Assembly (NCBI RefSeq): GCF_030412785.1
Contig: NZ_CP125296.1
Coordinates: 1,240,001 to 1,304,000, forward strand
Direction of reading: 5' to 3'
Source: Paraburkholderia sabiae
Lineage (GTDB): Bacteria > Pseudomonadota > Gammaproteobacteria > Burkholderiales > Burkholderiaceae
DNA: 64,000 bases
Shown: in pieces, positions 1-64,000 of the stretch
Layout of the letters: each line of letters opens with the position of its first letter
Position numbering within the stretch: position 1 is the stretch's first letter
Translations under genes and position numbers: made by a program
Notes under the pieces: model-generated
What the model saw: only the letters and a program-made list of their open reading frames with translations
Databases searched by the model: none
Told to the model about the DNA's origin: nothing

Positions 1-1140
1 GCGCAGCGCGCCCCCCGCCGCGGACGGGCGGCGCAGCCGGACGGATTCGAGATAGACCGAGCGCGTCGCTTCGAGGAACTTGCTGAAACTGAATTCCCGC
101 CGGCTTTTGCGCAGCGCCGCGTGTCCCATTAGCGGAATCAGTTCGCGCTGGCTGGCGAGCATGAAGAGCACGCGCGCGATCGCATCGGGCCCGTGCGGCG
201 GCACGATCCAGCCGTCGACGCCATCCTCGACGTTCTCCGGCAGGCCACCCACATTCGTGACGATGACCGGGCGACCCATCGACATGGCTTCCCGGCACGC
301 GTAGGACAGGCTCTCGCCATAGGACAGGACGAATGAAACGTCCGTCGCCGTGAGGATGTCCGACACGCGATCACTCAGTCCCGTGTAGGTGATCTGCGAC
401 GCGAGACCGTACTGCCTGACCTGCTGCAGCTGATCCGCTGTCGGGGGATGACCCGCCAGCAGGACGCGGAACTGTCGGCGCAGCGGCGCGGGCAGTTGCC
501 CGAGCGCGGTGACGAGGTCTCCCCATCCTTTTTCGTGCGCGGTGCCTGCCACGCTGCCCAGCACGATGGTGTTCGCGCTGGCGGGACCGAAGTAGGCCGC
601 CTTGCGAAACTGGACTTCTTCGCGCGAGGGCCTGCCAGGCACAGGAGAAAACACGCCATGCTTGATCACGGTGACATGACGGTAGGGCGAGCGCTCGCTG
701 AGCATGTCGTGGACATAGTCGCTAACGGCGATCGTGCGGGTGGTCGCAAAGCGCGCGCGAAAGAAATTGCCGACACTGTTGGCCTGTCGCGTGTTGTGCT
801 TGGTAAAGACGATAGCCGGTTTCGACGCACAACCCGCGATGGCGAGCATGACCTGCCGGTGATCGGCCGAGCCGTTCACATGGATCACGTCGAAGCGCGA
901 TTCCGTAATCAGCGAGCGCAGGCGTACAAGATTGGCGAGAAAACGCTGCCAGCGCGGCTTGAAGTCGATCTCCACCACCCGCACGCCGGGAATCCTGCGC
1001 ACCTGTTGCGACAGATGGCTGCCACGCGGTGAGGCGACGGTCACCTCATTGTCGCCGCTCATGGCGGCGGCAAGACCGGAGATGTATGTGTCGTGTCCAC
1101 CGCCATGGCCGCTGTGGAAATTGGTGTACAGAATTTTCAT
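1..1140 (-). CDS. GT4-family glycosyltransferase (3' end outside window)
   Basis: The reverse strand is open from ATG at 1140 to the window edge, giving at least 380 residues with no stop. The N-terminus starts MKILYTNFHSGHGGGHDTYI, the glycine-rich donor-domain start of GT-B enzymes. The C-terminal half has SYGESLSYACREAMSMGRPV followed by NVGGLPENV, the E-x7-E nucleotide-sugar site of GT4 transferases. These retaining enzymes move a sugar from a nucleotide donor to a lipid or growing polysaccharide on the cytoplasmic face of the inner membrane. Acceptor and sugar cannot be told from sequence. The long forward-strand reading frames here are antisense shadows. Confidence 0.93.
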   Translation of the reverse strand, partial: MKILYTNFHSGHGGGHDTYISGLAAAMSGDNEVTVASPRGSHLSQQVRRIPGVRVVEIDFKPRWQRFLANLVRLRSLITESRFDVIHVNGSADHRQVMLAIAGCASKPAIVFTKHNTRQANSVGNFFRARFATTRTIAVSDYVHDMLSERSPYRHVTVIKHGVFSPVPGRPSREEVQFRKAAYFGPASANTIVLGSVAGTAHEKGWGDLVTALGQLPAPLRRQFRVLLAGHPPTADQLQQVRQYGLASQITYTGLSDRVSDILTATDVSFVLSYGESLSYACREAMSMGRPVIVTNVGGLPENVEDGVDGWIVPPHGPDAIARVLFMLASQRELIPLMGHAALRKSRREFSFSKFLEATRSVYLESVRLRRPSAAGGALR

Positions 1141-1536
1141 TGCGCTTTGTCCTGCAAATGGTCAACATGATCGAACGCCTGAGGCGTGGTCCGGCAGCGA
1201 TGCTGTCTGCAACCCGCTCCGGGAACACACGCCGGTTTGAGATGGCGTCGCGCTGTCAGCATGACCATCGTCGCCCGGTAAGGTCGATGGATCATGGAGG
1301 ACGTGTTGAGATTTGATTGAGTGAGCCGGATGGCCTGGCGCAGCCGAAGCGAGCTCGCACCGGGTGTCGGGCAACGCAATGTTCATGAGCGGCCGGGAGA
1401 CCATTGCGCTCAATGGTGCTGATGATGTAGTGTCCGCTTTCACCCCAGCAATACCGGATCGAACCCGTCACAACGCCACGACCGTGTTACTGGTGCACGG
1501 TTATACTGACTTCGGACTGCCCGGATTCGCCCACCC
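1141..1536. other. intergenic, no gene recognised
   Basis: This is the divergent promoter region between the glycosyltransferase and the small gene at 1537. Short frames on both strands have no start signal or family resemblance. I see nothing else that can be supported. Confidence 0.5.
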
Positions 1537-1761
1537 ATGAATACTTCGAGCGCACACGACGACGCGCTGCGCCGCGAATATGATGCTGCGCTGGCGCAGC
1601 TGGATGATGCTTACCGGCAGCTTGAACAGGCACTCAGACACCATCCGTCTGATTCGTCCGCGGTGGTGGACGCGCGGCAGATGTATGAACGCGCCAGGCG
1701 CGGCTGGTTGTCTTCTGAACTGGCCTTGCGTGGTATCGCGCAAGACCGCAATCACACGTGA
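1537..1761 (+). CDS. small hydrophilic helical protein, unknown function
   Basis: A 74-residue protein starting MNTSSAHDDALRREYDAALA. It has no signal peptide or membrane segment and is rich in Ala, Arg, Gln and Asp, with a heptad-like pattern suggesting one long helix or coiled coil over residues 8-55. Third codon positions are mostly G or C, as in the surrounding genes, and the frame fills the space better than any competitor. No family is recognised. It could be a small regulatory or scaffold protein; the call rests on codon use alone. Confidence 0.55.
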   Translation: MNTSSAHDDALRREYDAALAQLDDAYRQLEQALRHHPSDSSAVVDARQMYERARRGWLSSELALRGIAQDRNHT

Positions 1762-1994
1762 TGCATCGACGAATGCGGCGGCCGGGCTTACGCGTCGAAC
1801 GCCGTCGACTCCATCCAATCTGCATGGTACGTCGACACATTCTGGATGGAGTCGATCACCAGTGGAAACATCGTCTGGTCGGGACGTTGTCACACATGTT
1901 TGCACACCGGCCTGCACCGAAGGACCGGTGCTTCCAGGCGTGCGGCAGTCACGCGCACCAGACGAACGCCACATGAACACCGCACGCCCAGCGC

Positions 1995-2273
1995 TTACCA
2001 GTCTCCATAGTAGTCGTGGTAATAGCGGTGGTGCCAACCATGGTCCCAGCGATCATCATCCGTCCACGACGGCGCAACAATCACGGGGGGCGCCTGGTAA
2101 ATGACGGGCGGTGACCGATACACGACGGGCGGCGGCGCATAGACGACAGGCGACGGCGTATATACCGGGGCCACGCCAAGGTAGATGCCAATATCAGCCC
2201 CCGCCCACGAGGGGGGTGATAGTGCAATGAGAAGCAGGCAGGTGGTGCCTGTGATCAGTTTCTGAGGTTTCAT
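1995..2273 (-). CDS. secreted PXPV-repeat protein
   Basis: A 92-residue protein. An in-frame start exists upstream, but ATG at 2273 gives a clean signal peptide (MKPQKLITGTTCLLLIALSP, cut after SWA). The mature part has about five short repeats of the type PVVYAPPPVVYR, then a His/Tyr/Asp-rich tail (HHRYYHDYYGDW). This is the layout of the Burkholderiales PXPV-repeat family of small exported proteins. Function in the family is not established. The tail could bind metal or sit in the envelope. It is a single gene with no operon partner. Confidence 0.8.
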   Translation of the reverse strand: MKPQKLITGTTCLLLIALSPPSWAGADIGIYLGVAPVYTPSPVVYAPPPVVYRSPPVIYQAPPVIVAPSWTDDDRWDHGWHHRYYHDYYGDW

Positions 2274-2828
2274 GTCGTCACCCGAAAGGTACTTTTGATC
2301 GCGGACGTCACAGTGTGTTGCCACCGGTTCAGAGCTGGGCAGCGAAGGAGTATTCGCACATCACCGTGTGAGGGTGACGGAACAATACGTGATGCTTAGC
2401 ATCATTGTTGTAACGGATTGTCGAAGAAGGTGTGGGTTGACGATCACGATACCGCTTCATGAGTCATACGATGTGTTTTCGGTTCTGTCGCCAGCGCCAG
2501 GCCGGAAATCACTTGATAAACAACTGGTTCAGGCTCGAAAAGGCGCTTGTGATGCAAGCCTTGGCGAGGTGACGGCGGGGAGAAGGCGCACGATGTTCGC
2601 CCGGATCAGGCCAGGCTTGTAACCTGGTCCACGTATTCTGCACCCAACATCCATCAAAGCTGAACGTGGAATTCCGTTTAGGACCCGGGATGTTCAACAT
2701 GTACAGCTGCTAACGCAGGACAACACCTCACGGTTCAATCCGCATTCTCCCGGTCCGGCGCCAGCGTGTAGCGGATGGCCACCTGTGACATGGCGATCTG
2801 CATCGGCTGGTCATGGTCAGAAGCCGTT
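2274..2828. other. intergenic, no gene recognised
   Basis: About 550 bases between the PXPV gene and the 3' end of the EAL/GGDEF gene. Short frames on both strands lack start signals and family motifs. No terminator with a T-run or repeat was seen. Confidence 0.5.
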
Positions 2829-4703
2829 TCAGTCGCTCCGGGTACCGGTCGATCTGTCAAACGGGTCGGCCTCCGCCTGATCGGCCTCTCGAGGCAACGA
2901 CGCGCAGGCTTCGTCAATGCTGATCACGATGAAGCCTGAGGGATCCTGTTTTGCACGCCGCTTGGTCAGCGCTGCAGCCGACGCAATGTCTTCGCTGTTG
3001 TACGGAAGCGAGCTGCCGTGGAACTGGACGTGCACGCAACCGATTGCCATGGTGACAAAGCCATAGAAGGTGGGATTGCCGCGGCGATCTTCGCCACGAA
3101 TGCCGCCCGCAATCTGGTCGGTCAGCGCATAGAAGCGTTGCGCGCCCTCGTTAAATGATCCGATCGCGCGTAGTGCACGCTCTCGCCAGTCATCGCTCTG
3201 GAACAGCACGAGAAAGTCGTCGCCGCCCACGTGTCCCAGGAAGTCGCGCGTCGGGTCGCATACGTCCGCCAGCACGGTGGCGGCGTACTTCAGCACTTCA
3301 TCACCTTTCCAGTAGCCATACTGATCGTTGAAGGGCTTGAAATGGTTCAGGTCGACGTAACAGGCGTAGAAGCCGCCTTCGTTTCGCAGGAGGCGTTCAA
3401 TGTGTGAACTGATGGGAATGTTGCCAGGCAGGAAGGTCAGTGGATTGGCGTAGCGCGCGGCTTCTATGCGCGCTTCGGTGACTGCCCGCACGAGGCTCTC
3501 GCCCGTGCCTAGCCCGAGGTAGCGGCCATTGTCGGTAATGACGAAGCCGTCCGTGAGATAGCGCTGGTCGTCGCTCGCGAGGTACTCGGCCATCTGCTGC
3601 ACATTCAGGGATTTCTCGATCAGCAGCGGGGACGTATTGGCGAACATCAGGCAGGACCGCTTGCCGAACAGTTCGCGATGAAACGGCTGCGCATACCGGT
3701 CCATGAAGGTGCGCCGGTTGAGCAGGGCGACCGGCTGATTGTCTTCGATCACTGCGAGCGCGTGCAGGTGAGACATGCGGTTGAACCACGCAAGCACATC
3801 GTCGTTGGTCGCCTGACGCGGCAATGCCGGCGCATACACCAGAAGTTTGGCGGTCGCCACGCCGCCTGAGAGCGAGGTCATGCCCGGGCGCGCCGTTTCG
3901 GGAAAGACGGCAATCTGGCTGGCGCGGACTGTCCGGCGGATGTTCTCGGCGATCTTGCGTTGGGGCTGCGCCGCCGGCCGACCGAGCAGGTAGCCCTGGC
4001 CGTAGCCGATCCCGATATCGCGGGCGACGGTCAGGTCCGCTTCGGTCTCGAGTCCCTCCGCAATGAGTTTCGCCCCGCTTGCGCCGGCGAAGTGCTGCAT
4101 CGCCCGCACCGCTTCGAACTTGAGCGGGTCGCTTGCGACACCATGAATGAAGAACCGGTCGATCTTGACAATATCTGGTTTCAGCTGGACCCACAGGTTC
4201 ATGGTCGCTCGGGCTGTCCCATAGTCGTCAAGCGCGAATTGTGCGCCCGACGCGCGCAGGCTCGCGAGGGCGGGCAGAAAGCTGCCGACATCGGAGATCG
4301 CGCCTTGCTCGGTCAACTCGATCACGATGCGCCTCGGATCGATGCCTGCGTGCCAGGGGCGGGTATGCTGCTGGGCGGTGAGCGCGGCGAGCTCGCGAAT
4401 CGTGTCCGCGCTGAAATTGATGAACAGCCGGCCATCGAATTCCAGTCGCGCGAACGCATCGATACACGTGCGCGCGGCCGCCCGTTCGAGTTCAATGACG
4501 CGTCTCTCGGTGTTCGCCTGCGTGAACAGCGCGAATGGCGTCTCAAGCGCAGTGCCCGCCGGCCCGCGGATGAGCCCCTCGTAGCCGAGGATCGCGCCAT
4601 CATGAAAATCCACAATGGGCTGAAATACGGCGCACAGGCCGCCCCTGACGATCAGATCGTCAAGGCTGGGCGACGCAGGCGTCGTTGATGAGCGAAGTGG
4701 CAT
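2829..4703 (-). CDS. EAL-CBS-GGDEF cyclic-di-GMP signalling protein
   Basis: About 624 residues, cytosolic, no membrane segments. The start is taken at ATG 4703 (AGG six bases upstream); a TTG four codons earlier is the alternative. Counting from that TTG, the EAL domain spans about 20-250 with all key motifs: YEGLIRG (45-51), NFS (100-102), ELTE (133-136), LDDYGTA (162-168), KID (184-186), AEGLET (219-224), GYLLGRP (241-247). It should therefore be an active c-di-GMP phosphodiesterase. A CBS-like pair follows (about 300-415), then a GGDEF domain whose signature is GGDDF (497-501), so the fourth residue is Asp instead of Glu and cyclase activity is doubtful. Its position beside fliC fits control of motility versus attachment. 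Confidence 0.92.
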   Translation of the reverse strand: MPLRSSTTPASPSLDDLIVRGGLCAVFQPIVDFHDGAILGYEGLIRGPAGTALETPFALFTQANTERRVIELERAAARTCIDAFARLEFDGRLFINFSADTIRELAALTAQQHTRPWHAGIDPRRIVIELTEQGAISDVGSFLPALASLRASGAQFALDDYGTARATMNLWVQLKPDIVKIDRFFIHGVASDPLKFEAVRAMQHFAGASGAKLIAEGLETEADLTVARDIGIGYGQGYLLGRPAAQPQRKIAENIRRTVRASQIAVFPETARPGMTSLSGGVATAKLLVYAPALPRQATNDDVLAWFNRMSHLHALAVIEDNQPVALLNRRTFMDRYAQPFHRELFGKRSCLMFANTSPLLIEKSLNVQQMAEYLASDDQRYLTDGFVITDNGRYLGLGTGESLVRAVTEARIEAARYANPLTFLPGNIPISSHIERLLRNEGGFYACYVDLNHFKPFNDQYGYWKGDEVLKYAATVLADVCDPTRDFLGHVGGDDFLVLFQSDDWRERALRAIGSFNEGAQRFYALTDQIAGGIRGEDRRGNPTFYGFVTMAIGCVHVQFHGSSLPYNSEDIASAAALTKRRAKQDPSGFIVISIDEACASLPREADQAEADPFDRSTGTRSD

Positions 4704-4865
4704 GGCGACCTGCAAAGGCGATGAACTTCACGTTGGGCGACAACGGCCGGAACAGGAGAACGGATCCCCGGAAAGATTGAGCATCACGTGAGTCGGTCGC
4801 ACACACATGAGTGCGCCGCGAGCGGTGACTGACCGGGCGTTGACGGCTGTTACTCCCGGTCACGC

Positions 4866-4931
4866 TCACTTCATCCACCTCATGAACCGGTAGATCAGTT
4901 CGCCAAGGACGGCGGCAATGACGGCCGTCAC
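4866..4931 (-). CDS. 21-residue hydrophobic peptide, type I toxin-like
   Basis: GTG at 4931 has a perfect GGAGG eight bases upstream. The product is a single hydrophobic helix (MTAVIAAVLGELIYRF) ending in MRWMK. One membrane-spanning helix with a Trp- and Lys-rich tail is the design of Ldr/Fst-type toxic peptides, which insert in the inner membrane. It sits downstream of fliC on the same strand, behind a 12-codon leader ORF. The family link is inference from architecture. No antisense RNA promoter was identified with confidence. Confidence 0.35.
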   Translation of the reverse strand: MTAVIAAVLGELIYRFMRWMK

Positions 4932-4966
4932 AACGCTCGCCTCCGGTCCTGGAGGCAGTCCGTCAT
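4928..4966 (-). CDS. 12-codon leader ORF overlapping a small hydrophobic peptide
   Basis: ATG at 4966 is preceded by GAGG eight bases upstream and encodes MTDCLQDRRRAL. Its TGA overlaps the GTG start of the next small ORF as GTGA. This is the classic arrangement for translational coupling. No homology is known; the call rests on ribosome-binding site, overlap and spacing. Confidence 0.35.
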   Translation of the reverse strand: MTDCLQDRRRAL

Positions 4967-5118
4967 GCGTTGAACCTCGGCGCTGCAGCCGAGATAGAGC
5001 ACAAAAACCAGAAAGATCCTTGCTGCGATCACGTATCGCGTTTTCATCCTGTTCCTCAAGGCAGACGACGCGCCCTGCACGTCGTGTTACGTGCAGGATC
5101 CGGCATGCAGGTGAATGA

Positions 5119-5144
5119 CGGGAGTCGTGGCGCCACGGCTCCCG
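5119..5144 (-). terminator. second hairpin downstream of fliC
   Basis: CGGGAG and CTCCCG flank an inner GTGGCGCCAC dyad, giving a long GC-rich hairpin 45-70 bases past the flagellin stop. There is no T-run, so it would act with Rho or as an RNA-stabilising 3' end. Confidence 0.4.
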
Positions 5145-5157
5145 TGCGTTGCGATGT

Positions 5158-5181
5158 GGGGCGCGCTGTGTCACGCGCCCC
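5158..5181 (-). terminator. hairpin immediately after fliC stop
   Basis: GGGGCGCG (5158-5165) pairs perfectly with CGCGCCCC (5174-5181) around an eight-base loop, starting eight bases after the flagellin stop codon. It lacks a T-tract. Confidence 0.5.
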
Positions 5182-5188
5182 GCGACCT

Positions 5189-6007
5189 TTACTGGAGCAG
5201 TTTCAGAACCTGCTGCGGCATCGAGTTCGCCTGCGCCAGAACCGAGATGCCCGCCTGCTTGAGCACCTGCGCCTTCGACAGGGCCGCCGTTTCCGCCGCG
5301 AAGTCCGCGTCGGTGATCTGCGAGCGGGCCGCGCTCATGTTCGTCGCCTGCGTGTTGGTCGTCGAGATGGCCGCCTGGAACGTGTTCTGGGTGGCGCCCA
5401 GCGTCGCCTGGAACGTGTTGACGCTCGTCAGAACGCTGTCGATCGAGCTCATCGCGGACTGGGCTGCCGACGCCGTCGAGACGCTCAGCGCGTTGATGCC
5501 GAGGCTCGTCGAGTCCCACTTCTGCGAACCGAAGTTGGCCGTGATCTGCTGGCCGTTGAACGCACCGATCTGGAAGTTGACCGAACCGATGCCGTTGAGC
5601 ACCGCCTGGCCGTTGAACGTCGTCTGTTGCGCCACGCGCGTGATTTCCGTCAGACGGGTCGTCACTTCCGACTGCAGGTTCGCCAGCGCGCTCGAGTTGA
5701 GCGAGCCGTCACCGGCTTCCACCGACAGCTGGCGGATGCGCTGCAGGTTGTCCACGATCGACTGCAGCGCGCCGTTGGTCGTCTGCACCATCGAGATACC
5801 GTTGTTGGCATTGGATGCGCCCTGCGTGAGCGCGTTGATCGACGCTGTCTGCGAGGTCGCGATCGCGAGGCCTGCTGCATCATCGGCAGCCGTGTTCACC
5901 CGCTTGCCCGACGACAGACGGTTGATCGCCTGCGCGAGTGCGCTATCCGATCCTGACAGGTTGTTCTGCGCCGTCAGCGACATGATATTCGTGTTGATGT
6001 TCAGCAT
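5189..6007 (-). CDS. fliC: flagellin (short form)
   Basis: The protein has 272 residues from ATG at 6007 (MLNINTNIMSLTAQNNLSG). An upstream start would add 16 residues without flagellin character. The N-terminal D0/D1 region (about 1-140) and the C-terminal D1/D0 region (about 190-272, ending MPQQVLKLLQ) are both present and well conserved. The variable D2/D3 part is almost absent, which makes this much shorter than the roughly 380-residue Burkholderia filament protein. It is exported by the flagellar type III system and polymerises into the filament. A sigma-28 promoter lies at 6101-6128 and hairpins follow the stop. The gene stands alone, without fliD or fliS beside it. Confidence 0.96.
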   Translation of the reverse strand: MLNINTNIMSLTAQNNLSGSDSALAQAINRLSSGKRVNTAADDAAGLAIATSQTASINALTQGASNANNGISMVQTTNGALQSIVDNLQRIRQLSVEAGDGSLNSSALANLQSEVTTRLTEITRVAQQTTFNGQAVLNGIGSVNFQIGAFNGQQITANFGSQKWDSTSLGINALSVSTASAAQSAMSSIDSVLTSVNTFQATLGATQNTFQAAISTTNTQATNMSAARSQITDADFAAETAALSKAQVLKQAGISVLAQANSMPQQVLKLLQ

Positions 6008-6100
6008 TTTTCGTCCTTGTCTGTAAAACGCCCCGGTGCTCCCCGGTGGATACATCTGGCGTGGCGCATGTTCGATGCACTGCGCCTGCGCCTGTCGTGG

Positions 6101-6128
6101 ATGACGGCGACCAGGAATCGAAACTTTA
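6101..6128 (-). promoter_or_regulatory. sigma-28 (FliA) promoter of fliC
   Basis: On the reverse strand TAAAGTTT (6128-6121) matches the FliA -35 element exactly. After 12 bases GCCGTCAT (6108-6101) matches GCCGATAA at five of eight positions. Spacing is one base over the usual 11. It lies 94 bases upstream of the flagellin start, where class 3 flagellar promoters are expected. Confidence 0.75.
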
Positions 6129-6713
6129 GAGATTTATCTGGATTGCTGATGAGTTTTATTTGTAGTTGGAGATAGTGTTAAGAAACGATATGGATTCAGT
6201 GAAGTCAGCAATTCTTCACTGGAAAAAGGGCAGTTCAGTGGGTAAGGTGAAAAGTGCTGCCCAGGAAGCGGGCACACGATTCGCGTAGACGTGGCGGCAA
6301 AATTGTTGAGAGTCTATGAAGGAACGTTGAATGACGTTGTTGCTGTTCATTCTGCGTGAGTGGTTGTGGCAATCGGCGATATCGGGGCAAGGCAGGATGC
6401 ATGCATGAAACGTGTCCCATATTTCCAGGATAACTAAACAAACTGTGACCAGAATGTCGCTGATGGAAGGCGGGCGCGATGGAATGAAGGCCCGGAATGC
6501 GGGCCGGCGTGACAGCGTCGCCGCAGGGCGACGTTCGTAGGCAATGTTTTACGCCCGGGGTCACTGACGATCGCGGGCAGGCGATTGGGCGCTATGAAGC
6601 GCTATGAAGCGTGATGTGGCAAATCCGGTGCAGCGTAACCGGCAGGCCATTCTGGTCTGGCGGGGGCTGTCGCCGACATCAGGAATATCCGGCAACGGAT
6701 CGGGGAGAGCGTT
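6129..6713. other. divergent intergenic region between fliC and flgE
   Basis: No gene was recognised. The fliC-proximal part is AT-rich. A 10-base direct repeat (GCGCTATGAA, twice) lies at about 6590-6610, just before the candidate sigma-54 site. Confidence 0.5.
6617..6632 (+). promoter_or_regulatory. candidate sigma-54 promoter upstream of flgE
   Basis: TGGCAAATCCGGTGCA resembles the -24/-12 consensus TGGCAC-N5-TTGCW, with the GG and GC doublets at the right spacing. It sits about 82 bases before flgE. Chance occurrence is possible, and no activator site was identified. Confidence 0.3.
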
Positions 6714-8213
6714 ATGGGTTACCAGCAGGGGTTGAGCGGACTGGCGGGCGCGTCAAGCGACCTCAACACGATCGGCAATAACATCGCGAATGCGCATACC
6801 GTCGGCTTCAAGCACGGTCAGGCGCAATTCACCGATGTGTACGCGAATTCGGTCGTCACGGCGATCAACAACCAGGTCGGCATCGGTACGCGCATGTCGC
6901 ACGTCGAGCAGAATTTCTCGCAGGGCACGCTCAGGAGCGACGACGTTGCGCTGCATGTCGCCATCAACGGCGACGGGTTCTTCCAGATGTCGAACAACGG
7001 CACACTGACCTACTCACGCAACGGCGTCTTCCAGCTCGACAAGAACGGCTATATCACGAATGCTGACGGCCTGAAACTCACGGGTTATCCGGCCAGCGCC
7101 AGCGGCGTCATCAATACGGCATCCACCGTGCCCCTGAAGGTGCAGACGGCGAACATTCCGCCCACGGCCACCACGACCGTGACCGCCGGTCTGAACCTGA
7201 ATGCCCAGGATCCCCTCCGGCTGGGCGCGCCGACGGTCACGACGTCGGGCGCGCTGTCGAGCCGGGGCGTGACGATTACCGACGCCACGCAGGGCACCAA
7301 CGCCGAGACGTGGACGATACGCTTCACGGGAGCGGGCACCTACAACCTGAGTTCGTCTGGCGGGTTTTCGCAGATGGGTCTGACGCACACCGCGAACTCG
7401 CCGCTCAAGCTCGGCAATGGCGAGACCATCACGCTCACGGGCGCGGCAGCGGCTGGCGACAGCGTGACGGTGGCGCCTAACCCCGTCGTCTTCAACCCCG
7501 CCGACAGCGCCACCTACAGCTACGCCACCTCGGTCGGGGTGTATGACTCGCTCGGTGGCAGCCATCAGGTCGACATGTACTTCGTGAAGAAGGGAGCGGG
7601 CGCCTGGGACGTGTACGCCGGCAAGACGGGGAACGTGCCGGCTACGAAGATCGGCACGGCGAAGTTCGACACCGGCGGCAATCTCGTGAGCACCACCGAC
7701 GCGGCAGGCGCGGCGACCTCCATGCCGTTTGCCTTCAACTTCTCCATTCCGAACACGGACGGCTCTGCGACGCCCCAGGCGCTCACGCTGAAGATCGGCG
7801 GCACGACGCAGTTTGGCAGCAAGAATGGCACGTATTCGTTGACGCAGGACGGATTCGCCGCCGGGCAACTAAGCCGGTTCTCGATCGGCACGGACGGCAC
7901 GCTCACGGGCAACTACTCGAACGGTCAGACCGCGGCGCTCGGCCAGATCACGCTCGCGACCTTCGCGAACCAGAACGGACTGGTCAACCTGGGGAACAAC
8001 CAGTATCAGGCGACGGCCGCGTCGGGCGTCGCCGTGATCGGTACGCCCGGCTCGACGAACCACGGCATGTTGCAGGGCGGGGCGACCGAAAACTCGAACG
8101 TCGACCTCACCAGTGAACTCGTGAAGCTGATCACCGCACAACGCAACTATCAGGCGAACGCGCAGACGATCAAGACCCAGCGGGCCGTCGACCAGACGCT
8201 GATGAACCTGTAA
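6714..8213 (+). CDS. flgE: flagellar hook protein
   Basis: 499 residues. The N-terminus MGYQQGLSGLAGASSDLNTI, followed by GNNIANAHTVGFK, is the rod/hook signature. VAINGDGFFQM and a Flg_hook domain follow, and the C-terminus (SNVDLTSELVKLITAQRNYQ to TLMNL) is the conserved D0 helix. It is exported by the flagellar type III apparatus and polymerises into the hook. It starts a run of three axial genes (flgE, flgG, flgK) on the same strand. flgD and flgF are not adjacent, unlike in the normal flgBCDEFGHIJ operon. It appears intact. Confidence 0.95.
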   Translation: MGYQQGLSGLAGASSDLNTIGNNIANAHTVGFKHGQAQFTDVYANSVVTAINNQVGIGTRMSHVEQNFSQGTLRSDDVALHVAINGDGFFQMSNNGTLTYSRNGVFQLDKNGYITNADGLKLTGYPASASGVINTASTVPLKVQTANIPPTATTTVTAGLNLNAQDPLRLGAPTVTTSGALSSRGVTITDATQGTNAETWTIRFTGAGTYNLSSSGGFSQMGLTHTANSPLKLGNGETITLTGAAAAGDSVTVAPNPVVFNPADSATYSYATSVGVYDSLGGSHQVDMYFVKKGAGAWDVYAGKTGNVPATKIGTAKFDTGGNLVSTTDAAGAATSMPFAFNFSIPNTDGSATPQALTLKIGGTTQFGSKNGTYSLTQDGFAAGQLSRFSIGTDGTLTGNYSNGQTAALGQITLATFANQNGLVNLGNNQYQATAASGVAVIGTPGSTNHGMLQGGATENSNVDLTSELVKLITAQRNYQANAQTIKTQRAVDQTLMNL

Positions 8214-8216
8214 GCG

Positions 8217-8234
8217 CGATGCCGTCCGGCATCG
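8217..8234 (+). terminator. hairpin after flgE
   Basis: CGATGCC and GGCATCG form a perfect 7-bp stem with a GTCC loop, starting four bases after the flgE stop. There is no T-run, so it may be a processing or stability element instead. Confidence 0.4.
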
Positions 8235-8370
8235 TGATGTCAGTGACATTCGCGGCGGCCGCATCGGTTCGCCGCACACGCTTTGCGCACCACCGGGCTG
8301 CGCGCGTCGGGCTGCGGCCCACCACGAGACTTAACGCTGCGCACGATGATGCGCGAAAGAGGAAAGACCA

Positions 8371-9153
8371 GTGAACCGCTCACTTTATATCGCCGCCACG
8401 GGGATGAATGCGCAACAGGCGCAGATGGACACCATCGCGAACAACCTCGCGAACGTCAGCACGAATGGCTTCAAGGGCTCACGCGCCGTGTTCGGAGATC
8501 TGCTGTACCAGACGATCCGCCAGCCGGGCGCAAACGCGACACAGCAGACGCAGTTGCCCTCTGGCGTCCAGCTCGGCACGGGTGTGCAGCAGGTCGCGAC
8601 CGAGCGCCTGTACACGCAGGGCAACCTCCAGCAGACGGGCAATTCGAAGGATGTCGCCATCAATGGCCAGGGCTTCTTCCCGGTCATGATGCCCGACGGC
8701 ACGAACGCGTACACGCGTGACGGCTCATTCCAGACCAACGCGCAGGGGCAGCTCGTGACCTCGGGCGGCTATCCGGTGGCGCCCGCGATCACGGTTCCGC
8801 AGAACGCGACGTCACTCACGATCGGCCGCGACGGCGCGGTGTCCGTCACGCTCGCAGGGTCGAGCGTCAGCCAGCAAATCGGCGCGATGCAACTCGTGAC
8901 CTTCATTAATCCGGCCGGGCTCGATGCAAAAGGCGAAAGCCTGTTCGCGGAGACAGCGAGCTCGGGCGTACCCAACTTCACGGCGCCGGGCACGAACGGC
9001 GCGGGCGTGCTGAATCAGGGTTATGTCGAGGCGTCGAACGTGAACGTCGTGCAGGAGCTCGTCAACATGATCAAGACGCAGCGTGCGTACGAAATCAACA
9101 GCAAGGCGGTGACCACGTCCGACCAGATGCTGCAGAAGGTCAGCCAGCTGTGA
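8371..9153 (+). CDS. flgG: flagellar distal rod protein
   Basis: 260 residues, the normal FlgG length. It opens [20 protein letters not shown], then has [19 protein letters not shown] (rod signature), VAINGQGFF, and the conserved C-terminal helix ([20 protein letters not shown] to MLQKVSQL). It would form the distal rod through the periplasm. The gap of 157 bases to flgE holds no flgF. Downstream, flgK follows after 109 bases where flgH would be expected. It appears intact. Confidence 0.95.
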
Positions 9154-9262
9154 GGTCGGTCCCGGCGCAGTGATCGCCGGATCTGACGCGCCTCGCGGAT
9201 AACCCGTCGACATCCCATCGATATCCCATCACCGGCTCTCATGCCGACACCAGGATCCACGC

Positions 9263-11248
9263 ATGTCCAGCAACCTCATGGGGATCGGCCTCAGTGGGCT
9301 TCAGGCAGCCCAGTGGGGGCTGACGACCACCGGCCAGAACATCAGCAACCAGACGACGCCCGGCTATTCCGTGCAGCGCCCCGTCTACACCGAGGCGAGC
9401 GATCGATACACCGGTTCGGGCTATCGCGGCGGTGGCGTGTCGACCACCACGGTCCAGCGCCAGTACAGCCAGTATCTGGCGACTGAACTCAACAGCGCAC
9501 AGTCGAACGCCGGTTCGCTCGATGCACAGTACCGGCTGATCGCCCAGCTCAACAACATGGTGGGCAATCCCACCACGGGTATCGCGAGCGCGATCACACG
9601 CATTTTCAACGGCCTGCAGACCGTCGCGAACAATGCGTCGAATGCCGCGATGCGCCAGAGCGCGTTGAGCAATGCGCAGTCGCTGGCCGACCAGATCAAT
9701 GCGGCCGGCGACCAGTACGACAAGCTGCGCGCGAGCGTGAATACGCAGATACGCGAGACGGTCACGCAGGTCAACAGCTACAGCGCACAGATCGCGCAGC
9801 TCAATGCGCAGATCCGCGCGCTGGGACAAGGCCAGCCGCCCAACCAGCTGCTCGACCAGCGCGACCTCGCCGTGTCGAACCTGTCGCAACTGGTTGGTGC
9901 CCAGGTGGTGCGTGGCGATAGCGGCTACAACGTCTTTATGGCCAACGGCAAGCCGCTCGTCGTCGCTGACAGGAGTTTTGACCTGACGACGGTGGCGTCC
10001 CCCTCGGATCCGACGGAAACGGCTGTCGCGTATGCGGGTCTCGCAGGCGTCGCTGGCGCAACGCCTCCGCAGATCGTGCCGGACGGCATCGCGCTCGGCG
10101 GGCAGATTGGCGGGCTGATGACATTTCGCAGCCAGACGCTTGATCCCGCCCAGTCGCAGCTCGGCGCGATCGCAACGAGCTTCGCTGCGCAGGTCAATGC
10201 ACAGAATGCGCTTGGTATCGACCTGAACGGCAAGCGGGGCGGTGCGTTGTTCACGGTCGGCAGTCCGGCCGTCCTTGCCAACGCGAACAACACCGGCGGC
10301 GCGACGCTCGGTGTCGCGCTCGCGGATCCATCGCAGCCCGCGTCAAGCGATTACACACTGTCGTACGACGGGGCGAACTACACGCTGACCAATCGCCAGA
10401 CGGGGCAGGTGGCGGGGCTCGCGGGCAGCCTGCCCGCAACGCTCAACGGCATGAAGCTGTCTCTCACAGGCGGCGCGATGAACCGCGGCGATTCGTTCAC
10501 GATCCAGCCTACTCGCGGCGCACTAAACGGCTTCGCGCTGACAACAGCCAGTGGTGCGGCCATAGCAGCGTCCTCGCCCGTGCTTGTGTCAGCAGGCCGC
10601 ACCAATCGCGGCGCCGCATCCGTGACCCAGGGCGAGGTATCGGCAGGCTACGCGCTGCCGGCCAGCGCGACGACGCTCACGTACCGTAGCGCCAGTCCCA
10701 CATCGCCGGGCACGCTTTCCGGTTTTCCCGTCGGCTCGACCGTCAGCATCGACGGCACGCCGCCGACCGTCTACACCATTACGGCTGCGAGTCCCAATGT
10801 TCCGTACAACCCGGCCAGAGGCGCATCGCTGAGCGTCACGGGCGGCACGATCAACCATGTCTCGCTGCAGATCACCGGCAGGCCAGCGAGCGGCGACACG
10901 TTCACGATCGCGCCGAATCCGTCGGGCGGCAAGGACGGCCGTAATGCGCAGGCCATGTCGAACCTCGTGTCAGCGAGGTCGAAGGGCAATGGCGCGCTCA
11001 CCCTGACCGACTCGTACGCCAACTACGTGAACGACATCGGCAACCAGACGAAACAGGTGCAGATGTCGGGCAAGGCGCAGGCCGCACTCGTCACACAGAT
11101 CACGAGCGCGCAGCAGTCCGTGTCGGGCGTGAACGCCAACGAGGAAGCGGCGAACCTGCTGAGGTACCAGAAGCTCTTTCAGGCCAACAGCAAGGTGATC
11201 CAGGCGGCCTCGCAGATGTTTGACACGATTGTTGGCATTGTGAAGTGA
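9263..11248 (+). CDS. flgK: flagellar hook-filament junction protein HAP1
   Basis: 661 residues. The N-terminus MSSNLMGIGLSGLQAAQWGL, then TTTGQNISNQTTPGYSVQRP, is the FlgK signature. A coiled D1 region and long beta-rich central domains follow, and the C-terminal D0 helix (NEEAANLLRYQKLFQANSK to FDTIVGIVK) is intact. It caps the hook and joins it to the filament. flgL, its almost universal neighbour, is missing. The next gene overlaps or abuts the stop and encodes a membrane protein. Confidence 0.95.
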   Translation: MSSNLMGIGLSGLQAAQWGLTTTGQNISNQTTPGYSVQRPVYTEASDRYTGSGYRGGGVSTTTVQRQYSQYLATELNSAQSNAGSLDAQYRLIAQLNNMVGNPTTGIASAITRIFNGLQTVANNASNAAMRQSALSNAQSLADQINAAGDQYDKLRASVNTQIRETVTQVNSYSAQIAQLNAQIRALGQGQPPNQLLDQRDLAVSNLSQLVGAQVVRGDSGYNVFMANGKPLVVADRSFDLTTVASPSDPTETAVAYAGLAGVAGATPPQIVPDGIALGGQIGGLMTFRSQTLDPAQSQLGAIATSFAAQVNAQNALGIDLNGKRGGALFTVGSPAVLANANNTGGATLGVALADPSQPASSDYTLSYDGANYTLTNRQTGQVAGLAGSLPATLNGMKLSLTGGAMNRGDSFTIQPTRGALNGFALTTASGAAIAASSPVLVSAGRTNRGAASVTQGEVSAGYALPASATTLTYRSASPTSPGTLSGFPVGSTVSIDGTPPTVYTITAASPNVPYNPARGASLSVTGGTINHVSLQITGRPASGDTFTIAPNPSGGKDGRNAQAMSNLVSARSKGNGALTLTDSYANYVNDIGNQTKQVQMSGKAQAALVTQITSAQQSVSGVNANEEAANLLRYQKLFQANSKVIQAASQMFDTIVGIVK

Positions 11249-11262
11249 GGTACGGAAGGTCT

Positions 11263-11589
11263 ATGCGTTTTCGGAAGTCTGAGGGATCGGTGCTGGCGCT
11301 GTGCGTTTCGTCAGCGGCGCTTTTTTTTATCGGAGTCGCCTTTGTCGGCTACTGGCGCATCCGCGACCATGCGCACTGGGGCGTGGTTGAGCAACTTGTC
11401 GCGGGGCTCGCACTTGTCGGGCTCGGATTTCTGGGACTCGTTCCATGGAAGGCGACCAATCCTGTCAAACCGCAGAAGCTTCCCGCAAGCCTGCGTTCAG
11501 CACGACGCATGCTCGTGACAGGGACCGCCGCACTGCTGGTCGCGGTGGTGATCTATGCGGTGCGCACACGCATGGCATCGGCCCCGTGA
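11263..11589 (+). CDS. small inner-membrane protein
   Basis: 108 residues from ATG 11263, which has GGAAGG five bases upstream; a GTG overlapping the flgK stop is less likely. There are three hydrophobic stretches (about 11-33, 45-62, 84-102) with Arg/Lys-rich joints, predicting a three-helix inner-membrane protein. It follows flgK by 14 bases and is probably co-transcribed. No family was recognised. A role in the alternative flagellar set is only suggested by position. Confidence 0.7.
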   Translation: MRFRKSEGSVLALCVSSAALFFIGVAFVGYWRIRDHAHWGVVEQLVAGLALVGLGFLGLVPWKATNPVKPQKLPASLRSARRMLVTGTAALLVAVVIYAVRTRMASAP

Positions 11590-11598
11590 AGTCGTGCA

Positions 11599-11633
11599 TT
11601 TTCCACAACGTTGTCCACGGAAAATGTGGATAA
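11599..11633. other. cluster of three DnaA-box-like 9-mers with nested dyads
   Basis: TTTTCCACA (11599-11607), TTGTCCACG (11611-11619) and TGTGGATAA (11625-11633, a perfect TTATCCACA on the other strand) fall within 35 bases. CATTTTCC and GGAAAATG also form an inverted repeat around a perfect ACAACGTTGT palindrome. It could be a DnaA-binding or titration site, or simply the 3' hairpin of the upstream gene. The flanks are not AT-rich, so a full origin is unlikely. Confidence 0.4.
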
Positions 11634-11771
11634 CCAGGGCCTGGCATTCAGCGGGATGCAATCGTCCCGCTTCGGAACGCCATCCTCACGCCAGCCGGTG
11701 CGGCACCGCGCGCCGTCGGGGTTTGCCGTTCCGGCCAGGCGCGTGCTGCCGACGCAGCATTGGGTTCGATC

Positions 11772-12293
11772 ATGTTTCAACTTCATGCGTCACTGGTTGT
11801 CGCTGCCGCCTTCTCCATGTCTCCGCCGGCCGGGCCAGGCGCGCTGACCGCAAACCCGTCTGGTCCGTCCGCAATTCCATACGCAAGGCCGTACGCAAGC
11901 CCGTATGCAGGCCCATCCGTACGCGCGACTGAATTTGTCGTGACCGTTGCGACGCGGGATCTGGCCCGCGCGAGAGCTGGCCGGCCGCATGGCCTGTCGT
12001 ACGTCACGGACGAGACACCTCGGGCGCTTGCTTCGGCCTTGCGCAAATGGCTGGCGGGCGAGGGTGACGCGGGATTGCGCCTGGGTATTGTCGACCGGCT
12101 CACCCTGTTCAGCTTCTTCTGGGCCGCCCAGCAGATGCCCGTGTCTTCCCCGTGTTTCAGGAGACCCGATGGCGACCCATGCGAGATCGAGCTGGCGCGT
12201 TGGCTGGCCGAGGTCCGACGCGGATCGCCTGCGTTCCTTGCGGCATACCGGAAAGCGCAGGGGCCACTTCGACTGCCTGCCCTCAGGGACTGA
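11772..12293 (+). CDS. secreted hypothetical protein with PYA repeats
   Basis: 173 residues from ATG 11772 (MFQLHASLVVAAAFSMSP), a short hydrophobic N-terminus resembling a signal peptide. A Pro/Tyr/Ala repeat (PYARPYASPYAGP) follows at about 35-48, then a globular part with two Cys near residues 131-143 (SSPCFRRPDGDPCEIE). No family was recognised. The competing frames on both strands are Arg-rich and look like shadows. The start is uncertain, since a TTG four codons upstream is possible. Confidence 0.45.
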   Translation: MFQLHASLVVAAAFSMSPPAGPGALTANPSGPSAIPYARPYASPYAGPSVRATEFVVTVATRDLARARAGRPHGLSYVTDETPRALASALRKWLAGEGDAGLRLGIVDRLTLFSFFWAAQQMPVSSPCFRRPDGDPCEIELARWLAEVRRGSPAFLAAYRKAQGPLRLPALRD

Positions 12294-12617
12294 CGGATTC
12301 GTGCATACGCCTGCACGGTCGGGCGCCGCAGGAGTGGTTCCCGTCGATACAGCGCGCCTCGAAAACTTTCTCCAGCATGTCTATGGGCGATCTGCACAGA
12401 TTCCCAACATCGTGGAACGAAAATCGCTCGGTCTTCGATCAACGTGGCGGGTTGGCGTTTTTTTCCGCCGGTTGAAGCAATTCATGGTGTTCCTGCCTCT
12501 GCAGGTGGGCATGCAATTCCGAACATCGCACTCCTGAGCATCTGAAAACTCAGAAAGCGGCAATCGCGCTCGTACGCTCGGGCTCCAGCGGCCGTCCTCG
12601 CGGGAAGGAGTCCATTC
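12294..12617. other. intergenic, no gene recognised
   Basis: Between the secreted hypothetical gene and a strong terminator. A forward frame continues through here but is Arg/Ser-rich and unlike protein. A small RNA ending at the terminator at 12618 is possible but no promoter was identified. Confidence 0.4.
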
Positions 12618-12642
12618 GCCGACCTCAGGGTCGGCTTTTTTT
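12618..12642 (+). terminator. Rho-independent terminator
   Basis: GCCGACC-TCAG-GGTCGGC followed by seven T residues: a perfect 7-bp GC-rich stem, four-base loop and T-tract on the forward strand. This is the strongest intrinsic terminator seen in the window. It ends whatever is transcribed rightward from 11.7-12.6 kb and marks the left side of the accessory island. Confidence 0.85.
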
Positions 12643-12939
12643 CTCGTTCTTCGCTCATATCCAGGATGTAACACGAGCCTGCCGTTATCAAAGAGAGGGG
12701 ATGGTTGATTGGTATCGTCACCCTTATAGTTGTAGTTATCGCGGTAAAGCACTTTCGGCACTGATCGTTTGACCAGGGACGTACGCTCGGCATGTGAGGC
12801 GGGACTGCCGACAATTCGGCCAGACCCGAGTGAGAATCGCAGCCTTGTGCGTAAGCGCCAGTCGGCGCGTTAGCTGAGTACTTGAGTCCGTAGCCGATGG
12901 GACAACGCCGACCCTTCATCCGGTGCGACGCTCGCTGAA

Positions 12940-13986
12940 CTACCCGATTGGTTGCCATTCGCCGTTGAGAAACACTGCATAGGTAAGACGGGCTTCAGGA
13001 TGTTGCCGGCGTTCCATCGGTAGCTCCATCACACCGCATTCAAAGTCGCCGAAGGAGCGGTTCGCAGCACATGCGTTGCCGATCAGATCTTCCAGCCGAT
13101 AGATCAGTGTCGCGGTGCATTGCTTCATGAATGCGACAAGGTCCATCTCGCATTGCGGATATTCGGCGCTAACCAGTTCGATTGTCGGTGAATAAACCCG
13201 ACCGTCGGGCTTCATCGCGAAGTCTTTCCAGACGACTTTCTGACCTGCTTTCGGATGCTCCCAAGCGTTGCGTAGCTCTCGCATAAACGCAATCGCCTGG
13301 GTAAGGTCATCGAAGAACGTGCAGAATCCGTGGTCATCGCCGTGCTTTTGATGAATTGCGGTTTTCAGATTTGCCAGCAGCCCTTTACCTTCAGCCGGTT
13401 TATAAATCGCCACAAGGAAATCGATCAACATCTGTCGGAGGTTGTTGATCAGCCTTATATAAGTGTCAATGCTTGTGCGCAAATCGGGCGTGTGAGGCAA
13501 CATTTGCCCTTTGTCGCCGCGGGGGATTCCGGCGGCGGCAATGCTTGAAATCTGTCCAAAAACCTTGTCGGTCAGGTCCTGCATCTCACAGAGAATCCCT
13601 GTCCCACCAAGGATGATTTCCATCGCCGTTTCCTGCGCAATGGCGTCGCTCATGAACCCGGCGTTAAACAGCCTTTTTGCGGAAACGAGTATTTTTCCGA
13701 CGACCGGATTTTCAAAGCCGTAGGGAAGCGCCTTTTGATGAACATCGCGCACGTCGATGTTAGTACGTTCAGGATCAATGTGATCGGCCAACTGCGTAAG
13801 GAAAATGCTCTTGTCCTTTACAGCGTAGAGGCCGTCCGGTGTTCCGAACATAAAACGGATGGGCGTCTGGTCGTCCGCATCTCCGACTTCGAAGACCTTC
13901 CCGCTGTCTCTGATCTGGTCAATTTCACGTTTCAAGTTTCGACGCCTTATCGCAGTTCCGGAAATACCAGCAATATAAATTTTCAC
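12940..13986 (-). CDS. HEPN-motif protein, unknown function
   Basis: 348 residues, cytosolic, no signal peptide. Composition is less GC-rich than the flagellar genes, which suggests transfer. The N-terminal part (MKIYIAGISGTAIRRRNLKR) is unlike any family I know. The C-terminal half is helical and has ELRNAWEHPKAGQK around residues 237-250. R239-x4-H244 fits the Rx4-6H signature of HEPN ribonucleases and HEPN-like abortive-infection proteins. Family placement is inference from that motif and the helical context. It lies alone on the reverse strand at the island's left end. Confidence 0.7.
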   Translation of the reverse strand: MKIYIAGISGTAIRRRNLKREIDQIRDSGKVFEVGDADDQTPIRFMFGTPDGLYAVKDKSIFLTQLADHIDPERTNIDVRDVHQKALPYGFENPVVGKILVSAKRLFNAGFMSDAIAQETAMEIILGGTGILCEMQDLTDKVFGQISSIAAAGIPRGDKGQMLPHTPDLRTSIDTYIRLINNLRQMLIDFLVAIYKPAEGKGLLANLKTAIHQKHGDDHGFCTFFDDLTQAIAFMRELRNAWEHPKAGQKVVWKDFAMKPDGRVYSPTIELVSAEYPQCEMDLVAFMKQCTATLIYRLEDLIGNACAANRSFGDFECGVMELPMERRQHPEARLTYAVFLNGEWQPIG

Positions 13987-14316
13987 GACCGTTTCGCCAA
14001 GTCCGATGACCGATCGATGCTATCGCGGCGCGGCCGTCGTCAACGCAGGTTGTCGGAGCCTGCGAAGAGCTGGGATCGTTGAGGCACAACCGATGCCCAC
14101 CTTTCCCTCATTCCCATGCCCCATAAGGTTCTTGCATGAGGCAACGAGCAAACAAGGCCTCGGTTATGGCAGTACTCGGTTGATATCTGCCGTGGGTCCC
14201 GCGACCCCCGAACGTCCGCGATGGGGTCGTTGTGCGTCACCGTTATCCGTCGTGGGAGGTCGCGTTCCTCGCCTGCTGCGCACGAGACGTGAGCACATGA
14301 CCCGAGGGCGGTTTCT
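13987..14316. other. intergenic, no gene recognised
   Basis: 330 bases between two reverse-strand island genes. Small frames on both strands show no start signals or family traits. Confidence 0.45.
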
Positions 14317-15138
14317 CTATTCAGTACATCGATTGGCACTTCGCCATGCTCTCGCATGCTTCGTGCAGAGACGCTTGTGATGATTTCGGGAATGCCTAAG
14401 CTTTTTCTTGACATTCTTCGATAACTTTATGGTGGGCTTTCTCAGAACAGAATCGACCCACTCTCGCGCAGTCATCATTCCTCCCTGAAATTTTCCCAGG
14501 TAAGTAATACCACCGTTCGAGTCAATTGCGACGTGCTCACCCTTGAAGGGGCCATCCTCATCCGCACGCCAGACTAGATAGCCGCCTGGTGCGCAAGTCA
14601 AAGGTTCATCGATGGAGCCTCGCCAACTATAGTCCGTGTTGTCGTGCTTTTGCTCATCAAAGTAACGAGGTGTGATGAAGCTGCTCACGGCAACGCCGTC
14701 GATGTCATACGGAATTCCCTGGCAAGGGTCACAGATTTCAACCAGGAAGCTGACATCGTGACCTGCCCATTTGCCAGGCCTATATTGCTCAAGCGTTGGA
14801 TCGACCAGCATTTCGAGAATTTCATGGCTGAGAGTGTGGCTCCAGTGATCCCCCTTGTCACTTACCAGGGCAAAAGGGTTGCCCGACTTATCCTTGCCGC
14901 GATGGGCCCCCATTACCTCTCGCCCATCGATAAGAATGGAATGCGAAACCACTACAACTCGATACGAATTGGGTGGCACGTCTTCGCTTGCCCCGTAAGT
15001 TGAAATAACCGCTGGTATTTTCCAGATAGGAAAAAAATCAAAGTTAACCTGCTTGCTGATGGCAGCCACAACCCGGTTGAGCTCACGCAAATCAACGTTT
15101 GGTGATTCGGTAAGGATGGCAATATGTATCGCGTCCAT
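14317..15138 (-). CDS. putative metallopeptidase-like protein (HExxE motif)
   Basis: 273 residues. ATG 15138 is preferred, because AGGAG lies six bases upstream; the in-frame ATG at 15153 overlaps the previous stop. Residues near 105-118 read HTLSHEILEMLVDP: a His-Glu pair, a second Glu three residues later and a DP turn, as in zinc-dependent peptidase helices of the SHExxE-x-x-x-DP type. A cluster of acidic residues and two Cys (EICDPCQG) follow, and the tail is very Lys/Arg-rich. It is translationally linked to the secreted protein upstream (12-base gap). Peptidase activity is inference; no exact family was recognised. Confidence 0.65.
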   Translation of the reverse strand: MDAIHIAILTESPNVDLRELNRVVAAISKQVNFDFFPIWKIPAVISTYGASEDVPPNSYRVVVVSHSILIDGREVMGAHRGKDKSGNPFALVSDKGDHWSHTLSHEILEMLVDPTLEQYRPGKWAGHDVSFLVEICDPCQGIPYDIDGVAVSSFITPRYFDEQKHDNTDYSWRGSIDEPLTCAPGGYLVWRADEDGPFKGEHVAIDSNGGITYLGKFQGGMMTAREWVDSVLRKPTIKLSKNVKKKLRHSRNHHKRLCTKHARAWRSANRCTE

Positions 15139-15149
15139 GGAGCTCCTCT

Positions 15150-16814
15150 TCATTCGGCGTCGGGGTAGGGAACTGCCTGGCCGACGGTTCTTGCCGCGTT
15201 GTTTGCGGCCACTTGCTGTTGAATCAAGGCAATCTTCTTCTCAAGGAGAGTGTTCTTTGCGGAGCTATCGCTAAAGTTCTTCTCCACGTTAGAAAGTGCC
15301 TGTTCATAGTCATTTTGCGCAATTTGCACCCTGATTTCTGCTTCTTTCAATGCCACTTTCGCATCGCGTGACGCACTCGCATCGGTCCGTGCCTTTTCCT
15401 CCTCGGCCTCCTTGGCCCGGCGGCGTTCGGCCGGATCAATCTGTTCTTTAATGGCAGTCTTGATACCAGGCGATACCTCGTCAATAACCGGCACAAAAAA
15501 CTCGGCGACCTTGTTTCCTGGTCGTGTCTCACTAATCGAAGCAGAGATCTGGAAATTACCAATGTCCATTTCCTGCAACTCAGGCAGTTTGTTCATGCAT
15601 TGCACGACGGCCGTATTATCAAAGGGCGCTGTCCCCGGACATTTCTTCTGGCGAAAATCGTTAGCTTTCGATTTCTCAATCTGGTATTGAGCCAGTACGA
15701 GCGCGTACTCATAGTCTCTCTTCGTTTGTGTTATCGAAACCGGACAAGCATCTGACGAGAATTTCTGCGGAGACGATTTTTCCTTGTTTTGAGCGCTTAT
15801 GGCATTACAGTATGCGATCAACGAAGTCCGTGCATCTGGCACTTCGTCAGCAAACGATGGACGCTTTGGCGGAGCCGGGGTTGCGGCTAACGCCAATGTG
15901 CTTGCCATCTTTTGTCGCCCTTGTTGTGCAGCAGTAATTTCGCCAGTTCTTGCAAGAGTCGATGCCCATCCTCGCTCCGGCCCGAGTATCGCACTTTCAC
16001 AGGTCAACTTGCTTGATATGCCATCGCATTGAAGCTTGCTCTCGTTACGAGCGACATTGTTGTATTTAAACTCGGCGCTTAGAAAAGGAAGCGCCGAGCC
16101 AACCTCCGAGAAATTTATCACGGTGGTGTAAGTGCGCTTCGAAGGACCGAATAGTCCATCTTTGGATTGAAAGTCGCCTACGTATAAAACCTGCGGTCGA
16201 AGCGCAATTTTGTCACCACTATCTGAGGTGACCAGCGCGAACTCGGCGTAGTACTCCGGTGGCTCAATAAGGTGATATGTTGGCTTACCGGCCACCGCTG
16301 TTCTAGCCGGGTGCGGACCGTTGGGTTCGGACGCTGAAAATCTCGTCATTATTCCTCTCAGCAGAGGGGGCGCGCCGGCCAACGAGTTCGCGAGCGGGTC
16401 GATCACAGAGAATCCGATCCTTCCGCGAACGACAACGACGCAATTGATCTGCTGGCTAATCTGCACGTCGCCCGAACTTGTTATCTTGTAGAACGGAGCC
16501 GTGATTGGAGCAGGCGGTGTCAACACGAAATCCTTCGGAGACGCAGCATCCTGTACAAGTTTCGCTGCTTTATCGACCGTGACGTCGACTCCCCGGGATA
16601 TGACGGCGGATAAGATAGGTACGAGAAAGACCGGAAGAGCACCAATGGTAGGGCCTGTCGCACCGCTAACCGGGCACCTTGTAAATGTATGTATGGTTGT
16701 TTCTAGTGCTGGCGGTTCCGGATCCGATTCCGCAGAGGCACTCGCGATTGTGGTGAAACTTACGAGCACGGCGAATAGAAAGCAAGTCGGCAAGATTTTT
16801 TGAATTTGTATCAT
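15150..16814 (-). CDS. secreted protein with C-terminal coiled coil
   Basis: 554 residues from ATG 16814, which has AAGGTGA upstream and a clear signal peptide (MIQIQKILPTCFLFAVLVSF, cut near ASA). The open frame extends 236 codons further upstream, but that part is a recombinase remnant read in frame by chance. After a hydrophobic segment (IGALPVFLVPILSAVISRGV) comes a beta-rich middle with Cys residues, then a long charged coiled coil (about 480-545, rich in Glu, Lys, Ala). No family was recognised. It probably acts in the periplasm or envelope, and its stop overlaps an ATG of the metallopeptidase-like gene. Confidence 0.75.
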   Translation of the reverse strand: MIQIQKILPTCFLFAVLVSFTTIASASAESDPEPPALETTIHTFTRCPVSGATGPTIGALPVFLVPILSAVISRGVDVTVDKAAKLVQDAASPKDFVLTPPAPITAPFYKITSSGDVQISQQINCVVVVRGRIGFSVIDPLANSLAGAPPLLRGIMTRFSASEPNGPHPARTAVAGKPTYHLIEPPEYYAEFALVTSDSGDKIALRPQVLYVGDFQSKDGLFGPSKRTYTTVINFSEVGSALPFLSAEFKYNNVARNESKLQCDGISSKLTCESAILGPERGWASTLARTGEITAAQQGRQKMASTLALAATPAPPKRPSFADEVPDARTSLIAYCNAISAQNKEKSSPQKFSSDACPVSITQTKRDYEYALVLAQYQIEKSKANDFRQKKCPGTAPFDNTAVVQCMNKLPELQEMDIGNFQISASISETRPGNKVAEFFVPVIDEVSPGIKTAIKEQIDPAERRRAKEAEEEKARTDASASRDAKVALKEAEIRVQIAQNDYEQALSNVEKNFSDSSAKNTLLEKKIALIQQQVAANNAARTVGQAVPYPDAE

Positions 16815-16879
16815 TCTCGTCACCTTACGTTTTGACAGGAAATTCCCACAGTGCGATGAGATGCACTGTACGGAAGCGC

Positions 16880-17500
16880 ACAGTCTTAGAGGTGTTAGCA
16901 GAATGACTTTTGAAGGCGTCGCCAGCATATGATGCAGCAGGCGATTCTGAGGAACGCCTAGTGGATGAAAGCGAGCCGTTCGAAGCGGATGCGCGTGCCC
17001 AAGAGAGTTATAAATGCCGGATGTGTTCAATCGGGCAGCGTGCTTGCCCACACCGAGCTTGTTATGGAGGTACCAGAAAAGAAACCGTCGCACTGAAGCA
17101 ACCTCATTCGGTGGCACCAGGACCAGGACAATGCGGTCGGTCTGGATGTTTGTCTGTTCCGCGAATCGCAGACAGCCTTTGGGCTGATGGCTGGCGTCGA
17201 CGAGCATGCGACGAAGCCCGTAACCCGGCATTGAACCCTGCCAGAATCCGCGTTCGACCTGCCGTGATTGCCCCAGGAACACTTTTTCAGGCAGTTCACG
17301 ACTGAACTCACCGGCCATCGCGCGTTTGATGCTCTTGATGATGTTCGATGCAGGAGAGCCATCGTTTGCGAAAGGCCCGGCGCAGTAGATGACCTTGACA
17401 CCCGCCTGGGCAGAAGTACTCGTGATGTGCACTTTCATCAACGTTCCTGAAATCGCCCCATCGGCTGATGTCGCAGACCAGAACCGCGTCGAAAGGGCTT
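16880..17500 (-). pseudogene. remnant of a large serine recombinase
   Basis: Two reverse-strand frames together spell a resolvase/recombinase fragment. From about 17500 one frame reads VLVCDISRWGDFRNVDESAH. Near 17408 an extra C shifts it into AGVKVIYCAGPFANDGSP, then SIKRAMAGEFSRELPEKVF, GYGLRRMLVDASHQPKG and ARLNTSGIYNSLG. These match the middle of large serine recombinases: end of the catalytic domain, helix E, recombinase domain. The N-terminal part with the catalytic Ser and the C-terminal zinc and coiled-coil parts are gone. It is a relic of the element that probably brought in the neighbouring genes. Confidence 0.85.
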
Positions 17501-17645
17501 CAGCGTCAACCCGTGGGGGCACCTTTCATTACCCCGCAGTAGCGCCATTTTGACCTACACTCAGGACATCGCGTTTGGCGTGCCAGGCGGCCATGGCATG
17601 GGCGAAACGCATCTTCGACTGGATCTTCCCATAGGCGGCCAGACG

Positions 17646-18236
17646 ATGGCGAATCCCGAGGAACTCGAGGCTTTCGATGTATTTCTGAGTCACGCGCACG
17701 TCGACGCCGCGCTCGTCGACAAGCTTGCCTGCAAACTCGACGATGACTGGAAGTTCCGTGTCTGGCTGGACAAATGGGTGCTCGTTCCCGGCGACTGTTG
17801 ACAGCAGGAACTGGCCACCGGGCTCCGGCAAGCTAAAACGTGCGCCGTCTGCATCGGCAACCAGACGCCCGAGGGCTGGTTTCGCCAGGAGATACAGCGC
17901 GCGCTCAACCGTCAGGCAAAAGAACAATCGTTCAGGGTCATCCCTGTCATTCTTCCTGGTGGCGATCCTGCACTGATTGACAACTTTCTCGAGCTTCGCA
18001 CATGGGTCGATCTTTCGAGCGGCCTCGAAAATGCGGAAGCGTTCCATCTGCTGGCCTCAGGCATTAAGGGCGTGCCGCCAGGCCGACTGAATCGGCCTGT
18101 TCCCATGAACGGCGCATTCATCGACTTGCAAGCGACCCTGCTTGGCCTTCAGCAGCTTCGCGATCAGAAGCTTATCGACGATGTCGTCGCGCTCGAATAT
18201 CAGCGCAGACTGCTCGACAGGCTTATCCGGCCATAA
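17646..18236 (+). pseudogene. TIR-domain protein interrupted by one in-frame TGA
   Basis: ATG 17646 begins MANPEELEAFDVFLSHAHVD, a TIR domain, and continues to VWLDKWVLVPGDC. TGA (17799-17801) stands where relatives have Trp (PGDxW). The same frame then runs uninterrupted for 144 codons: QQELATGLRQAKTCAVCIGN, FRVIPVILPGG, TWVDLSSG and a helical tail ending RRLLDRLIRP. Only one base (TGG to TGA) separates it from an intact 196-residue protein. The usual acidic pair of the DEW motif is DK here, so NADase activity is doubtful even if restored. The stop is 10 bases before the TIR-TPR gene, so the two are one operon. Readthrough cannot be excluded. Confidence 0.85.
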
Positions 18237-18246
18237 GTGACCCATC

Positions 18247-19734
18247 ATGACCGATAAACCGACCTACGATGTCTTCGTTTCCCACAGCAGCAACGATCGT
18301 GCAGCGGCGTCACGTGTCGCCCGCGCATTGAAAGATGCCGGCGTGAAATTGTGGTTTGACGAATGGACGCTAGTGCCAGGCGCAGACTGGACACAAGCCA
18401 TCGCCAAGGCGCTGTCGGACGTGCAGTGCGTCATTTTCATTCTCGGCCCCGGTAAGCTGACTTCGTGGCAGCAGGCAGACCTCAACGCCATTGAGCAACG
18501 ACGCAAATCGGATTCTGACGTGTCGATCGTGCCTGTACTCCTACCCGGTGCGGATCTGAATTTGCTTCCGTCTGCACTGTCCAACTGGCAAATGCTGGAT
18601 CTTCGGAACGAGGACACTTTCGAAAGCAATATTCGCCGCTTCGCCGATTCATTCAAGGCAGCAAAAGTAGGCAAAGCGACAGATGTGTCTGTCTACCTCG
18701 AGTCCCTGATAGCGACGTTGAAGGAACTCGATTTGGACACCCTTCCGACAGCGCTCACATCGCTGGTCGGTGCCGGGAACGCTCAAGGCGAACAGACAGA
18801 GGGGCTTGCGAGCGTGTTCAACGCCGTGGGCGGAAGCCTGAGAGAGCAGGGAGACCTAGCCCGCGCCGAACTTCTTTACCGCAAAGCGCTGGAATGCGAC
18901 CAGCAGACGTCCACACCGAACCCGCAGAACGCCGCCAACTTCCTGAACAACATTGCAAGCGTGCTGCGCGATCAAGGTCGCCTGGAAGAGGCGCTCGGCT
19001 ACTTAAAGCAGGCTCTCGCCATCGATAGCGAGAACCGGGACGGCGACCGCCCCAATTACGCGAACCGGCTCAACAACATGGGCAGCGTGTTACTGGACCT
19101 GGGCCGCACCAGAGAGGCGCTCGGCTATTTCTCGCAGGCTCTGGCGATAGACATGCGCACGCTTGGACCGGATCATCCGGACGTGGCGAATCGCCTGAGC
19201 AACGTGGGAAGCGCCCTGCGTGATCTTGGAGAGTTGGATGAAGCACGCGATTATTTCCAGCGGTCGTTGGAAATCGATACCCAGCTGCTCGGTCCGGAGC
19301 ATCCGACCGTCGCAAACCGGCTGAACAACATCGGCAGCGTATTGCGCGATCAGGGGCGTTTCGACGAGGCGCTGTCTATTTTCGAAGAGGCGCTGGCAAT
19401 CGATCAACGCACATTTGGGAATGAACACCCGAGGGTTGCGAACCGCCTGAGCAACATGGGCAGCGTCATGGCGGCGCTCAACCGCGCCGACGAGGCGGAA
19501 GAACTGCTGAACCGTGCGCTCGCCATTGACGAGAAAATGCTCGGCCCGAACCATCCCGATACCGCCATCACCCTCAACAATCTGGCGAATCTGTTTATAC
19601 GGCAGGGCAAATATGCGGAGGCTCGCGGGACGCTGCAACGAGCCTACAATTCGAGTTGTCAGTCGGTGGGTGCCGCCCACTGGCTCAGTCAAGCGCTCAG
19701 CGCAAACATGGATTCATTGTCGGGCAAGTTGTGA
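18247..19734 (+). CDS. TIR-TPR protein, probable defence effector
   Basis: 495 residues. The TIR domain spans 1-145: YDVFVSHSSNDR (7-18), WFDEWTLVPGADW (36-48), IFILGPGKLTSWQQADL, IVPVLLPG. About seven tandem 42-residue TPR repeats (about 185-480) follow, of the kinesin-light-chain/TPR_12 kind, with units like NRLNNIGSVLRDQGR and ALAIDxRxLGPxHPxVA. Bacterial TIR domains often cleave NAD+ or make cADPR-type signals on phage sensing, while TPRs bind a partner or trigger. The architecture suggests a sensor-effector in the cytosol. It has an intact frame and follows the TGA-interrupted TIR gene by 10 bases. Confidence 0.9.
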   Translation: MTDKPTYDVFVSHSSNDRAAASRVARALKDAGVKLWFDEWTLVPGADWTQAIAKALSDVQCVIFILGPGKLTSWQQADLNAIEQRRKSDSDVSIVPVLLPGADLNLLPSALSNWQMLDLRNEDTFESNIRRFADSFKAAKVGKATDVSVYLESLIATLKELDLDTLPTALTSLVGAGNAQGEQTEGLASVFNAVGGSLREQGDLARAELLYRKALECDQQTSTPNPQNAANFLNNIASVLRDQGRLEEALGYLKQALAIDSENRDGDRPNYANRLNNMGSVLLDLGRTREALGYFSQALAIDMRTLGPDHPDVANRLSNVGSALRDLGELDEARDYFQRSLEIDTQLLGPEHPTVANRLNNIGSVLRDQGRFDEALSIFEEALAIDQRTFGNEHPRVANRLSNMGSVMAALNRADEAEELLNRALAIDEKMLGPNHPDTAITLNNLANLFIRQGKYAEARGTLQRAYNSSCQSVGAAHWLSQALSANMDSLSGKL

Positions 19735-20816
19735 CGTATTCGCCTGAACCACCTGTGATTATTTCGCAGCGGTCACTCCCTTGGTGTCACCAGCACCATT
19801 ATTGTTAACGACTGCTGCCTCCCTTTTTCAAAGGGAAATGAACAGCAAATCAGGGGTGCGAGAGTGACGCGGGACTTCGTCGTTGTCGTCGGCAGCTTGC
19901 ACCGAGCAGCCCGAGGACGTTCATCTGCTTCGGTAAGAGACATTGAGACGCAGAGTATTGGGCGAACGTTAAGGATCGATTTGATGCGTTCGCCGTCGTT
20001 CCGGATTCGGGTTGGCAGTTGCCGTTTGCACGATACCGCAAAGATGTCACTCCAAGGGCTTGTGCGCTTTGGAGGCTGCCGGAAGCCCGGATCGAAGCAG
20101 ATCGGCGATTCTTGACATTCGGGTAGCGGTAATCCTCAGGCCGAACATTTCTATGAGAGGTGTGAAGAGGGTGCACCCGATGCGTCGCTTCGACCGTCAT
20201 GGTTAATTCGCCCGCGGCCTCGGTCAGTCTGTTCGATTCCCAACATCCTGGCGAATATTCTTCTCGGCATATTCCCTCAATGCAGTTGCCGAAAATTTTT
20301 ACTAACTTTCAGTCTCGTTGCATGACAATTTCCTGAAGGTTGGCACTACGCTTGTTCCCGTCTGGTCAAGTCAGCATGGGAAACGAACTTGGAACCTTAT
20401 GGGAGGATTGTTGCAGATTAAAAAACTATAAGAAGAAAATTCTGTGTATGCAGATAAGAGACGCCAGCCCTGCATTCAACGCGCATTGCTGGGCGACTAC
20501 AAATGCACAGGTGAGAAGCCAGGTGTCGGCCGACGAGTTCTTTGCACATTCGGACGGGGTGGTGGAACGGGCCGTCACAGGGACGAGTCTCTTTGGGGAA
20601 GGCTGTTTTGGGTGCATAAGCCGCTATTGCATTGGCTAGACACGACAGGAAGCTCGACTGGTTGAATTCGCGTAACTACGTGAACTTCGCTGCCCGCGTA
20701 AGCCTGTTGTTTCGGAAACAGCCAGGGAGATAAAAAACTCTTTCGTGAAACAGCGATAAACAGAAGAAGTTGACGGCCGCACGTTCGTCGTTCAATCGCC
20801 AGCAGGGAGTTTGAAC
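19735..20816. other. 1.1 kb region with no firm gene; possible dispersed repeat
   Basis: No convincing coding sequence. The 19850-20200 part is open on the reverse strand and has a composition I associate with non-coding repeats scattered in Burkholderia-type genomes; this is recollection, not a search. A weak forward frame from ATG 20376 to 20639 (87 residues, starting MGNELGTLWEDCCRLKNYKK) is possible but lacks a clear ribosome-binding site. The DNA from 20240 to 20460 is noticeably AT-richer than its flanks. Confidence 0.4.
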
Positions 20817-21320
20817 ATGCCCAAGAGTACCTTCGTTCATCCGCTATTTGGCACGATACAGTTTGAGACGGAACACGAAGCCTGGAAGCGCGGAGACCAT
20901 ATCACCTTTTTGAGCGGCTTTGATTCATCGGATGTGGTGAAACTCTTCATACCGCAACTGGAGCGCATCCCCGGGTCGAATCGCGGAAAGCTTAGCTTCC
21001 ACAAGAAGGGACATGCGCAGCTCCTTCGCGCCTTTCATGATATTCAAGAGCAGGATCTGATGCGTCATATCAAGACCTGTGCAGGAACAGTGAATCGACG
21101 CTTGCGTAAGCCAACCAGCGGTGCCCTTAGCAAGCTCCCCTCAAACCACGCTTTCGGAATTGCCATTGATCTTAATGAAGGTGATCCAGGGTTTGGCGAT
21201 TCGGTCGCACCGGTCGCCCCTGTCTTCGAGAAGTACGGCTTCATGTGGGGAAAGTCCTTTAACGATCCGATGCACTTCGAGATCCAGAGGTTTCTGACGC
21301 CAAAGGAACTGGGTGGTTGA
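20817..21320 (+). CDS. M15-family peptidase (D,D-/L,D-carboxypeptidase or endolysin type)
   Basis: 167 residues from ATG 20817 (GGGAG eight bases upstream; a TTG two codons earlier is less likely). The zinc site of M15 peptidases is clear: SNHAFGIAIDLN gives His111 and Asp118, and DPMHFE gives His153. These enzymes cut peptidoglycan cross-links or stem peptides. There is no signal peptide, so it would need a holin, lysis or another route to reach its substrate, as for phage endolysins or self-directed toxins. It stands between the TIR-TPR gene and the membrane-protein/hydrolase pair. Confidence 0.85.
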   Translation: MPKSTFVHPLFGTIQFETEHEAWKRGDHITFLSGFDSSDVVKLFIPQLERIPGSNRGKLSFHKKGHAQLLRAFHDIQEQDLMRHIKTCAGTVNRRLRKPTSGALSKLPSNHAFGIAIDLNEGDPGFGDSVAPVAPVFEKYGFMWGKSFNDPMHFEIQRFLTPKELGG

Positions 21321-21574
21321 AATTGATCAAGAGTATGGATTGAAGACCGGCATTACCATGCAGGCGCGCTAACCGGGTACGTTTCTGTTAACGCAATTGC
21401 TGCTGGAAGGGTAGTCTATTCGGCCTGGTATGTCGTGCTGAAGCTGATCCCTGCACTGGGCAGGTGGTAGGGAGTCGTCGGAAATGCGCCTGATCGAGTT
21501 TGTCCCGATCCGTGCACGCGAGCAGGTTGAACCAGGCTGCGCCGCGTCATTCAATCCTTCGTCCGGGAGGAAAA

Positions 21575-22330
21575 ATGCCTGAATCCGCTCGCACATTTTC
21601 GCAACTCTGGTCCGTTGATCGGGACGCGAAACGTGTTGCCGCAGTCATGGTGGTGGCACTCTTTATCGGTGCCTGTCTGGTTGCTGCAGGCACGCAGGGC
21701 TGGAAGGCTACTTGGATCGGGCTCTTGTGGGCCAGTGCCTGCAGCGCGGGCGGATGGTTCCTCGGTTTCCTGTTCGGTATCCCCCGGTCACTCTCCTCGG
21801 ATACGGCCCGCACGTCAGTGCCAGGTGCAGATCTGCCGGTTAGACCCAATGAGCCAGCCGCACCAACGCAGCCGCACGACCCGTCTACGCCGCCGACGGT
21901 CCCTGATGGAGTAGAACCGGCCAGGACAGACACGGGTTCCGTAACGGTCGTCAACGTCGAGTCGCAGGCGGATCACGCAGAGGCGAAGCAAACAACCGTT
22001 ACGTTTCCCAGCCGGGTTGACAGTACTTCTTCCCGAAGCGGGCCACCACCGTCCGGCGCCTCCACCGCCGTTAACACCAATCTCGAGCAAATCTCTGACT
22101 GGCTCACCAAGATCATCGTCGGGGTCACACTGGTCGAAAGCAAAGAGGTGATCGGGCAGTTGCAGGCTGCGGGACACGTGATCGGCCAGGCGCTTGGCGG
22201 CGAGCAGTCAGATTCCTTTGCCATGGCGCTCCTCATATATTTCTTCACCTCGGGACTCCTCGGAAGTTATCTGCTGACACGGCTTTTTTTGCAACGCGCG
22301 TTCAGTGATGCGACCATGGCTGGCCGGTGA
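21575..22330 (+). CDS. membrane protein with TM pair, Pro-rich linker and LEQISDWLTK region
   Basis: 251 residues from ATG 21575 (strong GGGAGGAAAA just upstream). Two N-terminal membrane helices (about 20-40 and 45-65, ending GWFLGFLFGIPRSL) are followed by a long Pro/Thr/Asp-rich linker (about 75-165). A conserved-looking block TNLEQISDWLTKIIVGVTL and a further membrane segment near the C-terminus (FAMALLIYFFTSGLLGSYLL) come after. I have seen this FGIPRSL / NLEQISDWLTK pairing in uncharacterised membrane proteins, but the family has no function I can name. It is probably in an operon with the hydrolase that follows. Confidence 0.8.
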   Translation: MPESARTFSQLWSVDRDAKRVAAVMVVALFIGACLVAAGTQGWKATWIGLLWASACSAGGWFLGFLFGIPRSLSSDTARTSVPGADLPVRPNEPAAPTQPHDPSTPPTVPDGVEPARTDTGSVTVVNVESQADHAEAKQTTVTFPSRVDSTSSRSGPPPSGASTAVNTNLEQISDWLTKIIVGVTLVESKEVIGQLQAAGHVIGQALGGEQSDSFAMALLIYFFTSGLLGSYLLTRLFLQRAFSDATMAGR

Positions 22331-22401
22331 CTGCCGCCAGATCATACAAGGCTTTGTCACTCCCAGACCAGCACGTCGACCGCCCATTCAGGGACCATGC
22401 A

Positions 22402-24216
22402 ATGAACGAGTCCGCTCATCCATGCGACCTTGTCGTGATCATCCACGGCATGGGAGGTCGGGCCGGGAGGATGAATCCCGTTGCGAATGTCGTCCGTCAA
22501 GCCTGGAAAGAGGAGGGCAGAAACGAACCACGTATTGTCATCCCGCAGCTGGATTTCTCGATGGCTTCGTTTGACGATCCCTGCGAGATCGCGCACAGGC
22601 TCAGTGATCGCATAGAGAAGGAATGCGAGCAACTGCCGGGAATCAGGAACATTGTCCTCATCGGCTATAGCTTCGGTTCGTTGATCGCACGCAAGGCATA
22701 CGTCTATGCATGCGGCGACTGCGCGATCGATGATCTGGAAGCGTCCAGGTATAACGTACCGAGAAGCTGGGCGCAGCGTGTCGAGCGTATCGTGTTGCTT
22801 GCAGGAATGAACAGGGGCTGGCATCTGTCGGCGCACGTCGCACCCGGCAGGTTGATTCAATGGGGACTGGGCGTCCTGATCGGAAACACCATCATGGCCC
22901 TGACCATGGGAAAGAAAGTCCCTCTCGTGTTTCGGGTGCATCGTGGTGCGCCGTTTTTGACGATGCTGCGTCTGCAGTGGATGTCGATATGCAGAAACCG
23001 GTTGAACAGACCATCGCCGATGATCATTCAGCTGCTTGGCTCGATCGACGATATCGTGTCACCCGAAGACAATATCGACCTCGTGGCAGGTCACGATTTC
23101 TACTATCTCGACGTGCCGCACTCCGGACACCGGAACGTGATCGAGATCGATCAAAGTGAAGTGGGGCAGGCACGCGCCAGCGTAATCATGGATGCGCTGA
23201 CGATGGACGCGAGTCGCCTCAGGCAGTCCTCTATCTTGCCGAGCGACCACGGCGTGCCTGCGGTGGACGAAACAGTCACAGACGTCGTATTTGTCATCCA
23301 CGGCATTCGTGACGAAGGTTACTGGACGCAAAAGATCGCACGGCGCGTCGTCGCACTTGCACGCATCAGGGAAGAGCAGGGAGGGGAGCCGCAGATATCA
23401 GATGCGGGCCAGCGGCTCGCTGTTGCGTCTTGCCCCGTGAAAACGGAGACATCGAGCTATGGCTACTTCGCGATGCTGCCGTTCCTTTTGCCCAATGTGC
23501 GCCGCAAGCGGGTTGAGTGGCTAATGGACCGCTACGCGGAAAACAGGGCGACGTATCCGAATGCCGAATTTTCTTATGTCGGCCATAGTCACGGCACTTA
23601 CATGCTCGCGCGCGCGCTCGAATCCTATCCCTGCGTACGTTTCAAGAACATCGCCTTCGCCGGGAGTGTGGTCCGCACGCAGTATGACTGGGACGCCCTG
23701 ATTCGCGCCAAAAGGGTACGCGGTGTGCTCAACTTCGTTGCAAGCGCGGACTGGGTCGTGGCTATCTTTCCGCGCACGTTTCAGATGCTCGGCTGGCAGG
23801 ATCTTGGCAGCGCCGGTCACGATGGCTTTGTGCAAGCGAAGCGGAATGATCTGGCCGCAAACCCGGTCGGGCCTGCCAGCCCCAAGCCAGAAACCTCGCG
23901 CGAGACACTGCGGGAGGATCATTACGTGAAGGGAACCCATGGCGCCGCGCTCAAGGAAGAACATTGGGACGTGATAGCCCGTTTCATTCTGGAAGGTCAA
24001 GCACCCAGGTCGTGTGATCTGCTAGAAAAGCGCTCTTCATTCGTGGTCGGGCTGGGGCGGGGCGCCCCCCTGATCTCGTTCGTGATTCTTGCCGTATTGA
24101 TGGCCATCGGGGGCCTGCTTCTGTTTCTGGCCGGACAGGGGTGGGAGCATTCGAGATGGGCGCTGGCTTTCGCGGTGTATGTCGCGTTGATCTGGAAGGT
24201 AGCGACATGGGTGTGA
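22402..24216 (+). CDS. tandem alpha/beta hydrolase with C-terminal membrane anchor
   Basis: 604 residues from ATG 22402 (AGGGA upstream). A GTG at 22327, overlapping the previous stop as GTGA, would add 25 residues. Two complete hydrolase domains follow each other. Domain 1 has VVIIHGMGG, nucleophile Ser90 in GYSFGS, Asp in GSIDD and His in VPHSGH. Domain 2 has VFVIHGIRDEG, Ser396 in GHSHGT, Asp in VASADW and His in KGTHG. Two membrane helices lie near the C-terminus (about 555-600). Both catalytic triads look intact, which suggests a membrane-bound lipase or esterase. The double-domain design is unusual. Its partner is the membrane protein just upstream. Confidence 0.85.
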   Translation: MNESAHPCDLVVIIHGMGGRAGRMNPVANVVRQAWKEEGRNEPRIVIPQLDFSMASFDDPCEIAHRLSDRIEKECEQLPGIRNIVLIGYSFGSLIARKAYVYACGDCAIDDLEASRYNVPRSWAQRVERIVLLAGMNRGWHLSAHVAPGRLIQWGLGVLIGNTIMALTMGKKVPLVFRVHRGAPFLTMLRLQWMSICRNRLNRPSPMIIQLLGSIDDIVSPEDNIDLVAGHDFYYLDVPHSGHRNVIEIDQSEVGQARASVIMDALTMDASRLRQSSILPSDHGVPAVDETVTDVVFVIHGIRDEGYWTQKIARRVVALARIREEQGGEPQISDAGQRLAVASCPVKTETSSYGYFAMLPFLLPNVRRKRVEWLMDRYAENRATYPNAEFSYVGHSHGTYMLARALESYPCVRFKNIAFAGSVVRTQYDWDALIRAKRVRGVLNFVASADWVVAIFPRTFQMLGWQDLGSAGHDGFVQAKRNDLAANPVGPASPKPETSRETLREDHYVKGTHGAALKEEHWDVIARFILEGQAPRSCDLLEKRSSFVVGLGRGAPLISFVILAVLMAIGGLLLFLAGQGWEHSRWALAFAVYVALIWKVATWV

Positions 24217-24270
24217 TCGGGCGGACCCGCAGCGCGCGGCCTCTGGTCAGCACAAGGTAAGGTGCCAGAT

Positions 24271-24302
24271 GCGCTGGGCGCCAGTGGTCAGGCGCCCAGC
24301 GC
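24271..24302 (+). terminator. strong hairpin after the hydrolase operon
   Basis: GCGCTGGGCGCC (24271-24282) pairs perfectly with GGCGCCCAGCGC (24291-24302) around an eight-base loop, 55 bases past the hydrolase stop. There is no T-run. It is probably the 3' end of the island transcript. Confidence 0.55.
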
Positions 24303-24458
24303 GCAGGTTACGCCGCAGGCCAGGCCCAAAGCAGGAAAATCACCGGTATCAGATGGACCGCTCTGGAAGGGTAGAGTAGCCCCTTATGCGATATCAGACA
24401 GCGGAGATCCGGAGCGCGGCGAGCCGCAGTCTTTTCAGAGCCTTGATGAGGAGTGCCG

Positions 24459-24780
24459 TCAAAGCGAAATAAACTTTACAAATACGAGCTCAGGGTCGGC
24501 GTCATCGAGATTGTCTATCCGTCCACTATCCACGTACCCCGACCGTTTCAGGAGCGCGCGCATCGGAAGGTTTGAGGCATTTTTAGGCGTGAACACCCCG
24601 GATCTTGCGCACTCCGCTTCAAGCAGTTCCATGATTGCTGTGGCCACGCCCTCACGTCGCGCATCTTTGCGTACCACGACAAGCGCGATGAACGCCCGAT
24701 CTAAGAATGACCGATTCAGGGTTCCGTAGCCGAGCGGAAGCGACGGACTCCTGGACTCGCACGCCACCCAACACTGATTG
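24459..24780 (-). pseudogene. C-terminal fragment of a GNAT N-acetyltransferase
   Basis: The reverse frame encodes the C-terminal two-thirds of a GNAT fold: FIALVVVRKDARREGVATAI (acetyl-CoA-binding R-x-x-G-x-A), then GVFTPKNASNLPMRALLKRS and SGRIDNLDDADPELVFVKF. The N-terminal strands and any proper start are missing. Homology stops near 24780, exactly where an oppositely oriented oxidoreductase fragment begins. This is most easily explained by a deletion or insertion junction. Confidence 0.75.
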
Positions 24781-25775
24781 GCGTATGGTGCGGCTTTCGG
24801 GCGATGCACCGGACCGGCTGTTCGAACTCGTCCGCGACCTCGGGATCTGCTGCGAGGCCCGACAGGCGGGCACCATCCGCGCGGCCTTCACTGAAGCGAA
24901 CGCGGCGTTCCTGAAGCGCGCCGCAGAGGGCTGGCAGACGCTCGGGGCGCCAGTGCAGTTTCTGGACCGCGCGGCAATCGCCAGCGCGACAGGAACCGAT
25001 CGCTATCTCTGCGGCACGCTGGATTTTCGCGGAGGATCAGTCAATCCGCTCGCGTATTCGCGAGGACTGGCCGAAGCGGCATCGCACGCAGGCGCGGACA
25101 TCTACACGCACACGACGGTCACCGGGATCAGGCGCGTGCGCGGAAACTGGACGCTCTCGACGCCCGGCGGGCGTATCGCTGCGGAATGGATCGTTTCTCG
25201 CCACGAACGGTTATACCGACGACATCTGGCCCGGACTGCGTCGCAGCATCATTCCCGTCTACAGCGGCATCGTCGCAACTGAGCCCCTGCCGGCCGATGT
25301 CGCGGCCGGTATCCTGCCGCGGCGCTCTGTCATGTACGAGCATGAGGACATCACTGTGTACTGCCGGATAGATGCGGCGAACCGTCTGCTGGTGGGTGGC
25401 CGCAGCCGCCTGAAACCGATGCATTCGCCAGGCGACTTCCCTGATCTTCAGGCCTACGCGAAGCGGCTCTGGCCGTCGATCGGCAATGTGCGATGGTCAC
25501 ATGGCTGGAACGGTCAGCTCGCGATCACCCGGCACGGCTTTCCCCACTTCAGCGAGCCGGCCGACAGGGTTCTGGTGAGCGTCGGCTATAACGGCCGGGG
25601 CGTTGCGATGGCCACCGCGATGGGCGGCGAAATTGCGCGTCGTGTGACGGGTACGCCTTCACAGGAACTGGATATGCCGGTTCGCGCATTTCACCCTGTT
25701 CCGTTCCATTCACTGTGGCCGCTGGCCGTGAGCGCGCGGATCGCTTACGGCAGGGCGCGAATGAGGAGGGGGTGA
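24781..25775 (+). pseudogene. D-amino-acid-oxidase/DadA-like FAD oxidoreductase, 5'-truncated and frameshifted
   Basis: Family similarity starts abruptly with RMVRLSGDAPDRLFELVRDL; the N-terminal FAD-binding GxGxxG part is absent. The frame reads CEARQAGTIRAAF and LDFRGGSVNPLAYSRGLAEA up to AAEWIV. Near 25195 one extra T shifts it to LATNGYTDDIWPGLRRSIIP, and after that VMYEHEDITVYCRIDAANRL, GGRSRLKP, NGQLAITRHGFPH and VGYNGRGVAMATAMGG to the end. The missing domain plus the frameshift make it non-functional. It marks the right edge of the accessory island. Confidence 0.88.
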
Positions 25776-25963
25776 TCACAAACACGATCACGATCACGTC
25801 CCCACAGAGCGCACCGTTTCCTTGCGGCGGCCAGTTCAACGGCTGTGCGTTGCGCCATGGTGCGCGCATCGCCCGTCGAGGCGACATATCGCATTGACGG
25901 ACGCCATGGGGAAAAGGTGCCCCGAAGGGCACCGTGTGGGAACCGTCAGGCTTGTGCGCGCGT

Positions 25964-27118
25964 TCAGAAACGATGGCGCACGCCGACGGTCGCGGCCGTC
26001 TGGTTTCTCGACGATGATGGCAACTGGGACACATCGCCGCTGTAGATCGCCGCGGCGTTGCCATCGCCCGTTGCGCGCTGGTACACGGCCTGGGCGTAGA
26101 CGTCCGTACGACGCGACAGCGCATAGTCGGCCTGAACGCCAATCTGGTGGTAGCGCAGCTTCTGCGTTGTTCCATCCGTGCTGAAACCATAGGCCCGGCT
26201 GTCGGTGTAGGTATAGGCGACCCCGACGCCCAGGGCCGGGGTCAGGTTGTACCGGCCGTTGATTTCATAATTGGTTGCGCGCAACGATTGCGAGCCGAAA
26301 GCAAAATGGTCGGTGCGCGATTGCGTCCATGCAACACCAACGATAGCGGGCCCGAACGCGTATGAGCCTGCAATACCGAACTGGCGTTGACGGTAGTTGC
26401 CGACATCGCCCAGAAGGGCATTGACGTACGAGCCGTCCGACGCGCCGCCGTTGCTTGCCGTGCCTGCTGCGTTGGTTGCTCCCGGGTTATTCCGCTGCGC
26501 GAACGCAGCACCGAGACGCAGACCTTGCGACTGATAGGCGGCGCCGACGCTGTACTGGCGATTGTTTGCGAAGGCGCCGGCCTGGTTCGAAAATCCGTAC
26601 GTGCCGCCGAACGTGAAGCCGCCGTAGTTGGGGCTCGCGTACTTGATCGAGTTATTGACCGAGTAGCCGCCGTTGGTATTCAGGTTGTCGTTGTTGAACG
26701 GATGCGCGAAGTAGGTGCCTCCCCAACTGCCCGTTGCCGTCAGCGGTGCGAGATAGTCCTGCGCAGCGTCGAACTGGCGACCCAGTGTCACCGTGCCGAG
26801 ATACGCGCTCGACAGGCCGACGAACGCCTGACGGTTGAACAGGCCGTTGTTGTTCGCAAGCTTCCCGTTGTTCACATTAAAGCCGCTTTCCAGCGTGAAG
26901 ACGGCCGCGAGGCCTCCACCCAGGTTTTCGGTGCCGCGCAGACCGAACCTGCTCTGGCTGATTCCGCCGCTGCCGGCCGTCCAGCTTGCGCCACCATTGA
27001 CATTGCTGGTGTAGGTCAGGCCTGCGTCGACGAGACCATACAGCGTCACGCTGTTCTGCGCATGAGCGACGGAGGAAAACGCTGCGGCAGCCGCAAGAAA
27101 AACAAGGCTCTTCTTCAT
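25964..27118 (-). CDS. outer-membrane porin (Burkholderia type)
   Basis: 384 residues. The signal peptide MKKSLVFLAAAAAFSSVAHA is followed by QNSVTLYGLVDAGLTYTSN, the first strand of Gram-negative porins (Porin_4/OmpC-like). The pattern of amphipathic strands runs to the terminal Phe (VGVRHRF), needed for outer-membrane assembly. VTLGRQFD and SIKYASPNYGGFTFG are family landmarks. It would be a trimeric 16-stranded channel for small hydrophilic solutes. It is a single gene with a long upstream region, typical of regulated porins. Confidence 0.95.
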   Translation of the reverse strand: MKKSLVFLAAAAAFSSVAHAQNSVTLYGLVDAGLTYTSNVNGGASWTAGSGGISQSRFGLRGTENLGGGLAAVFTLESGFNVNNGKLANNNGLFNRQAFVGLSSAYLGTVTLGRQFDAAQDYLAPLTATGSWGGTYFAHPFNNDNLNTNGGYSVNNSIKYASPNYGGFTFGGTYGFSNQAGAFANNRQYSVGAAYQSQGLRLGAAFAQRNNPGATNAAGTASNGGASDGSYVNALLGDVGNYRQRQFGIAGSYAFGPAIVGVAWTQSRTDHFAFGSQSLRATNYEINGRYNLTPALGVGVAYTYTDSRAYGFSTDGTTQKLRYHQIGVQADYALSRRTDVYAQAVYQRATGDGNAAAIYSGDVSQLPSSSRNQTAATVGVRHRF

Positions 27119-27604
27119 AAATAGGAATCCTATATACCTGATTCAGTCAAGGCGCGGGCGGTGCGAATCAGGGATCTGATCACGTAGGTCCCTGACGTTC
27201 TGTCGTCCGGGACCATCTGCACCACGCCCCCTTAAAGGGAAGCGCGAGTGTAGGGTCCGATATTGGAGGCCGTATGGAGCCCATGTGGAATATCGTTGGC
27301 CCTGGCTTTCATGCAACAGATCCGACCGTCGGGAAGCCCATGTTTGACGCCTGCCTGACAACCGGTTTAACGGCATCCAGTCCGGGGTTGTGCGGGAGGC
27401 GACGGACCCGAATCCATCCGTTCTGGACACCATCTCGTCGGAACCTGCGCGGGGCGCCCGTATATCCGTACCGATGTGCACCCGGCGGGACAGCGCGCTC
27501 CTCGCGAGGCATCCGCTCATTGCACATCGGACCCGGCCTCAGGCCGCCCGTGAACCGGCAGGAGCGGCCGGGCGGGAGGGGCGGGGCAAGACCAAATTCT
27601 GGAT
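27119..27604. other. divergent intergenic region, porin / amine oxidase
   Basis: 486 bases hold the promoters of the porin (leftward) and the amine oxidase (rightward). The porin-proximal 100 bases are AT-richer. Frames here are low-confidence shadows and no operator was recognised. Confidence 0.5.
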
Positions 27605-28978
27605 ATGAATCTGGGACACACCATGCCGATGTCGCGTCGTTCTCTTCTTGCCGCGGGAGCATTACTGCTGCCGGCAAGAAGTTTCGGCAGGGCAAGCCCG
27701 ACACAAGCCCTTGCTCCGGAAGGCGAAACCGTTGATGTTGTTGTCATCGGCGCTGGCGCCGCCGGGCTGGCCGCCGCCCGCACACTCGCCGACGCTGGCC
27801 GTTCGGTGATTGTCCTGGAGGCACGCGAGCGGATCGGGGGTCGCATGTTCACCGATACCCGGTCCATGAGCCGGCCGATCGAACTTGGGGCGGAGCTGAT
27901 TCACGGCACCGCAGGGACGAACAGTCTGTGGTCCATCGTCAGATCGAAAAAGATCAGGACCGCGCGGTTAACGACAACCGTCGTCCGTCTTGCCGGGAAG
28001 TCGACATTCGTCGACAGTCATGACGCCGCGCTCTACGCGTTTCCGAAAGGCCGGCCGCCCAGACCCGCCAGCTTCAGGCCAGCCAGCCGGAACGAAACCG
28101 CTGAGGCCTATCTCACGCGTCTGGGCCTCCTTCCGGATAACCGTCCACTGGCGTTGTTCTATGAGACGCTCGACGGAGACAACTTCCCGAACATGGCGGC
28201 GAGCGGGATTGAACCGGTGGTCAGGGCGCTGTGGACAGATCCCGTCGCGATCACGCAGGACGACGACGCCGACTATCGTGTGCCGGACGGCTATGTGCAG
28301 GTTCTTCGTCCGCTGGCCGAAGGTCTGCGGATTGTGCTTGAGACAGTGGTGACGCGTATTGAGGATCGGGGCAAAGCGGTCGTCGTTCGTGCACGCAGCG
28401 GTGCGGACACGCTGTCGGTTTCCGCAAGGCACTGCGTGGTCGCCGTACCGGCGTCCGTGCTTCTGCATGGCGACATCGAGTTTTCGCCTCCATTGCCGGC
28501 ATCCAGGATCGACGCGTTGAAGGCGGGCGAGATGCTACCCGTCGCGAAGCTCGTCATGGAATTCAACAGGCCCGTGCTTCCTGGTGGCGCGGACGGGGTC
28601 GCCGATTTTTCCCGAAATCCGTCTTACTACTGGAATGCATCGAAGGGCGCCCGTGCGTTCAACGGTCAGATTGTTGTCGGCTGGGCGACGGGCGAACCTG
28701 CGCGGGAACTGCTGGCCATGCCCGAAAGCGCGCGTTTCGGGACGATGCTTGCTGCCGTCCGAAGCATTGCCGGCCAGGCAGACCTCGGGTTCAGCGCCGC
28801 CAGGATGCACGACTGGACGCGCGATCCCTATGCGGCTGGGGCCTATGGCGCGTGGCCCGACGGGAATGCTGTCCTGAAGCGGACCGGCCGAATTCATTGG
28901 GTCGGCACGATCATGTCAACGGTCGACACGGCCTGCGACTCGGGAAGAGCGGCAGCTCACCAGATACTTGCCCGTTAG
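27605..28978 (+). CDS. Tat-exported flavin amine oxidase
   Basis: 457 residues; ATG 27623 or 27629 are alternative starts. A twin-arginine signal (MSRRSLLAAGALLLP) is followed by the FAD dinucleotide fold VVVIGAGAAGLAAARTLADA and IVLEARERIGGRMFT, the standard monoamine-oxidase signature. The C-terminal FAD-contact region is present (RIHWVGTIMSTVDTACDSG). Such enzymes oxidise primary or polyamines to aldehydes, H2O2 and ammonia; the folded, flavin-loaded enzyme is exported to the periplasm. The gene for a BPL_N protein follows after 71 bases and is probably in the same operon. Confidence 0.9.
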   Translation: MNLGHTMPMSRRSLLAAGALLLPARSFGRASPTQALAPEGETVDVVVIGAGAAGLAAARTLADAGRSVIVLEARERIGGRMFTDTRSMSRPIELGAELIHGTAGTNSLWSIVRSKKIRTARLTTTVVRLAGKSTFVDSHDAALYAFPKGRPPRPASFRPASRNETAEAYLTRLGLLPDNRPLALFYETLDGDNFPNMAASGIEPVVRALWTDPVAITQDDDADYRVPDGYVQVLRPLAEGLRIVLETVVTRIEDRGKAVVVRARSGADTLSVSARHCVVAVPASVLLHGDIEFSPPLPASRIDALKAGEMLPVAKLVMEFNRPVLPGGADGVADFSRNPSYYWNASKGARAFNGQIVVGWATGEPARELLAMPESARFGTMLAAVRSIAGQADLGFSAARMHDWTRDPYAAGAYGAWPDGNAVLKRTGRIHWVGTIMSTVDTACDSGRAAAHQILAR

Positions 28979-29049
28979 GATCGACCCGGTCAATGCGCCT
29001 TGCCCTGGACGGGAAGGATGCATGTGAATTTGAGGAGGCTTTTCAGAAA

Positions 29050-29814
29050 ATGCGATCCAGAGATTTCGTCCTTCTAATGGTTTCGCTCGTCACTTCCTCA
29101 CTGGTTCATGCCGCTGGAACGCGCGAGGTAACGCGTGAGCCCGCGAGTCGTCCCGTTGCGCTGGTCTATCGTGGACCTGCGGCGTGCGATGGCTGTCCTG
29201 GTGCGATAGCGGAGGTTCTCGCGCGCTCACCCTGGCGGTTTCGCGTGATCTACGTTGGCCCCGCCGAGAAGCTGAAAATCAGCCCGGCAGCCCTGTCTCA
29301 TGCCGCCCTGTACGTCCAGCCTGGTGGCGGGCAGGATATCGATGGCGCGGCGGCCAGCATCGGCAAGAATTCGATCGACGCGGTGCGGCAGTATGTGTTC
29401 AATGGAGGCCGGTATCTCGGCATCTGCATGGGTGCCTACCTGGCCGGCGAGCAGGGGTTCGGGCTCGTCCATGGCGAGATCGCGTCAGAGGTCGACCGGC
29501 CCGGCTCGACGATTCACAGTATCGCGGACACGATCGCGCCTGTGATATGGCGCGGCAAAAGGCGATGGATGTATTTCCAGGACGGAGCGGCACTGCCCGC
29601 CGCACAGGCCGCGTCGGGAGGCGCTGTTCTGGCGACCTATCCGAATAACGATATCGCAGCTGCCGTCTACCGCTATGGCAGCGGGCGTATAGGACTCGTG
29701 GGGCCTCATCCTGAAGCCGATCGTAGCTGGTATGGCGAGCATCAGCTCAGGAATCCGGAGCGCAGTTCTGCGGACATGGCGTTTGATCTGATCGACGCCA
29801 CGATGAAGCAGTAG
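29050..29814 (+). CDS. exported BPL_N (glutamine-amidotransferase-like) protein
   Basis: 254 residues from ATG 29050 (GAGGAGG about 12 bases upstream); the longer frame has no signal peptide. It begins with a signal sequence (MRSRDFVLLMVSLVTSSLVH, cut after AA). The rest is a class-I amidotransferase-like fold: VQPGGGQDI, a nucleophile-elbow Cys in YLGICMGAYLA, and GPHPEAD near the C-terminus. This is the BPL_N family, related to the N-terminal region of eukaryotic biotin ligase, with no settled function in bacteria. It may work with the periplasmic amine oxidase upstream. Confidence 0.82.
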   Translation: MRSRDFVLLMVSLVTSSLVHAAGTREVTREPASRPVALVYRGPAACDGCPGAIAEVLARSPWRFRVIYVGPAEKLKISPAALSHAALYVQPGGGQDIDGAAASIGKNSIDAVRQYVFNGGRYLGICMGAYLAGEQGFGLVHGEIASEVDRPGSTIHSIADTIAPVIWRGKRRWMYFQDGAALPAAQAASGGAVLATYPNNDIAAAVYRYGSGRIGLVGPHPEADRSWYGEHQLRNPERSSADMAFDLIDATMKQ

Positions 29815-30276
29815 CGGGACTTTCGATACTCGACGCTCGACACTCAGCGACGTGCGCGCGGCTTGCGCTGGATGAGGCGACAGCCCTGACATCGCCAGGC
29901 GGGTCGATGCAGATCCGCTGTGAACGGGAAGCGCGCTGGCAGGCGCGCGGTGATCATGAACGTCGAGAGCGGTTGTTAAACGCTCCCACCCTCCATCCGT
30001 CCTTCGCAGATCCTCAAGAAAAGATTCATCCGTCACAAATATGCTCGACGGTTTCTGGGCAATGTCTCTTCGTTCATGGACGGGAGACCTTGACGCAACC
30101 GGCATCACCGACGCCGCCCTGGTGCCGTCATCGGCACGACAGTTACGTACCCCGGAAGACGAAGCGGGCGGCCGAAGCACACAGCCAGCCTGTCTCATGA
30201 CGCGACGCGACGGCGGTCACACGTCAATGACGTGTCGCGCAGGGGCGGGCCGTACCAACCAAACTGGATGAACCTG
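29815..30276. other. intergenic, no gene recognised
   Basis: Leader region of the response regulator. Short frames on both strands have no recognisable products or start signals. Confidence 0.45.
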
Positions 30277-31024
30277 ATGGAGAAAACCGTAATTCATGTT
30301 CTGGTTGTAGACGAGGACAGGGAGCATTGCGAGATGGTGCGCAATTTCCTTCAGGATAACGGGTTGCGGGTTTCAGTCGCGCACGACATGTCCCGTGTGG
30401 GAGAACTGCACGACGCGCTATGCCCCTCCATAATCGTGCTCGACATGATGTTACGACGCCTGCATGGTCTCGCCGCGCTCGGGCAACTGCGTGCGACGCG
30501 CGATCATGTTCCGGTGATCATGCTCAATGCGCGCGACGAGGCAAACGATCGCATTGCTGCCTTCCAGCTGGGCGCAGACGACTGTGTCGGCAGGCCGTTT
30601 TTTTCCGCAGGAACTCGTGGCCAGAATTCACGCCGTCATCGAACGTGCCGGACCGCGCGTGAATGCGTTCCCACGGTCGATCGTGGTGCCCCGGCGCGAG
30701 CTCGTGTTCGGCACCTTCCGTCTGGACCTGACGGCACGGGTACTCTTTCTCGATGGGGCGCCCGTCAGGATCAACGAACGGGAGTTCTCGCTGCTGGAGA
30801 TCTTCGCGCACTATCCGCTGCAGGAGCTGTCGCGCGCCCGGATTCTCGTGCTGATGTACGGGATAGGCACACCCGTTCTTGAACGAAGCATCGATGTGCC
30901 TGTCTGGCGCCTGCGTCAGGTGCTGGCGGCCGATCCGTCAGCGTCGCACTATATCCAGACCGTGCGAGGCATTGGCTACATGTTTGTTCCCGCCGTCCCC
31001 GCGTCGCGTGAACACGCGCCTTGA
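30277..31024 (+). pseudogene. OmpR-family response regulator split by a frameshift in a T7 run
   Basis: ATG 30277 starts a receiver domain (MEKTVIHVLVVDEDREHCEM) with acceptor Asp56 in IIVLDMML. The frame is lost in a run of seven T at 30598-30604; with six T it continues GRPFFPQELVARIHAVIERA. The second frame then gives an intact winged-helix domain (VRINEREFSLLEI, SRARILVLMYG, YIQTVRGIGYMFVP). Two conserved receiver residues are also replaced: Thr by Asn in VIMLNAR and Lys by Arg in GRPF. No sensor kinase is adjacent. Homopolymer length change, sequencing error or slippage-dependent expression are all possible. Confidence 0.88.
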
Positions 31025-31175
31025 CGCGACGGACACGCGCCGGGTCACCTCCGTGAACACGGTCGGGCGCACCGGATAATGCCGGCTTCGGCTTTTACGA
31101 TCTCCTGAACGTCAGGCTGGTGAGGGAGGGTGAAGGGCTTCCTGTGACTGCTCCGATGACGTTCCGTGCGTACGG

Positions 31176-32225
31176 TCAACCGGCAGACGGATCTTCATGT
31201 GGTGGCTGGGACTGTGTGACGCTGACTGACGGGGTCGGTGCGCCTGCGGATAGCCATGCGCTGTAGTGGACCGCGCGCCGGATCTGGGCTTCGACCGAGG
31301 CCAGCAGTTCGCCGCGCAGACGGCGCGTGCGTCCGCGGCCGTTGCGATCTGGCTGCGTGCTTCGTTTCCGGTTATGGGGCAGGCCCAGCAGCAGCCAGCC
31401 ATTCCACGCGGTCACGCGCCCGCATTCGCGGGACAGCGCGACATAGTCCGCCTTGACCCTGCGCTTGCGAAGCATGTACCGCCAATGCGAGTAGATGTGC
31501 GCGTGATTGGATACGAGCAGGGCGTTCGATGCGCCCATCTCGTGAGCAAGCGATTGCGCCAGGTAGACGATGAACGGCTTGGGGCGCAGCCCGTGCCATT
31601 GCCGGGTCAGGGCGCGGAACAGTTCGCGTCCGTTGACCGCCGTGTCGGGACCCTGCACGCAGCCGATCAGAAGCCTCGGTCTGGACACCTTTCCTGCGAG
31701 TCGTCCGACCGAGAAGGTGCACGAAACCAGGCGCGCGCCCGCTGCGTCGCGGATGCACAGCGACCAGTCCCCCTCCTCGTGAAAGCGGTCCAACGACTCC
31801 ACCAGCAGTGACCACGTCTGGCCGCTTGCCGCGAACGAAGCAAGCAGTGCGGATCCATACGTTGTCATCGCGTGCGCGATTCGCGGCGCCAGTCGCCATG
31901 TGAAGTACTGGTGGTCAAGGCTGATCCGCAGTCTGTCTTCAGCGGCAAAGGCGCTGTGCATGAACGGCCTGTGGATCCGCTCAAGATTGCAGGCATGCCA
32001 TTGCATGGACGCGCGTGACGACGGTGCGGCGTAGCTGCTCAGCCAGACTGTCGTTGATTTCCACCATAACATCGAGCGCAACAGAAACCTGAGGCGCCGC
32101 CAGCGATGGAAGAGATCCGATCCCGGATAAGCGTCGCCCGCACAGTGCCACACCAGACGCAGGTTGCGCATGAACGCGTGAAGCCCCTTGAGAGGGTCCT
32201 TGAAGATAAGGTCGCCCGATTGCAT
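31176..32225 (-). CDS. VirK/YbjX (DUF535) family protein
   Basis: 349 residues from ATG 32225, with GGGGGA nine bases upstream; an upstream in-frame start is less supported. The protein shows DUF535 landmarks: SDLFHRWRRLRFLLRSMLWW near the start, LRISLDHQYFTWRLAPRIAH in the middle, LLIGCVQG, GLRPKPFIVYLAQSLAHEMG, LLVSNHAHIYSHWRY and a final RGELLASVEAQIRRA. Family members affect envelope stress, antimicrobial peptide resistance or virulence export in enterics; the biochemical role is unknown. It is cytosolic and appears complete. Confidence 0.88.
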   Translation of the reverse strand: MQSGDLIFKDPLKGLHAFMRNLRLVWHCAGDAYPGSDLFHRWRRLRFLLRSMLWWKSTTVWLSSYAAPSSRASMQWHACNLERIHRPFMHSAFAAEDRLRISLDHQYFTWRLAPRIAHAMTTYGSALLASFAASGQTWSLLVESLDRFHEEGDWSLCIRDAAGARLVSCTFSVGRLAGKVSRPRLLIGCVQGPDTAVNGRELFRALTRQWHGLRPKPFIVYLAQSLAHEMGASNALLVSNHAHIYSHWRYMLRKRRVKADYVALSRECGRVTAWNGWLLLGLPHNRKRSTQPDRNGRGRTRRLRGELLASVEAQIRRAVHYSAWLSAGAPTPSVSVTQSQPPHEDPSAG

Positions 32226-32984
32226 GTGAGATATCCCCCAGAACGCTGAAACCCGAACGTTGCCCGCCATACTGCGAGCCAGACGTCAGGGTTCGTTCCA
32301 GATCTCGTTGAGCCATCTTGAAGACGCGGATTTCCGGCCCCGGCTGCGCGCGTTGCAACCGTTCTGAAGCCGACCTTCGAACCCGGTGGCATCAGGCCAT
32401 GTCGCTGCGAACCAAGATCACTTCTCCATCAAGATCGAACCGTTTCTTGACGTGATCTTCGTCATCTTCACCTACCGTCTGCCGATCGGTCGCCAGCGAC
32501 ACGTTGCGCCGTCGCGGGGAGTCCGCGACAACGCAACGCTCGCGACATGAACCGGCCGGACCCATGCATCGGGGAGGGCGGCCGCAATGTGTCGGACGCG
32601 CGTCGTCCTGGACGTGCGACATGAAGGGTACGCCAGCAACGGGTGAATTAACGGGCCAATGCCCTGCATGCCTGTCTTGCCGTCACACCTGATGCAGGCA
32701 ACCGTACGGGCGTTGCGGCAAGCGCTGGCGCAGTGCCGACGCCCATCACTGCCCGGGGCGCGACGCACGGATACCTGTGATGTCGCGATACAACGGGTGT
32801 CCGACCCATTGCTGCCACTGCGGGTACGCCCCGGTGGCCGCATCGCTCACGGCGCGCGCGGGCTGCGCGATCCAATCCTGAACGGAGGCACAAACGCGAA
32901 AGGAGCTGTTTTCTCTCAAATACGGAATACGAATCACTATTGTTCGCATTATTTCAATACAGTCGCACGCTACCCGACACATAC
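32226..32984. other. intergenic between VirK and the siderophore receptor
   Basis: 760 bases with no confident gene. A short acidic reverse frame ending at 32392 (QTVGEDDEDHVKKRFDLDGE) lacks a ribosome-binding site. The last 70 bases are strongly AT-rich and form the receptor promoter. Confidence 0.45.
32926..32950 (+). promoter_or_regulatory. dyad upstream of the TonB receptor, possible iron-regulatory site
   Basis: AATACGAA (32926-32933) and TTCGCATT (32943-32950) form an inverted repeat with one mismatch around nine bases, 35 bases before the receptor start. A Fur site is expected for such genes, but this sequence matches the canonical Fur box only weakly. Confidence 0.3.
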
Positions 32985-35198
32985 ATGACAGAACTACGAC
33001 CGCCCAAACGCCGCAATCTCCCGCGCGCACGACGCCCCGCGCCACGCCGCCTCCCGGCATTCGCGCTACTGCCGCTGCGTGCAGCCCTCCTTTTCAGTGG
33101 CGGCGTCGCGCTGTCGCTCTCAGCGCCAGGTGCGTGGGCGCAGTCCGATGCGGACACATCCCGCCCGACCACCGACAGTGCACTGCCGCCGGTGAGCGTC
33201 AAGGCGAGACGGGATCCGGCGACCGATGCGGTGGTCATCAGCGCTGGCGCGCTCGGGGCGCGAAAGCAGGTCGACACGCCATTCTCGACCAACGTCAAGA
33301 CGAGCGAGGACGCGAAAGACCTGATGGCGCAAAGCGCGAATGATCTGTTCCGGTACGATCCGTCAGTCGCCGTCGTGGGCGAAAACGCGACCGCGGAAAA
33401 CTCTGCGTTCAGCGTGCGTGGCATGCAGATCGACATGCTCAACGGCGTGAAGGTCGACGGTCAGAGTTTCCCGTCGTGGGACACCGATCTTCCTCTGGAG
33501 CCGTTCGAACAGGTGCAGCTGCTCAAGGGGCTGTCCGGCTTCATGTATGGCTTCGGCGCGCCCGGTGGCATCGTCAACTATGTGCTCAAGCGTCCGACGG
33601 ACACGCCGTACCGCAGCGTTTCACTCGGTTATCAGTCGGCGGGCGTGTTCAGCGAAAAGCTCGATGTGGGTGGCCGGTTCGGAAAGGACGACCGGTTCGG
33701 CTACCGGTTCAATCTTGTCAATGAAAACGGCAATACCGCTGAGGCCAACGGTCATTTGCGCCGGCAGGTGGCGTCCGTTGCGCTGGACTTTCACGTCACG
33801 CCCGATCTCACGTGGAGCCTGGATGCGTTCTATGCGAAACGCAAGACAAACGGGACGCTCTTCGGCATGTGGTTCGGGGAGGGCGTGAACATTCCGGACG
33901 CGAGCAGTATCACTCACGATCTGACGCAACCGCAGAACTGGTACAAGACGGAGATGGCGTCGGTTGGAACCGGGCTCGACTACCGGTTCACGCCCAACTG
34001 GCACGGGAGCCTGAAGTACCGCTTTGCGAAAGAGAACCGGTACAACCACGACAGCCGGCTCAATATCATCAACAATGCAGGCGATTACACCAACACGCTG
34101 TTCGCTGCACTGACCCGCTACTTCTACTCAAACGTCGACGCGATGGTGGAGGGCAAATTCCACACGGGCAGCATCGGGCACAACGTCGTGGTCGGCGCGG
34201 GCTACCAGACGCAGGTCAGCGAATACGACAACAGCACCGGCTGGAATGACGGCTTCAATCTCGGCTCGGGCAATCTGTATCGCAGCACGTTGCTGACCAA
34301 CGACGAGGTCAACATCGCGCAGAATCTGTATCGACAGTCCCTGATCACGCAGTCCGCGATTTATGCGAGCGACACGGTCCAGTTGACCTCGCGGCTTTCG
34401 GCGCTGCTCGGACTGCGCTATACGCAGTTCAGGCAGACCGTCTACAACACGGACACGACCGTGTCAGCCGGATACAGTGCGCATCCCGTCACGCCGACGA
34501 TTGCCGTGATGTTCAAGACCGATCCCTACTCGACGCTCTATGCGAGCTATGTCGAATCGTTGCAGGCGGGCGGGTCGGCGAGCAATACGAACGTGAACTT
34601 CCCGCAGAGCTACGGGCCGCTGAAGAGCAAACAGTACGAGGTGGGGTACAAGACCGATCATCGCACGTGGGGCGGCAGTCTGGCGCTGTTCCGCGTCGAT
34701 CAGGGCTATGAGTACACGAACACGCAGAACGCCTTCGTCCAGAGCGGCACGAAACGCTACACGGGGGTCGACGCCAGTGGCTGGTTGCAGGTCGCCGATG
34801 ACTGGCGGGTACTGGGCGGCGTCATGATGCTGAACGCGAAAGGCGTCGACATCGACGATGCGCTGGTTGACGGCAAGCGGGTGTTTGCAACGCCACGCCT
34901 CGTCGCCACCGGTCGCGTCGAATACAACCCGAAGTACCTCCGGCAACTCACGCTGGCGTTCGGTGGCAAGTACACGGGCAATATGGCCGTCGACGCGGCC
35001 AATACGAAGTTCATTCCCGCTTACACGACCTTCGATCTGAGCGGAAAGTACGAGACCCGTATCGCGGGCAAGGATGTCACGTTCCGCGCGGGCATCAACA
35101 ACCTGTTCAACCGTCAGTACTGGACGACGGCGTACGGCGTTTACGCGCTTCCGGGCGCGACGCGCACCGCGGTGGCAAGCGCAACGCTCCAGTTCTGA
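32985..35198 (+). CDS. TonB-dependent siderophore receptor
   Basis: 737 residues from ATG 32985 (MTELRPPKRRNLPRARRPAP), with a long, basic N-terminus before the hydrophobic signal (ALLLFSGGVALSLSAPGAWA region). A plug domain follows (SANDLFRYDPSVAVVGENA, FSVRGMQIDMLNGVKVDGQ, LLKGLSGFMYGFGAPGGIVN), then a 22-strand barrel ending in aromatic Phe (ATLQF). This is the FhuA/FpvA-like siderophore receptor layout. It imports ferric siderophores across the outer membrane using TonB energy. No siderophore synthesis or ABC genes are adjacent, so the ligand is unknown and may be a xenosiderophore. Confidence 0.95.
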   Translation: MTELRPPKRRNLPRARRPAPRRLPAFALLPLRAALLFSGGVALSLSAPGAWAQSDADTSRPTTDSALPPVSVKARRDPATDAVVISAGALGARKQVDTPFSTNVKTSEDAKDLMAQSANDLFRYDPSVAVVGENATAENSAFSVRGMQIDMLNGVKVDGQSFPSWDTDLPLEPFEQVQLLKGLSGFMYGFGAPGGIVNYVLKRPTDTPYRSVSLGYQSAGVFSEKLDVGGRFGKDDRFGYRFNLVNENGNTAEANGHLRRQVASVALDFHVTPDLTWSLDAFYAKRKTNGTLFGMWFGEGVNIPDASSITHDLTQPQNWYKTEMASVGTGLDYRFTPNWHGSLKYRFAKENRYNHDSRLNIINNAGDYTNTLFAALTRYFYSNVDAMVEGKFHTGSIGHNVVVGAGYQTQVSEYDNSTGWNDGFNLGSGNLYRSTLLTNDEVNIAQNLYRQSLITQSAIYASDTVQLTSRLSALLGLRYTQFRQTVYNTDTTVSAGYSAHPVTPTIAVMFKTDPYSTLYASYVESLQAGGSASNTNVNFPQSYGPLKSKQYEVGYKTDHRTWGGSLALFRVDQGYEYTNTQNAFVQSGTKRYTGVDASGWLQVADDWRVLGGVMMLNAKGVDIDDALVDGKRVFATPRLVATGRVEYNPKYLRQLTLAFGGKYTGNMAVDAANTKFIPAYTTFDLSGKYETRIAGKDVTFRAGINNLFNRQYWTTAYGVYALPGATRTAVASATLQF

Positions 35199-35238
35199 GC
35201 GCTGCGCGGCGCCGCTTTCTGTGAATCTGGACGCTTCT

Positions 35239-35270
35239 CACCCGGGCTATCAGCAGCGTTAGCCCGGGTG
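35239..35270 (+). terminator. hairpin after the TonB receptor
   Basis: CACCCGGGCT and AGCCCGGGTG form a perfect 10-bp inverted repeat with a 12-base loop, 40 bases past the receptor stop and 75 bases before the convergent SET gene's stop. It has no T-run on either strand but could act bidirectionally. Confidence 0.55.
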
Positions 35271-35345
35271 AACGGGCGTTCTGCATCTCGCGAATGTGAC
35301 CTTGCAGATGGCCAGCCAGTGCGCCGCATCGGCAGCGTTGCAGCT

Positions 35346-35816
35346 TCAACCGGCCGATTCGGTGCCTTCGCCAAGCATGGTTTGCCGACAGACGGATGCG
35401 CCGCAGTAGCACGCATACGATGAACGGATCGCTTCCGTCACCTCACCGTCGATCACGAGGCCGTAATCGATAAAAAGCTCGTCGCCTGGATTGATGGCAG
35501 CGACCGCATGGATGAACACGCGATCGCCAATTTCGATCGCCTCGCAGTTCGGCGAACACGCGTGGTTCAGAAAGCGGGCGCTGTTTCCACCACGACTGCC
35601 GTCAATGACACGGCCATCCGACAGACCGAAGACAAACGTGTGTCCCGCGTCTGAACGCTGGCGGGCCGCAGCGCGCCGCCAGCTGGTGACTTCGCCCTTA
35701 TACTCGATCAGCCGTTCGCCCGCGGCGATGGGCTTCAGCGCAAACAGTCCCTTGCCGTGCACAGCCGAGCGTCGTGCCGTCATGCGTCGCAATCGTTGGC
35801 CTGGTTCCTTCTTCAC
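35346..35816 (-). CDS. SET-domain protein-lysine methyltransferase
   Basis: 156 residues covering a minimal SET plus post-SET domain. SAVHGKGLFALKPIAAGE opens the fold. SARFLNHACSPNCEA has the NHxCxPN S-adenosylmethionine-binding motif (84-90), and GDELFIDYG (111-119) has the catalytic Tyr. CYCGASVCR supplies post-SET cysteines 136, 138 and 143 for zinc. Small bacterial SET enzymes methylate Lys on chromatin-like or other proteins. An HU gene lies 254 bases away on the other strand, so HU is a plausible but untested substrate. It is complete. Confidence 0.92.
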   Translation of the reverse strand: MKKEPGQRLRRMTARRSAVHGKGLFALKPIAAGERLIEYKGEVTSWRRAAARQRSDAGHTFVFGLSDGRVIDGSRGGNSARFLNHACSPNCEAIEIGDRVFIHAVAAINPGDELFIDYGLVIDGEVTEAIRSSYACYCGASVCRQTMLGEGTESAG

Positions 35817-36033
35817 GTCACGTCTCTGGCGTCCTGGTCGAGGTGCACAGCATATCGCTGCCGCTGTTCGCGTTCAACGCGTTTTGCACCGACGCCTCGC
35901 GGCTGGCCCACGCGCAGACCCGGCCACGACCGTGCCCACGTCGCCAGACATGACGCAATGCCAGGCGTTGCCTGCCGTCCAGCAAGGCTTTCGGGTTGCC
36001 TCGCACGGTGCAGATGGGTTAGGGTGAGCGTCC

Positions 36034-36056
36034 CGTCCGCACTGTACGGACGTTTT
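36034..36056 (+). promoter_or_regulatory. hairpin plus T4 in the HU leader
   Basis: CGTCCG-CACTGTA-CGGACG followed by TTTT lies 15 bases upstream of the HU start codon, just before its AAGGA ribosome-binding site. It may be a weak terminator/attenuator or control translation start. Confidence 0.35.
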
Positions 36057-36070
36057 ATCAAGGAATCTCC

Positions 36071-36349
36071 ATGAACAAGCAGGAACTCATCGACGCGGTC
36101 GCCTCCCGTACGGGCGACAGCAAGGCCAGCACGGGCGAAGCCATTGATGCGATTCTCGAGATCGTGACGGCCGCCGTCACGGGGGGCGACACAGTCCAGC
36201 TGATCGGCTTCGGATCGTTCTCGACGGGCGCGCGCGCAGAGCGCAGCGGGCGAAACCCGTCGACGGGGGAAACCATTACCATCCCGGCGGCAAAGACAGT
36301 CAAGTTCACCGCAGGCAAGGCGTTCAAGGACGCAGTGAACGCTGCCTGA
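36071..36349 (+). CDS. HU-family DNA-binding protein
   Basis: 92 residues, the standard HU size. [20 protein letters not shown] is the helical dimerisation part, [20 protein letters not shown] contains the GFGxF signature, and [20 protein letters not shown] is the beta arm with the minor-groove Pro. It bends and compacts DNA as a dimer. AAGGA lies seven bases before the start. It differs from the main hupB copy by an acidic-rich N-terminal helix, so it is probably an accessory paralogue. Confidence 0.95.
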
Positions 36350-36718
36350 ACCCAACGTTCATGTTGTGTGGCCGGATCGTCTGGTGGTTTGCGGGAAGAG
36401 CATCGTTCTTTCGCTGACAGTTACCGGATCTGGCCTGCCAGCGGCGTTTGACTTTCATGCACACGCTGCGCAGGCAGGTCGGGATGATCTGTGCGCTTCA
36501 TGTGACCAGCGAAGCCGTACTCCGCGTTGCCCCGGCATTGATCGCACAGCATCGTCAGCTGTGCTGCACACGTCGTGTGCCAGCGTCTCGCTGGTGCCTG
36601 CGCCGGGCGGACCGGCCGCTATCTGAACGCCACATCCGCCTAGCGGAACGCGGGCCGAGCGAAACTGTGGCGTCTGATCCAGTACACCAGACGAATGACC
36701 AGCAGAGCAGTGCCGTCA
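36350..36718. other. intergenic, no gene recognised
   Basis: Convergent space between HU and the large secreted-protein gene. Forward frames here are Arg/Cys-rich shadows. No T-run terminator was seen. Confidence 0.45.
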
Positions 36719-39082
36719 TTATTGGACAAAGCCAGCGTTCAGTAGCCCTCGCGCCCATGGATCGGTCTGATCGAACTGTCGACGGACGGTCCCGAATGAT
36801 TTGTCGCAGATGCTGCTCTCAGGGTTATCACAGTCATGTGACGATGGCAACTTCCGGAACGCGTCCTGGGACATATCCTTTCGGAGCATGCCAAGCATGG
36901 TCGTGAAGACGGGATCCGAATTGCCCAAAGCCTCGCTCATCGCGGCATTGTGCATCGCTTGCTCAATGATGGCGTCGGAATACCCGCGAGCCTGCAGTTC
37001 CTTCAACGTCAGATATCGCTTACGTTGAAGGACGATCGCGTTGTTGAGCGTTTTAGCGTCGGCAAGCCTGTCTTTCGCGATCGCCTTCATCGCGGTCGTG
37101 AGCTGCACACGTACCTGCTCGAGCTCGATGTCCATCGCGCCGCGCGGGTCGAAACTCACTGTCTGGTCGCGTAAGACCACGGTGCGCACATTGTCGAGCC
37201 GAGTGGCCCCGATATCTGCACGGATCCACTTCGCGCCCGCGCTGGCGCCCCACCGCAGGATTGCCGCCGTTTTGAGCAGATCGTTGAGCGCTGCAAATTC
37301 GGGCAATTTGTCGGGCGCGTCGCTGATCACGACCGAGCGCTCGGGTGCATTATTTGTCCCCTTCGTGTCGGAAGGCCGAAGGAACTCGAACATGACTGTG
37401 CGGCTTGCACCCGATTGCGCCGCAACCTCGATGACGTCGCCTTTCGTCGATATCAGGGATGGCCGTTCCGCGAAGCGATACCACCCACCGAATTGATGCT
37501 TGATGAGCGCAGCGCACCATTGCTGCATCGTTAGTACCGTCGCATTCGTTGGCGGTGGCATGACGCTGGCGACGTCCACCCGATCGGCCAGTTGGCGTCT
37601 AAACAGGAACCCGGCACCGTCGACAACAACAAGATCGCGTCCGATGTTCAGGTCTGAAATGGCTGGATTGACAAGAAACTCCGCCGCTTGGACCGGATAC
37701 TCCAGAGATACGAGCAGTGAGATAAGGATCGCTCCAGTCGACCCGTTCGCGGCAAGCGGCTCGACTTTGCGCTCGCGATCGCCGAAAGCGAGCCGCTGCG
37801 CAGCAAGAAGCACGTCCGGCCGCACGGGCGATCCGAACAATACCCGTCCGTTACTCATCGCGACGACGGGCACAACCCGGTCGGAATGTTCGATTGTGCG
37901 AAACGACATTGCAAGCGGCTGCCCGGCAATGGACGAAGTGACGGGACTGCCCATGATAATGCCACCGCCTCCGAGACCGCCGCCCGCGGACCGCATCCCG
38001 GCGAAATCCGGCAATGCGACGGGATTGACGCCGTCCGAATGCAACTGTTGTGCGACAAGTTTGTAACCCGGTGGTGGACCTGGTTTGGGCGGCGGCGTGG
38101 ATCCCCGTCGAAGCGCCGGGTTTGCACCTCCGCCTGGACCTCCATTGTTGGGACCTCCATTTCCAGTGGACACATGCGGAGGTGGCTGATCCCGGTTATT
38201 GCGCATGTTGTCGATGATCCGGTCGGCGAGGGCAAGGATCTCCGCGTGCTCCCGCATCGCGTCGGCTGACGCAGGCTTACGCGATGCTTCGTGCGCAGCG
38301 ACCAGAGGCGGCGGCCCTTTGTCATCATTCAATGTGACCTGCCGACCGCCAAACATCTGGACTACGGCTTCTTTGCGAAAGCTCACACCACCATGCAAGG
38401 CCAGTGCGACGACTACATCGCGCAAATGCTGCTCCGGGCTGGGGGGAATAGAGGAGTGCGCGATTCCCGTCATCAACGCGTCCGACGTGTCGGACGAGGA
38501 CTGCTCGATATCCATGGCGACGGTAGGCGACAACCCCAGCACGTCTACCATGAGGCCATGCATGCCGCCTGGATGTAGCCCTGAGTAGCTGGAGAGCGGC
38601 TCGAGCAAACGCCGCGCGGCTGCGGGCAGGCGTGCTGCGACGTCGGGGGTAGCGCCTACGGTGCGATCAAACTCGAATCTGCGTGCGACGGGCGCGGGAA
38701 CGGGAGCGTCTGGCGGAAACTGGCTAAAGTACGTGCGTAGCGCAGGTGCATATCGAATCGCGTCCGCGTGATGTGCCGCAATTCCCTGCGCCACGTTTTG
38801 CAGGAGTTCCATCGCTGCGCCGGACCGCTTGCGTTCGGCTTGCAGTGCGGCCCAGGCAAGCGCATACGCAGGCGGCGAGCGCTCGACGATCTCATCCGTC
38901 CTGGCGTTGTCCAGGAAGCCGGTCATGCGCAACTCTTCGTGAAGCGCCGACGACGAGAAGGTCAGTGACTGCGCGCACTGCATCACCTGATCACGAAATT
39001 GCTGCGTGATTTCCGCAAACGCTGGTATCAGCGCAACGATACACGCCAGCGCAAGAAGCGCGGTGGCGAAAATGCGTTTCAC
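36719..39082 (-). CDS. large secreted protein of unknown function
   Basis: 787 residues. GTG 39082 overlaps the stop of the upstream hydrolase gene by four bases (GTGA), so translation is coupled. A signal peptide (MKRIFATALLALACIVALIP, cut after AFA) precedes a helical region (about 25-290), a low-complexity Gly/Pro linker (about 310-400: NGGPNNGGPGGGANP, TPPPKPGPPPG), and a mixed alpha/beta C-terminal part ending with a helical charged stretch. Two Cys pairs lie near the ends. No domain family was recognised. It is likely periplasmic or surface-exposed and works with the lipase-like protein encoded just before it. Confidence 0.78.
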   Translation of the reverse strand: MKRIFATALLALACIVALIPAFAEITQQFRDQVMQCAQSLTFSSSALHEELRMTGFLDNARTDEIVERSPPAYALAWAALQAERKRSGAAMELLQNVAQGIAAHHADAIRYAPALRTYFSQFPPDAPVPAPVARRFEFDRTVGATPDVAARLPAAARRLLEPLSSYSGLHPGGMHGLMVDVLGLSPTVAMDIEQSSSDTSDALMTGIAHSSIPPSPEQHLRDVVVALALHGGVSFRKEAVVQMFGGRQVTLNDDKGPPPLVAAHEASRKPASADAMREHAEILALADRIIDNMRNNRDQPPPHVSTGNGGPNNGGPGGGANPALRRGSTPPPKPGPPPGYKLVAQQLHSDGVNPVALPDFAGMRSAGGGLGGGGIIMGSPVTSSIAGQPLAMSFRTIEHSDRVVPVVAMSNGRVLFGSPVRPDVLLAAQRLAFGDRERKVEPLAANGSTGAILISLLVSLEYPVQAAEFLVNPAISDLNIGRDLVVVDGAGFLFRRQLADRVDVASVMPPPTNATVLTMQQWCAALIKHQFGGWYRFAERPSLISTKGDVIEVAAQSGASRTVMFEFLRPSDTKGTNNAPERSVVISDAPDKLPEFAALNDLLKTAAILRWGASAGAKWIRADIGATRLDNVRTVVLRDQTVSFDPRGAMDIELEQVRVQLTTAMKAIAKDRLADAKTLNNAIVLQRKRYLTLKELQARGYSDAIIEQAMHNAAMSEALGNSDPVFTTMLGMLRKDMSQDAFRKLPSSHDCDNPESSICDKSFGTVRRQFDQTDPWARGLLNAGFVQ

Positions 39083-40323
39083 CCGGCTTCTCCCTTCAGC
39101 AGACTGCGCAACATGGCGTCTATCTCATCTCGCGCAGCGCGGATTGCAGGCATTGGTGCCTCCGCAATCATCGCAGCCATCATTCGTGGGCCCTTCAGTT
39201 TGGACGCGCTGAGCGCCGACTGCAGAACAGTCTGTGGAGGGGCAACAATGGGGGCAAGCTCACCGCCCGTGACGCTTACCAGGTGGAACCGGCCGTTATA
39301 TTCCGGGTAGAGGTCGTTCACAAGCGCCGAAGCAGCTCCGACGCGGTCGTGAATATCCGCCCCATCGGTGGCGGCCAGATATTGATGCCTGAACCGTTCG
39401 CGGACGAAGTCTGACCGGACGGCTGCACCGGGCGGCACAGCTTCCACCAGCCGTCCGAGCGCGATTTCATTGGCGGCGAGCAGATAGTCTGCGAGGTTGT
39501 CGTGCGCAAGCAGGTCGGACGCCGATGGAACCTTCGCCTTACCAGTTGTGGCGCTCGCAGACGCAGCAGCACGCATCTCCCACGCCTGCTGGCGCTGGTG
39601 GATGAATTCGATCAGCACCCTGTGCTGCAGCTCCTGATCGTCCTTCGGCTTGCCGATCGTGAAATGGTTTGATCCCGGAATTTTTAACGGATCGCGGAAA
39701 TAGCGACGCGCACTCAAGGGCGACACGACGGGTGCAAGCGAGAACATTCCAGTGCTGAAGATCGATATGTCTTCATAGAGTTCACGTCCCGCAATCTCGT
39801 GCTTGTACACGAGATCGATAAAGTCGTCGTCCAGGCTCTCCAGCCACTGGTTGTCTTCACCGAGGCGCATGGACTCGGCCTGAGCATGCTTGAAGAAGCG
39901 AGCGATCGGCCTGACCCAGTTGGCGTAAATCGACCCGAGTGATGGTGTCGCCACGAGGAACACGCTCACCTGTTTGCCTGCGAGTTCGTCGATTCGCTGC
40001 ACCAGCATGCGCCTGATAACAAGCCCGCCCATGCTATGGCAAACGAATACGATCAGTTCGTGATCAAGCACCCTATCCAGGCGCAGTTCTTCGAAAACTG
40101 CGCTGGCGGCATCGTTGATGCTATAGGTTCCACTGTCCAGGCCCGTGCGATACGTGGACACATAGACACCCAGATCTGGAATCTGATCAGTGTTGGCAAC
40201 CAGGTCAGGCCAGAACGTGCCGCTCGCTTCGTCTTTCCAGCATGACGCACCGGAGGAAAGCACACCGTGAACGAAAACGACAGTCGGGCCTGCGTCAGCT
40301 TGCCGGATCCAAACTCCTGGCAT
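39079..40323 (-). CDS. lipase-like alpha/beta hydrolase
   Basis: 414 residues from ATG 40323 (MPGVWIRQADAGPTVVFVHG, GGGGG upstream). The frame allows a longer start at GTG 40410. VVFVHGVLSSGASCW is the oxyanion-hole segment and VFVCHSMGGLVIRRM the nucleophile elbow (Ser97). An acidic residue and SNHFTIGKPKDD (probable His) complete the triad. A C-terminal domain of about 150 residues (from DLLAHDNLADYLLAANEIAL) is unlike known lipases. There is no signal peptide. The fold suggests a lipase or esterase of the DUF676/PGAP1-like kind. The coupled downstream gene encodes a large exported protein. Confidence 0.82.
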   Translation of the reverse strand: MPGVWIRQADAGPTVVFVHGVLSSGASCWKDEASGTFWPDLVANTDQIPDLGVYVSTYRTGLDSGTYSINDAASAVFEELRLDRVLDHELIVFVCHSMGGLVIRRMLVQRIDELAGKQVSVFLVATPSLGSIYANWVRPIARFFKHAQAESMRLGEDNQWLESLDDDFIDLVYKHEIAGRELYEDISIFSTGMFSLAPVVSPLSARRYFRDPLKIPGSNHFTIGKPKDDQELQHRVLIEFIHQRQQAWEMRAAASASATTGKAKVPSASDLLAHDNLADYLLAANEIALGRLVEAVPPGAAVRSDFVRERFRHQYLAATDGADIHDRVGAASALVNDLYPEYNGRFHLVSVTGGELAPIVAPPQTVLQSALSASKLKGPRMMAAMIAEAPMPAIRAARDEIDAMLRSLLKGEAG

Positions 40324-40933
40324 GACAACCCCCAGATAGAGCTGCCAGGCACGTAGCGCAGAATCCGTTTGGCATTCGTCAGAAAACCTGGCCGCGAGGA
40401 TGCGGCGCACCGGCTACACAGGACTGGCGATCATTGACCCGCGTACAAGACCCAGCATTTGACGGAGATTGAAATTGTTATAGGAATGGTCCACCGGCAC
40501 CGCAAGCCTTGTAGCTAGTGCTATTCCGCCATAGCGCGTCAGCGCGGACGGTTGCTGCGGGTAACGAACCGGAAGAGGGGATCTGATGACGTCAATAAGT
40601 TAAGGACTGCAAACACATGCAACGGATTATTTCCAGAAATCGCTCCAACGCCTGCCATCAACAGGATGGGATCCGTGGCTTCGCGGTGATTTTCACGTCG
40701 ACATGCCGGGCCGCAACACGGTCATCTTCTTCGCGTTCAACTGGGGCCTCGTGACGAAGTCGCGAAGCGCTCCTGAAACTCCCCTGTTGCCCCATGCTGA
40801 AATGCGCCCCAGATGTCGCGGCACAATCAGTGCGCCGTCACAGAATCGGGGCGAAGGGGGCGAAGGCGAAGACAGCAAACGCGCACGACACGCTCAACCT
40901 CGATAACGGGTGCTGTAAAAAGAAAAGGGCAGG
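40324..40933. other. intergenic, no gene recognised
   Basis: 610 bases upstream of the hydrolase operon, holding its promoter. The reverse frame 40693-40878 and the forward frame opposite it are not protein-like. Confidence 0.4.
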
Positions 40934-41692
40934 CTAGCGGGCCGGATAGAATGCCCGGCATTCTGATCCCAACGGTCCGTCGGCGAGCGTTGATCCGCTG
41001 CAGCAATCAAGACCGTCCCGGCCCACATACGTGCCGGGGCGGCAGGCGGCGGGGAGAAGGCGGCGCCACCGCGTGCCATGCGAATTTGGGCCGCCGGTCG
41101 GAATACGTTCGTAGGCGCAGGCATTTGAGCGCTGCTGGCCCGGTGCGTGCGTCGCATTGAATCTGCTTTCGCCGAGCTGCAGGCATTGTTTGTAAAGAGG
41201 TTCGTCCTCGGCGGACTTCCGCTGGGCATCGGCCATGACAGCGCCGCACGCGACATTGTCCGCTTCGTGAATACAGTTCACCCTGTCTTCGAGCCGCTTT
41301 GCGTCGTTACGCAGAGAAATGCACTTGCCCCGCAGAAGCTCCGGGATTGACTCCCTGGCGCAATACGCTTCATAGAACGCCGGAGTGAAATCGAACGTGT
41401 CTTTTCCGGGGCCGGCCCCACGGTAAGTCACCGTCAGACATTGCTGCCTGCCATCGGTCAGGCAAACCTCGCAGGAAGCGCCGTTCTGACAGGCTGAATA
41501 ATGATCACCGTCATCCGGCCGGTGAGCATACTGGGTTCCATTCAGGGCATGGTCGAACACGACATGAGCGTCGCAGTTGGCCGGACACGAACGGCCGTCG
41601 TCGTACATGGTCATCCTGATGGTGAGCGCCTGTGCATGGCTGGAGAAAAGTGACACGAGAAACATGCTGATGAGCAGCCACCGATGCTTCAT
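40934..41692 (-). CDS. secreted Cys-rich protein
   Basis: 252 residues from ATG 41692 (AGGAG eight bases upstream); the frame runs 70 codons further but without protein character. The signal peptide is MKHRWLLISMFLVSLFSSHA. The mature part has at least 14 Cys, many in close pairs (SCPANC, CQNGASCEVC, LDCCSG), so several disulfides are expected. It includes RMTMYDDGRSCPANCDAHVV at its N-terminus. No family was recognised. It is an extracytoplasmic protein, perhaps part of the same functional block as the hydrolase/secreted pair to its left. Confidence 0.72.
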   Translation of the reverse strand: MKHRWLLISMFLVSLFSSHAQALTIRMTMYDDGRSCPANCDAHVVFDHALNGTQYAHRPDDGDHYSACQNGASCEVCLTDGRQQCLTVTYRGAGPGKDTFDFTPAFYEAYCARESIPELLRGKCISLRNDAKRLEDRVNCIHEADNVACGAVMADAQRKSAEDEPLYKQCLQLGESRFNATHAPGQQRSNACAYERIPTGGPNSHGTRWRRLLPAACRPGTYVGRDGLDCCSGSTLADGPLGSECRAFYPAR

Positions 41693-42237
41693 GTCTGAAC
41701 TCCTGTGTCCATGCGCAGGCCAGTACCGGATCGGCGCCGCTTTCTTCACTGGCGTCGGCGCATCCGGCGCTTCACGGAAATTCAGCCAGGGCGCGCGTTT
41801 TGAGTCTATGCGGTAACAGACACACAGGAACTGCGCCCGCCGACTCGTCAGGAGGGTTTCGCTATCTGCAACACTCGCGGTAGCTGTGACCATCGCGTGC
41901 AACGACTGCGACCTGTGCGACCGCGAACATCAGCAGCTGCGAACTCAACCCCTTGTTGCCCGAACGTCCATGAACAGGGGTGAACTGCTCGTCGCCAGTA
42001 TTCCGCGCGGCAGTTGCACGAACAGAAACGGTTGCGATCAGACGTGAAGCGGACGGTAACGATCGAACGCTACAGCCCGTACGCACCCGTCAGTTCGAAG
42101 GGCGAAATCTGTCTGCTGCCAGTCAGCCTGCGCAACGTCGTCACGGACGATTTAACGACACCTTGAGAATCAGCCATCCAGGATCCCATCAGGAAGCAGG
42201 TTGCCGGACGCAGCGGACCGCACCTGCCTTGCGCACG
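41693..42237. other. intergenic, no gene recognised
   Basis: 545 bases separate the Cys-rich secreted gene from the catabolic module. No operator copy or terminator with T-run was seen. Confidence 0.4.
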
Positions 42238-43602
42238 TTATTGGCGGTCCGTTTCCTTGCTCTTCGGCAGCAGATGCCCGTAACGCTCGATAAAGCTCGC
42301 CACGGCAGCTTCAAACCGCGCGGTTTCGGCGTCTCCAACGGGAAGACTCAGCACGACGTAGCCACGCCGCGCGATGTAGATGCCATTCTCGAGCAGGTGA
42401 AAAAAGAACAGATCCTTGAATACGTTAAGCGACGCATCGATATCGCGCACCGAGCGAACGGGCCTGTCGGTGATCTGGAGATTCATCAGCGAGCCCACCC
42501 CGATAAAGCGCAGCGCCACGTTTGCTGCGCTGAAGCGCGCATTGAGCGCATCGCGCAGCGTGTCGCCGCGCGCGGTCAGGGCCAGTGCTGCCTCGGGCGT
42601 ATAGACCTGTGTCAGCCCGGTGAATCCGGCCGCCATCGTCATGACGTTGTTGTTGAAGGTGCCCGCATGCTGCAACGCGCCGCTTCTGCGCGGATCGAAA
42701 AGCTGCATGATGTCGGCGCGGCCGCCGAAAGCGCCAAACGACATGCCTCCGCCGATATATTTGCCGAGCGACGTGAGGTCCGGCACGATCTCGAGCGTCG
42801 ACTGCAGTCCACCGGGCGCGAGGCGCGAGGTCATGACCTCATCAAACATCAGCAGCGCGCCGTGTGCAGTCGCAAGCTCGCGCAATCCCTTCAGGAAATC
42901 CCTGTCGCCCACGATACAGCCCGACGCGCCCTGCATCGGCTCGACAAGAATCGCGGCCACTTCCGACGGGTTGTCATGTAGCAGGCGCGCTACGCTGTTG
43001 ACGTCGTTGTACCTGGCGTACAGAAACTCGTGGGGCACGTTCACCGCGTTCGGCCCGCGCCCGAAGGTCAGGACGCCGCCGTGATAGCCCCCCACGAACA
43101 CCACCACCTTGCTGCGCCCCGTGAAAGCTCTCGCCGCTGCGAGCATCATCAGGTTGGCTTCCGTGCCGGAGTTGGTGAAGCGCACCGACTGCAGCGACGT
43201 GAACCGTTCACACACCGCCTTCGCGAGACGCGATTCCAGCAGGTTGTGGCCGCTCAGATTCAGGCCGTCGTCGAGTGCGGCATCGATGGCACGGCGGATC
43301 TGCGGATCCGAATGACCGTAGATGCCTGCGCTGAATTCGGCAATGAAATCGAGGTACTCGTGACTGTCCGCGTCCCACAGGCGGCATCCTTCGCCCTTCG
43401 TCATCGCGAGCGGGAAGGGTTCATAGAACAGCACGGACCGGGTATTGCCGCCGGGCATGACTCCCGTTGCAAGTTCGTACTGGCGCGCGCTCTTCGGATT
43501 GCGCGCGGCAAACGCGTGGGCAGCTGCGGCGAGCGCTTCGGCCGGCGTGGTCAGCTCGCGCGGTGCGGCCGGTTGCGCTGCGGATAGGGTCGACGTCGTC
43601 AT
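42238..43602 (-). CDS. class-III PLP aminotransferase (glutamate-1-semialdehyde aminomutase-like)
   Basis: 454 residues. Class-III signatures are complete: RFTNSGTEANLM (cofactor phosphate site, 141-152), GGYHGG (171-176), LMFDEVMTSR with Asp254/Glu255, and Schiff-base Lys281 in SLGKYIGGGMSFG. It resembles HemL but sits in a catabolic cluster, so the role is probably transamination or amino-group shift on an unusual amino acid, not haem synthesis. An operator-like dyad lies 92 bases upstream of its start. The MFS transporter gene is upstream on the same strand. Confidence 0.93.
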   Translation of the reverse strand: MTTSTLSAAQPAAPRELTTPAEALAAAAHAFAARNPKSARQYELATGVMPGGNTRSVLFYEPFPLAMTKGEGCRLWDADSHEYLDFIAEFSAGIYGHSDPQIRRAIDAALDDGLNLSGHNLLESRLAKAVCERFTSLQSVRFTNSGTEANLMMLAAARAFTGRSKVVVFVGGYHGGVLTFGRGPNAVNVPHEFLYARYNDVNSVARLLHDNPSEVAAILVEPMQGASGCIVGDRDFLKGLRELATAHGALLMFDEVMTSRLAPGGLQSTLEIVPDLTSLGKYIGGGMSFGAFGGRADIMQLFDPRRSGALQHAGTFNNNVMTMAAGFTGLTQVYTPEAALALTARGDTLRDALNARFSAANVALRFIGVGSLMNLQITDRPVRSVRDIDASLNVFKDLFFFHLLENGIYIARRGYVVLSLPVGDAETARFEAAVASFIERYGHLLPKSKETDRQ

Positions 43603-43693
43603 TCGGGTTTCCTGCCTTCTTTATCAGGAGTCGTTTGCGCCAGGTCCGCCCTGATGCAGTGGCCCGGACGCGGGCGGATTAAACAATAATCCA

Positions 43694-43708
43694 TTGTACA
43701 GTGTTCAA
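43694..43708. promoter_or_regulatory. operator copy 1 (TTGTACAGTGTTCAA)
   Basis: A 15-bp dyad matching TTGNNC-N3-GNNCAA, 92 bases upstream of the aminotransferase start and just after the MFS stop. The same element recurs at 46320 and twice at 48659-48695, all within this module. It is probably bound by the TetR regulator encoded at 46.5 kb. Confidence 0.65.
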
Positions 43709-43725
43709 TAGGCGTGGGGCGTCGA

Positions 43726-45027
43726 TCAGATCGATTTTTCGTGGGCCCGGTCCTTCATGACGACGAGCGCCGGAAGCGTGACCAGCGCGCTGCCCGCAAG
43801 CAGCCAGCCTGCGTTCGCGCTTGCGCCCGTCGAAGAAATCGCCCAGGTCGTCAGAAACGGCGAGAAGCCGCCAAGGATCGTCGCCAGTGCGCCGCCAAAG
43901 GCGACGCCCGTCGAGCGCACGCGCGTCGGGAACATTTCCGCGAGGGCAGCAGGGCCGGCGCCCGAATACATGGTGAAGACCACGTTCATCAACAACTGCG
44001 TCCAGAAGAAGGCGATGAAACCGATGCCGGACACGATAAAAGCATAGAGCGGATACGAGAGCAGGGCAAAGAACACGCAACTCGCAAGAAGCACCGGCTT
44101 GCGTCCGACGCGGTCCGACAGCGCGCCCATCAGGGGCGCGATGATCATCACGGTGGCGAGCGACGCCGTGCTTGTCCATAGCGCCTGCGTACGCGAGATA
44201 TGTGCATATCGGTTCGCGAAAGTCGGCATGTAGACGGCGACCATGTACGAGCTCACCGCCCAGAAAATCACGAAGGAGAACGCGTGAAAGAGCGAGCGGG
44301 TGAACTGTGCGCGGCTCAGTGTCTGCGCGCGTGCGCTCCCGGCCTCGTACGCAGGCGACTCCTGCACGCGCCGTCGTACGTACATCCCGACGGGACCGAG
44401 CAGCGCGCCGAGAAAGAACGGAATGCGCCAGCCCCACGATGCGAGCTCGCCTGCGTCCAGCGAACTGCTCAGGATCGCCGCGGCGAGTGATCCGAGCAGC
44501 AGTCCCGCCGCGATGCTCGATTGCTGGAATGCGCCAAAAAATCCGCGACGGTTCGCACCGCCCCATTCGACCAGGAATGCCGCCGCCGTTCCCCACTCTC
44601 CGCCCGCGGCGAAACCCTGCACGAGGCGCGCGGCGACGAGCAGGACGGGCGCCGCGACGCCGATGCGCTCATAGGTCGGCAGCAGGCCGATCGTCACCGT
44701 GCTGATCGCCATGAGGATCATGGTCAGGGCGAGCGTGATATGGCGTCCCCGCACGTCGGCGACGCGGCCCAGCACCAGGCTGCCCACCGGTCGCGCGACG
44801 AAGCCGACGCCGAACACGGCGAACGACGCCAGCAACGACGTGAACTCGTCCGCCGAAGGAAAGAAGTTCTTCGCGATAATGGCTGCGAGAAAGCCATACA
44901 CCCCGAAGTCGAACCATTCGAGGATATAGCCGACCATGCCTGCGCCGATGGCGCGCCTCTGTTCAGCGCGGATCGTCGAGGGCGAACGCGCGTCGAGGGC
45001 GCCTGCGTGAGAAGAGCTGCTGTTCAT
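43726..45027 (-). CDS. MFS transporter, MHS (metabolite:H+ symporter) family
   Basis: 433 residues from ATG 45027 (GGAAG upstream), with about 12 membrane helices. The N-terminus AIGAGMVGYILEWFDFGVYG is the MHS signature (EWFDF). GFVARPVGSLVLGRVADVRG is the loop 2-3 motif and SDRVGRKPVLL its repeat. MHS members (ProP, KgtP, ShiA types) import organic acids, betaines or amino acid derivatives with protons. It lies in a run porin, MFS, aminotransferase on one strand and should import the substrate of this catabolic module. Confidence 0.94.
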   Translation of the reverse strand: MNSSSSHAGALDARSPSTIRAEQRRAIGAGMVGYILEWFDFGVYGFLAAIIAKNFFPSADEFTSLLASFAVFGVGFVARPVGSLVLGRVADVRGRHITLALTMILMAISTVTIGLLPTYERIGVAAPVLLVAARLVQGFAAGGEWGTAAAFLVEWGGANRRGFFGAFQQSSIAAGLLLGSLAAAILSSSLDAGELASWGWRIPFFLGALLGPVGMYVRRRVQESPAYEAGSARAQTLSRAQFTRSLFHAFSFVIFWAVSSYMVAVYMPTFANRYAHISRTQALWTSTASLATVMIIAPLMGALSDRVGRKPVLLASCVFFALLSYPLYAFIVSGIGFIAFFWTQLLMNVVFTMYSGAGPAALAEMFPTRVRSTGVAFGGALATILGGFSPFLTTWAISSTGASANAGWLLAGSALVTLPALVVMKDRAHEKSI

Positions 45028-45105
45028 GTTCGCTTCCGGTTTGTCAGTGGGAGAGGCGCCGGGCGCGCGAGCCTGATACGCCCGGTTGGCGCGCTGCCGG
45101 TGTGC

Positions 45106-45137
45106 AGTTGCGTACAGCGGCGTGAAGTTGCGTACAG
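45106..45137. repeat. 20-bp-spaced direct repeat AGTTGCGTACAG
   Basis: Two copies of AGTTGCGTACAG (45106-45117 and 45126-45137) in the porin-MFS gap. They share TACAG with the module's operator but not its dyad. They could bind a regulator or be a local duplication. Confidence 0.4.
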
Positions 45138-45156
45138 TGCCATGCAATGGCGTGAA

Positions 45157-46242
45157 TCAGAACTTGTGTCGGATGCCCACGCGCAGCGCGAGCTGCTTGT
45201 CATTTCCAGAGGCCGGCAGCGTCACGAGCACAGCCCGGGCGCCGCCGTTCGCCTTCTGGTAGTTCGCGCTCACGTAGACATCGGTTCGTTTCGAGAGCAG
45301 ATAGTCGAGCACCGCATTGAACTCGTTCCAGTTGTACGGTGACATTCTTGAGTAGCCGTAGCCGCCCGCAACGATGAGGTCCGGACGCAGATAGCTATGC
45401 ACGACCGCGTTGATGCTTTGCATGGTGGAAGCATTCGCACCCGTTTCATAGCGGGTGTTGGTGTACAGCGCGGACACGCCGACGACCCTGAAATCGTACG
45501 AAGCGCCGATGCCGGCCGTGCGATACCGGTCCACGACGACTGCCGTCGACGAGAACGCGACGTCCACGCCAAGAAAACTGCCCACGCCAAAACTGCTGCC
45601 GGGCGTCACCGTGTAGTGGTGGATGCTGGTGGTCGCCGCGCCGATGCTCAACGGGCCGTGCTCGTAGCTCGCGCTCAGGCTGTAGGCGACGCCGTAGCTG
45701 TTGGCCGGCGCACTCTGCGAGTTGAAGCTGTACTGCGCCGAAAAGCGCAGGCCGCGGATGGTCGGGCTCGTGTAGGTCACGACGTTGTTGAGCCAGTTGC
45801 CGGAGATCCGGTCGTGATCGCCGGCGTCGAACGCGTAGATGCCCGACCAGTAGCCGGAGTGGTAGCGGATCAGTGTCATCGTCATCTGGTCGTACGTGCG
45901 GCCGAGCGTCACTGCGCCGTAGCGATCGCTCTGCAAGCCGACATACGCCTGCCTCCCGAACTCGAGCCCGCCCTGGCGCGAGGCGCCCGTGTTCGGATTG
46001 AAGCCACCCTCGAGATTGAAAACTGCCTTCAGGCCGCCGCCCAGATCCTCCACGCCCCTGAAACCGAAGCGGTCGCCCTGGCTGATGCTGTCGTCCATCC
46101 GGTATGCGTGGTGGCCGCCCTGATTCGACACGTACGTCAGGCCGTCATCGATCACGCCGTAGAGGACGACCGACGATTGCGCGTGCGCCGCCGCGCTCGC
46201 GGCCAATAGTCCCGTCAGGCCTGCCAGCATTTTCCATTTCAT
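45157..46242 (-). CDS. outer-membrane porin of the catabolic module
   Basis: 361 residues. The signal peptide MKWKMLAGLTGLLAASAAAH is followed by AQSSVVLYGVIDDGLTYVSN, the porin first strand. VTLGRTYDQM and a C-terminal Phe (VGIRHKF) fit the Burkholderia OmpC-like family. It probably lets the module's substrate across the outer membrane. It is transcribed divergently from the TetR regulator; one operator copy sits at 46320-46334, between the two. Confidence 0.94.
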   Translation of the reverse strand: MKWKMLAGLTGLLAASAAAHAQSSVVLYGVIDDGLTYVSNQGGHHAYRMDDSISQGDRFGFRGVEDLGGGLKAVFNLEGGFNPNTGASRQGGLEFGRQAYVGLQSDRYGAVTLGRTYDQMTMTLIRYHSGYWSGIYAFDAGDHDRISGNWLNNVVTYTSPTIRGLRFSAQYSFNSQSAPANSYGVAYSLSASYEHGPLSIGAATTSIHHYTVTPGSSFGVGSFLGVDVAFSSTAVVVDRYRTAGIGASYDFRVVGVSALYTNTRYETGANASTMQSINAVVHSYLRPDLIVAGGYGYSRMSPYNWNEFNAVLDYLLSKRTDVYVSANYQKANGGARAVLVTLPASGNDKQLALRVGIRHKF

Positions 46243-46319
46243 GGTTATCTCCGGTACCCGTCGTGAGGAATGCCGGCTGAGCTCGCGTCAGCGCGGCCTG
46301 TTTAATGAACATCGTTATA

Positions 46320-46334
46320 TTGGACAGTGAACAA
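46320..46334. promoter_or_regulatory. operator copy 2 (TTGGACAGTGAACAA)
   Basis: Same 15-bp dyad as at 43694 and 48659. It lies 78 bases upstream of the porin start and upstream of the divergent TetR gene, so one bound dimer could control both. Confidence 0.7.
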
Positions 46335-46498
46335 TAACGGGTTATATGGCGATCAAAATAGAAGTGCAAGCAGGAATTGAATGGAGCTCGCTGCCGCGCG
46401 TCGCGGCAACGCGACAGTTGTGCGGTATACAATGGGATTCTTGTGCGACCCTTTTTTCGCCCGCAGGCACGGGGCGCTTTACCGCGGATGGCCCACAC

Positions 46499-47413
46499 GT
46501 GAAGAAAGCAACGACTGGAATGGAAGTGGCCACAAGGCCGGCAAAGACGGGGACGAAAGCAGAGGCGAGAGCAGGGACGAAAGCGGAGGTGAAGGTAGCG
46601 ACGAAAGCGGGGACGAAGGCAGGGTCGAAAGCAGGAACGAAAGCGGGCGCGAAAACGGGCACGAAAACGGCCGCCCGGCCGGTCGCCGCCGTCCCGGCGA
46701 AGCAGGCGCGCGTGGCGGCGAAGAAAAAGGCCGCGCCATCTGACAGGGCGCTGACCCGCGAGCGGATAGTCGCGGTCGCCATCGAGCAGATCGACCAGAA
46801 CGGACTGACGGCGTTCAGCCTGCGCGAGGTCGCGCGCCAGCTCGATGTGTACCCGGCGGCCGTCTACTGGCACGTACCGAACCGTGATGCGCTGCTCGCA
46901 GCCGTGGTTGAGGCGACCATGTCGGGGGTGACGCCCGAGATCGGCAAGCTGGAATGGCAGGACTGGTTCCGCGAGCTGTTTCGCCGCTATCGCAAGTCGG
47001 TGCAGAAGCATCCAAACGTCGCGCAACTCGTGGGCGCCCAGCTCGTCTCGAATGCGAGCCTGAGCCCGCTGCTCATCGACCGCATTCTCGCCGTCCTGCT
47101 CGATGCCGGCTGCGGCGAGGAGCGGCTCGTCGACATGTACAACGTCGCGGTCGCCAGCATGGTCGGCTTCGCGACGCTCGAACTCGCGCCACTGCCGACC
47201 GACGATCTCGACAACTGGGCCAGCCAGTTGCAGGACAAGGTCCATGAAATCCGCGCACTGGAGTATCCGACGCTGGCGCGTCACCTGCCGGCACTGGCCA
47301 ATCGCGCGTTCATCGTACGCTGGCAAAGCGGCAGTGAGGTGCCGCTCGATTCGAGCTTCGAGGCATTCGTCGAGGTCACGATCGCCGGCATGGAACGCGT
47401 GCTCGCAAAGTGA
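46499..47413 (+). CDS. TetR-family regulator with a histone-H1-like N-terminal tail
   Basis: About 304 residues from GTG 46499. The frame is open to ATG 46346, but the first 50 codons there are not protein-like; ATG 46520 is also possible. Residues about 15-85 are a Lys/Ala/Thr tail of repeated KAGTKAG units, like histone H1 or AlgP tails. The HTH follows (RERIVAVAIEQIDQNGLTAF, SLREVARQLDVYPAAVYWHV), then a helical TetR_C ligand domain. It is the only regulator in the module and stands next to three of the four dyads. It is probably a repressor released by the catabolic substrate. Confidence 0.88.
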   Translation: MKKATTGMEVATRPAKTGTKAEARAGTKAEVKVATKAGTKAGSKAGTKAGAKTGTKTAARPVAAVPAKQARVAAKKKAAPSDRALTRERIVAVAIEQIDQNGLTAFSLREVARQLDVYPAAVYWHVPNRDALLAAVVEATMSGVTPEIGKLEWQDWFRELFRRYRKSVQKHPNVAQLVGAQLVSNASLSPLLIDRILAVLLDAGCGEERLVDMYNVAVASMVGFATLELAPLPTDDLDNWASQLQDKVHEIRALEYPTLARHLPALANRAFIVRWQSGSEVPLDSSFEAFVEVTIAGMERVLAK

Positions 47414-47422
47414 CGGGCAGGT

Positions 47423-48466
47423 TCAGACAAAGGCCAGCAGGCGGCGGGGATTGTGGATGAGCAGCGTATCGATCTCGTCCTGCGTGAATCCGCGCCGTAG
47501 CATGCGCGGGACGATATTGGCGAAGATGTGCTGGTAGCCATGACCGCCATAGCGGCCCAGACGCGTGCGCGTGCAGATGTCGTGACTGATCAGCACGCGC
47601 TCGGCATGCCCGCGATCGAACAGCGTGCGCGCCATGCGCAGACGCGCGCCGTCGTTGGGCATGTCGATGTCCGACATCGGATAGGCGCTCTGCTCCCAGC
47701 CGAACAGATCGAACTCGATCACGCAGCCTGAATCGGCGAGCCGCAACAGGCGCGCATCGTCAAAAATCGTCCGGTCGATGTGGCTGATAATGACGCGCTC
47801 GACGGGAAAGCCCAGGCGCCTGATCGTGTCGACGACCTCCTGCGGCTGATCGGGATGCCGTCCCGGATGAATGTTGAGGGCCGCGCCCGTCGCCTGCTGG
47901 GCGATCAATGCCCCGTGAACGACACGCTTTTCCAGTTCGGTCCACGGCGACTGGCAGCCGATCTCGCCGATCATCCCGGCGCGCACCTGCGTGCCCCATG
48001 CGCCTTCCGTGATCTGCCCGATCATCTCCTGCGCGAAGTCGTCGATGGACCGGGACGCATTGGCGGGATCCTGATATTCATGCACGTAGTGCCCGCATCC
48101 CATCACGACAGGCACGCCCGCCTCGCGTGAAATCTGCGCCAGTCCGGCGGGGTCGGGCTTAAGCCCTCCCACCGTGAGATCGACGATCGCGGCACCGCCG
48201 GCCTCGCGCATCCCGATCAACTCCTCGACCGCGACCTCCTTCTGGTCGAGCCGGTAGTTCTTCAGCGACGGCATTTGGCCGTACGCGATCTTCCAGCAGT
48301 TGCACAGGTCGATTTCCGTTTCGTCATGGTCGGCGTCTTCATCCAGCCGTGGCGGCACGAGATCGATCAGCAGATGCTCATGCATCAACGTCGGCCCCAG
48401 ACCGGCCGGGTCGATGAGACCGAGTACCGTCTGGATGCGGCCTTTCCGTGGTTGGGAACCGTTCAT
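47423..48466 (-). CDS. phosphotriesterase-family metal-dependent hydrolase
   Basis: 347 residues, complete TIM-barrel amidohydrolase. Metal ligands are visible: His29 and His31 in LMHEHLLID, Glu in IGEIGC at the position where true phosphotriesterases carry carboxylated Lys, His in NIHPG, His in ISHIDRT, and Asp in LISHDICT. The Glu-bridged form is typical of PTE-like lactonases and amidases such as PHP proteins, so lactone or amide hydrolysis is more likely than phosphotriester cleavage. It ends nine bases from the TetR gene (convergent), and its start faces the double operator at 48659. Confidence 0.93.
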   Translation of the reverse strand: MNGSQPRKGRIQTVLGLIDPAGLGPTLMHEHLLIDLVPPRLDEDADHDETEIDLCNCWKIAYGQMPSLKNYRLDQKEVAVEELIGMREAGGAAIVDLTVGGLKPDPAGLAQISREAGVPVVMGCGHYVHEYQDPANASRSIDDFAQEMIGQITEGAWGTQVRAGMIGEIGCQSPWTELEKRVVHGALIAQQATGAALNIHPGRHPDQPQEVVDTIRRLGFPVERVIISHIDRTIFDDARLLRLADSGCVIEFDLFGWEQSAYPMSDIDMPNDGARLRMARTLFDRGHAERVLISHDICTRTRLGRYGGHGYQHIFANIVPRMLRRGFTQDEIDTLLIHNPRRLLAFV

Positions 48467-48658
48467 GTTTTCTAGCGTCCGTATGGGGTTTCAGGTCAGC
48501 AAGGGGCGACAGGCCAGCTTCAGGCCAGCAGGGGGCTGATGGTGAAGCCTACCCCTGCGATGGCGGGCGTCACGCGCGTCGCCACGTCGTCGACGGCCGG
48601 GATGCGAGGTTCACGTTATTCCTGGGTTGATGCAGGGAACCGGCAAGAATAGATTTCA

Positions 48659-48695
48659 TTGTACGTTGAACAACTATAAATTGTCCGGAGTACAA
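48659..48695. promoter_or_regulatory. tandem operator copies 3 and 4
   Basis: TTGTACGTTGAACAA (48659-48673) and TTGTCCGGAGTACAA (48681-48695) both fit TTGNNC-N3-GNNCAA. They are 22 bases centre to centre, two helical turns, so two dimers would bind the same face. They lie between the divergent phosphotriesterase-like and BKACE genes. Confidence 0.72.
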
Positions 48696-48738
48696 AAATA
48701 CCCGATGTCGAACGCAGATTCAACAGGAGACGGCAGAC

Positions 48739-49656
48739 ATGAGCAGACCCAGAGTGATCGTGACCATCGCGCCCACGGGCGGGATGGCGAGCAGGAAGCA
48801 GAACCCCAGCCTGCCGACGCAGCCCGAAGACATCGCGCGTGACGTGTACGACTGTTTCAATGCGGGTGCGAGCGTCGTCGCCGTCCACGCGAGGCGTCCG
48901 GATGACGGCGCAACGTGCGACCCGTCGATTTACCGCGACATCAACACGCGAATCCGCGACAGGTGCGACATCGTCATCAACAACTCGACGGGTGGGGGCG
49001 TGCACGGCGACATGATTGCGCAGGCACCCAACGGGTACTGGGAAATCCTCTGGGAAGAACGTCTGAAGGGGCTCGACGCCGGTGCGGAAATGTGCACGCT
49101 CGACGCGACGACGATCATCGCGAGCTTCGACGACCGGGAACTGCTGATGCATACCTCGCCGCAACGATCGAAGCATCTCGCGGCGGAAATGAAAGCGCGC
49201 GGCATCAAGCCCGAGTGGGAGGTGTTCAGCCCCACCCACATCGTCCAGGACGTGGCGTCCCTGACCGCGGCGGGGTTCGACGAGGAGCCGTTCTTCATCA
49301 ACCTCGTACTCGGCGCGCACCGGGGATTCCAGAACGCCATGCCGTATTCGCCGCGCATCCTTCAGTCGATGGTGGACCTGCTACCGCGGGGGAGCATCTT
49401 TTGCGTGAGCGGCATTGGCGCTGCGCAATTGCCGTCGGCGATGAATTCGCTGCTGCTGGGCGGACATGTGCGCGTCGGGCTCGAAGACAACCTGTACTAC
49501 GGACCGGGAGAACTCGCGACGAACGTACAGTTGACCGAGCGGGTTGTCCGGATGGTACGGGAGATGGGGTATGAGCCCGCCAGTCCGGCCGAGGCTAGGG
49601 CCATGATGGGCCTGCCTCGACGTACGGGCGCGAAACCGGCGTTCGCCGCAGGCTGA
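48739..49656 (+). CDS. BKACE (DUF849) beta-keto acid cleavage enzyme
   Basis: 305 residues. [20 protein letters not shown] and [20 protein letters not shown] open the TIM barrel with the zinc-ligand His of this family. [27 protein letters not shown] and [15 protein letters not shown] are further DUF849 landmarks. BKACE enzymes condense a beta-keto acid with acetyl-CoA, giving acetoacetate and a new CoA ester; the family covers many substrates. Here it would act after the aminotransferase step. The tandem operators lie 43 bases upstream. Confidence 0.94.
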
Positions 49657-49718
49657 TACGTCCGCCACCGGCGCACGCGAGCAGGTATGATCGGGCGGTC
49701 GCCACACATCCTGTTCCC

Positions 49719-50942
49719 ATGTCGCGCAACTCTTTCTCCCCGCTCCTGATCTCCGCACAATCGCAAACCATACCGCTGCGGCCCGTCGTAGCAGGCGGGC
49801 GCGAAGGTGATTACAGTGAGGCTGACCTGCAGCGCCTCATCCACGCGCATCCGTCCTGTCTGCCGATCGCTGAAATCGATGCGGTGTTCTCCGAACCGAT
49901 TGCCATCTGCACCGAGCTTGAAACACATGCCGGTCGAATCGACAATTTCATGGTGACCGCGTCTGGCTTGCCCGTCCTCGTCGAGTGCAAGCTGTGGCGC
50001 AACCCCGAAGCGCGTCGCGAAGTCGTCGGTCAGATTCTTGACTACGCGAAGGAGCTAACGCGCTGGTCGTCATCGGACCTGCAGCGCGAGGTCAGGGACC
50101 GGCTCAATCGGGGCGGTGATCCGATTCTCGAGATGGTCAGGGCCGTGTCACCCGACACGGATGAAATCCAGTTCAACGATGCACTCACTGCGAATCTGCG
50201 GCGCGGGCGCTTTCTGCTGCTGATCGTCGGCGACGGTATCCGTGAGGGAGTCGAGGCGATCAGCGAGTATCTCCAGGCGCACGCGGGGCTTCACTTCACG
50301 CTCGGACTCGTCGAGATGCGCCTGTTCGCGACACCGGATGGTGGGCGCCTGGTCATTCCGCGGGTTCTCGTTCGCACAAGGGTCCTCACGCACACCGTTG
50401 TCGCGGTCCCGGACGGCCATATGCTCGTCGCAGGCGACGCAGACGATGCAGACGCAGGCCCGGCGAGCCTCGACCCGGCGCGCGCCGAAGTCATGAGCGA
50501 ACAGCAGCAGTTCTGGAGCGGCTTCCTGCAAAGGCTCAGGCTTGACGATCCCGAGCAGGGCATACCCAAACCCGCCCGCCAGGGTTATCTGAACTTCATG
50601 CTGCACAACAACGCCTGGCTGAACGTGTACCGGAATCAACGCCGCAATGAAATCGGCGTTGAGCTGTCGTCAAACCGGAACACGGCTGGTGAGTACGCGA
50701 TGCGCGCCATCGTGGATGACTGGCCAGACATCAGTCGCGAGATTGGTGGAACGGCCGCCGTGTTCACCCGGGCAGATGGCCGGCCGACTGTCCACGACTG
50801 CCGCATCTTCCCGAACGCCGACGCTCCCGGAGCGCGGGACCAGATGTACGACTGGCTGGCTGAGCGAACCAATGCGTTCGTCAATGCGTTGCGACCACGC
50901 GTGCGCTCTGCGGCCGCCGATTTCCAGCGCAATGAAGCCTGA
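49719..50942 (+). CDS. PD-(D/E)XK nuclease-like protein
   Basis: 407 residues. The N-terminal domain has SEADLQRLIHAHPSCLPI, Glu in TELETHAG, Asp in GRIDNFMVT and LPVLVECKLWRNPEARREV, giving the E...D...ExK layout of PD-(D/E)XK nucleases. A conserved GQILDYAKEL helix follows. The C-terminal part has a second domain with EIGVELSSNRNTAG that resembles DUF4268-like restriction-associated modules. It is cytosolic. It converges on the Wadjet operon (16 bases between stops), so a role in defence or repair is plausible but unproven. Confidence 0.8.
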   Translation: MSRNSFSPLLISAQSQTIPLRPVVAGGREGDYSEADLQRLIHAHPSCLPIAEIDAVFSEPIAICTELETHAGRIDNFMVTASGLPVLVECKLWRNPEARREVVGQILDYAKELTRWSSSDLQREVRDRLNRGGDPILEMVRAVSPDTDEIQFNDALTANLRRGRFLLLIVGDGIREGVEAISEYLQAHAGLHFTLGLVEMRLFATPDGGRLVIPRVLVRTRVLTHTVVAVPDGHMLVAGDADDADAGPASLDPARAEVMSEQQQFWSGFLQRLRLDDPEQGIPKPARQGYLNFMLHNNAWLNVYRNQRRNEIGVELSSNRNTAGEYAMRAIVDDWPDISREIGGTAAVFTRADGRPTVHDCRIFPNADAPGARDQMYDWLAERTNAFVNALRPRVRSAAADFQRNEA

Positions 50943-50958
50943 GACGGGAACAGCGAGT

Positions 50959-51828
50959 TCAGACGGCAGCGGGCGCAGCCAGTAGCGCCTCGTGCTCAAG
51001 TCCCGCACCGTACGTCTGCATCAGCCCGACGATGCGCCTGACGTACGGATCGTTGGACCTGCACAGTCGCGGCATCAGGGCGGCATTGTCCTGCAGCAAT
51101 CCGGGCTTCGAGTACTGGCGAAAGAGGGCGTCGACGACGGGCGGCGCATGGGGAACGAGTTTTTCCGCAAGCCGCTCCCTGACGCGCAGATACTCGCACA
51201 GTCCCACGGGATCGTAGTCCGCGCAATGCCGCACGGCGGTAATGGCCGGACACCGGCCGAGCCACGCGAGCATGCGCTCGGAAATCCGGCCGGAATACAG
51301 GACAACGGCCGCAACCTTTTCCGCAACCCAGTCGTACCGCATGAAGAGCTCGGGGCCTTCAACGAGCGCTATGGAACCGGCGAGTTGCGGCTCGTATTCG
51401 CCTCCCAGTACCACGGAAATACATCCTCGCTGTTGCGTCTGCCTTGCCGCGTCCGCATCGTGCCCGTCGCACGTGAAGGCCGCATCATCAAACACCCGCA
51501 CATGTGCGAGTTCGAAGTCGAGTCCCCCCATCGCCTTGGTGTCGCGAAAGTGCGTCAGCGCGCCCGTCCGTGTTCCCGTCAGGACGGCGTCCTCGACCAG
51601 CAGGCCGTTCGGATAGAGGTTGGTGGCGAATGACCGGAGGATGGCCTGATTGACGCATACGACAGTCTTGCCTGCGCCACTTCGCTGGATCTGGAGCGCG
51701 CCAGCGTCAAAAGCCGCCTGCAGCCGTTTGTGTGTCAACGCGGACAGCGCGCTCAGTGGCGCACTCTCGCCCTCGAGCAGACGGTGGAGCAGTTTCGCAA
51801 GGGGATCAAGCGGCTTCAAGTTCGTCAT
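50959..51828 (-). CDS. jetD: Wadjet subunit JetD (TOPRIM-like nuclease)
   Basis: 289 residues from ATG 51828, which overlaps the end of jetC by 23 bases. The C-terminal half carries the topoisomerase VI-A/TOPRIM-like metal site: Glu in IALVEGPELF (153-162) and the acidic pair in HCADYDPVGL (201-210). The N-terminal part is a winged-helix-like arm. In Wadjet, JetD cuts plasmid DNA after the JetABC condensin has extruded it. It is last gene of the four-gene operon. Confidence 0.88.
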   Translation of the reverse strand: MTNLKPLDPLAKLLHRLLEGESAPLSALSALTHKRLQAAFDAGALQIQRSGAGKTVVCVNQAILRSFATNLYPNGLLVEDAVLTGTRTGALTHFRDTKAMGGLDFELAHVRVFDDAAFTCDGHDADAARQTQQRGCISVVLGGEYEPQLAGSIALVEGPELFMRYDWVAEKVAAVVLYSGRISERMLAWLGRCPAITAVRHCADYDPVGLCEYLRVRERLAEKLVPHAPPVVDALFRQYSKPGLLQDNAALMPRLCRSNDPYVRRIVGLMQTYGAGLEHEALLAAPAAV

Positions 51829-54535
51829 CGGGATCCTGGCGTCGGATACGGTGCTTCGGTTCAAGCACGGCGCGCCCCTCTTTTGCCCAGTGCACAAAGT
51901 ATAGGGTGTCGGCGACCGCGACGGGCGTGGTGCTCGCCAGGACGGGTACGAATCCCAGACCCGTGGCCGTCTTCACCAGTCCCTTCAGGTTGTCCTCGTC
52001 GATCTGGTTGGCCTCATCCAGGTAAAACGGAATGGCGAAAGTGCGGTCCTTTTTCATCATGTCGCGCATCAGCATCATGTTGACGAGCGCCTTGATCATC
52101 ATCGTGGTCCCGTTGGACTCGATGGCGTCCAGCTTCGAAAAGGTCTTGGTGCGGCCATTGGCATATTCGACCACGAATTCGATACCAAACAGATCGAGCA
52201 GTTCGACCTTGCCGGTTGCGCCGCGAATCAGGTTGCTGACGTCATCGATGGCCTGGCCCGTCTCGGCGCTATCGCCAAAAATCCCGCCCGCGTTGAACAG
52301 CGCCTGGTAGGTTCTGATGCGCTCGCGGTTTTCGACGATCTGCATGGAGATCGATTTGAGGTTGGACACGGTCACGCTGCCCAGCCGACGGCTGAAATCT
52401 GACACCCGGTCCGACAGCCGGATGACGTCGCTGAGCATCTCCCGGATAGAGGACTTGATTTCCGTCACCAGTCCACTCCACAAGGCGTCGTAAGACGCCT
52501 TCTTGTCCGCCAGGCTGTCGATTGCGTCGATCGCCGACGCGGCCTTTTCTTCGGGGCTGGCGCCCGACAGTCCGTCCTGCATCCGGCTTTCGACCAGTGC
52601 GATCTGCGTTTCGATGGTTCGCGTCGCCTCGCGCTCCGCGGCATCCGCGCTTCGGTAACGCTGCAAAAGATCCGGGAACGACATACCGGAGTAATCGGGT
52701 GGAACGTTCGCTTCGGGCCACGTGTCATCCGGCGCAGCAACGTGTTCACGCTCGATCCGGGTGATATCCGCGTTGATCGCGTTCCTGCGGTTCACTGCCT
52801 CCACCTTTTCGCCCGACAGGGCGTCGATCAGCCCGGCGATCTCCTCCTGGCGGCTCTCCATCGCGTCACGTCGTGCAGTCAGTTCCTCTACCGTTGCGCG
52901 CTGCGACGGCAGCGCGTTAAGCCGCTCAAGCAGCGTGAGATATTCATCGATCTGCTGCTGGCGTGCAAAGATTTCCTTCTTCCTGGCGTCGATTTCGTTC
53001 TTGAGGGTTTCACGGGCCAACGCATCCTCGAGATGCTGCCTGCGGGCCACAAGCTTCTGTTCGAGGGCCGCGATCTCTTCCGTCAGCCGCGTGAGGTCGG
53101 GGATGAGTGACGTTGGACCGGGAACAATGCGGACGGGAAACGAAATGCCGTGGCCTGAAAAACGCTGGTCCTGCGGACTGACAAGACTGTCGATGTGGTC
53201 CAGCGCCCTGACCAACGCCGACTGATCGTCAATCCTGATAGCCTCGTCAGACACCTCACGTTCCAGCAGTTTCGGATTCAGGACGCGGAAGACGTCCCGC
53301 AGCTGGTGCTCGCCGAGCTCCCTGACGAGGTATGAGCCGAGAAGCCTGTGGTGACCGTCGCGGATGCGGACCTTCTCCGCATGCTGCTGCTCCAGGTCTG
53401 CGATATCGCGTCTGATCACGGCGACCGGGTCGCCCGACTGGTGGTATTTCCCTTGCAGAACTTCGAGTTCCTCGACGAGGTTGTTGAGCGAAGACTGCTG
53501 CAGGTCCTGTTCGAAGTACGCATACTTCTCCTGAAGCTTCAACGTTGCGTCAACAGCCCGTTGCGCATCCGTGAGCGGCATCATCAGGCCCGTCTGTTGC
53601 CCGCGCAGGGCACGCGCTTCGGCCGTGAGCACGCCGTGACTTGCGTCGGCATCGCCGATGCGCTTCGAGAGGGCATTGCTGCTGGAGCGCAGGTTTGCCA
53701 GTGCTTCGTCGCGCAGCTGACATAAGGCGCGATACATTGGCCTGAGTACGACGCGCGAGTGTGTCTGGTTCTGGATGGCGATCCGCAGTTGCGACACCAG
53801 CGGTGCGATGCCATCAAGCCGGTCGATCGCCCGCTTTTCCAGTTCCAGTTTTGCAAAGCTGGCTTCGTGGTCTTTCTGCAGGTCGATGGTCGGCTTCGTG
53901 AATTCGCGCCGGTATATCTCGACGAGGGTCTGTTTGATGGTCTCCTGTTCCATCTTGTTGAGTTCGAGCAGGTTGCGAAACAGTCGCGTGAACCGTTCGT
54001 TGGACGTGCCATCTCGCAGCGGGACGATGCCGAGGTTCAGGCGCCGGTCGTCCCACGCGCCGACCAGGCACGCACGCATGTCTTTCGGCTCAAGCAGCCT
54101 GAAATGCTGACGATGGGCCATGATGTCGGCCTTGATGCTGTCGAACTCACGCACGACGTTTGCGTCGTCGACAAACATCGAGCGATCGTAGCGCCCCGGA
54201 AATGCAAACCGGTCATAGCGGTAGGAGCCGATCGGACCGAGCCCACGCAGTCCGATGGTCACGTAACTGTGCGTCTCGGCCGACAGACACTCGAACAGGA
54301 TGTAGCTGGTCGGATGCCTGAAGTAGTATCGCCTCGTGTCTTCGTGCGTGTAGGCGCCAAAGTGCATGGCGTTCTGGTCCGGGACGAACAGGAACTGCAC
54401 GGCCGCGATAATCGACGTCTTGCCGACGTTGTTGCGACCGACCAGGTGAATGGGACCCTGCAGATCGACCTCGGCGTAGTCGTAGTTGCCCGAGCGGATG
54501 AAGATCATCCGCTTGCATCCCGGAATATTGATCAA
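51806..54535 (-). CDS. jetC: Wadjet subunit JetC (SMC/MukB-like ATPase)
   Basis: 909 residues, taking TTG 54535 as start: it overlaps the jetB stop as TTGA, with GGAG upstream. The frame extends 23 codons further. Walker A is GRNNVGKTS (33-41) and Walker B with catalytic Glu is IPFYLDEANQID (about 835-846). In between are two long coiled-coil arms (about 215-395 and 495-620) around a hinge. This is the motor that extrudes DNA loops with JetA and JetB. The size fits the shorter Wadjet classes. It is clearly MukB/SMC-like, not RecN or Rad50. Confidence 0.93.
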   Translation of the reverse strand: MINIPGCKRMIFIRSGNYDYAEVDLQGPIHLVGRNNVGKTSIIAAVQFLFVPDQNAMHFGAYTHEDTRRYYFRHPTSYILFECLSAETHSYVTIGLRGLGPIGSYRYDRFAFPGRYDRSMFVDDANVVREFDSIKADIMAHRQHFRLLEPKDMRACLVGAWDDRRLNLGIVPLRDGTSNERFTRLFRNLLELNKMEQETIKQTLVEIYRREFTKPTIDLQKDHEASFAKLELEKRAIDRLDGIAPLVSQLRIAIQNQTHSRVVLRPMYRALCQLRDEALANLRSSSNALSKRIGDADASHGVLTAEARALRGQQTGLMMPLTDAQRAVDATLKLQEKYAYFEQDLQQSSLNNLVEELEVLQGKYHQSGDPVAVIRRDIADLEQQHAEKVRIRDGHHRLLGSYLVRELGEHQLRDVFRVLNPKLLEREVSDEAIRIDDQSALVRALDHIDSLVSPQDQRFSGHGISFPVRIVPGPTSLIPDLTRLTEEIAALEQKLVARRQHLEDALARETLKNEIDARKKEIFARQQQIDEYLTLLERLNALPSQRATVEELTARRDAMESRQEEIAGLIDALSGEKVEAVNRRNAINADITRIEREHVAAPDDTWPEANVPPDYSGMSFPDLLQRYRSADAAEREATRTIETQIALVESRMQDGLSGASPEEKAASAIDAIDSLADKKASYDALWSGLVTEIKSSIREMLSDVIRLSDRVSDFSRRLGSVTVSNLKSISMQIVENRERIRTYQALFNAGGIFGDSAETGQAIDDVSNLIRGATGKVELLDLFGIEFVVEYANGRTKTFSKLDAIESNGTTMMIKALVNMMLMRDMMKKDRTFAIPFYLDEANQIDEDNLKGLVKTATGLGFVPVLASTTPVAVADTLYFVHWAKEGRAVLEPKHRIRRQDPDDELEAA

Positions 54536-55083
54536 GCCTGTTCTCCTTCGTTCGCGGGGCTTGCGCCATCCGCCCGGGTAGTCCGTTTCGCCAGGTCCAG
54601 GCACACCTTGAGAATCCGGCGCGTGGGCGACAGGAACTGGATCCGGTCAGCGTTCTGGCGCACAAACCCTGCGCGCTCCATGTTGCTGATGATCCGGTTC
54701 AGGTTCACCTCGTCGTCGCCACCAATCTGGCGAAGATACCCCCGGTAGCGCTCGGACTTCAGATGCGGCAGATCCCGGATGGGACGGGCGACGCCGAAGA
54801 GGCCGTCTTCAACGCCATGATCGTTGTCGCTGAGCCAGTCAATCATGATGTAGGTGAAGAGAGCATATTGCTCGACACCCTTCGCGAGGCCCTTTTTCGA
54901 ACCGTTGAAATAGTAAAAGCCGTGAGGGTCGGCGATGAACTCAAAGCCGAGCGCAGCAAAGATTTCGCGATACCGGCCGGTATGGGCCGACAGAGACGTG
55001 AAGACTTCGCCGTCAACGCTGCTGATATGCCGACCTCGCGCGAGCTGGGCGAACGCGTCCTCAAGCTTGTCAGGCAGATCCAT
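54532..55083 (-). CDS. jetB: Wadjet subunit JetB (MukE/KITE-like)
   Basis: 183 residues. It has tandem winged-helix character, with landmarks FIADPHGFYYFNGSKKGLAK, YALFTYIMIDWLSDNDHGVE and NRIISNMERAGFVRQNADRI. This matches MukE/KITE proteins that bind the kleisin and DNA in condensin complexes. Its start overlaps the jetA end by 14 bases and its stop overlaps jetC, so the operon is translationally coupled. Confidence 0.88.
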   Translation of the reverse strand: MDLPDKLEDAFAQLARGRHISSVDGEVFTSLSAHTGRYREIFAALGFEFIADPHGFYYFNGSKKGLAKGVEQYALFTYIMIDWLSDNDHGVEDGLFGVARPIRDLPHLKSERYRGYLRQIGGDDEVNLNRIISNMERAGFVRQNADRIQFLSPTRRILKVCLDLAKRTTRADGASPANEGEQA

Positions 55084-56302
55084 CTTCGATCCTTATCGGG
55101 TAGTAGCTGTAGCGCACGCCGCAAAACAGGGCATGGGTTTCTTCGTCCGACCAGGCCGCCGCCAGACTGCTGTCGCTGGCGATTTCCTGGTAGGCGCATA
55201 GCAGTTCGGTTTCGGACTGGCCGCAATACGATGCGAAGAGCCAGGCGAGCACATCGGGGACGGGGGCGTCCTGACGCAGCCGGTCGATGACTTCATGCAT
55301 GTAAAGCGGATCGGGCGCTCTCGCGACACCCGACGTGTCCAGCGTCACCAGCGGCGGGATGACATCCTCGGTGTATTCCTGGACCTGCCACAGATGGTCT
55401 TCGAGCGCATAGTCGGTGAACAGCGACTCCTCCGTCCAGTACGCAACGGGCATCTCTGCGACCATATTCCAGCCGCCCGAGCCCCTGCGTCCGAATGCCT
55501 CGAGGACTATCGCGGCGGAGGCCGCCAGCTCATGATCCCGGCGAAGCTTGCTGTAGAGGGGAAACACCTCGTTATACGATTCGTGAAAATTCCTGCGCGC
55601 ATCCCGCTTAAGTTGCAGCACGTGCGCACGAAGCCGGCGTAGCGGGTTCGATGTGGTCACGCTCGCGTCGATCAGGTGGGCGGCCTCGCGACTGATCGCG
55701 AGCACGCGGTCGAGCAATGAATCGAGCAGGCCGTCAGAATCGACCAGATGCTGCATATGTACGAGGTGTCGTTCGTAGATGTCCCTGATATAAACATAGC
55801 GTTCGCGCAACGTTCTCCGGTCGTCGCGTGTCTTCACCGCTGCGACGGCGGCGAGGACGGCCGAGTGGTGGTCGCCGCACAGCTTGTGCGCCCGCTGCAC
55901 ATAGTCAATCAGCCGGAGCGCGACGCCCTCAAGCAACACCGTATCCTGGGCCCGGACGAGGCGTGCGAGGGCGTCGGCCTCCTGTCCGAGGTCGCCAAGC
56001 AGACCCTGCAACTCGCCCGGGGCGAGAAGCCGCTGGCGCCTGGCGAGATGGAGAACGAAGTCGGCAACCGCGGGCGGGATTTCCCATTCACCGTCCGCTT
56101 CGGGCGATGGCTCGAGCAGGCCATTGGCGGAGAGGAGTTCCGCGACCGCGTGCGCTGACGGCGCGCGCCCGGGCATGACGCTCCAGAGCGTGTCATGCAG
56201 CAGGCCCAGTGAAACGCCGTGGCCGCGATGGGCGAGGGCCTCCAGGGCGCTGAAATACTCTGCCGCGAGTTGAAGCGTTCTTTTAGGATTTGTCGCTGGC
56301 AT
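55070..56302 (-). CDS. jetA: Wadjet subunit JetA (MukF-like kleisin)
   Basis: 410 residues from ATG 56302. The N-terminal part (AAEYFSALEALAHRGHGVSL, HAVAELLSANGLLE) is winged helix. The middle is helical (DLGQEADALARLVRAQDTVL; YIRDIYERHLVHMQHLVDS) and the C-terminal part has beta/winged-helix character (CAYQEIASDSSLAAAWSDEE). It bridges the JetC heads. First gene of jetABCD; upstream DNA holds the promoter but no clear operator. Assignment rests on order and subunit sizes as well as fold. Confidence 0.88.
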   Translation of the reverse strand: MPATNPKRTLQLAAEYFSALEALAHRGHGVSLGLLHDTLWSVMPGRAPSAHAVAELLSANGLLEPSPEADGEWEIPPAVADFVLHLARRQRLLAPGELQGLLGDLGQEADALARLVRAQDTVLLEGVALRLIDYVQRAHKLCGDHHSAVLAAVAAVKTRDDRRTLRERYVYIRDIYERHLVHMQHLVDSDGLLDSLLDRVLAISREAAHLIDASVTTSNPLRRLRAHVLQLKRDARRNFHESYNEVFPLYSKLRRDHELAASAAIVLEAFGRRGSGGWNMVAEMPVAYWTEESLFTDYALEDHLWQVQEYTEDVIPPLVTLDTSGVARAPDPLYMHEVIDRLRQDAPVPDVLAWLFASYCGQSETELLCAYQEIASDSSLAAAWSDEETHALFCGVRYSYYPIRIEDGSA

Positions 56303-56709
56303 CGGGATGCTGTTGCAGGTACAACGGCTTAGTGGTCCGAAAGGCGTGCAGTGCCAACTATAGACGAATGTCCATCACGTCGGCCAGGATTTTTGCGGTG
56401 GGCCACGCGCATTCCAGGCACGCGCATTCCGGGCACGCGCCACTACCCGGGCGCATCCGGCCATGCGGGGGACGCGGGGACGATGCGCTGGTCTGCGGGT
56501 TTCGCCTCGCTTGACGCGGGGCAGGGTTTTCGGCACGACAGGCGGGCTAAAACACGTCGGCCTGTCCATCAGTGTCGGGGAGGTGTCTGCCGCGATCCCC
56601 GCACAGGCAGGCCGTCGGTGAGCGGCCAATCAATCGCCCCGACGGCGCCGGTCGCAGCAGAGGGCGACCGTTAGGGCCGGCTGCCAGGGGTGGCCGGCTG
56701 GGGCGGTCA
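56303..56709. other. jetA promoter region with a short tandem repeat
   Basis: No gene recognised. At about 56404-56440 a 15-base unit around CACGCGCATTCC is repeated two and a half times, upstream of jetA. It may be a local duplication without function. Confidence 0.45.
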
Positions 56710-58116
56710 TTAGCGCGGCTGGCCGCGCTCGCGCTGGCGGCGCAAATGCTCCTTCCAGGCTGCGGTGCGGTCGCGAATGAAATCACTGACCTCCGCCGCA
56801 GAAGTGAGCGTCGGTGTGGCCTGCTCGTAGTGCCCCTTTTCGCTTCTGATCGGCAGGGCAGCAACGCGGGCCGCGTGGATTTTGTCGAGCTTCGATGGAG
56901 TCGCCGAATTCGGATGGTGGACGGTTGATACTGGCACCTGGACGCCATCGAGCGGATCGTCGGTGCGCGCATTGGCCAGCGTGAGGACATCGGCGAGCGA
57001 CGCTGCGGCCTTGTCGCGGTCAGTGAGTGGTTGGGTGCCCCAGCGCTCGTGAACTGTCTTCAGGATCGACGTGTGATCGATTCGTCCCGCTTTCGCACGA
57101 AAGACCGTGTTCTGCCTGATCAGGGGCGAGACGAGTACGGCGGGCACACGCACGCCAAAGCGCGTGAAGTCGAATCCCTGTTCCCCGACCGAGCCGTCGT
57201 TGGGTGGGGCTGCATCCGTCGGCGGCGCGACGTGGTCATAGTTTCCGCCATGCTCGTCGTAGGTGATGACAAGCAGCGTGGACGCCCAGTTCTTGCCGTT
57301 GCGCACGGCATAGTAGACATCGTGAATCAGCTGCTCGCCCGCAGCCACATCGTAGTTCGGATGCTGGCTGTTGCCGGCCGCGTCCCAGCTCGGTTCAAGG
57401 AAGGTGAAGGGCGGCAGGTTACCGTCGGCGGCGCGCTGCTGGAAATCCCGGAAATGCCCGAAATGCGATTCATCGGCGTGCTGGGTGTCCGGGAAATCGT
57501 GACGCGTGAGCGGATCACGGTTGTATCCGTATATCGCCCAGTCGAGCGTCGCGTCCGAGAGTCTTCCGAAAATGCTCGGGCAGGTGAAGATCTTGACGTG
57601 ATCATCAAGATGGCCCTGCGACGTGCCCGCGAGCGCGAAGGCGCGGTTGGGCATGGTCATCGTGGGAACAGACGCGAACCACGCATCGCATACGGCATAG
57701 CCCCGCGCGAGCCCTGAAAGAACGGGAAGCAGTTCGGGCGTGTACATGCCCATGATCTGCGAAGCCACGGTGCCGGGGAGGGTGTCCTTGTAGTGCTTCG
57801 CGAGATCGGACGCAATCGCCGACTTGAAGTTGAGCACGAAACCCCGGTTGGTGGGTGCGGCGCCAGGCGCGGGGTCGTCGTTCGAATAGAGCTGGTAGGT
57901 CGTATTCAGGAAACCCTCGCCCGGATCCGCGCCAGGCATCAGATAGACGTGGGTGTCACCCTCCTTGATCTGGTACACGCTGATCTCACGCCCGTGGTCA
58001 TCCGGATTCGACTCTTCTCCCGTAAGGCCATCGAAGTGTTCAACCGATGCGGGTCGATCCGTGCTGTAAAGAAAACCGAGCATCTGGTCGAACGACCGGT
58101 TTTCCAGCATGAGCAC
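56710..58116 (-). CDS. AcpA / phospholipase C-type phosphoesterase
   Basis: 468 residues from an internal GTG at 58116. The alkaline-phosphatase-fold motif LMLENRSFDQMLG at the start supplies metal and nucleophile residues; ITYDEHGGNYDHV and FGVRVPAVLVSPL are further landmarks of the phosphoesterase (PLC-C/AcpA) family. No signal peptide is present. Upstream, a well-placed GGAG and GTG (58150) encode VTNTQ, but one extra base before AAAATCGAG puts them out of frame with the expected KIEHIVV strand. The 5' end may therefore be frameshifted. The substrate is a phosphomonoester or phospholipid. Confidence 0.85.
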   Translation of the reverse strand: MLMLENRSFDQMLGFLYSTDRPASVEHFDGLTGEESNPDDHGREISVYQIKEGDTHVYLMPGADPGEGFLNTTYQLYSNDDPAPGAAPTNRGFVLNFKSAIASDLAKHYKDTLPGTVASQIMGMYTPELLPVLSGLARGYAVCDAWFASVPTMTMPNRAFALAGTSQGHLDDHVKIFTCPSIFGRLSDATLDWAIYGYNRDPLTRHDFPDTQHADESHFGHFRDFQQRAADGNLPPFTFLEPSWDAAGNSQHPNYDVAAGEQLIHDVYYAVRNGKNWASTLLVITYDEHGGNYDHVAPPTDAAPPNDGSVGEQGFDFTRFGVRVPAVLVSPLIRQNTVFRAKAGRIDHTSILKTVHERWGTQPLTDRDKAAASLADVLTLANARTDDPLDGVQVPVSTVHHPNSATPSKLDKIHAARVAALPIRSEKGHYEQATPTLTSAAEVSDFIRDRTAAWKEHLRRQRERGQPR

Positions 58117-58150
58117 GACGATATGCTCGATTTTCTTGAGTATTGGTCAC

Positions 58151-58534
58151 CGTTTGTCTCCAGGAAGAAACTCATTCGGGCGGTGCATCGATTGCAATGA
58201 AGGCAACGAGGAAAGGCTGCTGCTTCTGCGCCCCGTTTGCCCCGGGGAGCACGTGCTTCAAACCGGCGAGAGGTCGAGCCGTGCGACATATGTCCTGGCG
58301 TATGCCACGCGATTCGTGTTGCGCCCAGGCTCGTTATGCACCTGGACTTCGTGTTGCACCTGGGCGCGCATGGCCGCCGATGGACGCGAACAAGGTTCCT
58401 CGGATTGCGTGATGATTATATGAACGGGAAGAACGCCGGCAGGGTGCATGCGCAAACGCAGCCGCATATCTGTCCGCCTTTACGCGCGTGACATTGCCAC
58501 GCGCATGCGCCGGCGCGGCTTGCTGGGCAGCTGG
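58151..58534. other. intergenic, no gene recognised
   Basis: About 380 bases between the phosphoesterase start and the SulP stop. Frames are short and unlike protein. No T-run terminator was found. Confidence 0.45.
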
Positions 58535-60094
58535 TCAGGTTGCCCCTGCCGCCTGCACCGATGCCTGCGGCCAGCGCAGCCGTTCGACGGCGATCTGCCG
58601 GCGCGGCGCCTCGCCGACGAACGCATCGAGCGCATCGCGGATATCGCGGTCGATGAAATCGGCGCGCTCGGCATCAATCAGCACCGTCGCGTGATCGGGG
58701 ATCTGCGCGAGGCAGCGCGTGAGCATCGGCTTCGACAGAAACGTCGCGTCCTTGCGCAGCACCAGCAGATAGTGATCGTCGTGACGCGTCAGCGTGAACG
58801 TGCGCGACAGGTTCGCGCGCATCGCCAGCAGCGCGCTCGTCGCGATGCCGATGCCAATGCCGATCAGCAGATCCGTCGCGAGCACGCCAACGATCGTCGC
58901 CACGAACGGCACGAATCGGTCGACACCTTCGCGTGCCATCGCCGCGAACAGGGCCGGCTTCGCGAGCTTGTAGCCCGTGTGGATCAGGATCGCCGCGAGA
59001 CACGCGAGCGGAATCAGATTGAGCACGGCCGTCAGCGCGAACACGCTCGCCAGCAGCAGCACGCCGTGAATCACGGCCGACATCCGCGTCTGCGCGCCCG
59101 CGTGCACGTTCGCCGAACTGCGCACGATCACGGCCGTCAGCGGCAACCCGCCGAGCACGGCTGCCACCATATTGCCGACGCCCTGCGCCTTCAGCTCGCG
59201 ATCCGGCGACGCGCGGCGGCGCTTCGGATCGATCTGCTCGACGGCTTCGAGACTCAGCAGCGTTTCCAGGCTCGCGACCACGGCCAGCGTCAGTGCGACG
59301 CGCCACACGTCGGGATTGGCGAGCTGCGCGAAGTCGGGCATCGAGATCGCGCCCGTCAACGCCGCGAACGAATCGAGCGATGCCAGCGCGACCCGATGCT
59401 CGACGGGCAGCGCAAACGCGGGTGCGAGCCAATCGAGCGCGAGCGTCACGCCGATCCCGAGCGCGACGGCCGCGAGCGGGCCCGGGAGCATGCGCACGAT
59501 CGCGTAGCGCTTCGCACGCGGTGTCTCCCACGCGAACAGCATGGCCACAGACACGACGGACAGCAGGATCGAGACGACGGATATATCGCCGAAAGGCGTC
59601 GGGAACGCGGCGACATGTGCAGGGTGCGCAGCGCGCATATCCGCGCCTGTGACAAACCCGCCTGTGACAAACCCCACTGCCAGCGGAATCTGCTTGACGA
59701 TCAGCATGATGCCGATGGAAGCGAGCATCCCCTTGATGACGGCGACGGGCACGAAGCTCGCGAGCCGTCCCGCGCGCAGCAGGCCGAAGCCGATCTGCAG
59801 CGCGCCCGCGATCAGCACGGCGGCGAGAAACGCGGAGAAACTGCCGAGCGACGCGATCGCCGACACGACGATCACGACCAGCCCGGCCGCGGGGCCGCTC
59901 ACGCTCAGATGCGAGCCGCTCAGCAGCGCGACGACCAGCCCGCCGACAATGCCGGACACGAGCCCGGCAAACGGTTCGACGCCGGACGCGGTAGCGATGC
60001 CGAGACACAGCGGCAGCGCGACGAGAAACACAACGATGCCCGCGAAGACATCGCTGCGCAGGTTCGATAGACGGGAAACGGGTGGCGTGTGCAT
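58535..60094 (-). CDS. SulP-family anion transporter, probably bicarbonate
   Basis: 519 residues from ATG 60094 (MHTPPVSRLSNLRSDVFAGI); the longer frame is not protein-like. About 12-14 membrane helices with SulP landmarks: VVFLVALPLCLGIATASGVE, SGSHLSVSGPAAGLVVIVVS, and a cytosolic C-terminal segment (about 430-519) that looks like a shortened STAS domain. It lies 103 bases downstream of a beta-carbonic anhydrase gene on the same strand. That pairing is typical of SulP bicarbonate importers, so bicarbonate rather than sulfate is the best guess. The GC content is very high, giving long antisense frames. Confidence 0.92.
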   Translation of the reverse strand: MHTPPVSRLSNLRSDVFAGIVVFLVALPLCLGIATASGVEPFAGLVSGIVGGLVVALLSGSHLSVSGPAAGLVVIVVSAIASLGSFSAFLAAVLIAGALQIGFGLLRAGRLASFVPVAVIKGMLASIGIMLIVKQIPLAVGFVTGGFVTGADMRAAHPAHVAAFPTPFGDISVVSILLSVVSVAMLFAWETPRAKRYAIVRMLPGPLAAVALGIGVTLALDWLAPAFALPVEHRVALASLDSFAALTGAISMPDFAQLANPDVWRVALTLAVVASLETLLSLEAVEQIDPKRRRASPDRELKAQGVGNMVAAVLGGLPLTAVIVRSSANVHAGAQTRMSAVIHGVLLLASVFALTAVLNLIPLACLAAILIHTGYKLAKPALFAAMAREGVDRFVPFVATIVGVLATDLLIGIGIGIATSALLAMRANLSRTFTLTRHDDHYLLVLRKDATFLSKPMLTRCLAQIPDHATVLIDAERADFIDRDIRDALDAFVGEAPRRQIAVERLRWPQASVQAAGAT

Positions 60095-60197
60095 GGTATC
60101 CGCAAGGTCGAGTTGGGCCCTGTCGCGCGGCGCGAGGCACCGGCGGCTCGTTGTTCCTGGCCGTGAATTCGTGAAAAAGGAAGCGCCTGAAGCGTCG

Positions 60198-60863
60198 CTA
60201 CGCGGCGTCGCGCACGGCGATGGATTCGCGCATATCAGCGCGCGATCCGGCGTGGGTTCCGGCAATCTCGCGAGCTTCGTCCATATCGGTGAGTGGCGTG
60301 AGCAGCCCCTCGCGTAGTCCGAAAATCCAGCCATGCACCTGCGGCGGACGCGGTGCGCGCCGTATGATGGGCGACTCGCGCAACAGGCGCGCCTGCTCGA
60401 TCACGTTCAGTTCGGCGAGCCGGTCGACGCGCGCATCGAAATCCGCAATGGCCAGCAGTTCGTCGCGATGATGTCCGGCGAGATCGCGCAATCCGGCGAT
60501 GCGGCGATTCACAACGGGCAGCGCATCCGAAGGCGGTGACAGCGCGGCGCGCACGCCGCCGCAATGATGATGTCCGCAGATCACGACGTGCTCGACCTTC
60601 AGCGCATGTACCGCATATTCGATGACGCTCGACGCATTGCCGTCGTCGGACGTGTAGAGGTTCGCGATGTTGCGATGGACGAACAGCTCACCGGGCTGCG
60701 CATTGGTGATGCGCTCGGCGGGCACGCGGCTATCCGAGCAACCGATCCACAGAATGGGCGGCTGCTGCCCGCGCGCCAGGTCGGCGAAGAACTCGGGCTC
60801 GCGCGCCGAGACTTCCTGCGACCAGGCCAGATTGGACAGCAACAGGCGTTTTGGATGATGCAT
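60198..60863 (-). CDS. beta-class carbonic anhydrase
   Basis: 221 residues from ATG 60863 (AGGAG upstream); the 73-codon extension is Arg-rich and spurious. Zinc ligands are Cys42, His98 and Cys101 in ILWIGCSDSRVP and VVICGHHHCGGV, with the Asp44-Arg46 catalytic dyad present. It interconverts CO2 and bicarbonate in the cytosol. With the SulP transporter downstream it forms an inorganic-carbon supply module. Confidence 0.95.
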   Translation of the reverse strand: MHHPKRLLLSNLAWSQEVSAREPEFFADLARGQQPPILWIGCSDSRVPAERITNAQPGELFVHRNIANLYTSDDGNASSVIEYAVHALKVEHVVICGHHHCGGVRAALSPPSDALPVVNRRIAGLRDLAGHHRDELLAIADFDARVDRLAELNVIEQARLLRESPIIRRAPRPPQVHGWIFGLREGLLTPLTDMDEAREIAGTHAGSRADMRESIAVRDAA

Positions 60864-61454
60864 CGTTCGTTCTCCTGATGGGGTCAGACAAGGAAGGTCA
60901 GTCATCGTTCGCGCCGGGATACGATGGCGGCGGCGATGACGACGGCGATGACGGCAACGGGTTTGCCGAAGGACGGACAGGGGTCTGGTCGCCCGACGTT
61001 GCGAGGCAAACAAGAGGGACGCTGAAACAGGGAATTGGCCCATGAATCTTCTGCCCCGCGAATCCTGTCTGCCGGGATACATGGCCAGTCTGTTGCTCGA
61101 AACGTTCAGTCCCGTGTGACCCGAACAAGGCTAATCGTCGAACATGGAAGGGACTTCAAGGATTTGCTGAATGCGGATGGAGACGCCAGTAGCAACGTCC
61201 GCATCATTGCGCCGATGAGGTCATTCACATGGCATCAATTCGTCCATCGGCGTGCTGCATCCTGCCGGATCGGTGCGACGCGTGCTCATGAAAGCCGTTT
61301 TCGCACAGGGCGCTTTGGCCTGCGCCAACCACAGGGCGCCAGGATCGTGTCTGCGTCGTGCTTGCGCTGCGTGAATGCCGGATGCGTATCGACAGCACCG
61401 ACGGCTGTTCCCGGGTCGGTGAGTCACGCCTGCATCGAGATCGCATCGCGATTG
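60864..61454. other. intergenic, no gene recognised
   Basis: 590 bases upstream of the carbonic anhydrase, holding its promoter. Forward frames extend over the DUF2059 gene as antisense shadows. A purine/pyrimidine-skewed stretch of GGCGATGAC-type repeats lies at about 60920-60960. Confidence 0.45.
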
Positions 61455-62567
61455 TCATTGCCACCCGGTCCAGCCTCCGCTAGCCTGCTCGACCTTCGGC
61501 GTCAGCTCGTTTTGGAGGTCGATGCCAAGTTGCTGGCCTTCCCGCTGGAGACAGTTTGTTATGGCGACCTGTGTTTGCGCGACCACATGAGCCGGGATGC
61601 TGGAGGCGCTGGCGCCCTGGGTCGCGACCGCGAGGATGATCGCTTCCAGCGTTGCATATCCGGCGGCCTGATAGCCCTCCGCCCAGCACTGCCGGGCCGC
61701 ACCTTCTACGCGCGCCCGAAGCCGCGCGTCCCAGTCTGATGGCACGTCCATGTACGCGACAAACGTGTTCTCCATGTGGCGCCACTGCGTACCATGTTGC
61801 GTGCAATTTCTCGGGCAACCGCTGTGATGGCACCAGGAAAGATCCCAGTCCATTGCCAGGCACCCCGTCTTCGACTGTGGCGGTGTGAACGGGTCGCGCA
61901 GGGTCGCGGCGAAGCATCCAACCCGGCCGGCGCACGGACTGGTGTCTGATGCGGGAGGAGGCGGCGCCACTTCAGCGACAAAGGCATCGGCCTGTGCGCG
62001 CGTTGCCCGGATCGCTTTCGGCATGTACACGCGCGTGAGGCTGTTGACCACGTCGCGCCCGACGGCATCCTGTACCTCGATAAACCGGCGGCCTGTCGGG
62101 CTCTGATAGAACGTCGTCAGGTCATCGAGTTCGGCCGCAGTGTAATGGCGGTCGTAGGCGCTGGCCTGGAGTGCGATCGCGTCATTCTGAAACTCGACAG
62201 ACCGGAAGATTTGCCCCGCCGAATTGACGAGCGCCGGGATCGCATTCTTTTGCAGCCCCGGGACGGCAGCCTGCTTCTGCGCCTCTGTGAGTGTCGTGTT
62301 TTCGGTCAATGCGTCCGACAGGATCGCTGGCACCAGTTGCTGTGCCTGCTTGCGCGCGTTGTCGGCGATGGCGCCTGCCAGCTTGCGCGCATCAATCGCT
62401 GCGAGCACCCGGTCAATGGCGTTCCGCTTTCCTGGATCGCCCGCGTCGGACGCTGCCGGTACCTGTGACGTGACCTGAGGCGGGGTGCCGGGTGCCTGTG
62501 CGCGCGTTGACAGGCACGCGAAACCCACGGCCAGCAGCATCGCTAGGGGGAGAAGGAGGCGCTTCAT
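61455..62567 (-). CDS. secreted DUF2059-domain protein
   Basis: 370 residues. The signal peptide MKRLLLPLAMLLAVGFACLS is cut after AQA. A helical DUF2059 region (about 110-185) contains YDRHYTAAELDDLTTFYQSP and TGRRFIEVQ, the family hallmark. A Cys-rich C-terminal domain follows (SPCAGRVGCFAA, WCHHSGCPRNCTQHG), unusual for this family, with about ten Cys. DUF2059 proteins are periplasmic and of unknown function. The gene for a 173-residue protein ends 40 bases upstream on the same strand, so the two may form an operon. Confidence 0.85.
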   Translation of the reverse strand: MKRLLLPLAMLLAVGFACLSTRAQAPGTPPQVTSQVPAASDAGDPGKRNAIDRVLAAIDARKLAGAIADNARKQAQQLVPAILSDALTENTTLTEAQKQAAVPGLQKNAIPALVNSAGQIFRSVEFQNDAIALQASAYDRHYTAAELDDLTTFYQSPTGRRFIEVQDAVGRDVVNSLTRVYMPKAIRATRAQADAFVAEVAPPPPASDTSPCAGRVGCFAATLRDPFTPPQSKTGCLAMDWDLSWCHHSGCPRNCTQHGTQWRHMENTFVAYMDVPSDWDARLRARVEGAARQCWAEGYQAAGYATLEAIILAVATQGASASSIPAHVVAQTQVAITNCLQREGQQLGIDLQNELTPKVEQASGGWTGWQ

Positions 62568-62607
62568 GTGAGCATGGCGTTCGACGTACGGTACGCCCTC
62601 GCGTCAG

Positions 62608-63129
62608 CTACGACGCCGGACCATTCAGGTAGCCGTCGCACAGCCACTGAAACGCGGCGGATGTCACGCCCACACTCTGCCCGACGAACGCGACGCCACT
62701 CCCGAGTCCCGACGGCAAGAGACCAAATTCTAGCGTCAGCGATGTTTTCTGCGGCGGGTCGAACGGCTCGCCCATCGCGTCTCCGAATTCGACGTCCAGG
62801 GTGTATGTCGGACTGTGAAAATGCGGCTGGTAAATCTGGACCTTGCGCCACATTTCCGGCCCCACATCGGGCGCCCCGGGATACCGAAGGTCAATCCCGA
62901 CATCCAGCGCCTCGTAGTAGACGAGCAGGGGGGTGGGCTTCACTTCCGGGATCCCCACCTGGCGGTGCGTCATCTCCACAAATCCGGTCACGTTTTTGCT
63001 GATCGTATAGGTAATCCGGTAGGGACTCGCGCCGCGCTCGATCCCCCAGTGCAAGGGTGTCGAGAGGTTCAGTGCGGCCAGCACGATGGTGGGGGTTGCT
63101 TCAGCGAACCACTGGTCGATCAGGGACAT
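62608..63129 (-). CDS. hypothetical protein paired with DUF2059
   Basis: 173 residues, no signal peptide (MSLIDQWFAEATPTIVLAAL). It is beta-rich with hydrophobic strands and several Pro/Tyr-rich turns (IYQPHFHSPTYTLDVEFGDA). No family was recognised. The C-terminal GVTSAAFQWLCDGYL could be a single helix. It is 40 bases upstream of the DUF2059 gene and probably co-transcribed. Confidence 0.62.
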   Translation of the reverse strand: MSLIDQWFAEATPTIVLAALNLSTPLHWGIERGASPYRITYTISKNVTGFVEMTHRQVGIPEVKPTPLLVYYEALDVGIDLRYPGAPDVGPEMWRKVQIYQPHFHSPTYTLDVEFGDAMGEPFDPPQKTSLTLEFGLLPSGLGSGVAFVGQSVGVTSAAFQWLCDGYLNGPAS

Positions 63130-63419
63130 GGCGGAGCCTCCTCGTAGACGTGGCGCGCGCCTGCGTTGCGATACGACAACCGGCCTCTAGTAGGGCGCAC
63201 CAACTGCGTGCGACCCCGGGGAGAGCCGTGTCATGAGCACCTTCTTTGTCAGGAGAAAGGGGCAAGGGCAGTATGGCCGACGGCGTGCGGTTTTCAAGCC
63301 GGCTCGCGCCTGTCTGTGCGCTACCGCACGTAGGTCATCCGTAATGCTTCGCGCGGGCGCGCTTTCATGACACGCCGCGCGCGCCGCGAACGCAGGCGCC
63401 GCGGAAGGCGCAGCCTGCC

Positions 63420-63850
63420 ATGGCGGAAGACAAGGTGTTCGCCGAGACGATGGCCGCACGGTTAAAGCTCGCCAGAGAGGGCAAGCTGCTTGAGCCCGCA
63501 CAGTCTCAGGAGAGAGCGGGTGTGAGTCGCCGGGCGATCCACCAGCAGATCCGAACCGGGTCGCTGTTCACAGTGGATGGTGCGAAGGGTGTGAGCTATT
63601 AACCTTCCTTTTTCGCCGACACAAGGTACGACCGGACTTCCGTTCGTCGCGTCGCGCGCGCTCAAGGAATTGCCGTGCGCCAGCAAGTGGATCTTTTTTC
63701 ACGCAGCCGCGAGATTCGCTGGGCGGGCTGACACCGCTCGAGGTACTCAGCGGGGCGAAGCCCAGGCGACGCGAGGGCGAGAGGTCTGAAGGCGTGGATA
63801 TCGGCCTCGCGTCGGTGCTTCGTGCTGCAGCTGCCTACATGGAGGAATAA
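63420..63850 (+). pseudogene. degraded HTH antitoxin-like gene
   Basis: The first 60 codons read FAETMAARLKLAREGKLLEP, AGVSRRAIHQQIRTG and SLFTVDG, a known Burkholderia HTH family of antitoxin type. TAA at 63600 falls where Tyr is expected before PSFFADTRYDR. Later frames give ALKELPCASKWIFF and, after another one-base shift in TTTTTTC (63694-63700), SLGGLTPLEVLSGAKP to LRAAAAYMEE. So at least one nonsense and two frameshift lesions separate it from an intact protein of about 140 residues. Decay of this kind is common once a toxin partner is lost or changed. Confidence 0.82.
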
Positions 63851-63852
63851 GG

Positions 63853-64000
63853 ATGGCCGCGCGTATCCTGAGCACCGCTTCTGCAGTTCAGCCGCTCGCG
63901 CTGAACGTCATGGCTGTCCCGGCAGAAAAGCTCACGCCACCGACCGGTCGCGTCCCGCCCGGATTTCCTCCGCCGTGCTGCTACCGGCGCTCACAAGACG
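63853..64000 (+). CDS. start of a gene following the antitoxin-like pseudogene (truncated by window)
   Basis: ATG 63853 has GGAGG seven bases upstream and starts MAARILSTASAVQPLALNVM; the frame stays open to the window end. In this genus the HTH antitoxin family is usually followed by a RES-type toxin, so that is the expected identity. The 49 residues visible are too few to confirm it, and the later part (PPGFPPPCCYRR) may already be off-frame. Confidence 0.45.
   Translation, partial: MAARILSTASAVQPLALNVMAVPAEKLTPPTGRVPPGFPPPCCYRRSQD

Follow-up and report, generated by a model that had tools for sequence, protein, structure and literature searches.

Many natural products and drugs contain β-amino acids. 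In PMC6150868, the bacterial breakdown of these acids is followed as far as a transaminase, and the β-keto acid produced is thought to decarboxylate by itself. Among the papers listed by searches of an open-access library, judged by title and start of abstract, none described a regulator or a complete pathway. The best solved relatives of the aminotransferase discussed here are 4ao9 (from Variovorax paradoxus), 6iz9 and 2yku, and PMC9850050 gives R41, V43, E75 and Y76 as the motif of aromatic β-transaminases. Mouse PTER hydrolyses N-acetyltaurine and N-acetyl-β-alanine, its Arg204 being required for the first substrate and dispensable for the second. Among regulators, the nearest class is that of the tetracycline repressor (TetR/tetO), with domains PF00440 and PF02909.

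Within the window, a 64,000-nucleotide stretch of Paraburkholderia sabiae DNA, a gene module supplies candidates for what precedes and what follows the transaminase step, together with a regulator and an operator; with these named, the pathway becomes directly testable. On balance, and from sequence comparison, we favour reading the module as a substrate-inducible TetR regulon for the catabolism of N-acylated, probably aryl or hydrophobic, β-amino acids.

Gene content and proposed function

The preliminary description had listed an aminotransferase, an MHS transporter, a porin, a TetR regulator, a PTE-like hydrolase and BKACE. At the family level this list is right: the genes encode a class-III aminotransferase, an MHS-type transporter, a porin, a TetR regulator and members of the PTE and BKACE families (Table 1). 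The TetR protein scores 35.5 bits against PF00440 (cut-off 24) and 33.3 bits against PF02909 (cut-off 21), placing both domains of the tetracycline repressor class above cut-off; its GTG start was chosen because the residues HVKKA are common to relatives. Its recognition helix resembles that of the tetracycline repressor, and, as in TetR/tetO, a 15-bp palindrome lies in the gaps adjoining the regulator and its neighbours. Unlike TetR/tetO, however, the module protein has a long N-terminal tail rich in Lys and Ala, the operator reads TTGT[AT]C-N3-G[AT]ACAA, and the neighbours are catabolic genes rather than an efflux pump. The symporter start was set at an internal ATG, since the alignments to relatives begin at that codon. 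This gene has no site of its own and is thus probably transcribed together with the porin gene.

Table 1. Genes and candidate operators of the module (window coordinates).
Feature	Position	Strand	Basis or placement
Class-III aminotransferase	42238..43602	-	nearest is (S)-β-phenylalanine aminotransferase 4ao9
Candidate operator O1, TTGTACAGTGTTCAA	43694..43708	.	centre 99 bp 5' of aminotransferase start
MHS-type metabolite/proton symporter	43726..45027	-	domain match
Gram-negative porin (Porin_4)	45157..46242	-	domain match
Candidate operator O2, TTGGACAGTGAACAA	46320..46334	.	centre 85 bp 5' of porin start
TetR-family regulator (TetR_N, TetR_C_1)	46499..47413	+	Pfam domains
PTE-family hydrolase, PTER-like by residues	47423..48466	-	domain match and residues
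Candidate operator O3, TTGTACGTTGAACAA	48659..48673	.	centre 73 bp 5' of BKACE-like start
Candidate operator O4, TTGTCCGGAGTACAA	48681..48695	.	centre 51 bp 5' of BKACE-like start
BKACE-family (DUF849) protein with Ala48	48739..49656	+	domain and residue alignment

In the regulon that we propose, the TetR protein would bind the palindrome and control the porin(-MHS) unit, the aminotransferase gene, the PTE and BKACE genes as a divergent pair and also its own gene, by way of the gap shared with the porin. It would repress all of these until released by a compound of the pathway. The porin and symporter would import an N-acyl-β-amino acid, the PTER-like hydrolase would strip the acyl group, and the aminotransferase would turn the β-amino acid into a β-keto acid, which the BKACE-like enzyme, with a presumably altered metal site, would most likely convert to acyl-CoA and acetoacetate. 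Repression with its inducer and the BKACE reaction are the least certain parts of the proposal.

The palindrome and its probable pairing with the TetR protein

Four 15-mers had been reported, all confined to the promoter gaps of this module. Their coordinates and letters were both confirmed, and all four do lie in such gaps: O1 is 5' of the aminotransferase gene, O2 sits between the porin and tetR genes, and O3 and O4 are between the PTE-like and BKACE-like genes, the O3 centre being 200 bp before the former. The exclusivity did not hold up. A loose pattern, TTGNNCNNNGNNCAA, has three more matches in the window outside the module: at 40434 (~24 bp 5' of minus-strand ORF 39079-40410), at 51883 (sharing bases with the start of ORF 50959-51897) and at 53113 (within ORF 51806-54604). 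The seven matches compare with 1.2 expected, and at least seven were seen in 0 of 100 shuffles. A scan of the 9.91-Mb genome gave 93 places, from which ~0.006 matches would be expected in the ~650 bp of the three module gaps, a figure for a pattern derived from the same sites, so the comparative tests carry more weight. The tighter form TTGKHCNNNGWWCAA was found at 13 distinct places genome-wide, four of them the module sites; 53113 is still matched. A sigma-70 scan returned one weak promoter-like site, overlapping O3 and O4, with no excess over shuffles (mean 1.2).

The reading of the four sites as chance matches has in its favour that the loose pattern derives from them and has 93 genome places, and that three further matches lie in the window outside the module. 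It is very improbable given what related loci contain. At least one site stands 5' of a module gene in 14 of 14 related loci with a TetR of at least 63% identity (window excluded), persisting even where the gene order differs. By gene, a site was present at the aminotransferase start in 12/13 related loci measured, at the porin start in 10/11 and at the PTE start in 6/10; the BKACE start has its own in just 3/11, which counts against the regulon at that gene. Frequent random occurrence across the genome had been named as the outcome that would speak against the motif. The loose pattern has its 93 places. A strict form, from which three of the four sites in the window's genome deviate, is rare outside the module: of 144 genomes of the genus, 8 have the module, and all 15 of their places are inside it, whereas the remaining 136 genomes hold 17 places. 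A chance origin was rejected on the tighter and strict scans and the recurrence in related loci.

Could another regulator bind the palindrome, the TetR gene merely adjoining it? The site and the TetR co-occur in 14/14 and 16/16 loci, Variovorax loci with a diverged TetR have a shifted site, and 0/6 Variovorax loci without the TetR have one; moreover, the operator half-site differs where the recognition helix differs. Set against this are that the pairing comes from sequence comparison and that three loci (L109, L163 and L164) whose distant TetRs (43-45% identity) carry a similar helix lack a site; the helix by itself is therefore not enough to predict one. We regard binding by another regulator as improbable. 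The regulon reading gains support beyond the first evidence for it: orthologous loci share the site, which follows its genes when their order changes, seldom occurs elsewhere and differs in sequence where the TetR helix does. By these comparisons, the four sites behave like true operators of the module, and both the shared operator and its link to this TetR are supported. If that link holds, the diverged Variovorax TetR and operator would form a natural two-version set for the study of DNA recognition. The two operator versions correspond to two clades, and so to few independent events.

Where a locus was present twice, its second copy was dropped ahead of the counts (L002-L007, L015, L019, L101, L102, L103, L105, L107), and aminotransferase loci that are distant or from other taxa (L050-L059, L062-L099) were left out of the operator counts. 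The long locus set was compiled without G374, G394, G434 and G216, which may be the genome of L023, and likewise without G014, G053, G096, G107:C109 and G109. Among the scanned loci, L156 has no site 5' of its aminotransferase gene, and L024, L106, L025, L026, L161 and L162, like L109, L163 and L164, have no site. L110, where the TetR is 43% identical and no aminotransferase was found, has two loose sites 5' of that TetR. Among L050-L059, L087 and L088, scattered loose matches occur in L054, L055, L058 and L059, none near the aminotransferase. Another palindrome was sought in loci with the helix VYP[AS]TIYWH[VL], and none recurred in a gap.

The aminotransferase and the PTER-like hydrolase

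Against solved structures, the aminotransferase scores 537, 456 and 456 bits with β-transaminases and at most 252 bits with others among the matches listed, and the alignments to 4ao9, 6iz9 and 2yku are nearly full-length. We mapped the aromatic β-transaminase motif by alignment, taking native numbering to be the chain number minus 20. R55, V57 and E89 match R41, V43 and E75, whereas Y76 is replaced by Phe90. Homology and these residues suggest that the enzyme acts on β-amino acids. The stretches examined of Variovorax loci with such an aminotransferase showed no relative of the porin, the PTE or the BKACE.

The PTE-like protein has 9efa, named phosphotriesterase-related protein, as its best solved relative. 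Using 9efa as a bridge, we mapped PTER residues by motif and spacing. H29, H31, E168, H200, H229 and D296, each present in 120/120 sequences, correspond with nearly the same numbering to the mouse PTER metal ligands H26, H28, E169, H201, H230 and D298. The predicted substrate contacts R204 and R233 are kept as R203 and R232 (each 120/120), and the contact H300 is Cys298 in all 120. The module enzyme also differs from mouse PTER in being bacterial and in a regulon with a β-transaminase. By homology and residues, it is probably a deacylase of N-acyl-β-amino acids. The earlier 'amide opening' and 'transamination' are thereby borne out at the level of homology and narrowed to N-acyl-β-amino acids; 'ring opening' gained no specific support.

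The same regulon could serve another substrate, such as an N-acyltaurine-like sulfonate, a lactam, a lactone or an ester, with the PTE-like enzyme a lactonase or an esterase and a non-aromatic amine as substrate of the aminotransferase. N-acetyltaurine is a second substrate of PTER, and the Arg204 needed for it is kept here, while His300 is not; lactonases and organophosphate hydrolases are found among PTE-family relatives; and published β-transaminases of this type also accept aliphatic substrates (PMC9850050). However, the aminotransferase is far nearer to β-transaminases than to other solved class-III enzymes, a β-selective deacylase matches such an aminotransferase, and the NCBIfam lactonase and organophosphate models score far below cut-off on the PTE-like protein. 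We consider another substrate less likely than N-acyl-β-amino acids.

The DUF849 protein

We take the zinc ligands of Kce to be His, His and Glu. The BKACE-like protein has the DUF849/BKACE domain and the TIM-barrel fold, and this ligand set is not found in it: Ala48 occupies the position of the first His in 124/124 sequences examined, a His that is kept in 28/28 distant BKACE-family loci. The second, His50, and Glu249 are invariant among the 124. Met16 stands for Kce Glu14, and an extra His194 is present in 123/124 sequences vs. 0/28 distant loci. Residues of relatives were read from 30 of 43 matches; NCBIfam matches were all below their cut-offs and were excluded as assignments. Of the earlier 'beta-keto acid cleavage', family membership therefore stands and the reaction is not secured, the subfamily having Ala at one Kce zinc-ligand His. 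Judged by these residues, the metal site of the protein may be rebuilt, or the protein may be a decarboxylase, and a DUF849 subfamily with a replaced ligand position is a clear target for enzymology.

In a rival reading, the regulon and first steps would be the same, and the enzyme, no CoA-dependent cleavage enzyme after the loss of a zinc ligand, would decarboxylate the β-keto acid to a ketone or catalyse some other reaction. In favour of this, besides Ala48, PMC4922564 reports that the family includes non-BKACE groups, one of them decarboxylating, and Paraburkholderia growing on (S)-β-phenylalanine releases acetophenone, which the authors put down to spontaneous decarboxylation (PMC6150868). 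Against this, His50 and Glu249 are invariant, and the neighbourhoods suggest CoA chemistry. In 23 loci (15 stretches chosen from 35 matches, plus 8 module-type loci), a 3-hydroxyacid dehydrogenase gene lies beside subfamily relatives in 12, and some lie with crotonase and acyl-CoA synthetase; in three of the 23 (L156, L220, L221), the BKACE gene itself is missing among the frames kept by the ORF caller. In Hydrogenophaga (locus L025), the aminotransferase and PTE genes are accompanied by one for an acetoacetate-CoA ligase, though no BKACE was found in the 14.3 kb of this locus. Decarboxylation or some other reaction appears the less likely course.

The fullest version of the proposal is possible but doubtful: a complete TetR-controlled route for N-acyl-β-aryl amino acids, in which the DUF849 enzyme, its metal site rebuilt around Ala48 with His194 or another residue substituting, would capture the unstable β-keto acid and yield aroyl-CoA and acetoacetate, not a ketone like acetophenone, with Variovorax carrying a diverged TetR/operator pair. 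The Ala48-type DUF849 subfamily occurs in 32/144 genomes of the genus.

Candidate operators in the window and across the genus

The preliminary description had proposed that four 15-mers with the loose pattern TTGNNC-N3-GNNCAA are operators of a module encoding an aminotransferase (AT), an MHS transporter, a porin, a TetR regulator, a PTE-like hydrolase and a BKACE-like (DUF849) protein. All four were confirmed letter for letter: one in the gap before AT, one in the gap separating porin from TetR, and two in the gap that the PTE-like and BKACE-like genes share. Seven matches to the loose pattern occur in the window, versus 1.2 expected, and seven or more were seen in none of 100 shuffles. The claim that it lies only in the module's promoter gaps fails for the pattern as written, as three of these matches fall elsewhere in the window. 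The host's 9.91-Mb genome has the loose pattern at 93 places and a tighter form at 13 distinct places, four of which are in the module.

Features of the window and of two related loci
Position	Strand	Feature	Observation
39079-40410	minus	ORF	Start resembles an alpha/beta hydrolase
40434-40448		Loose-pattern site	~24 bp upstream of the preceding ORF
43694		Candidate operator	Before AT
46320		Candidate operator	Porin/TetR gap
46499-46745		TetR N-terminal tail	Long, Lys/Ala/Thr-rich, repeat-like, ahead of the DNA-binding domain
48659		Candidate operator	PTE/BKACE gap
48681		Candidate operator	PTE/BKACE gap
50959-56302	minus	Four consecutive ORFs	Beside the module
51883		Loose-pattern match	
53113		Loose-pattern match	
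G130:C2:49000-66000		L108, decayed module copy	PTE, TetR, porin, MHS and AT in several pieces or frames; two operator sites intact despite gene decay
L025 6427-10363		Locus in a Hydrogenophaga MAG	M81/MlrC-family gene directly precedes beta-transaminase and PTE genes

A strict form, ATTGTWCNNNGWACAA, was scanned across all 144 genomes of the genus, and the frequent occurrence at random sites that had been named as grounds for rejection was not found. It is present in seven of the eight module-bearing genomes (G000, G003, G009, G034, G037, G041, G130 and G137), at 15 distinct places, every one inside the module, and in 16 of the other 136 genomes, at 17 places. One of the four sites in the window's genome fits the strict form, while the other three deviate.

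Sites in related loci

Because the pattern was derived from the module's own sites, a test of the regulon had to come from other loci. TetR was searched in the 144 genomes of the genus, and AT in these, in 398 genomes of the family and in one named genome collection; longer stretches were retrieved for related loci and second copies taken out. Fourteen loci, excluding the window, have a TetR with at least 63% identity in its domain, and thirteen share the recognition helix VYP[AST]A[VIL]YWHV, the helix of the fourteenth, the decayed L108, being unreadable. With sites counted in an interval reaching from 350 bp upstream to 30 bp downstream of a module gene's estimated start, all 14 loci have at least one. 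Among genes with an estimable start, an own site was found for AT in 12/13, porin in 10/11, PTE in 6/10 and BKACE in 3/11. These three BKACE genes are orthologues at 86-89% identity; the other eight relatives, at ~69% identity, lack an own site. Where gene order has changed the sites follow the genes: in L104 (G009) BKACE is on the far side of AT, and there are sites in front of AT, porin and PTE.

Within the genus AT is patchy, found in 16/144 genomes at E 1e-130 or better, and TetR occurs in 18/144 at E 1e-30, a distribution that suggests horizontal spread or repeated loss. The TetR tails of five related loci (L021, L020, L022, L100 and L155) resemble the module's in make-up and vary in length.

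Co-variation of regulator and candidate operator

Many Variovorax loci with the same kind of AT have an adjoining TetR at 52-57% identity with the helix VYPATVHWHV. A site lies between TetR and AT in 16/16 loci with that TetR and in 0/6 without a match to it. With half-site position 4 left free in the search, this position is T in 66 of the 70 half-sites of the 15 loci with the ≥63% TetR, the window among them; of 32 Variovorax half-sites, 28 have A. No site was found in any of four loci with the helix VYP[AS]TIYWH[VL]. Three further loci (L109, L163 and L164), with TetR at 43-45% identity, have a similar helix yet no site, which counts against a simple helix-site rule. The co-variation strongly supports the pairing of regulator and operator, short of proof because few clades are involved. 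The module's recognition helix presumably resembles that of the tetracycline repressor.

Substrate class

The best solved relative of AT is the (S)-beta-phenylalanine aminotransferase 4ao9 (537 bits), followed by two beta-transaminases (456 bits each), with the remaining matches listed at 252 bits or below. Of the aromatic beta-transaminase motif given in PMC9850050 (R41, V43, E75, Y76), AT keeps the first three and has Phe for Y76. Among solved structures, 9efa, a phosphotriesterase-related protein, matches the PTE-like protein best. In the PTE-like protein itself and 119 aligned homologues among the matches listed (2797 in all), the metal ligands of mouse PTER and both predicted substrate-contact arginines are invariant, and His300 is replaced by Cys. 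PMC13311154 reports that PTER hydrolyses N-acetyl-beta-alanine faster than N-acetyltaurine, is inactive on N-acetyl-alpha-alanine and N-acetyl-GABA, and requires Arg204 for N-acetyltaurine, not for N-acetyl-beta-alanine; on that account, the presence of Arg204 alone cannot choose between the two substrates. A putative beta-selective deacylase and a beta-amino acid AT under one operator would be consistent with N-acyl-beta-amino acids as the substrate class.

An amidase-signature gene adjoins AT in four related loci (L020, L022, L023 and L156) and shares its locus in L157. In the Hydrogenophaga locus L025, AT and PTE share a 14.3-kb stretch with components of a peptide-type ABC transporter as well as genes for an M81/MlrC-family protein (NCBIfam MlrC score below the model cut-off) and an acetoacetate-CoA ligase (score above its cut-off); BKACE was not found in that stretch. 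MlrC acts in the breakdown of microcystin, whose residue Adda is a beta-amino acid, so the M81/MlrC-family protein is a candidate link to beta-amino acid peptides worth testing.

Proposed mechanism and published work

TetR would repress porin-MHS, AT, PTE and BKACE, and probably its own gene, until a pathway compound frees it from the operators. An N-acyl-beta-amino acid would be taken up, deacylated and transaminated, and the resulting beta-keto acid cleaved or decarboxylated. In this most likely reading, the operator part is supported by sequence comparison, the deacylation and transamination steps are predicted from homology and residues, and the last step, the least certain, is suggested by family membership, with one feature failing.

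According to PMC6150868, Paraburkholderia PsJN and BS115 use (S)-beta-phenylalanine via transamination, releasing acetophenone, which its authors ascribe to spontaneous decarboxylation; the terms 'regulator', 'phosphotriesterase', 'gene cluster', 'transporter' and 'benzoyl' gave no match in a word search of its main text. Among the open-access papers listed, we found no publication on such a regulon and no description of the enzyme combination. The mechanism would be that of an ordinary TetR regulon, and the DUF849 subfamily is odd.

Neighbouring genes and BKACE relatives

One of the four minus-strand ORFs beside the module begins like an SMC/MukB-type ATPase, and a scan of two of the four gave weak matches to the PADLOC models LmuB and JetC; together the four look like a condensin-type (Wadjet/Mks-like) operon. 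Relatives of the module's BKACE, which has Ala48 at the first zinc-ligand His position of Kce, occur in a different operon in six loci (L215-L220; 83-90% identity where measured), with a crotonase, a 3-hydroxyacid dehydrogenase, an HTH-shikimate-kinase protein and, in 4/6, an acyl-CoA synthetase.
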